Positions 1 through 64,000 of a stretch of 64,000 nt of DNA are shown in pieces. This DNA is from Hericium rajendrae (taxonomy: Eukaryota > Basidiomycota > Agaricomycetes > Russulales > Hericiaceae). Positions within the stretch are counted from its first letter, which is position 1; the number at the start of each line of letters is the position of its first letter. The notes under the pieces were generated by a model. That model saw only the letters and a program-made list of their open reading frames with translations, did no database searches and was not told where the DNA came from. The stretch is taken from contig CM065884.1 in NCBI GenBank assembly GCA_033439255.1, positions 124,001 to 188,000 on the forward strand, in the 5' to 3' direction. The position numbers and the translations under genes were made by a program.

Positions 1-3000
1 CATTTCACTGAGGATAGTTCGGCCAAGTACAGCTTTCTTTGGTTTTCGATTAGCCCGCTTCCTGTCTGGCGATGCAGAACGAGATTCAGGCTCTGGACGG
101 TCATGCTTTCCTACACCGGCAGCATCATCCGCATGTTCATCTTCACTGATTTGGCTGCTGCGGCTGCTTTCGGAATTGCCGGTATCGCCATGATTTTTCT
201 ACAGGAGAGCCGCTTTTTAGTAAGTAGTGATGGAATTAAAATTTACGCACCCATTGTAGGAGCCGAGCAACTACAATCGGTTTCTTGCCTGACGCTGAAA
301 TCTTGCGGTTCTCGCAGAGGGCAGAAAGTATGACCATAGTCCAGCACTGCAGATCGTCCTCTTGAACTGGATGAGGCGCACTGGTAAACCATGCGTCGAT
401 GGCCGCTATATCCTGCACCAGTTTACGTTGTTTTTCTTTGGAAGCCAGGCCCCTAGAGGTTTTGATAGTCGGAAGTGGTGGTGCGACAAGAAGGTTGTTA
501 TCAGATCTCTGCGGCATAATAAGTAATGTTCGGGAACATGGGCGTCAAGTCTGAAGATCGGAAAGAATGACTTACCCAGGACAGTAATCGAAGCGCAAGA
601 TCCGTCTTGTTCCCATTCGAGATGAGCTTCAGTTCCTTGCAGAGGCTGACGAGTATGGAACGATCGTAAAAAATCATTGCCTGCATGTGGATCGGGATTT
701 CAGATCGTAATCGTGCTTCGGCGTGCTTCACATCTTTATTTTCTGGCATCAATTGTTGGGCCCCTTGCCCGTGTGGAATTGAGTTCTCGTCAGCAGGAAA
801 GGTTGGAGGCGAAGGATCATGGTGAGCACCCGACGGCGTCTTCGGATCTGACGTAGAAGCTACTTCGGGCGCTGCAGTCTGGGCTAGTAACGGGCCCGAA
901 GGAGAGAAATCATCCTTGGAACCCGCGTCGCCCAGTTGGCCATCTAACGAGGAATTTGAGAGCTGTTCGCACAGGGCTTTGAGATCGGCCTCTGGTGCTT
1001 TTTCTCTCTGCCGCGCACTCATATTCAGATTCGATATCAATAGTCTGACAACATGGACTCACCCAGCTCTGCAGATGCTTGAGCAGCATCGCCTTCGTGC
1101 TTGCCCTGCGAAGACCGAGATCTAGACACAGATGCCAAACCAGCGGTTTCTTGGACGCTTTCAGAGCTTTAAATTTCTGATCAAGGAGAAGCTGCTTTGC
1201 CTTTCTCATAGCGAGTGGGTTGGGCCTGGCGGGCATAGGGCGTGGAGGATGATTACCGGGGTCCTCGTCATCGGCTGCTATATCCATTCCCCACAATGTT
1301 CGGCAGTGATATTTCAGCACTCCCAGATAGAGGTTGTGCATGGAGTCGATCACCGTAAATAAAAGGGGATTCCAATAAGGCAGTCGAAGCAACTCCGACC
1401 ACCATAGGCCGTACGTCTCATAGATATGTTGTTGATCATCTGGTGTTTTGGCGTTCTTCCACGCTGTTGCAAGCCTGATATGCTCCTCTGGATCTCGCGT
1501 TGGCCAACGCTCCCGATCAAATTCCTCAATCCGGTCAAGTGGTAGTAGACAATAAGAGCAGAATGTGTTCGAGGAATGTCCAGAAAAACCGGCAGCTTGT
1601 TTCGCTCCAAGCATATCAGAAACCAGAGGGATGAGGACAGCTTTGACTAGGCGGCCCCTGTCGCGGTTCGCTGTGCGAGACAAAAATACGCCAGGCGTCC
1701 AAAATGGAAGCAAATCATCGACGAGGAGAGCCAGAAAATGATTGAGTTCTCCATGTGAGGGTTTTGATGGACCAGGAACAACCCCCACAAGGTACATGTT
1801 TTCGGGAAGATAGCGGAGGTGAGGTGGGAGATTAAGGCAGACCATATAAATGCCTGTGACGCTGACACTCTGTTTCGCTGCTTTCGTGCCGAATGGATTG
1901 AACCCGTCAACATTAAGGCTGAAGACCAACCGACTCTCTCCTGCATTATCCGGGTGAAGAAAAGACTTTCCGTCGGGGCCAAGAAAGGCCGCGAACGTCC
2001 TAGCATCCCAAATGTCTTCTGCCTGGTCGCCTCTGGCCAAGGGATCCGGATACAAAGGTTTGTCGAGCAGCTCTTCAATATCTGGACGAGAGAACAACCT
2101 GGCAACCCATTCCTTCATTTCTTGATGCACATATTTGCGGATAGGACATGTGATTTTTTTGCCGTTAATAAGTCGAGTGCGCAGTAGGCTGGCTTTGCAG
2201 GTCCGAGAAGCCGGCGTCTGCTTGTACGTGCAACATGGTGGAGGTGACAAGGAGTCGTCATAGAGCGCAAAGCACGTGGGGCAGCAGATGTAGCTCTTTG
2301 TTCGAGGTTCTAAATCAAATGCGCCGATGATCGTTCTGGGGTCCTTTGGGATTGACTGAGAAATCCAAGAAAGTTCGGGGTCATCTCTGCCTGTCATCAA
2401 GATATGCGTGATGCAGCGCATTCCCGTGATCAGCAGACCGCTGGCTCTCCTGGACAGGCCGCAAACGAGATGCATGAGCATGACTGTCAGAAATACTGAA
2501 AGGATCGCCGGGTGCCATGTATGATGCATATTTCTATAATAAGGGCCTGTTTGCATGAGCGTAATTACATAGAACACAAGCAACAATACTCACTACAATC
2601 GACGAACACGCCTAAGCCATGCTGCGAGTGTCGCATCGTCTTGCTAACTGCACTGTTGACCATTTGCCAGTTCCATTCAGCTTCTTTGATATGGTCGAGA
2701 CGATCAAGCTCCCGCATCGCGACACGGATAATGAAATCCCGTCGAATTGTCGCGAGAGCATCGTCGTAGCAACGAATCCCCTCCACGGTATGCAGCAAGA
2801 CGGCCAACTCGTTCTCGATGGCAATGATATATGCGTTCGTGGGATTTCGTGGTGCCAACTTGTTAGGACCTGCGTTGACTTCGCGCAAACCCTCCTCCGA
2901 TCGCCGAGTGTACGGTGTTCCTGCCGCTGGGTCTTGCACGAACACCAAACGGTCTTTAGGCGGGGATATTCGCGCGGTGGTCTTGATTAGCGTCGCCTGT

Positions 3001-3551
3001 AAGTAGTCGAGATCTCGGAGAGCTTGCTCTAGCTTCGGCTCGAGGTTGACGTCTACGATCTTAGAAGTTAGGAGAGGATTCATGGAGGATAGACAACACT
3101 TACCATCAACTGTCGGCTTTCTGTGCATATCTGAGTCGTCTTCTAAGCTCATATTCGTCATAGATTGCAGGACTTGTTCTAGTGGGATGGAGCATGGAAT
3201 TGCTGTACGTCAGTGGAAGTATAGTTGTACATAGAGCGCAGACGTGCCCAAATCTGCTCCGGATACTGCCTCTGATCCCAAAACTGTTGACGTTGCCTTG
3301 ACTTCTTGCTTTGGTGTTCCTACGGTGCGTTGGCTTATGGCTTGTGAGATTCTTGTTACGCCTTGAGCCTCTGATTTCGCAGCCTGCAACTCTCTGGCCC
3401 GCTTATGTCTGCTATGTGCCTTCGAATCCAGCCATATGCCGCCATCGCGAGATCCATTCTGGGAAGCCTCAGTGGTGCATACCTCGCAGTCGCAAAGTCG
3501 TAGATTGCTACCTCTCGCTCCCTCGACGATGTGAGAATAATCTCTAGGCAT
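1..3551 (-). CDS. tnp2/CACTA-like transposase, 3' end beyond window
   Basis: Spliced minus-strand gene that probably cuts and pastes a CACTA (EnSpm) DNA transposon. The start at 3551 is chosen because it is followed at once by a Cys cluster (CDCEVC) and a basic R/K/H stretch, as is usual at the N-terminus of fungal tnp2 proteins; the longer frame above it only translates a simple repeat. The core exon (about 1060-2586) carries NVDGFNPFG, the CLNLPPHLRYLPEN block, a C-x2-C finger (CSYCLLP) and DSMHNLYLGVLKYH, all hallmarks of the basidiomycete tnp2 family. Three later exons each hold one SAP-like helix-turn-helix ending in a Trp-Val splice junction (near 1070-1160, 570-660 and 240-340). The last exon in view ends in VLGRTILSEM, which normally continues to the protein's C-terminus, so the 3' end is cut by the window. 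Terminal inverted repeats were not found. Whether it is intact is unknown. Confidence 0.75.
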
Positions 3552-3586
3552 GAGCTCGGGGCCGTTGTGAAATAGGGGAAGGTGAA

Positions 3587-3651
3587 GGGCGACGAGAAAG
3601 GGCGACGATAAAGGGCGACGAAAAAGGGCGACGATAAAGGGCGACGACAAA
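3587..3651. repeat. GGGCGACRA-type short tandem repeat
   Basis: Five copies of a 14-16 bp unit of the form GGGCGACGAnAAA lie just upstream of the transposase start codon. They are probably 5' untranslated sequence of the transposon. Confidence 0.8.
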
Positions 3652-3693
3652 GTCGGCAGCTCTTTTATCATGACCATCAGTTGGGTCGGAGTC

Positions 3694-3713
3694 CTGGATC
3701 ACTAGTGATCCAG
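3694..3713. repeat. perfect 20-bp palindrome
   Basis: The ten bases from 3694 are the exact reverse complement of the next ten (core GATCACTAGTGATC). It lies upstream of the transposase gene and close to the 3' end of the protease gene. It could mark an element boundary, a terminator hairpin or a binding site; nothing decides between these. Confidence 0.85.
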
Positions 3714-4050
3714 TCATGACTGATGGCAGAGAACATCAGAACACATGCTCCATACCGAATCAAGGACGATCTTAAAACTTAGATGATGTTTTAAGCTCGC
3801 TCCAAGCTGCTCATGCAGGTCTTGGTATGAGGCTAGACAACGTTCCCGATCTGGAACAAGCAAAACGGAGATGGTTTCTGGGGTCACATAGATGTCTGAT
3901 GAAGACACATCAAGCGATCTTATCGAAGATATCCAAAGATCTAGCGCTCTCATAGCAACACAAAAGATCATTGCTGCTCATCATAATAATCAATTATGTG
4001 AGATTATATGTCATGGGACGCACACTTACATTTCCACTTTACAGCCCGTT

Positions 4051-6331
4051 TCAACAAAGGTGCTTGGTAAGAATGTCGTGACGAATTTCCGACTTGAGGA
4101 TTATCTGCGACAATAGCTCCTCTCGATACGTCTGGACGGCAGCATGCTTCCAGAAGGCATCGCAGGCATCCGTATCTGCAAGGAAAGAAGACTGAATTGT
4201 TCTTGCAGAGTCTGTTCCCGGTGAAATGCGATTGACTTACTGTAATGACTTCTTCGGCCCTATCCGGATCCTCCATGAACACTCTCAAGAAATGTAGGAG
4301 GTATACCCCGCAATCGTATGGGTTTGTCTGATAAGGTACCTAGCAATGTGAAAGTTTGTTCGATCGTCATCGGGTCGTCCACTGCTGCATACCTTTACGT
4401 GTATGCCAATCGCGGGGGAGAAGTTTAATAGGCTGTAACCCTTTTTGTCTGCGGCCTCATATTGTAGATACGAATTGAGACGAGCAACGACCTCATCGTG
4501 CTGGCGACCAACCGAATCGAGTATGTATATTGACGAGCTGCAGACGACCTCACGTTAGCAAACACTCGATTCATGCAACTCGTTCAGATCATCTATCTAG
4601 CTGGGTGTTTCTTCCGGTCGCATTCTGCAACAATATGTTCAATAACTAGATCAACTGACCTCTTGGGACTTGTCGGTGAGGTCTTGAAAACTTCTATGTC
4701 GCCGGAAGCATTGCTTGCGGAGGATTGAACAACTTTATGGACGGGTGGGAGCACAAGAAGAGGGTGAGACACAATGGACAGGTACCAATGTTGCCTGCCA
4801 TTTCGAAAAATGTCGAATTAGTGAAGAGCATCGAATGAGCCGATATCGACGAACGCTTCATTGATCGGAATGATCAAATACTTCTTCTGAAAAATATCGA
4901 TGGCTGAAGTCCATTTCCGAACCTCATGATGAGCTTTCTGATGGCTGACCAACTCAATCACTAACAGATCGACGACAGCTTGTCGGAAATGGGAACACAC
5001 CTGGATGCAGTAAAAAGTTTATCATGAAAGAAGGTATTGAATACGTGGACACTTTCCGCGATGCGCGGCATGGCATCTTGGAGATTATTGAACCACAGTC
5101 TGGTGGCGGAGGTCGAAGGGTCAAGGCGCTATAAATATTAACTCCATTCAATTGAACGAAAAGGAGGAAGGAACTGACTTCAGTCCGAATTCTATCAGGT
5201 TGTCATTCAGATATTTTCCAGGTTTCAAACGTTGCATATCGCGAAGCCTAATTGGAACCGCACCACGCGTGCCCTTCGGATAATCTAGTACTCTAGAAAA
5301 TAACATCGTTGACGTTATCTAGTATGACGCCAATGAACATGACTTACGAGAGTTCTTCATCTATTATGTCGCATAACTGATCTGGAACGGCGCGACATCT
5401 TAAGGGAATTAGCTGCGGGCCATAAAATGACGAGAATCTCTAGTCACCCCTGACAATGACGTACTTCATCCGACGTCGCTGTGGTCGCATTGGTTGAGGT
5501 CGCCAGATTGGTACATATCTCGTGAGAAGACACAGAGTGAACATGGGGCGCAGGATTCCTATAGATAGGGCATCAGTTTTTATCCCTCATTAGCTGAATG
5601 TCGGAAACATGCTGCGATTGATTGTGATGGCCTGTGCAGATCGATTCTCCCAGTCGACGGACAAGACGAATGTAAGTCTCTTTGTCCCATTTGCCGTGAT
5701 TGACAGCGAATTTAAAGATGAGAAGTCCATCTGGAGAACTGGAGCCTATTTCTCAATGTAGTCAAACTACAATTAAACAGCGATTCATGACTGACCAGGG
5801 TTGAAGATCCCACGAAGTTCGCCTCGTCCGTCCCAGTCAGGAGTGCACGTCATCTGAATTAAAGCTTCCGAAGGAAATTTCTAATCATGATCAGTCCGCC
5901 AAAAACCAACATGTCAAGCGACACATACCTCTATGTCTACCGCACGCACGGTCTTCAGACACCGCTCCTTCAGCTCGAACTGGAGGAGACAGCGGTTGGA
6001 GCTATCAGACATCAGTGCTGACAATACCAGAATGTTTGTATCCTCCCGCCATTCCAGCCAAAAAGGACCTTGCAGGGCGCCACCCTCAGAAGATAGCTTC
6101 AAGCCAATGGCCCAGGCGTTTAGCAGCAGTCGCACAACGTTGGCGCTCCCCGCCGAACTCGGAATCCATGTCTGTCGAAGTCGTATCAGCATACAAATCA
6201 TGAGAAATTTGAGACGAAGCTTAGATTTCGTGAAACTGGTGAGGATTCGGTACTTACCACATCGGCCGGATACGTTTTGGCACCGATTCCCGACTTGAAG
6301 CGCCGACTTTGTCAGCCAGACCCAGCTGCAT
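4051..6331 (-). CDS. Ulp1/SENP-type SUMO protease (C48), multi-exon
   Basis: Cysteine protease of the Ulp1 family, which removes SUMO from proteins. The function is inferred from the complete catalytic set read across spliced minus-strand exons. The exon near 5180-5300 gives RLKPGKYLNDNLIEFGLK when RLRDMQ-RLKPG is read through; the next (4990-5135) gives VHVFNTFFHDKLF; the next VRKWTSAIDIFQKKYLIIP. QHWYLSIV near 4775-4793 holds the catalytic His, YILDSVG near 4511-4530 the Asp, and QTNPYDCGVYLLHF near 4290-4330 the oxyanion Gln and nucleophile Cys. The frame closes at a TGA at 4051-4053 after DAFWKHAAVQTYREELL. Upstream exons (5800-6330) hold GPFWLEWREDTNILVLSA and CTPDWDGRGELRGIFNPG, probably the N-terminal domain seen in Ulp2-like proteins. 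The start is not settled: 6331 is one in-frame ATG. Fragmented reading frames here are explained by introns, not decay. Confidence 0.75.
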
Positions 6332-6394
6332 GCTCTCGGGTCTTCCCAAGTCGTCAAAGTCAACATTAAAATATTAATATACAAGTGGATGCGC

Positions 6395-7245
6395 TACGAC
6401 GTGGAACAGACGTAGAGTAATCAAGAATTTGTCAGACTGAAGGCGACACAAGTTCAGTCCTGTGCTGGTGCGTTTGCGTTCGAAAACCGAGAGGCACGAG
6501 ACATCCGGATCAAAAGCGGATCTGGATCAAAAAATAATTTGGAGGTCGCGTGTGCAGGAGGTCGCATGTGCAGGAGGTCGCGTAGCAGCACATGTGTTGT
6601 CGGGAGAGAAGGAGAGGAGAAGGGCAGGAATGGTTGCGTTCGAAAAACGAAAGGCAAGAGATATGGATCGAGAGCGGATCTAGATCGAAAGCAGATCCGG
6701 ATCGGAAATGGATCGAAAGTCGCTGGGGGAGGGGGGGCAGAGTCGATCCCATGCATATTATCTTTAGAAATTAGAAATTAGAAATTAGAATAGAATGAGC
6801 ATTTGACCCTCGAGAACGGAGGCTCTAGTAAAGTGTCCAGTATTGTCGTCCATGCTGATCATGCATCGTGCAAATCTTAGTCACAATTCCGAGTCCTTTG
6901 CGGCGGGCGTCCAGCGATCGACTGGCTACCGTCACTGAGAACACATATTAGGCTTCCACGCTGGTGCCCGCATCACGGATTTGCACGACTTTGCGAATAG
7001 CTACGTACCTGGCAATGAAGAGAGCGTGCAGAAACAATCGATCGAATTGCAACATAGGAGTTTAGAAATGAAGGCTATCGGCCCATACATTTGTTCAGGC
7101 ATCATCCTACTAGGAAAGCCCTTGGGGACTTGGACGACCAGGGGAAGACAATAAAGTTCGGAGGGAGTTCCCGCACGAAACGGACCTTCGGCATCAGCCT
7201 TCCATGAGAGTCTTGAAATGAAAAAAAAAAGACTTGAGGACGAAC
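6395..7245. other. intergenic stretch with short repeats
   Basis: No convincing gene. It holds three copies of a GTGCAGGAGGTCGC unit (6541-6584), several GGATCGAAAGCGGATC-like units (6505-6720) and a short ATTAGAA run near 6770-6790. Frames on both strands here translate the repeats. Confidence 0.6.
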
Positions 7246-8068
7246 CTAGGCAAGAAACTCGTCTCCAAAGGTATTGATCGCCTGCTCTAAGCCCTGTAGG
7301 ATACCCTTGATGGCATGCAACTCAGCTCTCGTCTGGAGCATCTTCCGCTCATTATCTCGCACTTTCTGCTCGCTCTCTTGCATCTTCTGTTCCATCTCCC
7401 TCATCTTCCGCTCACTCTCATCTGATTTCTCTCTCGTCCTCCTCTCGCTCTCCCCGAGTTTACGCTCACCTTCTTCCACCATATGCTCGCGCTCCAAAAG
7501 AAGCTGCTCGCGCTCGCTGATCTCTTTCCTCTGCTCTGAGAGCTGAATGATCCTCTCCTTCATCTGCCTTTCCAACTCATCTACCTCACCCTCCCGGCCT
7601 TGCCACTCCTGGAGGACCTGCTCAAATGCTTTGTATGGTCGTTCTGCCGTCTCGGGTGCCGTCTCAGTCGGCCGATCAGATATTCCTTGGGAATCAGGAG
7701 TCCTCTGCTTCAGACAGCCTTCAGGGATGCGCGCAAGAAAAGTTCTGATTCCATACCATATTCAGGACCCGCGGTATATCTGAAAAGGAGGGAGATATAA
7801 TCAATAATTCCATTCTGAGAGCGCTTCGGCATTCTGTATTACCGTGCCCAAAGCCTTCACTTTCGTTAAGCATTGGCCCTATTCTTAACACAGATTCTGT
7901 CTTTACGGAACGTCATCATTCAGAGGAGAATGTTCTGAGGTGCACACTCACAGCGCCAGACAAAGAATTCATACTCGGCGGCGTAATCGAGTGGGGTGGA
8001 GAATGGGGCACAGATGTGGCATCAGAGTCATCAACACGGCGGCGCTTACCATTGCCCGTTGCCGACAT
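7246..8068 (-). CDS. Coiled-coil protein, unrecognised
   Basis: Spliced gene. The first exon starts at the ATG at 8068 (MSATGNGKRRRVDDSDATS), a short basic, nuclear-signal-like segment, and ends at a GTGAGT donor near 7955. The last exon (about 7246-7740) is open from IPEGCLKQRTPDSQG through a very regular Glu/Lys/Arg-rich coiled coil of about 100 residues (repeats of SERKMREMEQKMQESEQK type) to a stop at 7246. An in-frame ATG 33 bases further upstream is also possible. No catalytic motif is visible. The neighbouring minus-strand gene at 8502-9270 is also a small coiled-coil protein, so the two may belong to the same local expansion. Function unknown. Confidence 0.55.
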
Positions 8069-8501
8069 GATTGAGGATTCAGTGGTGGCCGGGCACGGCA
8101 AGCAGTGAGCGTAGGACAGTGGAGAGTCGACTGAGACACACGCAGCCTGGTTAGATCAGGGTACTGTATCGCGCGACCTCAAGGCGATACTGCATGGTCC
8201 CTGGGCACATCTTACGAGCAAGAGGGTGGCCTTACAACGAGGTGCTACCTTCCTCCCGGTGTCGTGTAATCGAGTAGCGTGCGCCGTACGGACGTATGGA
8301 AGGAGTTTATCTTTCTTAATTCTTTCCGAGATCTTTCGAGCTTTGTCGCAGTCGAGTAGACTAGAACGGCCTGGGTCAAATTCAAACTCAAATTCCTGCA
8401 GTGTTGTGAAACGAGATCACTGATTTAGTACATAATCAAACGCTGCAAGCCGTAATTATTACATTCGGGAAGAACAAGAGGAATCGGTAGACTACGCAAT
8501 T

Positions 8502-9270
8502 TCAGACCTGGTGAATGTAACGAACTGCGAAGTAGGTCGCCAGGGAGGTAGGGAACATGGTAAACAGAAAAATGTAGATTAAACCCCATATACTCATGTT
8601 GAGGCTGCTCTGAACCACTTGCAGGCGCTCATCGTGGGCATCCATGCGGTCCTCTTGACTGTCCGTCCGACCACCCTGCTCTTCAAGCGCGAGCCCGAGG
8701 TCATGAAGCCTATCTTCGAGATCCTTCAGCTGCTCAAACAATTTAGCAGGACGGCACCATGAAATATCAACGAGATCTATACCTTGGAGCGGACCGCCGA
8801 GCTGTCGAGAGAGGGCCTTCTTCCCAGGGTAAGAGAGGGCCGTGCAGAGAGAATCCCAGAGGCATATCCTGCGTGCTATAGAAGAGTGAGTCTCTCGTAA
8901 ACCACACAGCTAGCCCACTGACTGTTCCATTCTTGAACCCGTGGTCGGAACTGAACGAGGATTGAGAGCCCATCATACAAGGTACGGCTCGGGGAGTCCG
9001 AGGATGTTCGGACTCCTGGATAGAGGATAGATCCATATTGTAGGGCGTAAAGTCCAGTGGCTGCACATGAGAAGGCTTTAGTTTAGGCGTCGGGGAGAGG
9101 AAGAAACTAGCGACTCACTCCAGGTTCAGGCCCCCCTAGAAACTCGTCTCCATTCGGGCCGTGGAAGACGGCGATGGGACGTTGATGAATGGTGTCTGTG
9201 GGCTTATCCTAGAGACGCAGTCAGATTTTAGGAACAAGAGCCTATCATTCAGCATTCAACTCACCTCCAT
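8502..9270 (-). CDS. Small membrane protein with coiled coil, unrecognised
   Basis: Read from ATG at 9270 through short introns (a GTGAGT donor directly after the first two codons; an intron of about 47 nt near 8885-8930 with a GTCAGT donor). Exon 2 gives HQRPIAVFHGPNGDEFLGG, exon 3 YALQYGSILYPGVRT. The last exon reads ALSYPGKKALSRQLGGPL, then a coiled coil (LKDLEDRLHDLGLALEEQGG) and a single C-terminal membrane segment around WGLIYIFLFTMFPTSLATYF before the stop at 8502. The order (soluble N-part, coiled coil, tail anchor) suggests a tail-anchored protein. The phase of the exon 2/3 junction was not settled. No known family was recognised. Confidence 0.55.
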
Positions 9271-9990
9271 TGCAAAGATGTAGCAAAAAGAAAGGATTTG
9301 ACGAGTAAGAGAGGAGAAGGAGACGCCTCTAGACGACTTGAGAGGAACTACTCACCTTGTCGTCTTTTTATATCTTTGGGCTGGTCTGACGGCCAAACGG
9401 TCGGCACGCAGCATGTTAGAAACGGAAGTCATGCATCGATTTGATTGAGATGATCGCTGGCATATGCATTCGAAACGCCTCCGACGTCCTGACGGAAAGT
9501 GACGAAAGATTCTGGGAAATTCGCTGGTACGGTCGGCTGGTAGGTCGTGCAGTACGACGAAAGTGTTGTACTAAAAAGTATCAAACACGTCAGGATAGTG
9601 TGCAAACGGCGTATAGTATCTGGCATGATACAACGCAATCTGGAGAATGTGCGGACGCAGCACTGGAGACGGCTTACTATAAACCAGATATTGTGGAAGA
9701 CAGAACACTGTCGGAATATTATGGTTTTTTTTGGCGCTCAAAGAATGCACTCCTACTGGTGTTCTGGGCCGGTCTGGCGGGGAGCCTCAATCAAATCTTC
9801 CGCCGAGCCCCAGCCATGCATGTCACGCTAATCATACACACCTAGTGCACGAGTCTATATTCTTTCCCTTTGACTATCCTTCAGATCATCCCCATTGCAG
9901 GTCCGGTCTTTAAAATGGAGTCCCCCGGGTTGTTTGACTCTGCCAGTGTGCGAGGCTTGTTGTCTCCTACTCCTCTCCTGTGCGGAGATC

Positions 9991-10900
9991 ATGAGCCCCA
10001 ATATTGTCTTCATATCCTCTCAAGTTCCTATTCCCGATTTTTTGGGGGACAAGCATGTAGAAATCCCAGAAGCCGGCGATATCCGAGCAGCCCCCGAGCC
10101 TATTCATCCAGTTCATCGCTTCTGGCTAGCGGTACGACTTCCAGCAGACAGCCGTTCTCATTCTCAATGTGTATATGATGCCTTGGACTGCAGATCCGAA
10201 GTCCCTTCTTCTGCCTGTGGAATTCGATCTCATTTGTGTGGTTTCACTTCTTACGTGTCTTCTACGAAATTCAAGCAACACGCGAGCTTGTCCAATCGGT
10301 ACGTCTATTAGGAAACTTTGAACAATGCTCGAGACTTAATGACACTTTTGACCGGTATCAGAGGGCAGAAACGGCTCGCTTAGCTGGTCTCCTGAATTCT
10401 CTGCAAGATGCATATGGTCAATACTTGGACGATGTGGCTTTAGCCCTTGACGAGGTGAAGGACGACGTATCTTCCTTTCGCCCTTGGCTGAGCTGATGCT
10501 GCGCTGCCAAACAGACCCTCAGATGCCGCCTTTGCTATGACGTGCTGTCCGAGCCCCGGATGTAAGTCATTCCACTGCCCCAACTGCTATGGCCCTGATC
10601 ATTGATTGCTTCAGTTTGCCGAATTGCGGACACAGTTTTTGCGCGACCTGTCTGCAGGATTGGACGAGGACTCGTTACCTCCTCTTCATACAGGACCACG
10701 ATGATCTCTGCTATCGCTATGGGACGCTGAAAGCGGCCTCTCTCCTGGAGATTGAGCATGAGATCGCCGCTCTAGGCGTACAGATTCCGCTTCTGCGTTG
10801 CCCCTCCTGCCAGGCAGAAGTCCAAGGCCAGTCAGTCCGTAATTACCAGATCCAAGCTCTTTTAGATGCACGGTATGGAGCACGGGCCGCCATGCAGTAG
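9991..10900 (+). CDS. RING-finger protein with N-terminal coiled coil
   Basis: Probable E3 ubiquitin ligase. ATG at 9991 opens MSPNIVFISSQVPIPDF. After an intron a helical region follows (ETARLAGLLNSLQDAYGQYL, near 10370-10460). An intron of about 49 nt with a GTATCT donor then joins it to LRCRLCYDVLSEPR, and another (10562-10614) to LPNCGHSFCATCLQDW. The second Cys pair is LRCPSCQAEV near 10793-10825. This is a C3HC4 RING with a long 40-residue loop between the two halves. The stop lies at about 10900. The start and the intron near 10130-10270 are tentative. The substrate is unknown. Confidence 0.65.
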
Positions 10901-11487
10901 GCACGATCGTAGCTTAGCTTGCGGCTTTAGCGCTCGCATACTCTTTTCATCATTAGAATTCAAAGCTCTACCAATAACGTACTTAATTCATGCCAAGAAT
11001 GTAGTTCGTTCTGGGAGTATATATAACATGTGGGCAGATTTGAGAACCGCAACGACAGAAGGAAAGACGAAGCTGCATAATTGCCTCCCAAGTGAACAGG
11101 CATTTCTCATTTTCATAGGCAGAAACCTCACTTCCCAGGTCCAATGGACAGGCACCCAAAATCGCTGGAGACACTGCTGCAGCAATCGTTGGGATCCTTG
11201 ACTTCATGTATGCGCTTTCAGAGCATCTGCCGTCCGTCTAACTCTTTCCGTACCTAATGACCGCTTCATCTATGTTGTTCTTCACGAGATACATTGGCTT
11301 CAGTAGCGTCCGTGAGTACTGCAGATCAGCATCATGCTTTTTCGGGACAGGAAGAGGCACAGGCAGCACATGCCTCACCGACGTCGGTGCCGAGCATTGT
11401 GAGCAGGCCATCAGGCATGATGTCGGCTAAGGTGGGGACAACGCGTGGAGAAGATCGTACCATTAGTTATCAAATTGCTGCGTGAAG

Positions 11488-12667
11488 CTACATATACAAC
11501 ACGATCTCGTCCTCGAAAAGCAACGACACAAGACACTCCCGTCCCAGCTGAGATATTTCGGAGAAAGTCCCTTGTCGTGCTTTAAGCCTGTCCAAAACAG
11601 CCCAAATGCGAAGGAACCCTGTATATTGGAGATGCATGCTTGTCAGACGCGGTACTTCGTCGATCTGTCCGACACGCATGATGAAATCATGATCAGATTT
11701 CAGGCAGCTAGCAATGCACAGCGACTCGGCAAGTGTGTTACCTAGCCGCGTCTTGACAGCAGCCTGCTTATGAGCCGACACGTCCCCCTTGGACCAGGGT
11801 CAGATAAACACGTAGCGAGCGCTGCTATAGAGGTTGACTCACCCTTCGTGGCCTGAGATCCACGACAATCGCCTGACGCAATTCTTCCACTAAACGAGCT
11901 ATCCAGACAACTATCAACAGCAACTTCAGCTGGAGATAACGGATTCAAGGGAACTATTCTCACCTCTGAACCATATAATGAAATGAAACGAGAGCGCAGA
12001 CCAAATGTCACCCATTTTTGCCTGCGCCTCCTCAGACATAGATTGATAATCGGAATATAGATGCTCATAGTCTCCACGCTCGAAGAAAAGCCCCGCTCGC
12101 ACGGCACCGTCGCAGAGCTTGCGGCACGCATGCCCCTGGGGATGAAGTGTCTGGCTGATGTAGGAATTGGCCAAGGTCATATTTTTTAGATAGTATAGAC
12201 CCAGGCGTATGGGAGAGAGAGATAAAGGGGGGATAAATTGTTCTACAACTCCGAGGAAGAGCTTTGGGCTGTTGACGATATCGGGTGGAGAAGCATGCGC
12301 AATTTTTGCATACTTGGTTAAAGCCAGTATCCTCGAACCATATCCCTCGACAATCCTGGAGAGATATGGGTGGAATGAAGAACAACTAGCAAGATGCTAG
12401 TACTCACTTAGGAATGCCCTCCCTTCGGACGACAAGGACTTCTCCACACATGATATCAATAAAATTGACAGCGCAGCCACGGAAGGTGCAGCAGACAGCG
12501 AGTAATGATGGAAGCATTCTCAGATGTTCTAAGCTGAGTATTGCACGAAGGATGATTCCGCTAAAGTAGTCCTGCAATGCATCGGCTATGACGAGGCGTA
12601 CAATCTCTGTCGGCAAACTTAATTGGCGACAGCGAATCGGGAGGATGTCGACCTTGGAGATAGGCAT
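11488..12667 (-). CDS. Unrecognised multi-exon protein, F-box-like N-terminus
   Basis: ATG at 12667 opens a first exon with RQLSLPTEIVRLVIADAL, a leucine/proline pattern resembling the start of an F-box, followed by LLAVCCTFRGCAVNFID. After an intron near 12385-12410 the frame continues through VEGYGSRILALTKYAKIAH and NMTLANSYISQTLHPQG to SALSFHFIIWFR at a GTGAGA donor near 11960. Further exons give IVVWIARLVEELRQAIVVDL (11830-11910) and a last exon to the stop at 11488. Fungal F-box proteins often have this overall look, but no diagnostic repeat follows, so the function stays open. Confidence 0.5.
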
Positions 12668-12959
12668 GACAAAGAAGGGAGCGTTTTGAAAACTGCAGTG
12701 AAGGATTCGATGATCGATGAAGACTTTGCCAGGCGCTGCGCTCTACGCAAGTGTCGTGGATTGATTGGCAAGGCATTGGTGGCGAAGCATTTGTTTGGCT
12801 CCGGGGCTGGTATTTGGTTAGGCCGATCATCGCCGCAGGCCAGAATCCAGACGATTTCCGGCGCCTTCCCTTTGCATTGCATGCCCCGCTTGGACGCACT
12901 TATGAGGCAAACAGTGACGCGGGCGCCGCTCGGCGTGCATTGCCTATAGGTAGCGGGAA

Positions 12960-13650
12960 TTAGAAAGTATTCACGACTAGTCGGCTTTGTAGACGGAGCT
13001 CAAGCGCTTAGGACTCAAGGGACGCGACCACCGGGACGTGGAACGGGCGACCCGGAAATGTGCTAAGGTATTTATTGTACCATGGTGACGATCCCGTACG
13101 ATAATGTAAGAGAAACGCGAGAATACGTGTCAACAAACACAAGTTGAAAAAGAAAAAGGAGAAACTTGTTATAATTAGTGAGGGGGAGGGAGGGTGCTTC
13201 GAACTCACAATCACAATGAAGGTGCGCGATGGCCCTGAAGGCCTACCGAGCAGACGAGATGGTCATGAATAGAAGGCGAAGATCTCTATACGACCAGCAT
13301 GGCATTCTTCAGGTTGGCTGAGGTGGAAATGCATGGAAGAGCTGCGAGCGTACAAACACAAGCGGCGTGCTGGCGCGAGGGCTCTTGGAGAGGCAACGCC
13401 CACGGCGGGCGGACGGGGTCACAAAAAATCTGGCAAGTGTGAACGATTCTGCATAGCAATGCATCTGCGGCAACACGTTCAGATGCTTATAGCGAGGATC
13501 TGCATGCATACATAAGCCTTTGGGTGGCTTGCAATCAGTGCCTGTGCTTATTATGTGAACACTCATCGAGCACGGCTTTCCTATACATGCCGAGTCCATA
13601 GCACCTTCATGTCTCATTCCAGCATATGCACGCCATACCCGGGCCCACGT
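12960..13650. other. intergenic, nothing recognised
   Basis: No frame on either strand shows a coherent exon or motif. It contains a short pyrimidine/purine-biased stretch at 13140-13200. Confidence 0.5.
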
Positions 13651-13653
13651 GCT

Positions 13654-14976
13654 TCAAGGCCTTGCGCGACGAGGCACTGAGTGATGGCAGTGAATGCGAT
13701 GGCGGGGTGACGCGTGCATGGAGATATGTGTTCTTTGCTGCGCGACAGCAACAAATCTAAGCTCGGCAGCCAATGTGAAGCAGATCAGATGTATTCTGTG
13801 GAACCAACGATCCTTACATCTGAAAAACGAACTGCGGGGATATTGCTGGTCCTTCATCTTCCAGTCGACGTCGCTGTGCGCCTGCGCGCTGAAACGACGT
13901 GCTACGCCGTGGGCTTGGGCGTAAGTGGAGATGGCAGCAGCGGCGTCGGGGAAGGAGGGCGTGTGCAGCCCTGGAAATATTGCAGGGCTCCGTGAGCGCG
14001 GCGCATCTGGCGCAATATGAGTTCGTTCACTTGGGTCGGTCTCGATCTCTGCAAGAAAGCTCGGCATGGGCGACGCGGAGCGTGAGCATGATGACGAAGC
14101 ATAGCCCAAGATGTTGCCATCCGTAAGCGGCCACTCGATGTCCATCATCATGGGGGCATCATCAGCCTCGGGATCAGCTCAAGGTGAAGGTGTCGACGCC
14201 CGCCGTTGTCACCGTTCCAGTTGCTGAAGTTGAGTTTCTTGACCTTACGCCTTGCGAGCTCTTCCACGGCGAGACTGCTGCAGCGCGAGACGGCACGGTC
14301 GAAGTGTGCGAAGTAGATATCGACGCTGTGGGGGAATGACCGAGAGAGTGAAAGTGCTAGAAAGCGACATTAATTAATTAGTAAGAAAAAGCTACGCACA
14401 TTGAGAGACAGCAGAAACCTGCAACGCCAGCTGTCAACAAGCCAGGAAGCATGCGGGGCAGGATTGGTGCGCAGAACTGGGGCCTGAGGAAGAGGTGGCC
14501 TAAGGCGTGACGACTGCAAATGTCAGTTAGAGAAGCACTTCCATCATCAGCAACATATGTAAGCTTCTCGTTCGCTAAAAACTAGGAAGTACATTTAACT
14601 GACACTACCTGCTATTGCCATCTGTGACGACAGCGACAAGGTGGATGCCGAAGCCTCATACATGCCTCGCAGTATGCACAGGCATCGGCGCGGGACCGGC
14701 GCTGGTGTTGATGTGGATAGTAGTATCGTACAGGGTCGTGGTGGTCGGAGAGCGAAAGGTGAGATGCCAGGTGAGTGGAGTGGGTGAGCGAACGGCGAGG
14801 GGAACATATGAAATGCTTACTATGTAGTGGGCTTCGTACACCGCCGAGCCGCATCGGCGCTTGAATAAAACGTGAATGTGCCGCGGGAGCGGCTTGTCCG
14901 AATACACCATGAAAAGGAACAGATCCCTCGTGGGGGGTTTACAAACTATTGGAACCACCGCATACAATTGCTGCAT
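13654..14976 (-). CDS. Probable unrecognised gene or two adjoining genes
   Basis: Several minus-strand segments look like exons. 14976 downwards gives VPIVCKPPTRDLFLFMVYSD and HVLFKRRCGSAVYEAHY, ending at a GTAAGC donor. 14400-14515 gives APHASWLVDSWRCRFLLSLN at a GTGCGT donor. 14160-14335 gives VDIYFAHFDRAVSRCSSLAV and VKKLNFSNWNGDNG, closing soon after MMPP. A separate Ser/Pro-rich frame (WPLTDGNILGYASSSCSRSA) runs 13654-14151. The segments may be one gene or two. No family is recognised. Confidence 0.3.
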
Positions 14977-15133
14977 GATTGATCACGTCCTGGGTAATAG
15001 TAGAGGACTTTAGATTACAGAGACAGCCAAGCGAAGGTACTACTGCCTAATACAACTCGTCCACAGCGTTCATGGTCAGCGACCGCCTGTCTAGACAACC
15101 AAAGGTCCACATGCTACCCCACCCAAACCCTAC

Positions 15134-15800
15134 CTAACTACGTAATACATCTGCGAGGCGGGATAAGGTGCCAAGGAGTTGCTCAATCTCCTGGTCCTTG
15201 CATTGAATCTCCTCTTGAAGACGATGCACGTCCGCATGAAGAGCTGCAATCACGAACTTGGTGTCCTGTCACAAATCATGAGCTGGTACAATAAAAGCTT
15301 CAATCAATTTGGCGAACCTTAGAGGAGCGTCAAATGACCTTCGCCTTCTTGATGCCCGTCCAGCTCCCTGAAGCGGACGTCTTGCGTTTAGGAAAAGCCC
15401 CACCTGTAGGCCGAGCTTGGAGCTACTTCTGCTGGTCAGGAGAGGAGGACGAGTAGCACTGAGGCTGGTACCATACCTCAGCATGTTCAGATTCAGCAAA
15501 GGGAATTCCGTTGCCGGGGATGGGCTCGCAGAAATTGACATCCGAGTCGAAGGGACCAAAGCTGGACTCAGCAACGCCATCACTTTGAGCCATAAACGCC
15601 TCCAAGGCTGGGCTACGAGGCTGATCGGAGAAGCTGGGAGAATTGATGAAGAAAGGGAAGGGTTGGATGGCCAGACTGGGAGGCTGACTGGGGAAGCTGG
15701 GATCATTGGTGGAGAAAGAGAAAGATGGGATAGCCGGGCTAGAAGGCTGATCAAAGAATAGGGAGGGTTGGGCTTCTGGGAAGCTCCCGTGGAATGCCAT
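15134..15800 (-). CDS. Ser/Pro/Phe-rich protein with C-terminal coiled coil
   Basis: ATG at 15800 (MAFHGSFPEAQPSLFFDQ) opens a low-complexity segment with four imperfect repeats of the type PSSPAIPSFSFSTNDPSF, each about 17-18 residues. A later exon gives AFPKRKTSASGSWTGIKKAK, a basic patch. The last exon reads DTKFVIAALHADVHRLQEEI and a leucine heptad run to a stop at 15134. The layout (disordered N-part, basic patch, short leucine-zipper-like coil) could fit a DNA-binding or scaffold protein, but no DNA-binding motif is certain. Confidence 0.5.
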
Positions 15801-15919
15801 GTTGGTTTGAAGTGCTGCGAGTATTTGACTTCGTCCCCGACGGGAGAGTCCGACAATCGAGAGGCGGATGGGAGTGGCAGTAAGGCTGGGGCGAGAAAGT
15901 GGTGAGACGAGACGGAACA

Positions 15920-17170
15920 CGACAGCTGGCGCGCCGTCGTCGGGGTGCTGTCTCGGAAGTCGAAGGGCGACAGCAGACGAATGCTAGATAGCTCGGGAGT
16001 AGCTGTCGCTACAGGATGACTGCAGAGCCTCTTTATACTATGAGGTGGAGCTCTGTCCCACACAATAAGACAAAAGAGACAACAAAGCGAAAGGAAAAAA
16101 GAAAGCGAAAGAAAAATAACACAAGGATAGCAAGAACAAAGTGTTGAAGAGGCGCGCTTGTTCGAGTGAGGTGATGGGCACGATCGAGAGGCGACTGAGA
16201 GCGGAGTGATCGTAAGGTGCATCTAGATGGACAAAAAGATAAGAAGATAGAGGGCAGGGAGAGATGAAGAAAAAATGAGCAAAAGATTAGTTTACCAATC
16301 GAAACGAGGCGGGCGTGCGCGTGAGGAGTCGGAGAACACGAAAAGATCTTGACCGAAAGCGTGTCAGTATCATTATGCGTCACAATGCATTGCCTTGCCT
16401 CACATGGACGTTTACATGCGACGAGGTGCAGTATACCTATGGGGCATCCGACACCGTCATTGGTAAGGAGAAGAGCAACTTGGTAAAAAATTTTAAAACA
16501 AACGACGACGCAGATGAAGTTGCATCACGTGAAAGCGGAAAAGGTTGCCGATAGGCAAAGTGGAAGGAAATTGGCGGATATCACACCAAAAGGACCCATT
16601 TCAGCTGAATAACAGCGAAGATATTCGAGGGGTTTCTCCTAGTTTGAGGGATTCTCCTAGTCTCCGCAGCTGACCTCAGCAAGATAGCAGACTGTAGATG
16701 AGATCTCTGAGATTCAGACTACATGCGGAAGGAACGCGGTCAAGTGACTCTGACAGTGAGGCCTTGAGGGCCTCCGACTCAATGACGCGACCGTGTCGCC
16801 GAAAACTACGAAGGCCTTTGCCTTCTGTTCCTTCGATATTGCAATCAGGGTCCGTGCGCCGTTCTGACAGTGTAAGGCGAGCCCTTGCAACGCTCTTCAC
16901 ATGTCAAGGTTTTCATTTCGTGGCTTGAATAATCACAACCGTCACAGCGGCGACTTCGAGCCCATTCATCGCCTAGCGCATATATCAGCATTCTTGCAGG
17001 GCTTTGCTCCTTCCATCCCCTTCTTTCTCTGTTCCTTCTGTCCACCCGGACTCCCCATCGCGACACGAACGCTTTCTCCCCCTGCTCGCCCCGCCCTCCT
17101 CGTTCGACGAAGATACCGCCCTCCCTCCACATTTGTGTCTGGCAAGTAGCAGCAATCCGCGTCGAGTAGG
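15920..17170. other. intergenic, purine/pyrimidine-biased
   Basis: Upstream of the previous gene there is a strongly strand-biased A/G-rich tract (about 16060-16290), as in many fungal promoters. No gene is recognised up to the tandem repeat at 17171. Confidence 0.45.
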
Positions 17171-17690
17171 TGAGCATTTGATATCATAGGCCTCGGCCTG
17201 CGTCACACACACACGCGTCCTCAATATGGTGTCGGGCACGGCATCGATTGAGGGCCGTGAGGCGGGCTTCCTGGCCAGGGCCTGGTTTATGATATTCTAA
17301 AATTTGTTGCTTACGGCTTGCCTGCCGTGTTTGTTGCAGGCTGGAATAGTGGAGGCAGGTCGCGTTAAGTAGGTGAGCATTTGATATCGTGGGCCCCGGC
17401 TTGCGTCGCGCACACACGCGTCCTCAATATGGTGTCGGGCACGGCGTCGATTGAGGGCCGTGAGGCGGGCTTCCTGGCTGGGGCCTACCCTATGGCGTTC
17501 TGAAGCTTGTCGCTTATGGTTTGCCTGCCGTGTTTATTGCAGGCTGGAATAGTGGAAGCAGGGCGCGTTAAGTAGGTAAGTGTTTGATATCGTGGGCCCG
17601 GCTTGCGTCGCACGCACACGCGTCCTCAATATGGTGTCGGGCACGGCGTCGATTGAGGGCCGTGAGGCGGGCTTCCTGGCCGGGGCCCTT
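17171..17690 (+). repeat. 203-bp tandem repeat, two full and one partial copy
   Basis: Copies start at 17171, 17374 and 17577, an exact 203-bp period. Each begins with a splice-donor-like GTGAGC or GTAAGT, contains CACACGCGTCCTCAATATGG and GATTGAGGGCCGTGAGGCGG, and ends with a pyrimidine-rich TTGCAG acceptor followed by a 34-bp block (GCTGGAATAGTGG...) up to the next donor. Copies differ by scattered substitutions. The unit therefore looks like a duplicated intron plus mini-exon lying just upstream of the dioxygenase gene. Confidence 0.85.
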
Positions 17691-17839
17691 GGTTGTGATG
17701 GCGCGAGCTTACCGCGCATCTTTCCTTCCTGGACTCCATCCAGGTTATCCAAATGGCCGCGCCAACCGCATTCAGAAAAGTGCATGCCAAGAAGCCCTGC
17801 ATCACCTCCCTAGCGCGCTGACCCGGCTACCCTTAGACT

Positions 17840-19547
17840 AGATCGAGGTGCATCTATTCGCCATACGACGTTGTCATCAAGGCGCCCGATGGCTTCGACC
17901 TCGCCCGCATATTTCAAGATGCCGTTGCGAGGGATGACCAACAAGGCAAGCCATCTGCCGCAAGCCCGGCGGAGCAAGCAGCTTGGCAAGGCCTGCCATC
18001 TGCTCCTGACGGAGACCCAGCAGCAGAGCTTCCCCCGCTCGTGGACGACGATGCCGCGCAGCGCCGTCGTCGCTTGATGCGCCCTGGCACATCCGTGCTG
18101 CCGCAGTTCCAGGCGCCGCCATCACCGCCAAAGATCTTCTCCAGCCCCTTGGCATTCCGCGCTCCTTCGCCTGTGCCGCAATCCTCGTTGCCTGGCCAAA
18201 GCAACTGCAAGCCCATGAAAGAAACAGGAAAGCACAAGCACAAGCGCCTGAAGCACCATGGGAGGCGCCAGAAGGATGCGAAAGAGGCAGCCCGGGAGTA
18301 TCAAGTGCGAGAAGCGATGATTGTGAAATACTCGGAGCCACTCATCATCGACCTTGGCGATAAGGACGCAAGGGACTTCCCGCATGCAGATGGGGCGTGG
18401 GTCGGCATCTCAACGAAGCAAGCATTAGATGCCGCCCTCCTTGGGAAGGTCTTCACTTGGGAAGAGCTGCGAAAGCTGGGGTTCAAATATTTTGCATGGG
18501 ATGGCCTGTAAGCCCGGGGTAGATTGTGCCTGCTGTGCGCGCTGACGCTTCCTTTTCAAGGAAACGAGTTGCGATTGTGGACAAGTATACTCGCATCATC
18601 ATCATGCTCGCCGGGCGCCCGCCTGACCCAGGATGGGATGCAGGCTGCGAGCGTATCTACATGGCAATGTCAGCTGCGAAAGAGGACATCTCAATCAAGA
18701 TGGGCCCAGAACAACGCAGGGGCGATTTCGATTTCATCAATACTGGCGTTTCATTTGGAAGAGGACAGTAGGTAAGCACCCTCTGCAGAGCCTAGCCGCG
18801 CCTCATCTGAGCGCTGCCCTGGATAGCACCCAATCAATTCAAGCCACGGTACAAATTCACCTGCAATAGATAGGCTTTTGGAGGATGCGGATTTACGCCG
18901 CGTTGCTGGCTTCATGGCCAGTAAGTTTCTCATTTCCTTTTTGCAAGCTTGTTTAATTCTGTATGCTAGGCTCATTCGCAGTTTCTGCACCGAAATTGTA
19001 TCAGCATTATGAGCAGAACATGGCCATACTCAAAGGCAGCCAGCCAGAGTTGAAGATTCCTTTCGATAGCCCAATTTATGCCGGCGCAACTTTCAACTTC
19101 GGGCCTGGCGTCACCACGACCATCCACCTTGACACAACCAACCTCCCATACGGGTGGTGCTCCATCATCCCGTTTGGACACTTCAATGCAGACAAGAGCG
19201 CAATGTTTATTCTTGCGCAGCTTGGACTTGTGGTCCGATATCCACGGCATTCACTCATGCATGTTCCATCTGCTGCGATTGGCCATGGAAACACAGTGCT
19301 TGCCCCTGGCGACATACGGGCCTCCTTCACACTGTATACCAAGGGCTCTCTCTTTCGGTGGGTGGAGTACGGCTTGCAGCTGGAGGACAAATTGAAAAAG
19401 GAAGAGCCTATCCGCTATAAAGAAATATGGGAGGAACGCCCCCAGAGATGGGAGTTCGGATTAGGGCTTCTGTCAAAACATGCAGAACTTGCGGCTGACA
19501 TTAGACAGGTATTCGATGTGCATCCTCCTGAAGTTAATATAGGTTGA
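17840..19547 (+). CDS. TET/JBP-like 2-oxoglutarate/Fe(II) dioxygenase
   Basis: Spliced gene, at least four exons (introns 18508-18560, about 18770-18870 and about 18921-18967). The N-terminal part is disordered (APDGFDLARIFQDAV, then Pro-rich), followed by a basic KHKHKRLKHHGRRQK block. The middle gives KRVAIVDKYTRIIIMLAG and a segment with GWDAGCERIYMAMS. The C-terminal domain (18968-19547) has the double-stranded beta-helix pattern: IHLDTTNLPYGWC gives the H-x-D iron ligands, AIGHGNT the distal His, and DIRASFTLYTKGSLFRW the Arg for 2-oxoglutarate. This layout matches the TET/JBP-type family that is greatly expanded in mushrooms, where members oxidise 5-methylcytosine and often travel with DNA transposons. 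The assignment is by motif and from memory of the family. The start is unresolved; the frame is open from about 17840 and an earlier ATG at 17698 is possible. Confidence 0.55.
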
Positions 19548-19559
19548 ATTTTAAGATGC

Positions 19560-20490
19560 CGTATCTTCAATTTGATATAACCACTCCTATTTTGACATTT
19601 GCCGTGTAGTTATAGCCGACCCCCGAACGCGTCCATGGAACATATAACGAATGATGGTGTGCTCTAGGAGGGCCGTCCAGTTCATCTGAGTATTCCCCTA
19701 AGCTGCTCGCTGCTCGCTCGCAGATGCTTCGTCGAGCGCACGCAGCTCTGTTTCGGACGCGAGCAAGCACGCGCGCAATCTGCACGACTTGGCAAGTAGG
19801 CTGCGGAGCGTCGGCCACGCGTCAAATGCGGGCAGCACGGGCTGGCTGCACAGCACGGCGTGCGTGGTGGCGACGTGCTGCATCGGTGTAGGACGAAATT
19901 GGCACCCATGCCCGTCTGCGCATCTCCGTCACTACCCCACATCGCCGTGCAGCTATGGATGTTCCTCTGCCACGAGCGCGCGTGCATATTCGCCTTGTCG
20001 GGGTCTGAATCACTTGAATGTGACGCGACATAGCCAGCGTTGCATTGCGTGTTGCGAGCGAGATCCGCAGGTGTGTGCGCATCCCTGCAGACAAGAGTCA
20101 GCACCCACATATGCATGGAGGACAATAGAGAACAGCACCAAGGGCCTATTGCTTGATCTGTCCATGCATCCGCCCTGAAATGATTCCCACACGCCGACAA
20201 CGTTCCCGTTCTGATGCATGAGGGTCGCAGCCTCGCAGCCCTCAAGATTCAAACCACAAGCTCTGCACGTATGCCAGCCTTAGTTCAACAGCCCTTCCCG
20301 CCGTCCATGCCATTGTATCGGCCCAACAAATTTGCCATGGGAGCGTCCTGCGCGCATATTTCTGCAGCATCGAGCATAAGAAATCGCGACCTAACAGGGC
20401 ATATGGGGGCATGCGGCATAGACACGTCCAAATGTTTGAGGGGCGGAGGAGCGGCAGGCGCGTTAAATAGACGAGTAAGAAGCAATCACT
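19560..20490. other. no gene recognised
   Basis: GC-rich stretch with overlapping long frames on both strands that share no motif. The minus-strand segment near 19700-19880 (PVLPAFDAWPTLRSLLAKSC) could be an exon but has no supporting context. Confidence 0.4.
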
Positions 20491-20491
20491 C

Positions 20492-20857
20492 TCAGGAGCT
20501 GAGGGTACGCACACTTTGATTCGTCGATGTCACTCTATCTCCGTCACTGGGCACAGACCTTGGCGAGCCCGAGATTTGCTCAGGTGAATTGAATGCTTTT
20601 TGGAGCACTATAGTGAATGGGCGAAAGATACGAGAGTGGGGCACAGGTAAGTACCTCGTTGGAGACACGTAGGGATGATTGGTGCACATCTGCGCGATGG
20701 AGAAATCAGGGTAGGAAGACCAATCGGCCTTATATTTACATGTGAACAGGCATTTCTGCTCAACTAGAAAACTCATCTTCTGGCCATCGAACTGATAAGA
20801 GAGCAATGGACTCGGGAGGTGACAGAAGCAGAGTACTAGTAGGAGGAATAGATACAA
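20492..20857 (-). CDS. Possible small secreted protein
   Basis: From the ATG at 20857 the frame gives a hydrophobic leader (MYLFLLLVLCFCHLPSPLLS) typical of a signal peptide, then a Cys-containing mature part (VEQKCLFTCKYKADW). A good donor (GTACTTACC) falls near 20655 and the remainder may be spliced differently. No homology is recognised. Confidence 0.3.
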   Translation of the reverse strand: MYLFLLLVLCFCHLPSPLLSYQFDGQKMSFLVEQKCLFTCKYKADWSSYPDFSIAQMCTNHPYVSPTRYLPVPHSRIFRPFTIVLQKAFNSPEQISGSPRSVPSDGDRVTSTNQSVRTLSS

Positions 20858-21065
20858 TGGTGCGCACAGATCCCAGATCGATCATCGGACGACGGATCTC
20901 GGACGGCTCAGCACCGATTCGGGATGTCGATTTTGTTGCATTGTCGGCATCGAGAACTCAAGCATCCAGAAGTACGATGCCTGGAGAATACGATGAAAGT
21001 GACGTAATTTGAGTAATAGCATTTCGCAAGGTTGTACATAGCACGAAGAAAAATGGCTAAGAGCC

Positions 21066-21084
21066 AAAAAAAAAAAAAAAAAAA
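21066..21084 (+). repeat. 19-base poly(A) tract
   Basis: Uninterrupted run of A on the plus strand. It may be a plain homopolymer or the scar of a retroposed sequence; no target duplication was identified. Confidence 0.9.
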
Positions 21085-21189
21085 GGAAAGGTCAATATGG
21101 CCTATTTTCACATCCGTCTTTCGCCCACCTAAATCTCTTCCGCATCCTCTCCAGTACACTCTGCCCGTGCCCTTCATTCGCCCTCTTCC

Positions 21190-22090
21190 TTATACCAGCC
21201 CTCGTAAATAACTTTCAGATTGAAGTGGGTCACCATGTGCACGGTAGTCGTCGTCTTTGACTGCTCGGACCCTTCCTGGTCGATTGCGGAAGCATACGTG
21301 GACCGTCAGCTGTCCGGTTAGGGTGACCGAGTCTCTCGAACACAATGACGGACAAGTCGAGTATTGTGTTGAGACTGTCCGGTAGCCTGACCAAGCGTTG
21401 TCCTAGGAAAGGTCAAGCCATACTCGATAATGGGTTAAGATTGAACTACTCAACCAGGACCTTTCGCAGGGTTTACGTCCCTGCGGTTGAAAGCTATGCG
21501 AAGTCGCATCTTCAGAGACGCGATTATTCTGCTTAGGATGCGCAAAAAAGCGAAGCATAGGATGGAGGACAAGTGTTTAGCGGAGTGGGGGTTGTGGATG
21601 TGGACTAATGTGTATTGGGTGTCAGTGCTGTCAAGCTGGGCGCTGCTTGGTTGTGGGCGTGTCCAAAATGAGACCAAATGCGAAGAACAATGTGGCAGGA
21701 AGAAATTTCGTTTAGCACATAGTAAGCGTCGCACGAAAGATCACGTTGAAAGCGCAAAATGGGCGAGAAGTAGGTTTTTTCTCAATAGTTACTTACTTTA
21801 CCTATGAATCGTGCTGTATGCAGAATTCCAAGTATCTGACCATGCCGACGAAGGAGGAAATCAATGTTGAAGTTGACCGGCTTCAGACGGCACCTAAGAG
21901 CGCGGCGCCCATGTCATCGCGGCGCGAGCTGAGTACAGTACACAAGACACGGTGGAGCTGGCGCTCCCTTGGGCGCTTCACCAGTCTTGTTGACGGTTAA
22001 AATCAATGTTCATATTCCATTTGGCCAAGGGTCGTGATCAATCATATTCGACGATAAGTATTACAGATAGCAGTGTATACATGGATAAAA
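21190..22090. other. intergenic, nothing recognised
   Basis: Short open frames only, with no shared motif or splice-consistent chain. Confidence 0.4.
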
Positions 22091-23265
22091 GCCATATTAG
22101 TCCATCAGAGTGCCATTATTAGCAGACAGATGGAAGTGCAACCTATACAGATAAAAAAAAAAAAGGGTACCGTTGGTGGATGACGCGCAGAAAGAACCCA
22201 TTTCACGGGCGTGACTAAAAGATTTCTCCAAAGCTCTATCACCCGATGATACCAATACCCAAAACTGTGTGGTCCTCAGTAAGCACTGTGTCGATCGCGA
22301 GCGAAGCGGGAAACGGCACACCATCATGCGCAGCACGTCGACCGCGATCCGGATGTTCCGCAAATACACCATGTGCAGCACAAATACAGAGATGAGGAAT
22401 GTCATCGACGCGGCGCTCAGGCCGATGCTGCCCGACGGGTAGCGCACATTGAGCATGCACACAATCGTACTATATCTCGGTCAGAAGCACGAACGAAAAC
22501 AGGAGACGGCGGAACACACGTGATGTGGTCCTTCGCGATGTAGCCCGCCGTGTTGCTGTCATTCTTCGCGTTCGGGAAGAGGGCCTTCGCATTCAGCATG
22601 GCCGACCGCACGATGGCACCCACGATGCGACGTAACGCGAGGCCCAATTTGATGCTGCGACTGCTCGACGACATGCAGATGCAGGGGTGCGCATCTCGTC
22701 CAAAGCGAGCGAGGTGCATAGACGAGCGCAATGCTGCTGCGCAGCCCCACGAAGTACTCCGCATTCGGCACGAGGTGATATCGTGTCCGTACGCATTGAT
22801 GTAGTACTCCCGAGTCATGGAACGTTTGAGGCGCATTAGGTCGTGCTGGGATTTGATACCGAAATCAGAGAACCGTCGAAAATAAGCGGGGTTGTTCATG
22901 TCGATCATGATTAAGAACTGTCTGGCTGCATTTCAGTCAGCCTTCTTGGACTTCCTCGTCTCTGCTGAAGCACCATCTGTGGTGAGTGCTTGAGCATATC
23001 GGGCGGTGGCTACTAATGAAACTAGAAACTGAAATGAATGCTGAATAGTAGAATGTGTACCTTGTCCCCGTTGGTCCAACGTTCTGACAGGACCAACAAC
23101 GAAGACGGGATCAGTTGCCGCAGATGCTGAGTATTCCTTGCCCCCTCGTATCGACATGCAAGCTGCCATCGCGTACGACGTACGAGTGAGCAGTCTCCTT
23201 CGTCAGTTGCACGCCAGAACGCTGGCGGCTTGGATGGTGGCGTGTATTGGTGTCACGCTCACGGC

Positions 23266-23269
23266 ACGG
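23266..23269. repeat. target-site duplication of LTR element 1, left copy
   Basis: ACGG directly left of the LTR matches ACGG at 26270-26273 directly right of the other LTR. Confidence 0.7.
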
Positions 23270-23441
23270 TGGAGTGGGCCCAGGGGACTCTAGCTATGCC
23301 CCAAAGGAATGCAGATGAATGCTGATGACAACCTAGCTACTGTGACATGCTACAGACATGGGCTATGCTGACTAAGCCCTCGGCTAACCACTGCTGCTGA
23401 CCCAACCTCTGGAGGGTGGGAGACCTCGTCTCCCCACTCCA
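23270..23441 (-). repeat. 3' LTR of element 1
   Basis: 172 bp, one mismatch to the copy at 26098-26269. It carries the last codons and the stop of the element ORF. Confidence 0.9.
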
Positions 23442-25804
23442 TGTGCCCCCCTCCAACATGGCGATGTCCGCATCGCCTCTGAAACCTGATCGGATGAAAA
23501 TGACGAGTGAACCCACCCAAGACCCTGCAAGACACGAGCGAGCTCAGAAAGATGGGGATCTCTCTCCCAATCAAGGTCAGAAACCCGATACGCTGTTGAA
23601 GAACCATGCTGTGTAGGCTGTGTTGGTGACCGCCAAGAAGATGCAGCAGAGGGCAGTGGTCGCGCTCGTCGGGGCTTCAATAATGGAGTGCGGTGTCGTT
23701 GCGAACGTTGAACTCGTCGTTGGATTGATCCGAATGGCTGCAAAATTGAATCTGACCGTAATGCGGAGAAGTCGCGGGCTGGCATAGAACATAGGGGCAG
23801 GACCGGAATAGTTGGAAGAGAGTTGGCATCGTCAGCCCAGGAGAATGGTGCGGGTGAGAGTGCGGTAGGGATGGGTTCCATCTTGGGCACCTTCTGCACG
23901 GCAGATTCGATATGGACGGATGGAGTAGTTTGCGCAGCTAAGTCGGTACAGACAGGGTGATGCCGTTCGCCCATCCGAGCCGCAGAGTCGGCAAGAGTGC
24001 GGACACGGGCAGGTAGCGTGTCGGTCTGGACGTGGATGGAGCAGCGCACGATGCGACGTACCTCTGCGCGTTCGAGTTCGCGCCCGATCTTCACCCCTGC
24101 AAACTTACCCTCATCGAATCCATGCTCGCGGCCTTCTATCGTACCAACCTTCCTTCCTGTGGCAGTGCCTTCCTGCAAACCCACATTCCATCCTTCCTTC
24201 AAGCCCGCGGCATGGCCATCAGACAGCACCGTCACCACAATCTCCTTCAGGTGCGTGGGGTCGAGCAGGGCGGGGTCAGGATCCTCGATGAATGGCATGG
24301 CAGCCGCGTAGAGTGGTAACGTCTGCACAGCAGCGTCGGCGCGTAGGGCTGGTAGGGACTCGGAGATCCGGACGGCGGCATCGATGTACGTGCAGACGGG
24401 CCGGTTGTCGGTCTGGACGTGAACGGAGGGCCGCGCAATGCGACGTACCTCGACGCGCTCGAGTACGTGCCCTGCTTGCACACCTGCGGACTTCCCGTCC
24501 TCGAACCCGCGCTCTCGACCCTCCATTATACCCATCTTTCGCCCTGCCTCTAAGCCCTCGCTATATCCCGCTTCTCGGCCTTCTTTCCTCCCCATGGTCA
24601 TCCCTGCTTCCAGACCTTCCTCCCAGACTCCGTACTCCGCTTCCTTGCGTACGCGCGCGAGTAGATCGGTGTCGATCTCGTCGATCGACGTGGCGAGGGA
24701 TGCGGGGGTGCTCGCCTCGGGGCTGCCCTGCTTGGTGCTCTCATTCGAGTCCTCCTCGCGACGCGCGCTCTGTCCTGCCTTTGTGCGTGCCGCCAACCCC
24801 TCACGAAAGCCCGAATTTCGCCCCGCCTTCAGACCCGCCTCATAGCCCTTCTGAATCGCGGTTGCCACGATGTCGTTATGGAGCGCGCGATTGACAAAGG
24901 CGGGCTCGGGCACTGGTGGTTCGTACGCAGCGGCCATACGGGGCTCTCCCAGTTCGATTCCGGGCGTCGGCGGTCTCGAGACGTTGTGCGTGGGCGCGGA
25001 GACGTCATGAAAGGCGGTGGGGAGTGCGTGCTGCACGAGGTACGGGACGTGGGGCATGGGGCGTGCATGCAGGGCGTGCGGGTCGTCCTCGTGGGCTCCA
25101 ACGAGTCCTCCTGACTCGTTCTCGGCGGCGCGGAGATGCGTGGTGCTACTGGGACTCGCGAGTACGTGGTGCGGGGTTGCCGTTCGGATGTGCGGCGCGG
25201 GAGAGGCGGTAGGGGGCGCGAAGTGCGTGTGCTGCACCGAGCTGGTCCCGCGGAGTGCGGGTGGTATGTACTCACCGTGCACGCCATCCAAGCCCTCTCT
25301 GCGGGCCCCGTCCTTGTTCTCAATCTCGTTTCCGGCGGCGCGCGGGGGTACGATATCGCCTGGTGCCACGGGCACGTCGTAAGGTGTCGGGGCATCCGTG
25401 TTCGACGTGGGAGAAGCAGTATGGGGCGTCTGGCGCGCGTTGGGGCTGCACGGTTCACGCGGTTCGTCCGTGGTGGCTGCGTGGTGTGCGTATGGCTCGA
25501 CTGCTACTGCGGGCGGGCGTACGACGTCGGCTTGGGCTGCGGGTATGCCATGGGTGGTCTCGGTGGTCGTGTGCAGCGCGATAGACAGGGCTGGATGTGC
25601 GGGACATGCGGTACGTGCGTGCGAGTCGTTTGGCTGCTGTGTAAGCGCCGTGGGTGGCTCGTTCGCGGTGTTTGGGCCTGGCGGATCGGCGAATGCAACA
25701 GTGGCGACGAGCGGGGCCGCAAGGCTCGTGATGGTGGGCAGGGGGAGTGATGCTGCTGTTGCTGCTCTCCAAGCAGCTGTGGTAGCGCACTTCTTCTTGC
25801 CCAT
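23384..25804 (-). CDS. Element-encoded protein with G-x-x-x-G repeat blocks (806 aa)
   Basis: Sole ORF of LTR element 1, homologous to the ORF of element 2. The start at 25804 is supported by element 2, where the same context (ATATGGGC around the ATG) and protein start occur (MGKKKCATTAAWRAA against MGKNKRAAKAAWRAA). Regions: a basic/Ala N-terminus (1-25); a long Ala/Pro/Thr/His-rich, probably disordered region with repeated AAxNExG motifs (to about 300); three blocks of G-x-x-x-G/E-G repeats (e.g. YEAGLKAGRNSGFREGL; YSEGLEAGRKMGIMEG; AAGLKEGWNVGLQEG), the last two each followed by ER-x-EVRRI and S(I/V)HVQTD; then FSWADDANSLP, a DFSALRS/FGSIQRR basic region and RVLQGLGWVHSS. The G-x-x-x-G blocks recall the FliH stalk, which forms packed helices. 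The ORF reads through the polypurine tract into the LTR and stops at 23384. It could be a divergent Gag or a captured host gene; no domain proves either. Confidence 0.75.
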   Translation of the reverse strand: MGKKKCATTAAWRAATAASLPLPTITSLAAPLVATVAFADPPGPNTANEPPTALTQQPNDSHARTACPAHPALSIALHTTTETTHGIPAAQADVVRPPAVAVEPYAHHAATTDEPREPCSPNARQTPHTASPTSNTDAPTPYDVPVAPGDIVPPRAAGNEIENKDGARREGLDGVHGEYIPPALRGTSSVQHTHFAPPTASPAPHIRTATPHHVLASPSSTTHLRAAENESGGLVGAHEDDPHALHARPMPHVPYLVQHALPTAFHDVSAPTHNVSRPPTPGIELGEPRMAAAYEPPVPEPAFVNRALHNDIVATAIQKGYEAGLKAGRNSGFREGLAARTKAGQSARREEDSNESTKQGSPEASTPASLATSIDEIDTDLLARVRKEAEYGVWEEGLEAGMTMGRKEGREAGYSEGLEAGRKMGIMEGRERGFEDGKSAGVQAGHVLERVEVRRIARPSVHVQTDNRPVCTYIDAAVRISESLPALRADAAVQTLPLYAAAMPFIEDPDPALLDPTHLKEIVVTVLSDGHAAGLKEGWNVGLQEGTATGRKVGTIEGREHGFDEGKFAGVKIGRELERAEVRRIVRCSIHVQTDTLPARVRTLADSAARMGERHHPVCTDLAAQTTPSVHIESAVQKVPKMEPIPTALSPAPFSWADDANSLPTIPVLPLCSMPARDFSALRSDSILQPFGSIQRRVQRSQRHRTPLLKPRRARPLPSAASSWRSPTQPTQHGSSTAYRVSDLDWERDPHLSELARVLQGLGWVHSSFSSDQVSEAMRTSPCWRGAHGVGRRGLPPSRGWVSSSG
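23446..23454 (-). other. polypurine tract of element 1
   Basis: GGAGGGGGG on the minus strand, immediately upstream of the 3' LTR in element orientation; the position and composition are those of a plus-strand primer. The same tract occurs at 39678-39686 in element 2. Confidence 0.7.
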
Positions 25805-26070
25805 ATCGGGTAATTCGACTTGGTTCGAATCGAAAGTTCGAGCGTTGGATGTTCGCGGCGTAGATCACGAAACGAGGATGCTGGGGAGCACCGAAGAGTA
25901 CTAGAAGAACGTGATAAGAGCAGACAAATGATGGGTGAACACTTAGAGCACAGAAGATCACTGTGGAAGCACGACACGAGCGCGCAACGGAACACGAGGC
26001 GTGACGAGAGACGACAAGAGCTCGAAAAGACACAAAAAAAAGGACAGGGAGAGCAGTGCAGTGCAGCGTA

Positions 26071-26095
26071 TGTCGAACTCACACTCTCATCACCA
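26071..26095 (-). other. tRNA-like primer-binding site of element 1
   Basis: The plus strand reads ...TCGAACTCACACTCTC then ATCACCA, i.e. the look of a tRNA 3' end: T-loop, T-stem strand, acceptor strand and CCA. On the element strand this is TGGTGATGAGAG..., a primer-binding site two bases after the 5' LTR. Element 2 has the same 12-base core ending in CCA. The tRNA is not identified; the acceptor strand would start GATGAG. Confidence 0.65.
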
Positions 26096-26097
26096 GG

Positions 26098-26269
26098 TGG
26101 AGTGGGCCCAGGGGACTCTAGCTATGCCCCGAAGGAATGCAGATGAATGCTGATGACAACCTAGCTACTGTGACATGCTACAGACATGGGCTATGCTGAC
26201 TAAGCCCTCGGCTAACCACTGCTGCTGACCCAACCTCTGGAGGGTGGGAGACCTCGTCTCCCCACTCCA
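26098..26269 (-). repeat. 5' LTR of element 1
   Basis: 172 bp direct repeat of 23270-23441, TG...CA ends. Presumed to hold the promoter and RNA start of the element. Confidence 0.9.
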
Positions 26270-26450
26270 ACGGTTCATCCACCAAGTTATCCTCGTCGTC
26301 GAGCGGGTTCTGTAAGGTATTGTAGATAACTTTCTGGACAGCCCTGACGGAGCAACAGTGCATCTCAGCAAGCTCAGTCATTAATATGCCGGCTCGAAAT
26401 TGGCATCGTATGACAGCATGCTCCGAGCGATCTATACCACGATACGGAGA

Positions 26451-28374
26451 CCTGCGGAAGGATGTCAGTTCGACTATGAGTCAAAGGCATGGGATGTCCT
26501 GCTCACGGCATCGATGATGGTCTGGGGAAGTGAGCAGTGCTGCAACGTGCGGTGGGAAGGCCGCGAAAAGCAATCAAGGTACGGAGAGAAGAGTGCATGC
26601 AGAGACAGGATGGCATAGACAAAAACTGCCTTGAGTCTACCGGAGAAAGAGTCCGGGCACGTAGCTGAAATGACTGAATATGAACGCCGCCGCCTGCAGA
26701 TTGCCTCACATCAGCCACCGGACCGCTGTTCAGGACAACAGTAGCCATTATAACCAGTGGTTGAATACCTCAGAAGGCCGCTGGCCACAGGCGTCTACCT
26801 AAATCTAGCGTCTATGATGTCATTGGACGTGCCAGCAGGTGTATACGGCATCTCGGAGAAGGCAACGCATGCTCATCAAAAGCAGGTGAAGAGATCTGCG
26901 AAGCAGATTTAGAATGCCAAGATGCACGAGGATGGTGCGTACCAAGAACGGGTCGATATCCTATGACAGCGTAAAGTTGCTGTCACGGAGATTAAGAACT
27001 GTCGGTGCGACATGCAGAATTAATGATTGTGATCTGCGTAAGTCCCGGTGTTCAACGGCTATGATCGCGCGCTTACCACCGCTGAACCTCTATGCCACTG
27101 CCATATAGAATGCTCGATATGCATGAACGCTTGAACCATGTCCGGCTCACGCGTGCGCTGGCCTACAGCCTTGGAGGCTAGTTCTGGCGAGCCGATGGAG
27201 GAGGAGGCGGTCCCGCGACTGGGTGGGAAAAGGTCGTTGAGGACGGGGTGAGTGCAACGGTGCACTGTCGCCTTGCGGGCGGTGGCTGACGGGATCATCG
27301 TTGCACTCAGTCTGGCAAGAGGGAGAATCAGCAGGATGGGGAATGCGCGAAGCAGGAGCAACGACAAGGTTTGCGCAGACCCAAAAAGAGACGTTGATAT
27401 CGAGCCTGAAAATGCGCGCTCGTTCATCCAGCGATACGTTACCGTTACCCCAAGAGCTCGGCTGCAAGTTCACTAGAGCTATTCGGTTACGATAATGGCT
27501 GTCGGCGTATCGGCGACAAACACATGATACGATCGAAGCATACGGGCGCAAGTGGGTACACCAGCAAGCAGGCAAACATGCAGTGGCTCATGCGCCCGGG
27601 GTCCACCGAGATGCGGCCAGGGGCCTGAGGTGAGGCCCGGGACGGAAGCCATTCTGCTAATATAAGATAAGATAACAGGGTTACTACTTCTGGAAGGGGA
27701 GTCCGGGAGCAGATGTACCTCCGCTCAGAGTCAGTCAGAGTCATAGGTCAGTTCACAACGGGGCATTGTATCACGAACGCACGATGATCGGTATGAAAAA
27801 GTGGAGTAATGCACTGACGGCATTCCATCATGTCAATTCGTCGGCGACCATTGTCAGCAACAATTGTCGGGCAGTTAGAGGGCACAAAGTTCAAGGACTT
27901 TGCCGTCGATGAAGATATATGATGCTGCTATAGCAAATTGATATGTAAGCAGCCAGGGTTTGAGTTCTGTCGGGATCGTCATTGGTGCTAACCTGGTGAC
28001 AGACATGGTGAAGTCAATAATGTGGGCATCCACGTGTTGAATAATTGTGCTAACGAGCATGAACTGACAGACTTTCCGTGAAGCACAATCCAATTGTGAG
28101 GCGCTTGCGCCGTGAAGTCGCCGCCCAAGCTGCGTGGATATAAGAGATCAGAGCAGTGCTTCCTTCTGCCATTATCAACCAGCAGACTCTCGTCAGGGTT
28201 CAAATTTGCATCTCCCTCTGTTCTTACACCGTAGTATTCTGTGCCGTTTTCAATCTTGTGTCGGCTGTAAGCTCATTTGAAATCTTTCTCCCTGTCTTCT
28301 ATTGACATTCTAATTGCAGGTTTAGCACAGCAACATATTCTGTGCGTTAACTTGCGTCTACATACTTGAATAAA
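26451..28374. other. spacer between the two HTH/SAM-like genes
   Basis: No gene is firmly supported. A minus-strand frame at 27059-27427 has one hydrophobic segment (TLSLLLLRAFPILLILPLAR) and could be a small membrane protein; it lacks other support. Upstream exons of both flanking genes may lie here, since both first visible exons begin at splice acceptors or near them. Confidence 0.35.
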
Positions 28375-28899
28375 ATGTCGTACGTCGGGGGTTTGTTTAT
28401 GAACAGAGCACGATTTACTGTTACTCGGCATTGCAGCGCTGTCGCTCGGCGTGTCATCACTCGCTCCGAGCGGGCTGTTCTTCGGTTCAAGTGGCGCGGC
28501 GGCAAAAGCATGAATTCCCTTGCAGATCAGCATCTATGCTCTATTCGGACTGTTCGCAGAGCAGTCGAGAATCTCTCTTGGGACGATTTAACTGAAGACA
28601 ATATTCACGTCCAGCAATGGAAAGCCGACAACATCGACGACAAGTATCTGGTCGCAGGTCTGGAGTCCATCAACATTGTTGATATGCAACATGATAATCC
28701 TATCGTGAACAACGTGCAGGCCGAAGGCGATGGTAAGCAATCATCTCTAGCCATCGAATCTGGTGTTGAAAGCGTCGTATTTCATTTGCATGCTCATATT
28801 CTTGCAACAGACCATGATCATCATGGCGAGCGCTGCACATGAAACAGTCACTTAGTGCATTGAGGGAATGCCAGGCGAGCTTGACAAAGTGCCATTGTT

Positions 28900-29965
28900 G
28901 ATTGGCCATCCTGCGCTGGCCCGTCCGTCACAATGTAGCAGTCATCCAATGACAGGCCTGCCCTTCCTATGTACCAATGGGTCATTGTCCGGCCTCTAGT
29001 CATTTAATCTGTAGTGTCCATTCATCATTGACCGGCCTGTCCTCTGATGTCCATTGGATCATTGGCTGGCCCACTTGATCCCACGGGATATCAGTTGCTC
29101 GGCCCGTCCTCTACCATCCATTGGGTCATCGACGGGCCTGTCCCCTTATAATGTCTACTGGTCATTCATCATTGATGGGCCCATCCTCTGATGTCCGATG
29201 GGTCATTGGCTGGCCCTCTCGATCCCGTGGGATATCAGTTGCTCGGCCTGTCCTCTACCGTCCATTGGGTCATTAGCTGGCCCATCTCCTTATAATGTCT
29301 ACTGGTCATTCATCATTGACCGGCCTGTCCTCTGACATCCATTGGATCATTGGCTGGCCCACTTGATCCCGCGGGATATCAGTTGCTCGGCCCGTCCTCT
29401 ACCGTCCATTGGGTCATTAGCTGGCCCATCCCCTTATAATGTCTACTGGTCATTCATCATTGACGGGCCTGTCCTCTGATGTCCAATGGGTCATTGGCTG
29501 GCCCTCTCAATCCCGCGGAATGTCAATTGCTCAGCCGGTTCTCTACCATCCATTGGGTCATCGACGGGCCTGTCCCCTTATAATGTCTACTGGTCATTCA
29601 TCATTGACGGGCCCATCATCTGATGTCCGATGGGTCATTGGCTGGCCCTCTCGATCCCGCGGGATATCAGTTGCTCGGCCCATCCTCTACCATCCATTGG
29701 ATCATTGACAGGCCCATCCTCTTACAATTTCTACTGGTCATTGGGTCATTGGCTGGCCCATCCTCTTACAATACCACTGCATATTCATCATTGACTGGCC
29801 CGTCCTCTGACATCCAATGGGTCATTGGCTGGCCTGTCCTTTAACAATGTCTACTGTACATTCATCATTGACGGGCCCATTCTCCACTGTCTAATGGGTC
29901 ATTGGCTGGTCCACTTGATCCTACAGGTTGTCAATTGCTCGGCCCATCCTCTACTGTCCAATGAG
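28900..29965 (+). repeat. outer repeat zone of left arm
   Basis: About seven to eight units of roughly 140 bp built on phrases such as GGTCATTGGCTGGCCC, TCATCATTGACGGGCC and CCTTATAATGTCTACTGG. Mirrored at 33755-34820 on the other arm. Confidence 0.8.
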
Positions 29966-29969
29966 ATGT

Positions 29970-31540
29970 TATTGGATCTCATGGAATCCTGCCAGACTCT
30001 ATCTTAGATGTTTTCAGATCCCATGTGATCCCACAGGATTCTGTTTTAGACATTTTCAGATCCCATGAGATCCTGTGGGATTCTATCTTAGACATTTTTG
30101 AATCCCATGAAATTCTCCAGGATTCTGTTTTAGACATTTTTGGATCCCATGGAATCTTGCAGGATTCTGTTTTAAACATTTTTGAGAATCCCGCGGGATT
30201 CTCTTTTGGACATTTTTGGATCCCATGGGATCCCATGGGATTTTGTTTTAGACATTTTCAGGGATCCCGTGGGATTCTGTCTTAGACATTTTCTGACTGC
30301 ATGAAATCCCGCAGGATTTTGTTTTAAACATTTTTAGAGATCCCGCAAGATTCTGTTTTGGACATTTTTGGATCCCATGGGATCCCATGAGATTTTGTTT
30401 TAGACATTTTTAGGGATCCCGCAGAAATTTGTCTTAGACATTTTCTGACTGCATGAAATCCCACGGGATTCAGTTTTAGACATTTTCGGAGATCCCGTGG
30501 GATTCTGTCTTAGTAGACATTTTCTAACCACATGAAATCCCACGAGATTTTGTTTTAGACATTTTTAGGGATCCCACGGGATTCTGTCTTAGACATTTTC
30601 TGACTGCATGAAATCTCGCGGGATTCAGTTTTAGACATTTTCGGAGATCCCGTGGGATTCTGTCTTAGTAGACATTTTCTAACCACATGAAATCCCACGA
30701 GATTTTGTTTTAGACATTTTTAGGGATCCCACGGGATTCTGTCTTAGACATTTTCTGACTGCATGAAATCCTGCGGGATTCAGTTTTAGACATTTTCGGA
30801 GATCCTGCGGGATTCTGTCTTAGTAGACATTTTCTAACCACATGAAATCCCACGAGATTTTGTTTTAGACATTTTTAGGGATCCCACGGGATTCTGTCTT
30901 AGACATTTTCTGACTGCATGAAATCTCGCGGGATTCAGTTTTAGACATTTTCGGAGATCCCGCGGGATTCTGTCTTAGTAGACATTTTCTAACCACATGA
31001 AATCCCACGGGATTCTGTCTTAGACATTTTCTGACTGCATGAAATCCCACGGGATTCAGTTTTAGACATTTTCAGAGATCCCGCAGGATTCTGTCTTAGT
31101 AGACATTTTCTAACCACATGAAATCCCACGCAATTCTGTCTTAGACATTTTCAGGTATCTCGTAGGATTCTATCTTAGACATTTTTCGACCACATGAAAT
31201 TCTGCGGAATTCTGTTTTAGATGTTTTCAGATCTCATAGGATCTTGTGAGATTCTGTTTTAGACATTTTTAGATCCCATGAGATTCTGTCTTAGATATTT
31301 TCAGATCACATGAAATCTCACAGACTCTGTCTTAGACATTTTTGGATCCCATAAAATCTTGTCTTAGATGCTTTTAAATTTCATAGGATCAAATTATATG
31401 AGATGTTGTTTTAGACACTTTCAAATCCTATCATGGGATATTACAGGATTCTGTTTTGGATAATCTTGTGAAATCTCATCTTAGACACTTTTGGATCTTA
31501 TGGAATTCTGTAGAATTCTGTTCTATAGACTTTTGCTTCT
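29970..31540 (+). repeat. inner repeat zone of left arm
   Basis: More than thirty copies of a roughly 47-50 bp unit, GATCCCnnGGGATTCTG followed by TTTTAGACATTTTC. Units become degenerate and AT-rich toward the centre. The mirrored zone is about 32400-33750. Confidence 0.85.
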
Positions 31541-31543
31541 CAC

Positions 31544-31660
31544 ATTAGCAAACATGGTCATTTTTCTGACTCATTGACAGTGGTCTGACTCATCTGAAAG
31601 TAGTCTGACTTATGCAAATCAGACCATTGTCAGTGAGTCAGAAAAATGGTCATCTTTGCC
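31544..31660. repeat. internal stem-loop near the fold-back centre
   Basis: About 48 bp (from GCAAACATGGTCATTTTTCT to TGGTCTGAC) are repeated in reverse complement at 31612-31660, separated by about 20 bp. This hairpin is not mirrored on the right side, so it is independent of the main inverted repeat and may be a nested miniature element. Confidence 0.7.
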
Positions 31661-32400
31661 TATCTCAGATATATTTATCTAGAAATTCAATCTGAGATAC
31701 CAGAATAGCAAAGTAACAAGTGATATGTAAAAATAGTGATATGTGTCTTGAAGTGTAGTACAATGTCATCTGAGTGGTAAACAAGTGGTCTGACTGTCAT
31801 AGCTGTCCTGGCTCACTTGCAAACTGCAAAATACTGGATAAAATGCTTTGTGTAAAACAAAAATTTGTAAATATCTCAGTTAGTTCTGATCCAATTGATA
31901 TAAAAATGTTACTATATGAAAGGTCCTGAAAAACCTGCATCTAATCCAATATATTGCTAAATATATTCTCCAATTGAACCATAAAAAACTGCAATATACT
32001 GATTTGTACAATTTTTAAGTATAATATTTGTATCATGACCTCAACCAGTCCTTATATAACTTAATGCATGTTACCTTCAATTAGATATTAAGAAATCATC
32101 TATCAAAGAGTGCATATAGTTGTTTAAGCACACATTTTCATATTTGGCAGTTAATATAAATAAAAAAAGTGTTACATTTGAATTCAGCTCACAAAATGAA
32201 GCAAATGTATATAGATATATTGTATAGTTAAGTACTAAACTTGGCATAATTGCTTATAGAACAATTTGGATGTCACATCTAAGCATAGCTTGAGATTCTT
32301 GGATAATTGCCAAATTGATAAATTACCATTGGATCTCATGAGATGACACTAAATCAGCATTTTGCAAAATATCATGGTAACTCAGGTGAAACCTTATAAA
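31660..32400. other. AT-rich centre of the fold-back element
   Basis: No arm symmetry, no repeats of the arm type and no coding frame. The loop of the hairpin. Confidence 0.6.
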
Positions 32401-35400
32401 TTTCAAAAGTATCTAAGACAAAATCCTACAAGACTTGATCTCATGAAATCCAAAAGCATCTAAGTCAAGATTTTATAAAATACAAAAAATATCTAACATA
32501 GAGTCCTACAAGATCCTATGAATCTGAAAACATCTAAAACATAATCTTGCAGAATTTTATGTAGTCTGAAAATGTCTAAAACTGAATTCCGTGGGATTTC
32601 ATGTGGTTAGAAAATGTCTACTAAGACAGAATCCCGTGGGATCTCCGAAAATGTCTAAAACTGAATCTCGCGAGATTTCATGCAGTCAGAAAATGTCTAA
32701 GACAGAATCCCGTGGGATTTCATGTGGTTAGAAAATGTCTACTAAGACAGAATCCCGCGGGATCTCCGAAAATGTCTAAAACTGAATCCCGCGAGATTTC
32801 ATGCAGTCAGAAAATGTCTAAGACAGAATCCCGTGGGATCCCTAAAAATGTCTAAAACAAAATCTCGTGGGATTTCATGTGGTTAGAAAATGTCTACTAA
32901 GACAGAATCCCGCAGGATCTCCGAAAATGTCTAAAACTGAATCCCGCAGGATTTCATGCAGTCAGAAAATGTCTAAGACAGAATCCCGTGGGATCCCTAA
33001 AAATGTCTAAAACAAAATCTCGTGGGATTTCATGTGGTTAGAAAATGTCTACTAAGACAGAATCCCACGGGATCTCCGAAAATGTCTAAAACTGAATCCC
33101 GCGAGATTTCATGCAGTCAGAAAATGTCTAAGACAGAATCCCGTGGGATCCCTAAAAATGTCTAAAACAAAATCTCGTGGGATTTCATGTGGTTAGAAAA
33201 TGTCTACTAAGACAGAATCCCACGGGATCTCCGAAAATGTCTAAAACTGAATCCCGTGGGATTTCATGCAGTCAGAAAATGTCTAAGACAAATTTCTGCG
33301 GGATCCCTAAAAATGTCTAAAACAAAATCTCATGGGATCCCATGGGATCCAAAAATGTCCAAAACAGAATCTTGCGGGATCTCTAAAAATGTTTAAAACA
33401 AAATCCTGCGGGATTTCATGCAGTCAGAAAATGTCTAAGACAGAATCCCACGGGATCCCTGAAAATGTCTAAAACAAAATCCCATGGGATCCCATGGGAT
33501 CCAAAAATGTCCAAAAGAGAATCCCGCGGGATTCTCAAAAATGTTTAAAACAGAATCCTGCAAGATTCCATGGGATCCAAAAATGTCTAAAACAGAATCC
33601 TGGAGAATTTCATGGGATTCAAAAATGTCTAAGATAGAATCCCACAGGATCTCATGGGATCTGAAAATGTCTAAAACAGAATCCTGTGGGATCACATGGG
33701 ATCTGAAAACATCTAAGATAGAGTCTGGCAGGATTCCATGAGATCCAATAACATCTCATTGGACAGTAGAGGATGGGCCGAGCAATTGACAACCTGTAGG
33801 ATCAAGTGGACCAGCCAATGACCCATTAGACAGTGGAGAATGGGCCCGTCAATGATGAATGTACAGTAGACATTGTTAAAGGACAGGCCAGCCAATGACC
33901 CATTGGATGTCAGAGGACGGGCCAGTCAATGATGAATATGCAGTGGTATTGTAAGAGGATGGGCCAGCCAATGACCCAATGACCAGTAGAAATTGTAAGA
34001 GGATGGGCCTGTCAATGATCCAATGGATGGTAGAGGATGGGCCGAGCAACTGATATCCCGCGGGATCGAGAGGGCCAGCCAATGACCCATCGGACATCAG
34101 ATGATGGGCCCGTCAATGATGAATGACCAGTAGACATTATAAGGGGACAGGCCCGTCGATGACCCAATGGATGGTAGAGAACCGGCTGAGCAATTGACAT
34201 TCCGCGGGATTGAGAGGGCCAGCCAATGACCCATTGGACATCAGAGGACAGGCCCGTCAATGATGAATGACCAGTAGACATTATAAGGGGATGGGCCAGC
34301 TAATGACCCAATGGACGGTAGAGGACGGGCCGAGCAACTGATATCCCGCGGGATCAAGTGGGCCAGCCAATGATCCAATGGATGTCAGAGGACAGGCCGG
34401 TCAATGATGAATGACCAGTAGACATTATAAGGAGATGGGCCAGCTAATGACCCAATGGACGGTAGAGGACAGGCCGAGCAACTGATATCCCACGGGATCG
34501 AGAGGGCCAGCCAATGACCCATCGGACATCAGAGGATGGGCCCATCAATGAATGACCAGTAGACATTATAAGGGGACAGGCCCGTCGATGACCCAATGGA
34601 TGGTAGAGGACGGGCCGAGCAACTGATATCCCGTGGGATCAAGTGGGCCAGCCAATGATCCAATGGACATCAGAGGACAGGCCGGTCAATGATGAATGGA
34701 CACTACAGATTAAATGACTAGAGGCCGGACAATGACCCATTGGTACATAGGAAGGGCAGGCCTGTCATTGGATGACTGCTACATTGTGACGGACGGGCCA
34801 GCGCAGGATGGCCAATCAACAATGGCACTTTGTCAAGCTCGCCTGGCATTCCCTCAATGCACTAAGTGACTGAACATACTCAGCGCTGGAACCTCAATAC
34901 CGTCGAATTCGTCGAATTCATCGAGTTCCTGCGCAGCATCAACATGCACGGCATAGAACATGTTCTTCGGTGCTTTAAGAAGCTGGGTATTCGGTCCATC
35001 AGCGATATCAATTTTCTGAAGGGATTGGGGGAGCATGAAAAGAGGGATGTAGAGGAGGCGTTGATCCACGTGGGATTCACCCAGTCCGAATGTCTGACTT
35101 TGTTGAATGCCCCGTAGCTTACATCTGGGGTACCTACCATCGTCGACACCTGTATCTGAATCTAGACTCGCGTTATCAGTTGTATAAGGATTCGGATGCT
35201 TGATCATAATGTCTCTATGAGAGCTCGGCTTGACGGTCATGAAGTTGCATCGCTTTCAGGTCAGGTCAGGCCGAGCTTCACGTCAGCTGTAGCTTGCGGC
35301 AACATTGATATTGAAGAATCAACAAGAGATGGAGTCCGATGACAGAACGACAGGACCATACGACTGTCACAGTGCACTACAATCAAAGATATATAAATTG

Positions 35401-35732
35401 TTAAGAATCTTATGGCGAGAGAACCGAGGATGGCTGCGTGCATTACCGTTACACTCAGAACGATGACGGAATGAATATGTACAAATAATACAAGCACCCC
35501 AGGTACGAACTAGAGGCTGGGATGGATCTGGGCAGCTAATCATCAAGGGCGAATTAGGTCTGGAGGGCGGGAATCAGGCACGAGCATCGGTATTAGATAT
35601 GAAATAGTATACATGACACAGGAGCTAAAGCAGGCAGCAGTATTATCTGAGAGTAAGCGCTAGGCGCGCTCAAAGGACGCTGCATATCAATACGTCAGCC
35701 TCGATGGCCAGCTCAGACAAGGACTCAGCCAC

Positions 35733-36482
35733 TCACGAGGTTCGCTTCTTCGCCCTGCCTTTGTAGGTGCTAATCGTCTTCCGTGAAATCCAGGCCGGAA
35801 CGTTGCCCGGCTTCATCCACAATCGATGTTCGTGTAGGCTAGGATGAACGTGGTTCTCTGCAACCTCCACCCACTGTGTGCAGCCACTCCACATCCATAG
35901 TTGAACCTGTCCGGGATATGTATGAACAAAGATATCGCCGCTGCTCTGAGCCTTCGTTGCAGGCGGATGGGCCAATCTGTCGGCGCCCGATGATGAAAAC
36001 CATCGCATGATCTTTTCGACGTCGTGAATCTTCTGCTCGTGCACCTGAACATCAGAGCCCGAATGCTGCGGAATGGCGGCAGACGTCGATGAAGGGCCAG
36101 GATGGGAAGGGAATGAAGACGCATTGGCAGCATGAGGGGCTTGAGGCAGAGACGAAAGTTCGGAGTCGCTGGACGAAAAGTCGCATGATAGTGGCGAAGA
36201 TGATTTGATAGCGGGAGAGGGCGAGGAGGGCTGTGAGGACGGTGAGGACAGGGCTCTGGGAGTATCTCGACGCAACGAGCAGCTGTCGAAGGAAGAATCG
36301 CCTGACGAGCTTTCTGCGGCAAAAGCCGGCAGAGCGCTGGAAATTGAGGAACGCAAAGGAATTGTGGGCGAGGAAAATTCTTGAGCAGATGAAGAGGATG
36401 GCGAAGGCGGCGAAGATAAGGCTTCAAGGCTGAATTGGGGCGCTGATGGCGAGTATATCAGGGAGGGCTTTGAAAAGACCAA
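35733..36482 (-). CDS. Basidiomycete GDIF/SWV family protein, copy A
   Basis: Minus-strand frame, ATG at 36482, 249 residues. The first 140 are Ser/Pro-rich and probably disordered. The C-terminal 75 residues hold a compact conserved domain: GDIFVHTYPGQVQLWMW, CTQWVEVAENHVHPSL, then PAWISRKTISTYKGRAKKR. The same pattern occurs in the plus-strand gene at 38275-38804 (GDIFLH, QLWFF, SWQLV, HPFL, PSWV). I recall many short mushroom proteins with this pattern, all without a known function. An upstream exon may exist, since the sequence before the ATG is not clearly a promoter. Confidence 0.6.
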   Translation of the reverse strand: MVFSKPSLIYSPSAPQFSLEALSSPPSPSSSSAQEFSSPTIPLRSSISSALPAFAAESSSGDSSFDSCSLRRDTPRALSSPSSQPSSPSPAIKSSSPLSCDFSSSDSELSSLPQAPHAANASSFPSHPGPSSTSAAIPQHSGSDVQVHEQKIHDVEKIMRWFSSSGADRLAHPPATKAQSSGDIFVHTYPGQVQLWMWSGCTQWVEVAENHVHPSLHEHRLWMKPGNVPAWISRKTISTYKGRAKKRTS

Positions 36483-36499
36483 GGCCGTCTACGAGGAAT

Positions 36500-37140
36500 C
36501 ATAATTAATGCAAGGCATCGAGCAATTACAAAGAGAAAAACGTACGTCGCGCATTCCTTGCCGAACCGGACGGTATGGATGTGCAGGGTAGCGAGAGACA
36601 CGGAAAGTAGGGGCTGTCTTCATTGTGGACGAAAATCAGTGCTGAAGCAGGTAACTATGAGCGAGCGAGAAGATCCTGTTGATCTCAGCACAGAAATGGA
36701 CGCAACTTTATACCTGGCAGGCAGTCACATCGGAGGTCAATTGGCTGTCCTTTGGGGTTGCTAAGGCCTTTGAAAGTCAAAGGCCAAAAAAGAGGGAAAA
36801 GGTTGCGAGTGAAAGGCTGTGAAAGGGCCTTGCAGATGATTGGCACGTCGTTCATCGACAAGCAGAAAGAGGAAGAAAGAGAAGCGCTTGTGCCTTGCTG
36901 CTCGGACTACTGCTTGTAATGAGCACGCAATGCACACGTGCAACACATACGGGCTAAAGGGATCTAGAGGGCCTGAGATGAAGATCTGGACGTGCAAAGA
37001 TTAGACAGTTCCTGACGAGCGTATAAACGAGCGCATAGAAAAGCAGGTGGACTGATCGTCAAACAAGACATGTCCAATGTGGCGCGCACGGAGGAACGCA
37101 CAGAGCGGCAGGCGTTGGTTCTGATCAACAGAAGCGGCTG
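36500..37140. other. intergenic, nothing recognised
   Basis: Possible 5' end or promoter of the gene at 35733-36482; no motif-bearing frame. Confidence 0.35.
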
Positions 37141-37149
37141 TCATATGTG

Positions 37150-37670
37150 CAGGGCAGGCTCGGCCATGCTTGTTTTCAAGGAGAAGTGCGTAGGCTCCGG
37201 GGACGCGAACAGATCTGGCATCGCTGACATATCCGCGGTGCGGCTGGGGCGATTTGAGCATGACGGCCGGCTGCTGCGTGCCCCGTGATTGTAATGAAGG
37301 TGAAGTAACGACGCAAGCTGGATGTATCCTTCAGCGGTGTATCGCAGGATATACGCAGCCTATCACATACATCGTATCCACGCCCTCGAAGGTCTGCCCC
37401 GCTGGGAACGGGATTCAACTCTACAAAAAGATTCGAGAAACTCCATCCCTAGAAAGCAAGGAAGATCCCATCCGGTCAAAATGGCGTCGAGTCCTACAGG
37501 ATGCGATGGAACTCACTGAATTCTTGAGCATATCTGCCCTGGGACTTTGCAGGATGATAAGTTGGGATTTCGGGCCAGCCGTCGGTCGCTGCGTTGGATC
37601 GCGCGCGGAATATGGACTCGTCAAGACTCAGTACTCATCACCAGTCGCCGGTCACCAGTCACACCTGTGA
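37150..37670 (+). repeat. dispersed repeat, copy A
   Basis: About 520 bp that recur in inverted orientation at 46055-46625, with many substitutions and small gaps (by eye roughly 80-85% alike; for example TCAGCAGTG/CTGAAGG and GGAGTTTCTCGAATCTTTT are shared). No complete gene lies inside. Confidence 0.7.
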
Positions 37671-38274
37671 CTCCGTACGCCTCCCCAATCTGGTGCGCTA
37701 GGCTGGTGCACTTCCCTCACAGTCTGACTAGCATTAGTTTGTTTCTGGTGGTCTCTCGCGACTAGTGTATAATCAGGTTCACCTTCTGGTTAAATGCTAA
37801 AACGAGAAGATACATTGTATGTCGGTCTTAACCCTCGCATCTTGTTGGAGCAGGAATTACGGGTAAGCTACCGATTGGGATTTTGTGAAAATATCCATTC
37901 ATCCATTCATCCGCAAGCTGACGCTTTCTTGGACCACAGAACAACCCAATGAGGGGACGGGAGTTTCCAATTCTTTGCACAAATGGTCAAAGATCATGCG
38001 GCTTTTCAAGGTAGCGTGCAGATTTACCTCCTTAAAATAAGTACTGGCACTCACAGCGGGGCAGTGATACTCACGGATCTTCCTCCATTCCGTCGTGCAG
38101 CATGAGGATCGATACTGCCCCAACATGGATGAAGAATGCCGACGCCGAACCTCTGCCAGTGTCCAGGTGCCCATCGTTGTTCGAACGGCTCTTTAAGCGT
38201 ACGTTGATTCAAATTTGCCAGCTGCGGAGTCTTTAAAACAAGATAACATTATTCGTAAATAGCCTCGAAAATTC

Positions 38275-38804
38275 CTGCCGGCGGGAGCGGGTCGCACCAA
38301 TCTCAGTCTGAAATATCTCATTCCCCACGGAATAGACCTACTTCATCCGCTGAAGCAGCTGATTCCCAATCAAGCCCGAATACTTCGCCCATTCACTCAT
38401 CGCCCAGCTCAACTGCAATTGTGAAACAGGACAAGATCAGCGATTCTTCAGAGCTTCCAAAGCGACGAAGGCGACTATTTCCGAAGAATACCGGACCGGG
38501 GGCGACCACGTTCTACAAGACTACCGGCATCGCTTGTCTGACTATGCCCCCCGATAACTTGCTTGATGCTACCTACGGTGACATATTTCTGCATGTCAAC
38601 ACCAGTGCGAAGACAGAGCAGCTGTGGTTTTTCAATTCCGACGAAAGCTGGCAGCTAGTCGACGAAGGATTTTGTCATCCTTTTCTGGACAAGCGAATGC
38701 TTCGTTTGCGCAAGGATGGGGACCCTAGCTGGGTAAAAGCTCATTCTTATTCGACTATGAAATCGAAGTCTCGTCAGCAGCCTGAAGATTCTCCTGACGA
38801 GTGA
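38275..38804 (+). CDS. Basidiomycete GDIF/SWV family protein, copy B
   Basis: The frame is open from an acceptor near 38274 through a Ser/Pro-rich region (SHQSQSEISHSPRNRP) and a basic KRRRRLFPKN patch to the conserved domain: YGDIFLHVNTSAKTEQLWFF, ESWQLVDEGFCHPFLDKRML, GDPSWVKAHSYSTMKSKSRQ, stop at 38804. It shares its layout with the gene at 35733-36482 on the opposite strand, so the pair is a divergent or dispersed duplication. An upstream exon with the start codon must exist or the gene is 5' truncated; the first in-view ATG does not precede the open frame. Function unknown. Confidence 0.55.
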
Positions 38805-38809
38805 GTCGT

Positions 38810-39505
38810 TCACCTGGTTCTGCACAAGAACGGAGCTATTGAACGCGTAAATGAACAGGATCTCTTGAAATACGGCGCATGTCTATGTATTGATCTTGTC
38901 CAGAGGAAGTCTGAGTTGGTTTAACGGCCGTTGCTGAACGGAATGTAATCCTATATTCTGTCTTTTTCTGAATGGCATCCAATCCCACCGAATCCTGTCG
39001 GACATCCAGATTCTGGTCCTTTCTTGATCCGACACACCGAATCCTATCAATTTTCCTCGGCGCAAGCTGTACCATCCACCCTCCTACTTCCAGGCCATGG
39101 ATGCGCACATGCTGAGCAACGGCCAGCAACAACTGTAGACAAGCGTGGGGGCACAACCAATAGCACATTTCCGTCTCTGTTCTGCCCATTTTTCTCGCCA
39201 ACAATGACGGCAGTATTCTATGTCGTGCCCGCCACGGTATATTGCTTGCTCGCGGAGTTGTTGCCAACTCATCATGGGTTTGTGCAAATTGCAAGATGTA
39301 CCTGAGCTTATCAGCATCTCGCACTTGTTCATGTGCTGTTACCATGCACGGCGCTACTGTGCAATGAGCTATCGCCTGCGGGATATGCTTTGCGATATGA
39401 TAAAACTAGTTCATTACTTGGGTTGCCGCCTGCAGCGCTGACACCGCCGTCGGAAATACCAACTGTCACGGCAACAGGCGAGGGATACCTTCATCCATGC
39501 ATTGA
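38810..39505. other. flank left of LTR element 2
   Basis: The minus-strand frame at 38836-39345 has no recognised motif. Just before the element, the minus strand reads FNAWMK followed by a GTATCC, which may be the end of the exon split by element 2. Confidence 0.35.
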
Positions 39506-39509
39506 ACGT

Positions 39510-39673
39510 TGGAGCAGGCCAAAGGGACACGACGCAAGCCCTGGGATAGTGGCAGGATGGGGAATGTGCTACCACATGCTGACTCTGATCTAGCTCTATG
39601 CTGACTAAGCCTCTGCCTCTAGCGGTGCTATCACATGATCTATGCCTCTCAGACCCCCTGATCTCCCACTCCA
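39510..39673 (-). repeat. 3' LTR of element 2
   Basis: 164 bp, no difference seen against 42325-42488. Confidence 0.9.
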
Positions 39674-39677
39674 TCGT

Positions 39678-39686
39678 CCCCCCCTC
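39678..39686 (-). other. polypurine tract of element 2
   Basis: GAGGGGGGG on the element strand, directly before the 3' LTR, matching the tract of element 1. Confidence 0.7.
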
Positions 39687-39724
39687 AAACATGGCGACGC
39701 CCTCGTCGCCTCAAAAAAAAGACC

Positions 39725-42025
39725 TCAACCAGAAGACTCATGAACCCAGCCCAGACTCTGCAAAACTCTACTCAGCTCAACCAAACGTGGATCTCCATCC
39801 CAACTCAGAGGTGAAAGTGGCACAGCAAAACCAGAAGATGAACTCGAAACCTGCATGATAGATGGCCGACCTGCACGAAGGCCAGCTGGATGACGACGAG
39901 TGATCACCGGTGCTGATAGAAAAGCGGGACGTGGTGGACGCAGATCAGCACGATGAGAACGACGAGCACGTCGCTGCAATGACCCAAATGGTGACCTCGA
40001 AGATGAACGTAGAACCGAGAAGTCACGGGGAGGCGGTAGTGGAAGCACCGAATGGATGGGGAGGGAATCAGCTTCGTCAGCCCAGGAAAAGGATGCGGGA
40101 GGTGGAATGTTGGCAGACGGGGAGCAGGTTTGCATGTGAGCATCCACCTGCAAGATAGTTAATGGCATCGTAGTCTCTGTCTGAGCATCAGCCTGTTCAG
40201 GCCTCCGATCCTGCCGCCTACGAGATTCCTCCTCACAGCCTTTCGCAAATCCCACCGACTGAGCTGACTCGAGCTCCTTGTCTGACAGTGCAAACCCATG
40301 CTCGAAACCTGAATTGTAAGCAGTAAAACGAATTTCACGCAATAGCTGCTCGTCGATAGCGTCAATAGACAAGACGCACGGTGCGGCAGCAAGAGGAGGA
40401 TGCAGAATGGGGGATGTGATGCAGGTGTCCTGGCTTGCCTCGAGTCGACTCCGCTTCAGTCCTTCCTGTAGCCCTTCCTCACGGCCTTCTGCCCTGCCTG
40501 TCTTCTTCCCGGCCTCAAGACCTTCGCGGAATCCCGTGTTCCGGCCCTCCTTCAAACTCGCCGCGTGGCCATCGCGCAATGCCGTCGCTACAATCTCCTT
40601 GAGGTACGCGGGATTGAGAAGCTCGCCGTCGGGCTCTTCGAACAATAGCGCGGCGGCTGCATGGGCCCTTCCCGGTTCGAATCCGGGCGCCGGTGTTTTC
40701 GAGTCGCTGAGCGTGGATGCAGGGACGCCGGGCACGATCGCGATGAGCGTGCGGGACGTGGGGAGCGCGTTCGTACCGCGCGTGCCGTGCATGTCACCTG
40801 GCCGAGCTCCAGCCAGGGCAAGGTCGTTCGCCGCGGTATGTGGGTGTGGGGGGCTTCGGGGCGTCTTAGTCGGGTCGCGCGGAGTCGTGGTGTGTGGGCC
40901 CGCGGCTTCTTCGTGTGGTCCGTACGCGGCGGCTTCATGGGGCTCTCCTGGTTCGAATCCGGGCGTCGGCAGTTGTTGCTTGGTGCGCACTAGTGCATGG
41001 ACGTCGTGAGGGATGGGCTGGGGAGCGCGCTGCGCAGATGGTGGGACGTGGATCTCGGTACGTGCATGCGGGCCGTGTACGTCGTCGTCGCGGGCTTTAC
41101 CGCGGCTTCGCGGCTCGTCTGTGGTCGTGGTTGCGTGCGTGGTGCTGCTAGGTGGTACGGACCGTGCTCGCGGGTGGGGCACGCCAGCCGTGCGGGCCCC
41201 GGCCAGTACTGCTGACTCGTTCACGGCGGCGCGCGGGCGTATGGTGCTCGGAGGCGGCGTAGGCGAGGCGCGTGGGGTCGCGGCTTGTGTGCGCAATGCA
41301 GGAAGGGCGGGGGTGCATACCGGTTGTGGGTTTCCGCCGTGCGCGTCCCGCGCGGTCCGCATCTCCTCCTCGCGTGACCCGGAGCCCTCCTCCGACTTGT
41401 TCTCCGCGGCTTGAGGACGTATGGCGCGTTGGGGCGGCGTACGCGGATCATGCGGGGTCGCGGTAGGCAAGCGGGACGCGGCAGAGGACGCGTGGGGTCG
41501 CATAGGCGCGTGCGTGCTGCCTGCATCGTGCGTCGTATCCGCGGGCTCCTTCGCGGAGGTTCTCATGCTCCTAAATACGCGGGATTGCGCGGGTACGTTG
41601 TGGGTGGTCGCGATGTCCGTGTGGGACGCGGGAAGGGTGGTGGGAGGCGCGGGGTGCGTGGTCGCGCTGCGGACCTCGCGCGAGTCGCGTTTGTTGGCCG
41701 CGGGTGGTCGCTCTGGCTCTCGTGCGATCGCGAATGGCGGCTGGGTGTGGCTGTGTGGTGTGGCTGCTGTATCCAAGTTTGCTGAGGCGGTATGCGGTGC
41801 GAACGAGGAGGTGCGAGGTGCGAGACTCGCATTCTGTGCGTGCATGTCGCGCGGCTGCTGCGTAGGCGCTGGTGATGGCTCGTTCGCGGCGTTTGTGCCT
41901 AGCGTGTCGACGTGGGTGACGGTGGCGACGAGCGGGTGCCCGGCGTTCGTGGTTGTGGGCAATGGGCCTGCTGCTCTTGCTGCTGCTCTCCAAGCAGCTT
42001 TCGCTGCGCGCTTGTTCTTGCCCAT
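39725..42025 (-). CDS. Element-encoded protein with G-x-x-x-G repeats (766 aa)
   Basis: Sole ORF of LTR element 2. The start at 42025 is chosen because the protein from here (MGKNKRAAKAAWRAAARAAG) matches the start in element 1; the frame stays open upstream to an ATG at 42280, which would add 85 less conserved residues from the leader. The N-terminal half is Ala/Pro/Thr/His-rich with many recurring units like RAAENKSEEGS and GFEPGEPHEAAA, about every 70-80 residues. There is one long G-x-x-x-G/E-G block (GFREGLEAGKKTGRAEGREE), and after it LLREIRFTAYNSGFEHGF. The C-terminus holds FSWADEADSLPIHSVLPL, DFSVLRSSSRSPFGSLQRR and RVLQSLGWVHESSG, then a stop at 39725 before the polypurine tract. Compared with element 1 it has one block instead of three and does not run into the LTR. 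No catalytic motif. Confidence 0.75.
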   Translation of the reverse strand: MGKNKRAAKAAWRAAARAAGPLPTTTNAGHPLVATVTHVDTLGTNAANEPSPAPTQQPRDMHAQNASLAPRTSSFAPHTASANLDTAATPHSHTQPPFAIAREPERPPAANKRDSREVRSATTHPAPPTTLPASHTDIATTHNVPAQSRVFRSMRTSAKEPADTTHDAGSTHAPMRPHASSAASRLPTATPHDPRTPPQRAIRPQAAENKSEEGSGSREEEMRTARDAHGGNPQPVCTPALPALRTQAATPRASPTPPPSTIRPRAAVNESAVLAGARTAGVPHPRARSVPPSSTTHATTTTDEPRSRGKARDDDVHGPHARTEIHVPPSAQRAPQPIPHDVHALVRTKQQLPTPGFEPGEPHEAAAYGPHEEAAGPHTTTPRDPTKTPRSPPHPHTAANDLALAGARPGDMHGTRGTNALPTSRTLIAIVPGVPASTLSDSKTPAPGFEPGRAHAAAALLFEEPDGELLNPAYLKEIVATALRDGHAASLKEGRNTGFREGLEAGKKTGRAEGREEGLQEGLKRSRLEASQDTCITSPILHPPLAAAPCVLSIDAIDEQLLREIRFTAYNSGFEHGFALSDKELESAQSVGFAKGCEEESRRRQDRRPEQADAQTETTMPLTILQVDAHMQTCSPSANIPPPASFSWADEADSLPIHSVLPLPPPRDFSVLRSSSRSPFGSLQRRARRSHRADLRPPRPAFLSAPVITRRHPAGLRAGRPSIMQVSSSSSGFAVPLSPLSWDGDPRLVELSRVLQSLGWVHESSG

Positions 42026-42295
42026 ATCGGGAAATTCCGTATTCGGATGTCGAAGGCGAGACTCGATGGCCGAATGGCTGCGCTGGGGCACGAAAAGGAC
42101 TGTACGCACTAGAAAACCTCTTCTGGAGACGATAGGAGATGCAAAAAGACGCAAAAAGACGCTGAGAGACGCAACACGGAGACACGAGACGCAAAGAGGC
42201 AGAGACGAAACACGAGGCACGCGAAAACGATGTGATAACTGCACGAAAAGACAGGGAGACTGCCGAAAACCCAAGCGCAACGCAACGCAACGCTA

Positions 42296-42321
42296 GTGGG
42301 TCGAATCCGCTCTCATCACCA
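42296..42321 (-). other. tRNA-like primer-binding site of element 2
   Basis: The plus strand GTGGGTCGAATCCGCTCTC then ATCACCA looks like a tRNA T-arm and acceptor end with CCA. The element strand starts TGGTGATGAGAG, the same 12-base core as in element 1. Confidence 0.7.
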
Positions 42322-42324
42322 CGA

Positions 42325-42488
42325 TGGAGCAGGCCAAAGGGACACGACGCAAGCCCTGGGATAGTGGCAGGATGGGGAATGTGCTACCACATGCTGACTC
42401 TGATCTAGCTCTATGCTGACTAAGCCTCTGCCTCTAGCGGTGCTATCACATGATCTATGCCTCTCAGACCCCCTGATCTCCCACTCCA
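42325..42488 (-). repeat. 5' LTR of element 2
   Basis: 164 bp, direct repeat of 39510-39673. Confidence 0.9.
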
Positions 42489-42830
42489 ACGTGCAGAAAG
42501 CAGGGTTATGGGAGTTCCAGAGCCCAATTTTCATAACGTCTCTCACGAGCTATACACAGATCAAATGATAGAAAGATTCACTGGCATTTCGAAAACAGAG
42601 GGCACATATGACGAGAAATGGAGAGTTAGAAAGTACCGAACAAGGTGAGGTATGATAAAATTGGAGAAAAGCAGACGCAGATAGTGAAGGTAAATTGGGG
42701 GAAAGATTCCGGTGAGACTTGTGACCAAACGAAATAGTAAGGTGCGATGGTCCAGCTACGTGCTAGCACTAGTAGACAGGCTGGATTGAGTACACGGAAG
42801 TGATAGATCGAGAACGATGAATAGCTCACC

Positions 42831-43822
42831 TCACAATAAGGTGAGCATGTCCGAACATTTCTTCAATCCTGCATTATCGGTCGCGTTGATGGCCAGCTCT
42901 TTCACTCGCATAGCAAGCCAGGCGTCGAGGTCGGGACGTATCGGGTCCAAACCAGACTGGCCAAAGGCGCGAATCTCCTCCTCTAAACCTGTCGCCACCA
43001 CATCCAGGGCGTCCGTGCTTTCTGCGATCATTGACTCTATCCGAGAAATGAAACAGACCAGACAATCGAGCGAAACCACTTGGGATGATGAAAGCCTGCA
43101 AGGAGTCTCTGGAGACGTGTTCAGCAGCTCCGCAAGATCCAACGTGAAGACGTCGTGTATCTCGGTGGCCTTCTGGGACAAATCCATCAATTTGCCTTCT
43201 ATGTCCATTGAACGAGCGGCAATGGAGTATAGAGACATCTCCAACTCATCGAGAACCATCTTTGAGGCGGCTGGGAGCTTAGAAGGCGTATGTCTGTCGA
43301 TTATCTGATAGGATGCCATCAGCACACGTCGAACTACCCATACTGAAGGATAGCCACCATCAGTTCTCCTTTAGACCTAAATAGACTATATGAGCCTCCT
43401 CCAGAAACAGCCCTAATGCATCAAACCACTGACCAATCGGCAACGTCATGCAGCGCGATCATGACTTGCTGAAGCTCAGATCCTGCATGATGGGACTTGG
43501 CCGCGAATTGAAGCAGATAGGATGCAATCAGACTGTCGCGAGGAAGCTTGCTGGTGTACGTCGCAGCAAGCATCTCTGATATGACGAAATGGCGTGGTAT
43601 CATATCGTTGTAGAAAGTGCAAATCGGGGTGGGCTTGGAGAAGTCGACGTCGGCGCAGCGCACCAATGAATGGACGGCCTGCATCGTGGCACAATGAAGA
43701 ATGACCGTAAGGCTGACAGGTTAAATGATAATTACCTTAGTATCGAGTGGGATTGAGAGCTTGCTGTAAAGAAAGGCAATAACTGGCAAGAAAAGCACGG
43801 CGAAGACCCGGAACGAATTCAT
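42831..43822 (-). CDS. Membrane-anchored or secreted helical protein, unrecognised
   Basis: ATG at 43822 opens MNSFRVFAVLFLPVIAFLYS, a signal peptide or N-terminal anchor. After an intron (about 43685-43735) comes FYNDMIPRHFVISEMLAATY and YLLQFAAKSHHAGSELQQVM, ending at a GTCAGT donor. The last exon (42831-43340) is helix-rich (DRHTPSKLPAASKMVLDELE; LMDLSQKATEIHDVFTLDLA; IESMIAESTDALDVVATGLE) to a stop at 42831. Long amphipathic helices without Gly/Pro suggest a helical bundle in the secretory pathway or at a membrane. Similar proteins occur widely in mushrooms without known function. Confidence 0.6.
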
Positions 43823-44067
43823 GGTAGAGGATTCAGTAGTAGGAAAGGTGTATCTCGCAAGTAGAAGCGTGCTCCATATGAGATGTTCACATCACGTTTA
43901 AGAGGACTGGAATGAGATGAAGTGACGGGTCAAGATAGCATACGGGAGATTTTTTGCATTAATGTGGACTTGAAGGCTGTTGAAGACTTGGGAAATATTG
44001 TCGCTTCACTGTCCACGAACCGGGATTTCGGTTCGGTGGCCGCATGGCCGCCCAGCATCCCTGATTC

Positions 44068-44175
44068 CCTCTTCCTGACACAAAGATTTCATGCATATCG
44101 CCCGTTCCACCCAGCTTCGGGGGCGTGGCCCCACGTCGACTCTCTTCCTGACGCAAATATTTCATGCATATCGCC
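44068..44175 (+). repeat. short direct repeat, two copies about 71 bp apart
   Basis: CTCTTCCTGACRCAAAKATTTCATGCATATCGCC-type unit at 44068-44102 and 44140-44175 (given here as positions; core TTTCATGCATATCGCC). The spacer begins with a related GGCGTGGCC phrase, so it is probably a small tandem duplication. Confidence 0.75.
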
Positions 44176-44479
44176 TACTCCACTGAGCCGAAATCTGGTC
44201 AACAAAACCATGTCCACTCAGCACCGCGTTAGGAATGCACGCGTAGCGATCGCAGAAGACACAATCTGGGGAGCCTCGCGATGCCTGTATGCCCGGCCCT
44301 TTGTTCAGCATAGGTCACATAGTTTAAAGGCGATGTTCTCTAGCTTGAAGTGTAAAGGGTCCCCATCTTTCGCTCATGGAGAGGGAGACTCGAAGCAAAA
44401 GCAAGAAACGGATTCACCAGGTCAATCATAGTCTTTTTTCTTATTGAATGAGCTGGGTTTTACCTCGATCGTTTTTCAG

Positions 44480-45605
44480 GAAGTGATTGCTGCCCAACCT
44501 CAGGTGTGTTCCGTGTTTCACGGCATGAGCTGTCGAATAGATCCTGATATTCGCATTAAAGGGCTACGTTGAAATCAGAAACGTCGTCCAGCTCAGGAGA
44601 TGGGTCGCGATCTGTAGCCGGAATATCATTGTCCGTGCATCCATCGAAATTCTGGATGTCAAAATTCCGGTCGACGATGAAGTTCTTCCTCTCCTCCGCC
44701 AGCTACTCAGCAATGTACTCCGTTTTCATACGCTACGCCTTCATTACCCCTGCAACACCGTCCGTTGGATGCCATCGCCTTACAGGCACTTCAACAAATT
44801 GAGTTTACTGGATACGACGCTACCGCACAGAGTCTTGGCAAGATTTATTGAAGATCATGCGGGCATTGTCGATCTTGTTTTAGGACCTTGCGGGACTTCT
44901 TCGAGTTGCCCTCTTGCCGGAACCCCCCTTCCTCAGCTCAAGCATCTCTCCTGTTCTCCCGCGTGTCTCCCTCATTTGATCACACTGGATTCGACTTCGA
45001 TCTGGCATCTCGACGTCACTTTCAGTAGCCGCCGCGATTGCAAGCCCACTTCCGAGAGTATGTTCCAAGCGATCAGTCTGTTACCGAATCTTCGCAGACT
45101 TCATATCGACTTCGACTCCACGGATCTCCCATTCGTCGAAAATCTGGCGCAGGCGGCGCCTTATGTTCGTTACCTGAAACTGACGGAAAGTACGATTTTT
45201 CCGATTGTACGTGCTCTTTCCTATCTGTGGGACTCCATTGATTTACTCTGGCGGCAGGATCCATCATTCGCCGGCTACACAGTTTTCCGGGACGTAGCAG
45301 GATGGACTGCAAAGCTTGATGCTTTTCAGAATCTCACTCACCTGTGGGTGAAAATCAGTGGCACTTTTGTGTTGCCCTGGACCGTAGACAATGAAGACAA
45401 CACGGTCCGCTGTTGGCTAACGACACACACTGGCGTCTCGTGTCATCCTACCTTATCCCGCCTGTCGTTGTGGACCAAGGCAAGAAGTAAGAAGGGAAGC
45501 ATAAGCGTCTGGGAGCGTCAACGGAAGAAGTGGGTTAAGGTGTATCACAAGTTTGTGGCAGAGAGCGCAGCAGAAGAGATCGACGCAGGAGCTTTTAACG
45601 ACTGA
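44480..45605 (+). CDS. F-box/LRR-like protein, 5' end unresolved
   Basis: A small exon (44480-44503, EVIAAQPQ) after a TTTTTCAG acceptor joins through an intron (44504-44540) to a long exon open from 44541 to the stop at 45605. It reads KGYVEIRNVVQLRRW, then leucine-rich lines (LPLLRQLLSNVLRFHTLRLH; LPQLKHLSCSPACLPHLITL; LLPNLRRLHIDFDSTDLPFV; FQNLTHLWVKISGTFVLPW). This spacing of LP-x-L-x-x-L segments is typical of the very numerous F-box/LRR-like proteins of Agaricomycetes, which act as substrate adaptors of SCF ubiquitin ligases. The F-box itself is not seen; it may lie in upstream exons (44210-44430 has an ATG-led frame, MSTQHRVRNARVAIAEDT) or be missing. The C-terminus is basic. Confidence 0.6.
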
Positions 45606-45609
45606 AGGT

Positions 45610-46050
45610 CAGGCCTGGTTCTCAAACTCGTGCCTTCTACATTCTACTGACAAGTTCGCCTTCAGTATCTAAGCGAGTCCATTCGAATCGCTTTTGACCT
45701 ATGCCTACACGTGCCTATGCTCGCCATCATCATTATGCCAGTCCTTCAGTTTTGCTCTCCTGCATGTTCTTCCGTAGCCAAATGAACTCACATGTGCTTC
45801 TCGTGACTTACATGGCTACCTCTTCTTCCCACCCTTGGTCATTATTCATGAAATATATAACTGCTTTGGATGTATCATCATCGTACGGGATCGTCTCATC
45901 GTGGCGGCACGATAATAGCATGCCCTTTTCGGGCCCCCCGTTTCGCACCCGGTGTGCGACGGGCGGCCGCGACTCCCTAGCTTCTTCGCATGCAACCTTC
46001 CTTCCTCCATCGAGCTCAGTGTGCTGAAGCGATTAGGATGAAGACGCGAT
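45610..46050. other. intergenic, nothing recognised
   Basis: No motif-bearing frame on either strand. Confidence 0.4.
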
Positions 46051-46054
46051 GGCT

Positions 46055-46625
46055 TGATGTCACATCACGGCCACGAACACAGGGCGATTAGGTGACGTGT
46101 GACGCAAACGGACTGGTGACTGGTGACCGGTGACGAATCTTGACGAGTCCGAACGAGTCGTGTTCCGCGCATGATCCAACGCAGCGACCGACGGCTGGCC
46201 CGAAATCCCACCTTGTCACCCTGCAAAGTCCCAGGGCAGACATGCTCAAGAATTCAGTGAGTTCCATCGCATCCTGTAGGACTCCGACACCGTTTTGACT
46301 GGATGGGATCTTCCCTGTTTTCTAGGGATGGAGTTTCTCGAATCTTTTCGCAGAGTTGAATCCCGCCGTCGGCGGCAGCGGCAGACCTTCGAAGCGCGGA
46401 TCCGATGTATGTGATAGGCTGCGCGTCTCCTGGGATACACTGCTGAAGGGTACATCCAGCTTGCGTAACTACATCGCCTTCTCCATCCCAATGACTGGGC
46501 ATGCAGCAGCCGGCCATTGTGTTCAAATTGTCCCACCTGCATCGCATATATGCCATTGATGCGAGATTTGTTCGCGTCCCCAGAGCTTACGCCCTTTTGG
46601 ATGATGAGCATGGCCGACCTTGCTG
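46055..46625 (-). repeat. dispersed repeat, copy B, inverted relative to copy A
   Basis: Reverse-complement relative of 37150-37670. Its outer end (CACATCACGGCC...GTGACGTGTGACGC) recurs in direct orientation at 49743-49820, so the repeat family has at least three copies in the window. Confidence 0.65.
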
Positions 46626-46629
46626 TCCC

Positions 46630-48230
46630 CGATGTCCCTGGCGAAACGCTTTCAGGTCGGCGTCTTCAACTTCGAATCCTGAAGAATCATGCGCGAGCAG
46701 AAAAACGTACGTCGTCGTGCCATGGAAACATACTTTTCTGCTCATTTCTATTCCATTAGTCTTCTCTCAGCGTCTCCGAGCTGACGCGCCATGTTATACC
46801 TCGACACGTATTCCATCAGCTACCCGCCTTCATCGCTGTGGTGCTCCTCGCGTAGTCCACAGCTCCCAGGAAGATGGCCTCATATGCAGTGCAGGTGGAG
46901 AATGTCCCCGCAAAGCCATCATTCAACGACTCGACGGAGCAAGTTTGGCGCATATCGGTCGTAGCACGCAAGCTGTTGGCATGCGGGCCAGCGCGGAAGG
47001 AGCCCGAACCACGGAGGTCCAGTGCAATCGACGTCCTGATTGTCCGCGTGATGTGCTTGTTGTAGACGAGGGGCTTGCTTACTCGGTTTCGTGAAGCATC
47101 GTCGAACGTGACGTACGGATAGAACCTGGACCTGGCTGTCGATGCCTCCGAGCGCAAGCTCGTGGTACGCGGAGATGGGGCACAAGGGGTCTTCGATGCT
47201 TTCCTAGCTGCAAGATGGGTGTCTTCGAGGTTGTGGCTCGCTGGCCGCCGATGGGAACTGTGCGCAGGTCTACGGCATTGGGAAGTCCTCAACCAGGTCG
47301 ACGTGCTTTGCGAGCGGAGCGGAGATGGGTGCCGATATAGCTGCGCCGGAGGCTCTCTTTTTGATCAAGGCCTAGAACCTGGACACTATGCAGGGTTACG
47401 ATGGAAGTCGAGCATCATGTGGACGACACATACACGATGTTTCCGTGTCACTTCATTTCAACGCTATATGCCAGATGCATACAGCTGAGCCAGCGTCGAT
47501 GACAAAACTACGGATGGATCTCAGCTCTTCTTGGACTGTGAGGCTGTAATGGCCGATCTCGATGCCCTCTCTCTGAAGCGTGATGGGAGGACCAGGCCAG
47601 GCCAAAGGTGCTTTCATTGTCATGACGAGATCGCAGCCTACAGCAGGAGGTTGAATCTTCGTGGAATGCATGCCAGGTGCTGCCGTTTGTGTATGATGCC
47701 ATCCAGATTGCATCTCCGCCGACGATTTTGCACACGAGCACGCCCCTAACGATGCATATTCAGGCGCATCCAGCTTCGGGGACGTCTTGCTATCTCAGTT
47801 CAGGTGTTCAGTCCTGAGACGTGCATCATCTCAACTTCTGTTGCCCTCAGAGCGAATGGCTGGGTTGTGCCTACGGACGATTCGGCGACTTCACAATGAC
47901 AGCTAGCGCGAGCCGATGATCGCATCGTCCCGCATCGAGGCTGGCAAGGAGAGCATGCGCTACTCGCCGTCAAAGCCCTGCGCCGTCCAGGGCATGTTCG
48001 TCTTTGATTACTCGTGCTGTCGCCAGCTCCCCTTTGTTACAACCATGATGTGTCTGTTCCGTGGACGTCATATTCAGCAATTTGTCAAGGAGGCCGTCGA
48101 GAGGCACTCGGCCTCAACTTCGTCGTTAACTTCATCGTCAGCTTTGCTGTCATATTCACGTCCTCACTTGAACTGCCTCGCAATCTAGCTAAGCCTTTCC
48201 AAAGCTGGGTAGCGGTGGACTTGCCGTGCG
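46630..48230. other. degenerate sequence between repeat B and ligase pseudogene
   Basis: Only short overlapping frames; none gave a coherent protein. It may hold unrecognisable upstream parts of the ligase pseudogene. Confidence 0.35.
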
Positions 48231-48233
48231 ATG

Positions 48234-49402
48234 AAGGAGTGCGCCAGCATCGTGAAGGCTGTTTACAGGTATGGACCATTCGAAGAAGGCATGTTTCTGT
48301 ACTGATCCTTATTACCGACAAGGTTTCCGCTGCGATGCTGCAAGTGGGATCGACGGTCTGCGAGGACGGTGCAAGTTGACGTCAGGCATGCCTCTGAAGC
48401 CTATGTTCGCGAAGCCAATGAAGGCGATCGGCGAGGTGCTCGATCGGTTTGCGGGCAAGTGATTCACGAGTGAATACAAGTATGACGGCGAGCACATACA
48501 ACTGCATATGCTGGGGGATGGGATTGTCCACGTCTTCAATCAAATTGGGGGAAGACATGAGCAAGAAGTATCCAGATTTTGCCGAAGAGCTTCCACATTT
48601 GAGGCTTGCGTCCATCACATCAAAGTGCACGTCTGTCTCTTCTCGTTCGATCTGCTCTACTTGAATGGCGAGGTACGCGAACATACAAGCTCCTGGAGGC
48701 CATTTCTGCCCATATATGGAGCCTCTGCTTCAACTTATCTGAGCAACGAGAACTCCTACGACAGCATTTCCAGCCCGTCGACTTTGGATTCCAGTTTGCT
48801 GAGTTGTTCGACAATGAGTCCGGAAATCCAAGCATTTTTGGACGAGAGCGTGAAGGATGGCTACTAGGATCTGATGGTGAAGATTCTAGAGTCCCAGGCC
48901 AGCCATTACGACTCCAGTCGACGGTGTCAGCTAGCTGAAGGCCGGTTTCATCTGTTCCCTGCTGGCTTAAGGCCCACAGTCCTGTAGCCAAAGAAGAACT
49001 ACCTGGGTGGCGTCGCCGACTCGCTGGACCTCGTAGTAGTTGGCGGTTACTATGGCAAAGCCAAGTGTACCACCGTGTATGGCGCATTCCTGCTGGTCTC
49101 CTACGGGACAGACTAGGAAGAATTCCAGATACCAGCGATGAGGCGTCCGCTTCGCATTACGACGCCTTCAAGCCGCTCGAGTTGGAGAAGTGCCGCGGCG
49201 ATATCAAGGCAGGCAGCGCCAAGGCCGAGATATGGTTCGAGCCGCGCATGGTGTGGGAAGTGCTGTCGGCAGATCAGAATCTGAGTCCTGTGCATACAGC
49301 AGCGATGCGCCTGGTCAGTGGTATCGGGGCCTCTGCGCTATCTCAAGGGCTCATTTCCCTGGCAGGTTGACCAACGCTGGATATACTTACGTTTTCCTCA
49401 GC
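48234..49402 (+). pseudogene. DNA ligase I (Cdc9-like) pseudogene fragment
   Basis: The order of motifs of an ATP-dependent DNA ligase can be followed in shifting frames: KECASIVKAVY, GIDGLRGRCKLTSGMPLKPM, AKPMKAIGEVLDRFAGK, then a stop, FTSEYKYDGEHIQLHMLGDG (adenylation motif; the usual Arg after KYDGE is His), VCLFSFDLLYLNGEVREH, RELLRQHFQPVDFGFQFAEL, IQAFLDESVKDGY then stop, [76 protein letters not shown]. Several in-frame stops and frameshifts separate them, more than introns explain, and the nucleotidyl-transfer site is altered. The N-terminal domain is missing. It is probably a duplicated or transposon-carried copy; the working ligase should be elsewhere. Confidence 0.75.
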
Positions 49403-49742
49403 TGATGTCGTGGACAGACCCTGTGCCGTATCTTAAAATGACTTTAGTAACCAGTACCTTAACACTGGCTGACTGCTGGAAACTAGAACACAATGAGATG
49501 AGTCTGACGCGTCCAGCACGAGGCTCTAGGACTGGGTTTCTGAGGCACGATGCATCCCTCTGGCGCCATCGACCAAGCGTTATAAACAGTCGAGAAAAGT
49601 ATACCTACATTTCAAGGTTCAAATTTTACCGCTGGTGCTATGTCGGTGCAGCGCACAGCTGTAGGGACACGGTGAGAGGGAATGGGAACTGATGTTTGCA
49701 TCGCTAGGATCCTTAGCCTATCACAGTACAGTGTAGACGACC

Positions 49743-49820
49743 TGAGGTCGCATCACGGCCGACGAATTACGTGACATGTGATGCAGACGTGGTGACTCGT
49801 GACGAATCGCGTTCCGCAGG
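49743..49820 (+). repeat. dispersed repeat, partial copy C
   Basis: GCATCACGGCCGACGAATTA then GTGACATGTGATGCAGACG resembles the outer 100 bp of copy B (46055-46160) in the same orientation. B and C therefore flank the ligase pseudogene as direct repeats. Confidence 0.55.
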
Positions 49821-50256
49821 TCAGCTTTCGCAACGGCCGGAATGGAAACAGCTCACTCAAATACCTTGTATGCTCCCCTACGCTTTTACGTGGATAAACC
49901 TAGGAAACTCAGTTCAAGATTCAGTTCCGGCGGGCGCGAAGGCCGAGCTGGTTTTTGTAGCTCTCCAGATGAACTCGGCCAGAACCCTGAGCTCCAGCTG
50001 GGATCGTACCAGCTGGGATCTCCTCTAGATCTACATGATGCACTTTGAGGCACCGCAATCTCGGGATAGTGGCTTCGAAACGCGGTAAGAACCAGAGATT
50101 TTAATCTTACCGGTTCGCGACATCTGCATGCATCAGATCTCAAGACGCGTTGCTGAAACGCGTGTTCAACAGAACAAAGGGAACAAATCGACCGGAAACA
50201 TATGAATATCCTGCACCGGACTGCGCGAGATTTGTCTTTCTCATTGTCATATACCT

Positions 50257-53200
50257 ATGGAGAAACAACAGTCGCCCCAGCCTCCGACAGACTGTGTCCC
50301 ACTCGACTCCTTGCCTGACTCAAAGAAGCCTCCTAACACTATAGCGGACTCGGAGTCACATGATTTAGCCCATCCTTCCCGTACTTTCATAACTAAACAC
50401 TCGGCACCGGTACCTGGGTCACATCCGGCAACGCGTTCAGGAAAGAGAAAAATAGAGGCAGATATAGAGACTGCTGATGAAGAGCTTGCCACGAGAGATG
50501 AACAAGGAAAACAAGACCCAGATGTCGGTGAAGAACGCGGAGAACATATCAGCACAATCGGCGATGCTACTTCGGGCACTGGAGGCTTATGGACTTCTTT
50601 CAAGAAACAAAAGCTTGACCATGCTGGCGTTCCTCTGGACGGCGAGGTAAGCTATCCTTTTCTTTTGTATTCACTTTATTGAAAGTCACATACGAACAAA
50701 GGACCGAGACGTCTACATGGGTGACGGGGGCAAGGCGGACCAGGTATGTCTCAACTTTTCCGGATTGAAGTGCCAGGCACTTACGCCTTCAAGACCGTCG
50801 ATAGACTTTCGAAACCACCACGTACCACGCGGCGGGTAAATCCTTTTTCGTCAGTTCATAGGACCAGAGACACGGTTGGTTTTGTCCTTCATTTGGGTCG
50901 AATCAGATCCTAGTATTAATGAAGCCTTTCTAGAGCAATCTTGTCACTTCTAAGAGTACATTGGAACAAGTGAGTTTGGATCAATAGTAACTAGCTGTCC
51001 TACACAGCCTTTACGATTAATTACAGGTAGAAACTGGCGGACGTGCGGAGCCACAGGCTGTATCTCAGTTTAAAATGCCTGATCAGCCCTATTCTGTGAC
51101 CAATTACTGGGAGGTAAATGCGGGGAGCTCAAGAGCTGTACGTCGCAGGGCTGATTGTGTTTTTTCTTTTCTTTGTTCTTATCTTTTCTTTTTATTCAGG
51201 GCATGTCGGGTCCTAATGAGTCAGGAGGGTTGGAAATGATCGACAATACTGCAGGAAGTGAAATTTGAGCAAATCAAGTACAACGAGATGCCACAACAAT
51301 ATTTATGCGTTGACATAAATCATTCTTACAGGTAGCTGCTGCGTGGGCGGCGGACGAGACAGATAAGAACGTGCGAGAGAGTGGCCTCGGAGACGGTTCA
51401 ATGCATTCTCAGGTGTGTTGATGGAAGGCTTTGATGATAGGCGACTTGGTACTGAAGCGCTTCTAGATTCCCGGCGGCGATGTTCATCCAAAAGGTAATC
51501 AGAGTCTATCAGATCAGCATCAACCAGTTACGCCGGGCATGAAAGTAAGTAAATTTTCCTAATGGCAACGTGGATCCTCCAACGCAGCACCACACAGCTA
51601 GACGCGGCCGATGATGGTTGTGTTACACACAAGGTGCGTTGTGCGTCGTGTTAGACGCATATCTCTGCCACCGTCCATTCACTCTCGGTGAAGGAATCCG
51701 ATACCGGAGACATACCCATGGGCCAGACAGATGACGTTGCTGCCATGGAACCCGATTTCCCAGAATGGCCTCAAGCCGCCATGGTACGCCGTTTTGGTTT
51801 GTTGGTTTCTAATGCATTCTAGTTTTAATGACTTCTCTTAGCGTTCTCCGGTCACTGTGCATCATGAAGCCGCGACACGGAGTAATTCATCCTCTGATGC
51901 TGGCATGGCAGATGGTATGGTTTGGGACGAAGCCTATACCGAACATGAGACTGAACTGGATTTGGAAGCGCGCCATACCCCTTCATCTCTGGATGCTTCC
52001 AAAATAGGACTCCTCGAGGCTGATTCCTCCAACCTCCCTGCTGCTATTGAAGCTACGCACTCGAATGAGTCCATATTTTTGTCATCAGGAGTTTCCGGTC
52101 GACAAAAAAGTCCCCTACATTCAGAACCCCACATGTCACCTCTGCAAGATGCTGACTTGCAGGATCTGACACATCAAGACGATGATGGGAGGTTGCCGAA
52201 AGGGGTCACTTTAGCACCTCATCCGCAAAATACCGAGGAAGGTCTCGACGACGATCGGGCGTCTGAGAGCACATGCTCTAAAAGTACGCAAGAATTTAGC
52301 TATCATGGGCATATCATCGCTACTCACAATTCACCTTAGGTATCCAACAACGAACGGTCTCACATGAGTCTTTTGCTCCAAGCATCGCTGAAAAAGATGC
52401 CTCTGAACGACATGAGCTGCTTGGAGATTTCACTACACACAGTCACGATGATCGGGAAGACGTCGTATATAACAAGCCTGACGCGAGCTCTGCCAAGTCC
52501 GAAGCACCCAGTTCCATAGATGATGACCCAGGTCGATCCGCGGTGTTAAGAGCACATGCGCTGGACAATCCACATCATGCATCTAGCTCCGATCCAATAG
52601 CCGAGATGGACGAACCTCGTGTAAGAAATGCCTTTATCGTTCCAGTTTAATCGAATCAGTAAGGCTAATGCGATATGCAGTCAAATACAGACATGAATAC
52701 TGAAAACACTAACACAATTGCTGAGCAGAAAGATAATATAGGGCTATTTGGACATATGATGGAGGTCCTTGTGCGTATCGATCTGTGCGTATTTAGTCTC
52801 TATCTAACGATAAAGTCAGAGAGGCAGCACGTCAAGAAAGGAAGTAGCTCCCGCAGATCCTGTAAGCTTTATTTCTGATGTCATAGTCCTCAACCTGACG
52901 CTTTCTGAAAGTGCTCGCGATCAGGCGACAAGTCCTCGGTGAGTGGTATCAAAGGATCATAATTGCTATGTGCTGATGTCACATTGGTGTATGACAGCTT
53001 GGTTCCCTTCAAGAGGAAGGGGGAGACGGAGACGGCGACGGCGGTGAGAAGGGGGGCGGAGGCGAAGGCGAAGGCGAAGAGGACAAGGAACGAGAGAAAG
53101 GTGGTGATAATGGTAAAGGGGGGGACGAGGAGGATGAAAGACCCCCTGCCGTACCAGGCGAGGTGTCAGTCTTACCAGCCATAGACTCAGCTCTACCAGT

Positions 53201-56200
53201 CGTGGAGCGGGCCCTCTCAGACGAAGGCGACGGGGGGGGAGAGGACGACGGAGGTGGCGAAGGCGGCGAAGGAAGTGGAGATGGCGAAGGCGGTGGAGAC
53301 GGCGAAGACGGCGAAGGTGGAGACGGCGAAGACGGCGAAGGCGCCAAAGGCGATGAAGAGCATGGCCTGAAACACTTTCAGAAAGCTTATGAGGAAGGGG
53401 ACCGGGAAGGAGATGAAGAGGAGGATGAGGAATGGAATGGAGGTGGAGATGACAACGAAGAAGGCGAAGAGAATAAGAGACTGCATGACGCACCATGCGA
53501 GGCATCAATCTTACCAGTCACTCAGCCAGCTCAACTATCAGAAACTAGCTTGGAGGACCATGCAGTGAGTGAATCCTCTTTGTGCATCCGGCTTCGACAA
53601 CTGCTGATCAACTTTTTGATCCAACGCAATTTGTGACGGAGCAGCAAGTCCTCAATTATGCATTGGAGGAGACAGCGTCTTTTCTCTTGGAGCCCATTCA
53701 CACCAACGAATTAGAGCCGTTGGCCCAATCACTAACCAACAGTGACTACCTGTTCTCGGAACATCCTCCCGCCCAACCCTCTTTCGATGCATTTCGGGAA
53801 GTTAGACTGCCTTCGTCGCAGGACCTCGCAGTATTCCAGCCTTTGTCTAGACCACCCTCCCATACGTCCGAGAAATTATCTCTCGTAAATTCTGCAGCAT
53901 CTTCTACCTACAGAACAGATCCTCAATCACGTCAATGCAACCTTGAAAGCACTCACTCCCCCACAACATTTCAGCCCCCGTCTAGACCGCCATCTCAAGT
54001 ACACCCGCAGCCGTCTTCCATGATTCACATGCATCCAGTTTACGGCCAGATGTCTATGCCGCACCCCATTACCCTGCCAGTAATTCAACGTCCTGGTAGT
54101 GAGCAACGACCAGATAGTGCGAACATAGTCTCTCACCTTGGTCAATATGCAGCATCTTCTGCGCATGAGCAAGGTCCTCAATGGCGTGAAGGGGCTTTCG
54201 ACAACTTCGGCGCACTTCCAGGGCCCTCCAGACAGTACGCCACACCTCAAGCAAAGTATTCCAGCTTCTCGACTCCGAGCTCGGTGCGTCGACCGGTCTC
54301 AACAAGCATGGCAGAACAACGCACGGGTCTTCAGCATCCCTGGCTCACAAGTCCGACGCGACGAGCGAACTCCACAACACAGGATGCTTACAATGTTCCA
54401 GGTACTGGCTTCGCAGGGCCATCTCGACTATCCAGAAGGCCCGCTTCGACACGATCGTTAGAACAGGCAGGTAATGGGCAGCAGGAAAGTCACCGGCAGC
54501 ACGGGGACTATGGATACCAAGACACATACGGACATCCATATATCCACCGGCAGCAGATTGAATATGGACAACACTCCTACAAACAGCAGCTCCCGAATGG
54601 ACAGTATTTCTCAAACGGACAGCATTTCTCAGGTGGACAGCATTTCTCAGATGGACAGCATTTCTCGGCTGCACAGCAGCTCTCATATGGACAGCAGACT
54701 CTATATCACCACCAGATGCCCTACAGATAGCCGATCCCCTATGCCGAGCATCGCCTGTACGGAGATCAGCCCTATCATGGAGATCAGCCCTATTACGGAC
54801 AGCAACTTCAATATGGGCAGCGGTTATCGCCTGCGTCCCAGTTTGTGCTGCAGCCCCAGTTTGCGCCTCCGGGACAGTTTCCGTCCCGGGCCCAGCTTTC
54901 CCCCCGGGCCCAGTCTGCCCCTCAGCCCCAGTTTGTGCCTCCGAGCCAGTTTCCCTCTCCGAGCCAGTTTGGCCCTTCGAACCACTTTTTGCCGCCGCCC
55001 CAGTTTTCGCCGCAGGCCCAGTTTTCGCCGCAGGCCCAGTTTTTGCCGCAGGCTCAGTTTTTTGCACCACCACCCCAGTTTTCGCCTGGACGACAGCCGT
55101 CCGGACAGCAGTCTTTTCACCGACACCAGGCAGAACAGGAACGTTACTTTGAGCAGCAACAAGAGAATGAAGCGCTGTTGTTTTCAGGGCCCGAGCAACA
55201 ACCCCAGCAACAGCAGTGGGACGTACAGGGACAGGAGGCCAGGGAGCAATCCCACAATATGCAGGTGTATGAACTCGGAATACAGGGAGGGCAAGCTCAA
55301 GACTCCTTGAACCGTGACCAACAAACTTCTTATCCTACGCAGACGACTAATCACTCTCATTCCTCGCGCCGTTCTTCTCCGCAAGAAGAGCCTGTCATGA
55401 ACTTTGGTCATGTTCAGCTACCTGATCAGCGCAATCAGGCACAGGGGTATGCTCCATGCTCGTTTCATGCTTTAGCTGGCTCACGCATTTGGTCGTTTCA
55501 ATTATAGTAGTGGAATGGTCATCGGATCCGATTCCGCTATGCAGAGACCCATCTTAGTACCAGATCGGGACGGCCAGAAACATCTGCACGGTGTTTATAG
55601 TCCGCTATTGCATCCAAACACAGAAAGCCGAACCATCAGGGCGCGGGCCAACAATGTCGCTACTCCAATACAGGAAATTCCTGCCATCCCGCGCTCAAAC
55701 GGCCCAAATTACCTCGTAATATTGTCCGAGTGTCTCTTATGCCAAAACTATTGACATGGTTTTCAGGATACGGCTGCGAGCTCACTGCCGAGTGCAAGTG
55801 CCAAGGTCCATGAGCAGACCAGCGGAATGTCCAAGGTGCATTTCATTTCGACGTTTTCTCTGTCTTGATTTACATGGCCACATAACTTACAGCAGAGAGA
55901 GTCAAAAAACGTTGATTCGCGCTCATCTTCGCTACCTAAACAGGACCAAAAGGTCTGTCATTAACGATCACCGTGTCAGGGCCATGTTTGCTGAAGTCCG
56001 TGATGTATTAGGGCAAGGCCAAAGCGGACTCGATCCCCTCGACTGTGGTGGGATTGTCCCGGTCAACTCATGGGAAGGTAGATGCAGGGTCTTTGATTTC
56101 GTACTTTCTGCTGAAGCAATAACTGATAGAAAGCTGCCGGGGTTGGAGAGATGGGAAAGTCACCTGTTCTGCCCGTTCCTGCAGCCAATATCACCGTCCC

Positions 56201-57890
56201 CGATCACATGGACGTCGATGACAGCAACGTGGAAGAGTCCCGCCATGTGTCCGAATCGGCTGACAACCGTATGGACTCAGAAGACCAGTGGCCCACAGAG
56301 GTAGTTTGATGCGGTCACTTCATGTAGTGTTCATCTCGCTGATTCGTATATCGTGATAGCTGCCAGCACGGACGTATGCAGACTTTGGTGTACCTGATTC
56401 TGACGATCCTCCACCTGGGACTTCCTCCTCTCATGGCGCGTCTGGCGCATCTCAGGTATGGATCCCATCGCCCTTATTCCTATAGGAAAGAGACTAAGAA
56501 CAAATTTCTGGCTAGAGCCTTCCAAGAGAGTGGTTAGACGACCTTGAACTCTCAATAGGCAAAAAAATTGACGATGCAGTGGAACTGATTAAAAACAAAT
56601 CTGGGAGTTCAAAAGCCAAAGGGAAGCAACGCGCAGACGATCATGGGGATGACGATGATGCTGATGATGCTGATGACGAGGATGACGAGGACGAAGAAGC
56701 TATAAACCAGGTTAAAAGTAAAAAGACTAAACGGCCGCGACAAGGTGAGAAGAAACACAGACCAGCAGCGGTCAATGTCTTCAATGTACGTCATTCATTC
56801 GCTATCGATAGTCATTGATCAGTCAGTAAAATACGACTTGCTTTCAATAGCGCACAATTCGTGAGCACCTCGCATTCCTGATGACAGGGAGGAAGGTGGT
56901 GGGAGAATACAAGTATCACAACCCTACGTGGAAAGGCGTAGTTGACGAGGAGGACCAGAAAGTCTTGGATTATGAGTATGACGGCGATGAAGACGGGACA
57001 CCATGTTGCGACTTGGCAACCTTCCGTGTAGACCTTTACCGGGACCCGAAGTGCGCTTGGAACCTGTCTGTTGCTGACATATTTACTATGAGCTACAGAC
57101 AACACCCAGAACATATGGTCACGCACTTCAAAACCATCAGAGATGCTTTTCTCAATCACCTCTCCAGCCTCAAGAAGAAGTTTCGAGTGTATTTGGACAT
57201 GAAGTCGGGCGAGAAAGATAAAGTAGATGGCGTCGACAAAAAAAAGAAAGATGACCGGCAAGCAGCACGTAGATCATCGGTTAGTCCTTTCCCTTCTTAA
57301 TTGAGGACCTGATCGCCCATAATATCCTTCCTGTTCATGCAGCTCTACGATCGACGGCTGCATGCCTGCTCAACGGTCCCCGGACTTAAGGGGCACCATG
57401 CCATCGTTAAAACACTCTCAGTCACGATGATGAGTGACGACGAGACCGATATTGAGGGCAGCAGAGCAGAAGGGCACGAACAATTCCGCGTTTTGCGTGT
57501 ACCGAAAAGAAACGCAGCGTTGACGCCGTTTTTGCGTTTGATGGACCAGGAATATGTTGCAAACAAATTGGGGCAAGCAGGCAGCCGTCCGCACGTGCGG
57601 GTTGATTCCATGCGGTTCTCAAAGCGATCAAGAGAGTATCCTCAGGGTTTGCCGCACACCGCATGGGACCCAGCATGGCTCGAGAAACTGGATGAGACGC
57701 AGAAGAGCAAGTACGATATAAATTTCAAGAACCATTACAGCTTCACTCACAGCGTAGAAATGCTCAAGTAAGTAACTGCATTATTTTGAGTTCAAAAAGC
57801 TGATCCACAACTCTCAGGCGTCAGAGTGACCGAGCAGCTTTGGTGGAGCAGGCGAAGAAAAACATGGCCAGCGCTTCGACTTCGAGCTGA
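50257..57890 (+). CDS. Large many-exon low-complexity protein, in-frame TAG
   Basis: ATG at 50257 (MEKQQSPQPPTDCVPLDSLP) begins a gene of roughly twenty short exons. Parts in order: Ser/Pro/acidic disordered N-part; a region of Glu/Asp/Gly repeats (53010-53480, GEDGEGGDGEDGEG type); a Pro/Ser/Gln part (53640-54727) ending in a five-fold G-G-Q-H-F-S repeat; a Q-F-x-P repeat (54830-55090, e.g. PQAQFSPQAQF); a Gln-rich stretch; several small exons (VPAANITVPDHMDVDD); an acidic run (DDADDADDEDDEDEEA); and a conserved C-terminal module (REHLAFLMTGRKVVGEYKYH; KCAWNLSVADIFTMSYRQHP; MSDDETDIEGS; LTPFLRLMDQEYV; YPQGLPHTAWDPAWLEKLDE), ending at a TGA at 57890. The module resembles a common mushroom family of unknown role with the GLP-x-x-AYD-x-x-WL motif. 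A TAG at 54728-54730 interrupts an otherwise open frame. Confidence 0.55.
53010..53480 (+). repeat. Glu/Asp/Gly-coding simple repeat
   Basis: GGCGAAGACGGCGAAGGTGG-type units within an exon of the large gene, coding an acidic Gly-rich run. Long minus-strand frames here are its mirror and not genes. Confidence 0.8.
54728..54730 (+). other. in-frame TAG in repeat-rich exon
   Basis: The frame before (MPYR) and after (PIPYAEHRLYGDQPYHGDQP) is the same and stays open for 258 more codons to an intron. No donor/acceptor pair that removes the TAG while keeping frame was found. Confidence 0.75.
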
Positions 57891-57894
57891 TGAT

Positions 57895-59040
57895 CTCAGC
57901 GGTTCGATGTTGGTACTTTTATTGCATGCCGAAGTTCTCCTTAGGTATGCTATGTCTGTGCTTTAATCCACTCTGTGCTGACTCGATTCATGACAGAGAA
58001 AGGCACGACCGCAGACCGAGGACAGGTTGGTAGTATGGACGTAACTCGAAGAAAATCATTTATCATTTACAGAATTACCATCTTTCTGTCGATTTTCGAG
58101 ATTTTTCCTCAGTATTGTTACATGGTATCTAGCTTACTGGAATAAATCCACTGTGATTTCGTCTTGCGATTGTGTCGAGATTGCTCACTCCGCAACCTGC
58201 TGTCCGCAGCTGCATCCCTCTCCGCCCGCATATTCTTTTCATTTGCTCGTGTTTAGTCCGTATTCTTCACTTGGCTGAGGGCTCACTCGGAGTCACTAAT
58301 TGTTTTACTGCTCATCCTCGCTCATCAGCTTCATCGGCTTCAAATTGAGCTGCGCTTCGCGATTTATCGTGTCGGCTGCGAAGAAACATGTTGCAATGAC
58401 CGCCATACGGCCTTTGTCAAGTGTTGGACAAAACAGCGAGCTCAAAGAATGATGTGATAAGCCAACACGCTACTTCTAAAACTCCGAGCTGCCTTCAAAC
58501 GTCAATAGCGGTCCCTTCTGATATGGAGGTATTACGCGGGTCAGGAGCCCAATATATGCTGGTGCTCCCTTTCTATCCACTCTTCACTCTCCGTACTGCT
58601 GAGCCCGTTGCATAGACTAATTCCAGACTTCTAACGGGCGTCCTACGGATGGCTGCAGACCTAGCTAGCTGAGTTCAACCTGCTCGAACTTCAAACGGAT
58701 GACATCATGGTGCATGATGTGCGGCCCACAACATGCTTTCCCGATCTGATCCGTACGATGCCCGAAAGGCCCGTACGTAGCTAAGAGTCAGCGCTTCCAC
58801 TGCAGTTACCCTGTTTGTAACTATTTATCTCTAGCTCATCTGTCTCGACGAAAGATTGGCGGAACATTACAACTGTCTCTCATCCAAACCGATCATCTGT
58901 TCCTCGCATGGTGTGGGTGTGGCCATCAATGAGTCGCCTTCTGATGTCAAGAAGAAACATAACGGTGGACACCCATCCTCTCCAATAAAGACCAGGATTT
59001 CTCCATTTTCTCACATACTACACTTTCTGTTCCTTTCCTT
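57895..59040. other. intergenic, nothing recognised
   Basis: 3' region of the large gene and promoter region of the WD40 gene. No motif-bearing frame; a short plus-strand frame at 58421-58615 has no support. Confidence 0.5.
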
Positions 59041-59043
59041 GCG

Positions 59044-60861
59044 ATGACTATGGTCACTGAATTGTATGAGCGATCTTTCCTTCTGCGCGATGATGACATG
59101 TCCGCCGTGTCGTGCTTGGCTTTCTCTCCTCTCGAGGACATTATTTTGTGCGGCAGTTCGAACGGCACGCTGAACGCCTGGGACACAACATCGGGCGACA
59201 ATTTGTACCAGCTCGAGCTTCCCCATCGAATCACCGCCATAGCATGGGACCCTACATCTCCGGGAACCTTTTTTGTCGGGACGAACGCTGCTGCCTACCT
59301 AATACGTGAATTTGAGGTGCGCATCGTGTTATCAGCGAGAGGCCATGTGCTCATGGAGATCGAGAATTTACAGGACGAGGGACACCAAGTCCTGACAGGC
59401 ATTGATGCTCGAGTATTTAGTCTGGCTTTCGATCCTTTAAGCAAGCTACTGGCGCTAGGTATAGGAGAGGAGTTGCATGTGGCGAGGCAGTTAGAGAATC
59501 GTACGATCTTCTCTCTGATATTTGTGACCTACTAAGCCTTTGTTTTCAGTACATGCCTTCTCAACGTGCATTTTGTTTCAAAATCCTCCTCAACAGGCAC
59601 GCAAATATATGGATTGGATGAAGATTCGAGCGATGTCTATACATTTTTGGGGGTCGGATAAACTTGTTGCTTCGTACGAGCATCATGGTGTGGTGTAAGT
59701 TCCCTGATTCAAGGCTACGAGTTGGGAAGCAACCATCTAATCTTATTCAGCTGCTGGGACATCGCAACGCGGGCCCAGATCTGGCATATTGACCCCCGCA
59801 ATGGCAATGGTACTACGTACGTATTCTCCCCTCGCTTTCGCCCGTTGACTGATTGCATTTGTTCAGCGCATATTGTGACATCTCTGTCAAGAACGACTTG
59901 CTCGCACTCACCAATTATTCCGATGGTACAGAGCTGTATAAAGTAGGGCCAGCTGAATTTTTGCGTTCTTTGAAGCAAGCAGCGAAGCGCTCAGGAAAAA
60001 ATCTCGCCCTTCAAGCTGTTTTCGTTCACGACGGCCGAGCCATAGCATGTGCGTCAGTGAGAGGAGAAGTAACCATCTACGACACAGATTCCGGTGAGTC
60101 TGTGCAAGTCCTGGAACATCAAAGTACGTCGGCAGATCTCAATTGCTGTATCCCTCTCACTTCATACTGTCCACAGAGGGTGACTTTCTCGTGCTGGTGG
60201 CTGTAAGAGAGTAGCATCGTATCTGCTATCTCTCAATTCACGCTTTTGATAGGCTCACGAGTACCCCGACAAGAAGCTCCTTGCAACAGCCTCCATCAAC
60301 CTTGCCGCCAGGCCAGAGGTTAGGCTTTGGAAAATTCAAGCACGCCGTTCTCTACTGCGAAGAAGGTGCATTTGTTTTAATCTTCGTCTCTACTTCCACC
60401 CTGACAGCCTTTGACAGTCTGCACATTGTCCAAGCGGTGAGTGAGCTGGTCGCAACCGTGGTGACAGATACCGATCCCCGTTGAAAGATCCCAGTCTTTC
60501 TGAGAGCGTCCTGGGATCGATTCAAGATAAATAGGCTTCGCGTGGCCATCTTAATCCTACTGGTGTCAAATCTGGTCTTCATTTATCTCAGCCTACCTCC
60601 GAAGGTACGTGGGCTTAACGGCGTCTCCATATCCTTATCCATAACTCATGCTTGTTTATGAAGGTGATCATCATGAGCCGCATTTCGTTTGCGTTGCAAG
60701 TGTGTGCAGTGCAAATCAGTCTGGTTTGGATCTATATCAAGTATATAAAAGAGTCGTTCTTGAGAAACCTTCGTCAATTCCTTCTCAACCTCGCCGTATT
60801 CCTGCAAGAGATAGCAGCACCGCTGCAGGGGATGGAAGGGCGGTTGAGGATTGAGGGATAG
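59044..60861 (+). CDS. WD40-repeat protein with C-terminal membrane segment
   Basis: ATG at 59044. Exon 1 holds WD40-type blades: VSCLAFSPLEDIILCGSSNG, TLNAWDTTSG, ITAIAWDPTSPGTFFVGTN and FSLAFDPLSKLLALGIGEEL. Later exons give AMSIHFWGSDKLVASYEHHG, CWDIATRAQIWHIDPRNGNG, LQAVFVHDGRAIACASVRGE, VTIYDTDSGESVQVLEH and YPDKKLLATASINLAARPEV before a helical tail and a membrane segment (RVAILILLVSNLVFIYLSL near 60540-60600). Seven-bladed propellers of this kind bind proteins; the membrane tail, common in a mushroom-specific WD40 family, would hold the propeller at a membrane. Introns are about 50-60 nt. The last exon (60650-60861, AVFLQEIAAPLQGMEGRL) is tentative. Confidence 0.65.
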
Positions 60862-60869
60862 CGCTATCG

Positions 60870-62560
60870 CAACGCTTAATACGTGGTGCATGCATTGCAG
60901 GTGCACTCCAATATGTAGAACATGCAATATTTTATCGGACTTCAGTGACATCTTCTCAATCACAGGTGATACTATGTATCATCAGCGAGAGTGAACTGTT
61001 GGAAGGAATTGAGGCACCCAGTGAGCGCTCGAGGGGGGGTGGTATCTTTACCGGTGCACGGAGCACTGGTCTGCTGCGTTCTTTGTCGCCCTTGGAAATG
61101 CTAGTTAAGGGTGCCTTTGACTCGTCGGGGCTAAGTTTGTGCAGAGGCAGCGAACCAGGCAGGCTGCCGTCACCCCCGATAAGGATTCACATCGATTATG
61201 TGCTTCCTTGCGATTCCGATTCGTGCATGCCTGCGTTGCTGTAGCTTGGTTCTTTTTGCGCGTTCTTCGGACTTACTGGACAATGAGAGTACTAGTTGCG
61301 AAACGAAGGGGTGAAACCACATACCGCATGCACGTCTTCTGTGACGCCCTCGAACAGCCGAACAATGAAGTCATCGCATTCATACAACTTGAGATTGCGA
61401 GCAAGTGCATGACCCGTAAGGTAGACGAAGCTAGGTGAGTCGAATACGAGCTACAAGTGCGAAATCGGGGACTTATCGTGTTCGAATCCCTTTGCAGCTG
61501 ATTAATGAAAGGGCGCTGTCCATCAGACATGAGATTTTGAGACCTGGCGCATGTGACTCTAGTTGGCCGACTTAAAAGCAAAGTGTGGTCTGGTTTGTTA
61601 CTTTAGAAACTTTTCTCTTACCATGTCAAGCATCAACAGCGATATCCAAGATATCCGGGCCATCTGGTTCCTTACCCCTGTTCTTATGTACGTGTGTCTT
61701 GCGATCTAGATGATGAAGCATATTAAATGTTCAAGATATGACTTGCCGACCGCGACGCCGACTTGTGGAGCATTAGCGAAGGAGAGCATGCAATGCGGAC
61801 CATGTTCAGCTGCCAGTGGTGAGGTGACGAAGACAGCCAGCTCTGTTAAAGGTAAAGTAATAAATTTCGACTCAAGGAAAACTTGTCTCACATGCGTGTA
61901 CACGATGCGCTCTACAGGAAGCGATGAGAGACATCTTGATGACATTGAGGGGAGGGGAAGTCGCTAGATGATCAAGTCCCTCGTTAGATCTAGGAGCGGA
62001 TAGCCTTTTATCACGCGGTGGTGCTGGAACTAGTTCTCGTTTCTAATGCATATGTTCATGTCATCACTAGGGAAGCGCCGACTGCGTCCGATCGGCAGGA
62101 ACCTTGCTTGCAAAATGGCTTGGATTTGATCAACAAAAAATCATGTCTTACTCTAAGGACGCGTAGCTAGATTTTATGGATGACACTCCCAATCCCCGAA
62201 CTACAAAATCCGTCACATAGTAAGAACAGTTGATACATGTGTAAATTACTAGTACGTCATGCTTTACGCTTTCTACGCTCAGGTAGAATATCCAGCGGCC
62301 TTTCTCATACAGATCTATTGTGTTGATTTTTCCCTATTATTGCTGCTGCACGTCGGAAATCAGGCCTGGTTGTCAAGACTGGGTTCAGGGGAACAGTGAA
62401 GCCATCCAAGTCACCCCAAGGGATCAAGGATCAAAGAGCAGAGGATGTCATAGAGAGTAGAGACAGGCTGAGAATGTCTAGGGTACAATGGGACTGGAGA
62501 GTCAAGTGGACAAACTGAGGAAGCCAGTCAGAAAGGTAGCCCTATATATACTGGAAGGAT
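60870..62560. other. between the two WD40 genes
   Basis: A plus-strand frame at 61139-61438 (RVLRTYWTMRVLVAKRRGET) and one at 61710-61967 have no recognised motif; they may be remnants. No RNA gene was found. The rest looks non-coding. Confidence 0.4.
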
Positions 62561-62563
62561 AGC

Positions 62564-62725
62564 CCAAAGGGGAACAAGGGATATCCTGAAAGGGGAACAA
62601 GGGGAAGGGGAACAAGGGATGTCCCAAAGGGGAACAAGGGATATCCTAAAGGGGAACAAGGGATATCCTAACAGGGAACAAGGGGACATAACAAGGGAGT
62701 GTCCATATAGGGAACAAAGGGAATG
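62564..62725 (+). repeat. minisatellite, GGGGAACAAGGGATATCC unit
   Basis: Seven to eight imperfect units of 18-23 bp (AAAGGGGAACAAGGGATATC and variants), strongly G/A-rich on the plus strand, about 240 bp upstream of the next gene. Confidence 0.85.
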
Positions 62726-62965
62726 AAGAAGACCAATGGGCGATTCATGACACTGGTCAGGACTGAGTCAGGCCACCTCGGCGTGGCCGTGCGACCTACT
62801 AGTACTCTTCCTTCCTTCCAGTCGCGAATTCAGCTCCAATAAGTCACAATCTGTCACAGGTGTGACCTCTTGTCGGCAAGGGAGGGACGTTGAGCTCCCT
62901 GATCAGCACGCAGCAGACCTTCCCTTGTGTGCATCAGAATCTTGTGTCTCTCTATCTATGTCACG

Positions 62966-64000
62966 ATGTCTAGTTTTTCGAGTTACTCGTGTTTCAACTC
63001 TCTAACAAATTTCAAAGATTCCGTCAACTGCCTCGTCTTCTCTCCCGATGGTCTTTATGTCGCTGTAGGCAGCGACAATTGCACTCTTCAAGTGCTAGAT
63101 CATCGGGACTGGGCTGTACTTCGCAAGATCAGATATATAACTCCCATCACTTGCGTTCTCTGGCATCCCACCCAAAAGCATCTGCTTTTCATTGGAAATC
63201 ATCAGGGAGAGATCATACTCGTCTATCTAGGGGAAGGGCAGGTGGGTGGATCGGGGCTTCATCTATTTGGCATGCGGACCGCCAACTCTCACGTACCGTA
63301 GGGTCTACCTCTGAATGTGCCTTTGCGCGCCGGCATCATTGCGCCAGTGGAGAGCATGTCATATCACAGGCCCTCCAATGCGTTGGCCGTGGCTGTTGGC
63401 ACCGAAGTCATGATTTATGATCACGTCCAAAGTGGTAAGCATATCTCGCCGGACTTTGAACAAAGTAATGCCTCATACTAACATTTTGTGGGATTTCAAA
63501 AGATATACACGTAAATGGACGCAGCTTGCCGAAGCCTTCTGCTCGACATGCATTAGATACTCTGCCTCGGTCCGTGAATTTCCGTGGAAGGCGGAAGTCT
63601 CTTGTGGTTGCGTATTTTGAACATGGAGTTGCGTGAGTTAACTACTTTCATCATCATATATTTCGTAGGATAACGAAGTAAATATGACAGGATCTGGTCT
63701 TCATCTAATCCGCCTGTAGTGAGGATGATCTTCCCAAAACATCGACGCATGTGAGTAAATCTTATATAGGCATTCGTCTTCGTCTCTCTTTCTTATAGCT
63801 GCTTAGCGGGCAAGCTGTTATGTCTCCAGATGAAAAGCTAATTGCGGTTTCTAATCTGTGCGACGGTTTTGATGTGTATGATCTCACTCAGGGAACCCTA
63901 GTCTGTCATTTCCCCATCGCCCTGACGAAGAACTACATCCTACCCATTCTATTCATCCATCATGGGCGAGACTTACTCTGCGGGAGCCCTTGCGGCTTTG
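62966..64000 (+). CDS. WD40-repeat protein, 3' end beyond window
   Basis: ATG at 62966 (MSSFSSYSCFNSLTNF), chosen as the first in frame before the repeats. Blades seen: VNCLVFSPDGLYVAVGSDNC, LQVLDHRDWAVLRKIRYITP, ITCVLWHPTQKHLLFIGNHQ and GEIILVYLGEG at a GTGGGT donor. The next exon has RAGIIAPVESMSYHRPSNAL and AVAVGTEVMIYDHVQSG, then GRRKSLVVAYFEHGV, IWSSSNPPVVRMIFPKH, LLSGQAVMSPDEKLIAVSNL and CDGFDVYDLTQGTLVCHF. The order of blades follows the WD40 gene at 59044-60861 (each has a YEHHGVV/YFEHGV step followed by a short W-containing exon), so the two are tandem paralogues. It runs off the right edge; the membrane tail is not in view. Confidence 0.7.

Follow-up and report, generated by a model that had tools for sequence, protein, structure and literature searches.

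A deca-GX3 protein on probable satellite Ty3/Gypsy retrotransposons of the fungus Hericium rajendrae

Why would a retrotransposon that encodes no enzymes still keep a long protein? Element 1 of Hericium rajendrae (23270-26269, read on the minus strand), which raises this question, lies in the window, the whole 64,000-nucleotide stretch of contig CM065884.1 that was analyzed (positions 124,001 to 188,000). All coordinates are those of the window, and the oriented features given below are on the minus strand.

Two LTR elements and their relatives in the genome

The LTRs of element 1 (LTR1; 5´ LTR, 26098..26269; 3´ LTR, 23270..23441) are 172 bp long with TG...CA ends, differ at a single position, carry a 9-bp terminal inverted repeat (TGGAGTGGG/CCCACTCCA) and are flanked by ACGG target-site duplications (23266..23269 and 26270..26273; CCGT when read along the element), as read from the sequence. 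The primer-binding site (PBS) TGGTGATGAGAGTG (26082..26095) can pair over 14 nt with the 3´ terminus of tRNA-Leu, including CCA, and the polypurine tract (PPT) GGAGGGGGGCACA (23442..23454) is adjoined by a 7-bp hairpin, GGCGATG-CGGA-CATCGCC (23460..23477). The initial annotation had placed the LTRs, duplication and PPT correctly, and the PBS it called tRNA-like does complement a genomic tRNA 3´ end over these 14 nt. With paired TG...CA LTRs, a target-site duplication, a PBS and a PPT and neither reverse transcriptase (RT) nor integrase, element 1 belongs to the non-autonomous LTR retrotransposons. The primer tRNA gene was read by eye, from one copy (L079), as tRNA-Leu(AAG); ARAGORN called no tRNA in L079/L080, probably because of an intron in the gene. 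Self-priming was rejected in favor of tRNA-Leu, the longest piece complementary to the PBS being 6 nt in LTR1 and 5 nt in the LTR of element 2 (LTR2).

Element 2 has the same design: identical LTRs (42325..42488 and 39510..39673, 5´ and 3´), the duplication ACGT (39506..39509 and 42489..42492), a PBS that can pair over 12 nt with the same tRNA-Leu terminus (TGGTGATGAGAG, 42310..42321), a PPT (GAGGGGGGGACGA, 39674..39686), the hairpin GGCGACG-AGGG-CGTCGCC (39693..39710) and an ORF of 766 aa from a conserved ATG, with 8 consecutive GX3 glycines (39725..42025). We set its LTR at 164 bp rather than 172 because the 172-bp repeat takes in four bases per side. The two elements had been assigned to one family; the shared design stands, but with ORFs ~40% identical and LTRs that match over 16 bp only, besides similar ends, we class them as two different families within one larger group.

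ORF relatives were found at no fewer than 33 places in the 46.8-Mb genome, 17 of which were read as LTR elements, and across the genome LTR1 has 23 matches and LTR2 has 31 (counts that include the window's own copies), which rules out chance repeats. This genome-wide search also answers one of the two results named in advance as refuting the annotated family, a single-copy host gene between chance repeats: the ORF is multi-copy and mobile. The LTR pairs of the 17 elements show 0-2 base differences (two pairs being compared across about 100 nt only), and we read these insertions as recent; 12 of the 17 keep an uninterrupted ORF. Sixteen genome loci that best match ORF residues 331-423 seem to be a 430-bp piece within another repeat, as judged from the one that was read (L078).

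The protein encoded by the elements

The sole ORF of element 1 (806 aa; 23384..25804) is uninterrupted, crosses the PPT and extends 58 bp inside the 3´ LTR, and the conserved part of its protein stops near ...LGWV. Conserved are a basic N-terminus, MGKKKCATTAAWRAATA (25754..25804), and the motifs FSWADDAxSLP...RDFSxLRS...PFGSxQRR (residues 654-701; 23702..23845) and LxWxxDPxLxELxRVLxxLGWV (residues 744-767; 23504..23575). The protein also carries a deca-GX3 array of 13 glycines at spacing 4 (residues 397-445; 24470..24616), with a match to Pfam Yae1_N at 413-448. Glycines spaced by four run to 8-13 in a row in 12 of 13 ORFs, compared with at most 5 in whole-protein shuffles, and Yae1_N, with E values up to 1 admitted, was matched in 12/13 members (5e-10 for the element 1 ORF and 2.2e-12 at best); the element 2 ORF by itself is under Pfam's cut-off for this family. 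Since the array varies in position between ORFs and has down to 4 glycines in L081, it may be dispensable. L081 had the look of GX3 fused to Pol, but proved to be a GX3 element that landed in the pol gene of a relative.

Pfam found no Gag, knuckle, capsid, protease, RT or integrase in the ORF (13 members, E up to 1), and hhalign against the Gag of an autonomous element described below (L077), the one Gag compared, returned a probability of 0.2%. We therefore rejected a Gag reading of the ORF. The profile search against Gag families thus bore out the annotated 806-codon ORF without recognizable Gag, protease, RT or integrase and gave Yae1_N instead; of an ORF of wholly unfamiliar kind, the non-Gag part held, while its featurelessness gave way to the array. 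No RNA-binding domain was found in the ORF, and searches of solved structures returned nothing significant. The AlphaFold model of the 806 residues (mean pLDDT 40.6; 32 residues at ≥70) was too poor for a fold search, so self-association of the protein stays a prediction. A recurrent PGFEPG peptide had hinted at tRNA-derived sequence in the ORF; this was discarded after an Rfam scan of 22000-43500 gave no tRNA.

Across 15 pairs, pN/pS was 0.32-0.55 in the true frame versus 0.84-1.76 in two wrong frames; by this measure the ORF evolves under purifying selection. The selection bears on the idea that the elements picked up a host gene and now carry it as a passenger with no role in mobility. LTR elements are reported to capture genes (PMC3726574), GX3 genes are present in this host, and a host source may sit among the remainder of the 33 ORF loci, about half of which were read. 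However, the ORF is constrained across families only ~40% identical, whereas a passenger would be expected to decay, and two host GX3 stretches (500-600 bp each) show no ORF C-terminal motif; we find this origin very unlikely.

Selection would also fit a structural protein, diverged beyond recognition, that takes the place of Gag or works beside it in shared particles, in a semi-autonomous element like wheat Quinta or Sabrina-SA. The ORF occupies the gag position, beginning soon after the leader, and GX3 helices could polymerize. Set against this are the lack of Gag, knuckle and capsid matches, the hhalign result with its single Gag, and a predicted model that is mostly unstructured at low confidence, and we consider such a protein unlikely. 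Alternatively, the ORF might act on the host, its deca-GX3 array binding Yae1/Lto1 and so reaching Rli1/ABCE1, ribosome recycling or the CIA machinery, with the effect of favoring translation or stability of the element's RNA. The Yae1_N matches agree with this, deca-GX3 is reported to mediate Yae1-Lto1 binding (PMC4523923), and two GX3 open frames of the genome (L085 and L086) read as host Lto1 and Yae1. However, the match is to a repeat motif and may be convergent, and the terminal tryptophan through which Lto1 binds the CIA complex is absent from the ORFs, which end in ...LGWV plus further residues; we regard a host-directed role as rather improbable.

Candidate partners and target sites

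Sequence comparisons point to likely autonomous Ty3/Gypsy partners for both elements. L077 has an ORF of Gag type, in which a CCHC motif was seen by eye, and a Pol with RVT_1 (570-717), RNase H (801-935) and rve (1139-1236), the RT-RNase H-integrase order of Ty3/Gypsy; no chromodomain was detected at the integrase C-terminus of this Pol at E up to 1, and it was not assigned to the chromoviruses. Its LTR is 77-81% identical to LTR2, the first 50 nt after the LTR differ from those of element 2 at 3 positions (by eye), and its PPT and hairpin are those of element 2, which shares LTR termini, PBS and PPT with both L077 and L073. The proposed search for a partner with the same LTR ends and PBS thus succeeded for element 2. 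The other refuting result, an RT/integrase copy in which this ORF is the plain Gag, was not seen, the one Gag compared, that of L077, being unrelated to the ORF.

The exact PBS/leader of element 1 occurs at 12 genome places (reversed pattern, 0), among them C10:1978522-1985585 and C3:1650893-1657848. At each of these two loci the LTR pair is identical over 175 bp, the hairpin is present, the PPT ends like that of element 1, and the coding part, read for the integrase match only, has a partner-type integrase. Over its final 23 nt the C10 LTR has 87% identity to LTR1, which does not match it outside about this stretch; the C3 LTR has no match to LTR1 at E 1e-3 past the terminal bases. For element 1, then, the partner search held for PBS/leader, hairpin and PPT, and for the LTR end at C10 but not at C3. 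Two other loci were rejected as autonomous copies: another element is nested in L068 (8.8 kb), with LTRs of 821 bp and an ORF resembling Gag, and in L062 (4.8 kb), which also lacks the hairpin, none of the ORFs of ≥150 aa was recognized as Gag or Pol.

The hairpin by the PPT shows compensatory changes across non-autonomous and autonomous elements, at 4/7 pairs; 95.9% of cells are paired, a value that 0/500 shuffles matched, and one of five measures (further pair types) was not above shuffles (329/500). Ends common to autonomous elements might be expected of Gypsy elements that simply shrank by deletion and have an ORF by chance. However, blastn of six elements against L077, L073 and the C10 partner ends gave no gag/pol remnant between the leader and PPT region, and the frame-specific selection test contradicts a chance ORF, making this origin the least credible we considered.

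Integration was centered on CpG in 29 of 31 events, the 4-bp duplication having the form NCGN, compared with 2/20 flanks for a control Gypsy family of the same genome that carries a chromodomain (L133). Such near-absolute CpG integration beside a chromodomain Gypsy family without the preference bears on integrase target choice and makes a link to CpG methylation testable. Our literature search found no earlier account of a deca-GX3 retroelement protein or near-absolute CpG targeting; the accessible text of a Marasmius oreades transposon paper (PMC9674265) gave no duplication sequences.

Collectively, these data make it probable that both elements are non-autonomous satellites among the LTR retrotransposons of Ty3/Gypsy type, mobilized in trans by a partner and integrating at CpG. 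LTRs, PBS, PPT, hairpin, duplications, partner-type elements and ORF selection come from sequence, and from them we infer the mobilization itself. Element RNA would start and end within LTRs that were copied from autonomous Gypsy elements in this genome or evolved together with them, tRNA-Leu would prime it, and partner RT, RNase H and integrase, inside the partner particle, would copy it and integrate it at CpG, leaving the NCGN duplication. The initial reading, a non-autonomous LTR family whose one ORF is not a Gag, is thereby supported, neither refuting result having appeared.

Role of the protein and known systems

What the protein would do for such a satellite can be put forward tentatively: its most likely role is that of a cis-preferring adaptor serving its own RNA. 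GX3 helices would drive self-association, the basic N-terminus would hold the RNA that encodes the protein, and the conserved C-terminal motifs would dock on a partner particle protein; copies with a broken ORF would therefore be packaged more poorly. A preference of the protein for its own RNA would explain most simply why selection keeps the ORF intact although the element borrows all its enzymes. The system can serve as a test case for the retention of a protein by such an element; should the ORF act on its own RNA, an adaptor for packaging or translation that is not a Gag would become open to study. A more speculative possibility is that parasitic retrotransposons carry a third eukaryotic deca-GX3 family that plugs into the Yae1-Lto1/Rli1 machinery or self-assembles on its own RNA, and that a group of Gypsy integrases in the same genome, used by two or more unrelated LTR families, has come to recognize CpG almost absolutely as the middle of its target site.

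The retroelement protein, presumably several times longer than Yae1 or Lto1, differs from them in its other conserved motifs and in lacking the C-terminal tryptophan. It shares with them a 40-residue stretch with glycine at every fourth position and the Pfam Yae1_N match (PMC4523923). As this 2015 paper states that only Yae1 and Lto1, of all proteins in eukaryotes, have deca-GX3, a mobile third family would bear on the function of the motif. Yae1 and Lto1, previously the only reported eukaryotic deca-GX3 proteins, are described as essential host proteins.

Plant TR-GAG elements are small LTR elements with a single ORF and no Pol. The parallel drawn with them in the initial annotation is apt for the single ORF without Pol and fails, as was noted there, for the recognizable Gag, by Pfam on 13 members and hhalign against the L077 Gag. 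The genome does contain an element whose only ORF is Gag-like, the one nested in L068. LARD and TRIM elements, likewise non-autonomous LTR retrotransposons, are not known to code for proteins, whereas the elements described here code and are under selection. LARDs are reported from Laccaria bicolor (PMC3411680).

The closest counterparts are wheat satellites. RLG_Quinta and RLG_Cereba are paired by their identical LTR termini, PBS and PPT, and Quinta, like our elements, retains an intact ORF, one that includes a domain of unknown function, but it encodes a clear GAG (PMC11302176). RLG_Sabrina_NA, with RLG_Wilma as its likely autonomous partner, is a non-autonomous Gypsy element that shares only key motifs with that partner and in which different coding segments, part of them lacking homology, stand in place of gag-pro (PMC9744471). 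Its proteins are short and its host is a plant, and the accessible text gives no selection test; the fungal elements have one long ORF family across several LTR families, with selection on the ORF, deca-GX3 and near-strict CpG targeting. Since satellites in which the gag region has been exchanged are on record from plants (PMC9744471, PMC11302176), the initial proposal of a wholly undescribed system was too strong: the deca-GX3 protein and near-absolute CpG targeting appear to be new features of an already known satellite way of life.

Structure and abundance of the two element families

Element 1 (23270-26269, minus strand) has the anatomy attributed to it in the initial annotation: LTRs of 172 bp with one mismatch (23270-23441 and 26098-26269), an ACGG target-site duplication (TSD) flanking both ends, a primer-binding site (PBS), a polypurine tract (PPT) and a minus-strand ORF of 806 aa were all found in the sequence. 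Element 2 (39510-42488, minus strand), which belongs to a different family, has 164-bp LTRs without mismatches and the TSD ACGT. The window also contains a 558-aa ORF with a Transposase_21 (tnp2) match (910-2586, minus strand), tandem copies without a long ORF (17145-17687, spacing 202-203 bp, 85-96% alike) and a near-perfect inverted repeat of ~6 kb (28845-34872), whose ~2.3-kb arms, 100% complementary over long stretches, are made of 144-bp and 155/76/42-bp tandem arrays and are separated by an AT-rich spacer of 1.4 kb.

A genome search with the LTRs and ORF, as the initial annotation had proposed, was run on all 46.8 Mb (19 contigs, the window being bases 124001-188000 of contig C7) and showed both families to be multi-copy. 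The LTRs of elements 1 and 2 (LTR1 and LTR2) gave 23 and 31 matches, respectively, counts that include the window's own copies and comprise full elements as well as solo LTRs. The protein of element 1 (ORF1) gave at least 95 matches, which we grouped into at least 33 loci, some of them fragments; at no fewer than 16 further loci the best match was confined to residues 331-423. These ORF1 counts are lower bounds, with two elements found via their LTRs (L074 and L076) absent from the matches. The 16 loci matched over residues 331-423 look like copies of another dispersed repeat that contains a 430-bp piece of the ORF; in the one that was read, L078, this piece lies at locus positions 2310-2741 (~75-79% identity). 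At L087 (C4:1093400-1094000) a relict ORF adjoins a short tandem repeat.

Seventeen full elements were read: the two in the window, 14 picked by resemblance to LTR1 or LTR2, and L081, an element on C4. The ORF is uninterrupted from the N-terminal to the C-terminal motif in 12 of them and broken in L062, L066, L067, L068 and L069. The LTR pairs differ by 0-2 bases (~100 nt compared for L068 and L076), in a set where young copies are over-represented because it was chosen by LTR similarity.

The deca-GX3 ORF

Alignment of the ORF from 13 members, with the four most broken elements omitted, revealed a conserved basic N-terminus (mostly MGKNKRAAKAAWRAAA), a conserved deca-GX3 array and two conserved C-terminal motifs, FSWADDAxSLP...RDFSxLRS...PFGSxQRR and WxxDPxLxELxRVLxxLGWV, the second absent from L066. 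Glycines at a spacing of four form a run of 8-13 in 12 of the 13 ORFs and a run of 4 in L081; shuffling each whole protein 300 times never produced a chain longer than 5. Twelve of the 13 matched the Pfam Yae1_N profile with E values no greater than 1, the lowest being 2.2e-12; ORF1 scored 39.4 bits, above the cut-off of 27.5, and the ORF of element 2 scored 24.6, below it. Genome-wide, Yae1_N gave 21 matches at an E-value limit of 0.001. The available text of a 2015 study (PMC4523923) places deca-GX3 motifs in eukaryotes in Yae1 and Lto1 only, where the motif mediates their pairing; at C3:2168590 and C8:1009559, short open frames that contain GX3 arrays are read from their sequence as host Lto1 and Yae1.

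The ORF had been described as lacking Gag, protease, RT and integrase motifs, and Pfam profiles likewise found no match to any of these in the 13 members. For 20 ORF pairs, dN/dS was 0.27-0.55 (Nei-Gojobori counting, protein-guided alignments). Because the protein-guided filter favours conserved protein, the test was repeated on DNA-only alignments, in which pN/pS for 15 pairs was 0.32-0.55 in the coding frame versus 0.84-1.76 in the other two frames. The GX3 ORF is a genuine, constrained gene. Its structure model, which places helices in the N-terminal part, across the GX3 region and over the C-terminal motifs, was poor and weighs neither for nor against GX3 self-association.

Likely autonomous partners and shared ends

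The search for an autonomous partner yielded likely partners for element 2. L077, a Ty3/Gypsy element of ~7.0 kb on C2, has a Gag-type ORF of 633 aa, whose CCHC motif is visible by eye and falls below the Pfam cut-off (E 0.27), as well as a Pol of 1483 aa with RT, RNase H and integrase. The element is flanked by the TSD GCGG at both ends. Alignment with element 2 covers the LTR, the PBS, the leader and the PPT region (76-86% over 112-222 columns), with 3 positions differing by eye in the 50 nt past the LTR, and the hairpin and PPT are identical. A second element of this kind, L073 on C8 (TSD GCGG), has an LTR 83% identical to LTR2 and matches element 2 by eye at every position over 35 nt of PBS and leader; its coding part is split over several separate ORFs. 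Integrase relatives with at least 50% identity were found at 17 places, 2 of them short pieces. The alternative, that the ORF is simply the Gag of an RT/integrase-bearing copy, was named in the initial annotation; in hhalign, the ORF alignment proved unrelated to the Gag of L077, the one Gag compared (probability 0.2%), and no gag/pol remnant was seen in six satellites compared with L077, with L073 and with the ends of the C10 locus described below.

Element 1 also has likely partners. Its exact PBS and leader occur at 12 genome places (the reversed pattern at 0), of which 9 are LTR1 elements. Two of the other 3 (C10:1978522-1985585 and C3:1650893-1657848) have a partner-type integrase 5.4 kb downstream, the integrase match being the coding evidence at both; near the third, on C17, none was present among the integrase relatives found. 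The C10 and C3 loci each have an LTR pair identical over 175 bp, the hairpin GGCGACGCGGACGTCGCC and a PPT that ends in GGGGGCACA; the TSD is ACGT at one and ACGG at the other. Alignment of the element 1 and C10 LTRs is confined to the last 23 nt (87%), and the C3 LTR did not align at E 1e-3, though both begin TGGAGTGGGG and finish CTCCA. The case for these partners of element 1 is therefore built on the ends, the leader, the hairpin and the PPT, and not on the LTR bodies.

At L081 (C4:258300-264000) a GX3 satellite interrupts pol in a partner-type element and therefore disrupts its likely helper; by eye, the 5´ junction of L084 (C13) likewise falls within an RT-like frame. Close to the 3´ end of the autonomous-type element on C10, a solo element-2-type LTR (C10:1985153-1985319, TSD ATGT) is present in the opposite orientation.

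The PBS complement matches a tRNA 3´ end present at 3 genome places, with complementarity extending over 14 nt in element 1 and over 12 nt in element 2. The one copy read (L079) resembles, by eye, a tRNA-Leu(AAG) gene with an intron, which ARAGORN did not report. In each of the window elements, a 7-bp hairpin precedes the PPT by 5 to 6 nt. It was examined in an alignment of 14 distinct sequences representing 20 elements, in which three rows come solely from autonomous loci and one is common to L076 and L077. Of the cells in this alignment, 95.9% are paired, and 4 of the 7 pairs have compensatory changes. None of 500 shuffles scored as high on four of five measures; for the fifth, further pair types, 329 did. 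Slid controls were at most 64% paired. The hairpin is absent in L062, which the alignment excludes. The hairpin may serve to prime the plus strand or to mark the RNA for recognition.

CpG-centred integration and relation to known elements

Both flanks were read for 31 insertions, made up of 17 satellites, 10 solo LTRs and 4 autonomous elements; the two TSD copies are identical in 26 of these events. The central two bases are CG in both flanks of 26 events and in one flank of 3, and CA or TG in both flanks of 2. CG makes up 6.1% of window dinucleotides; with each event counted once, the chance of at least 29 of 31 at that frequency is ~2e-33. Neighbouring offsets have CG in 0-4 of the 31. By our reading, 11 one-flank events outside this count are centred on CG in 8 cases and on TG or CA in 3.

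L068 also holds a second, different kind of non-autonomous element (locus positions 3412-8616, C12:1291028-1296232) with 821-bp LTRs, a single 686-aa Gag-like ORF (CCHC motif by eye, Pfam E 0.38) and no Pol-sized ORF among those listed. Its LTR gave 40 matches scored of 182 candidates, with insertion at NCGN: 15 of 15 intact TSDs among 20 sites fetched fit this pattern, the TSDs at the other 5 not being identical, in 3 because one end is internal. The L068 copy has GCGG at both sides. In a chromodomain Gypsy family of the same genome, 2 of 20 right flanks carry CG at the corresponding position, and therefore the CpG preference is not common to all LTR elements here. It is probably set by a group of integrases.

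The sequence itself shows the LTR architecture, the complementarity to a tRNA primer, the ends in common with autonomous elements, the covariation in the hairpin, the TSDs and the constraint on the coding frame. In the mode of action that we consider most likely, satellite RNA would be transcribed and packaged into the partner's particle, the partner's enzymes would reverse-transcribe it and integrate it at CpG, and the ORF product may have a cis-preferring role.

Among open-licence papers, nothing linking Yae1 with a retrotransposon was found beyond a paper that, by its title, deals with microRNA binding sites, nothing pertinent on GX3, Yae1 and transposable elements by title beyond Yae1-Lto1 papers among the matches listed, and nothing on CpG-centred LTR integration by title and opening of the abstract, again among the matches listed. 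In 12 plant genomes, 4-bp duplications are reported, in the available part of PMC6911290, to be GC-rich mid-site, a weaker trend than the CpG centring described here. GX3 elements differ from TR-GAG elements in that their ORF is not Gag, and from LARD and TRIM elements in that they are coding. To judge from the available portions of PMC9744471 and PMC11302176, they are closest in mode of life to Sabrina and Quinta of wheat.
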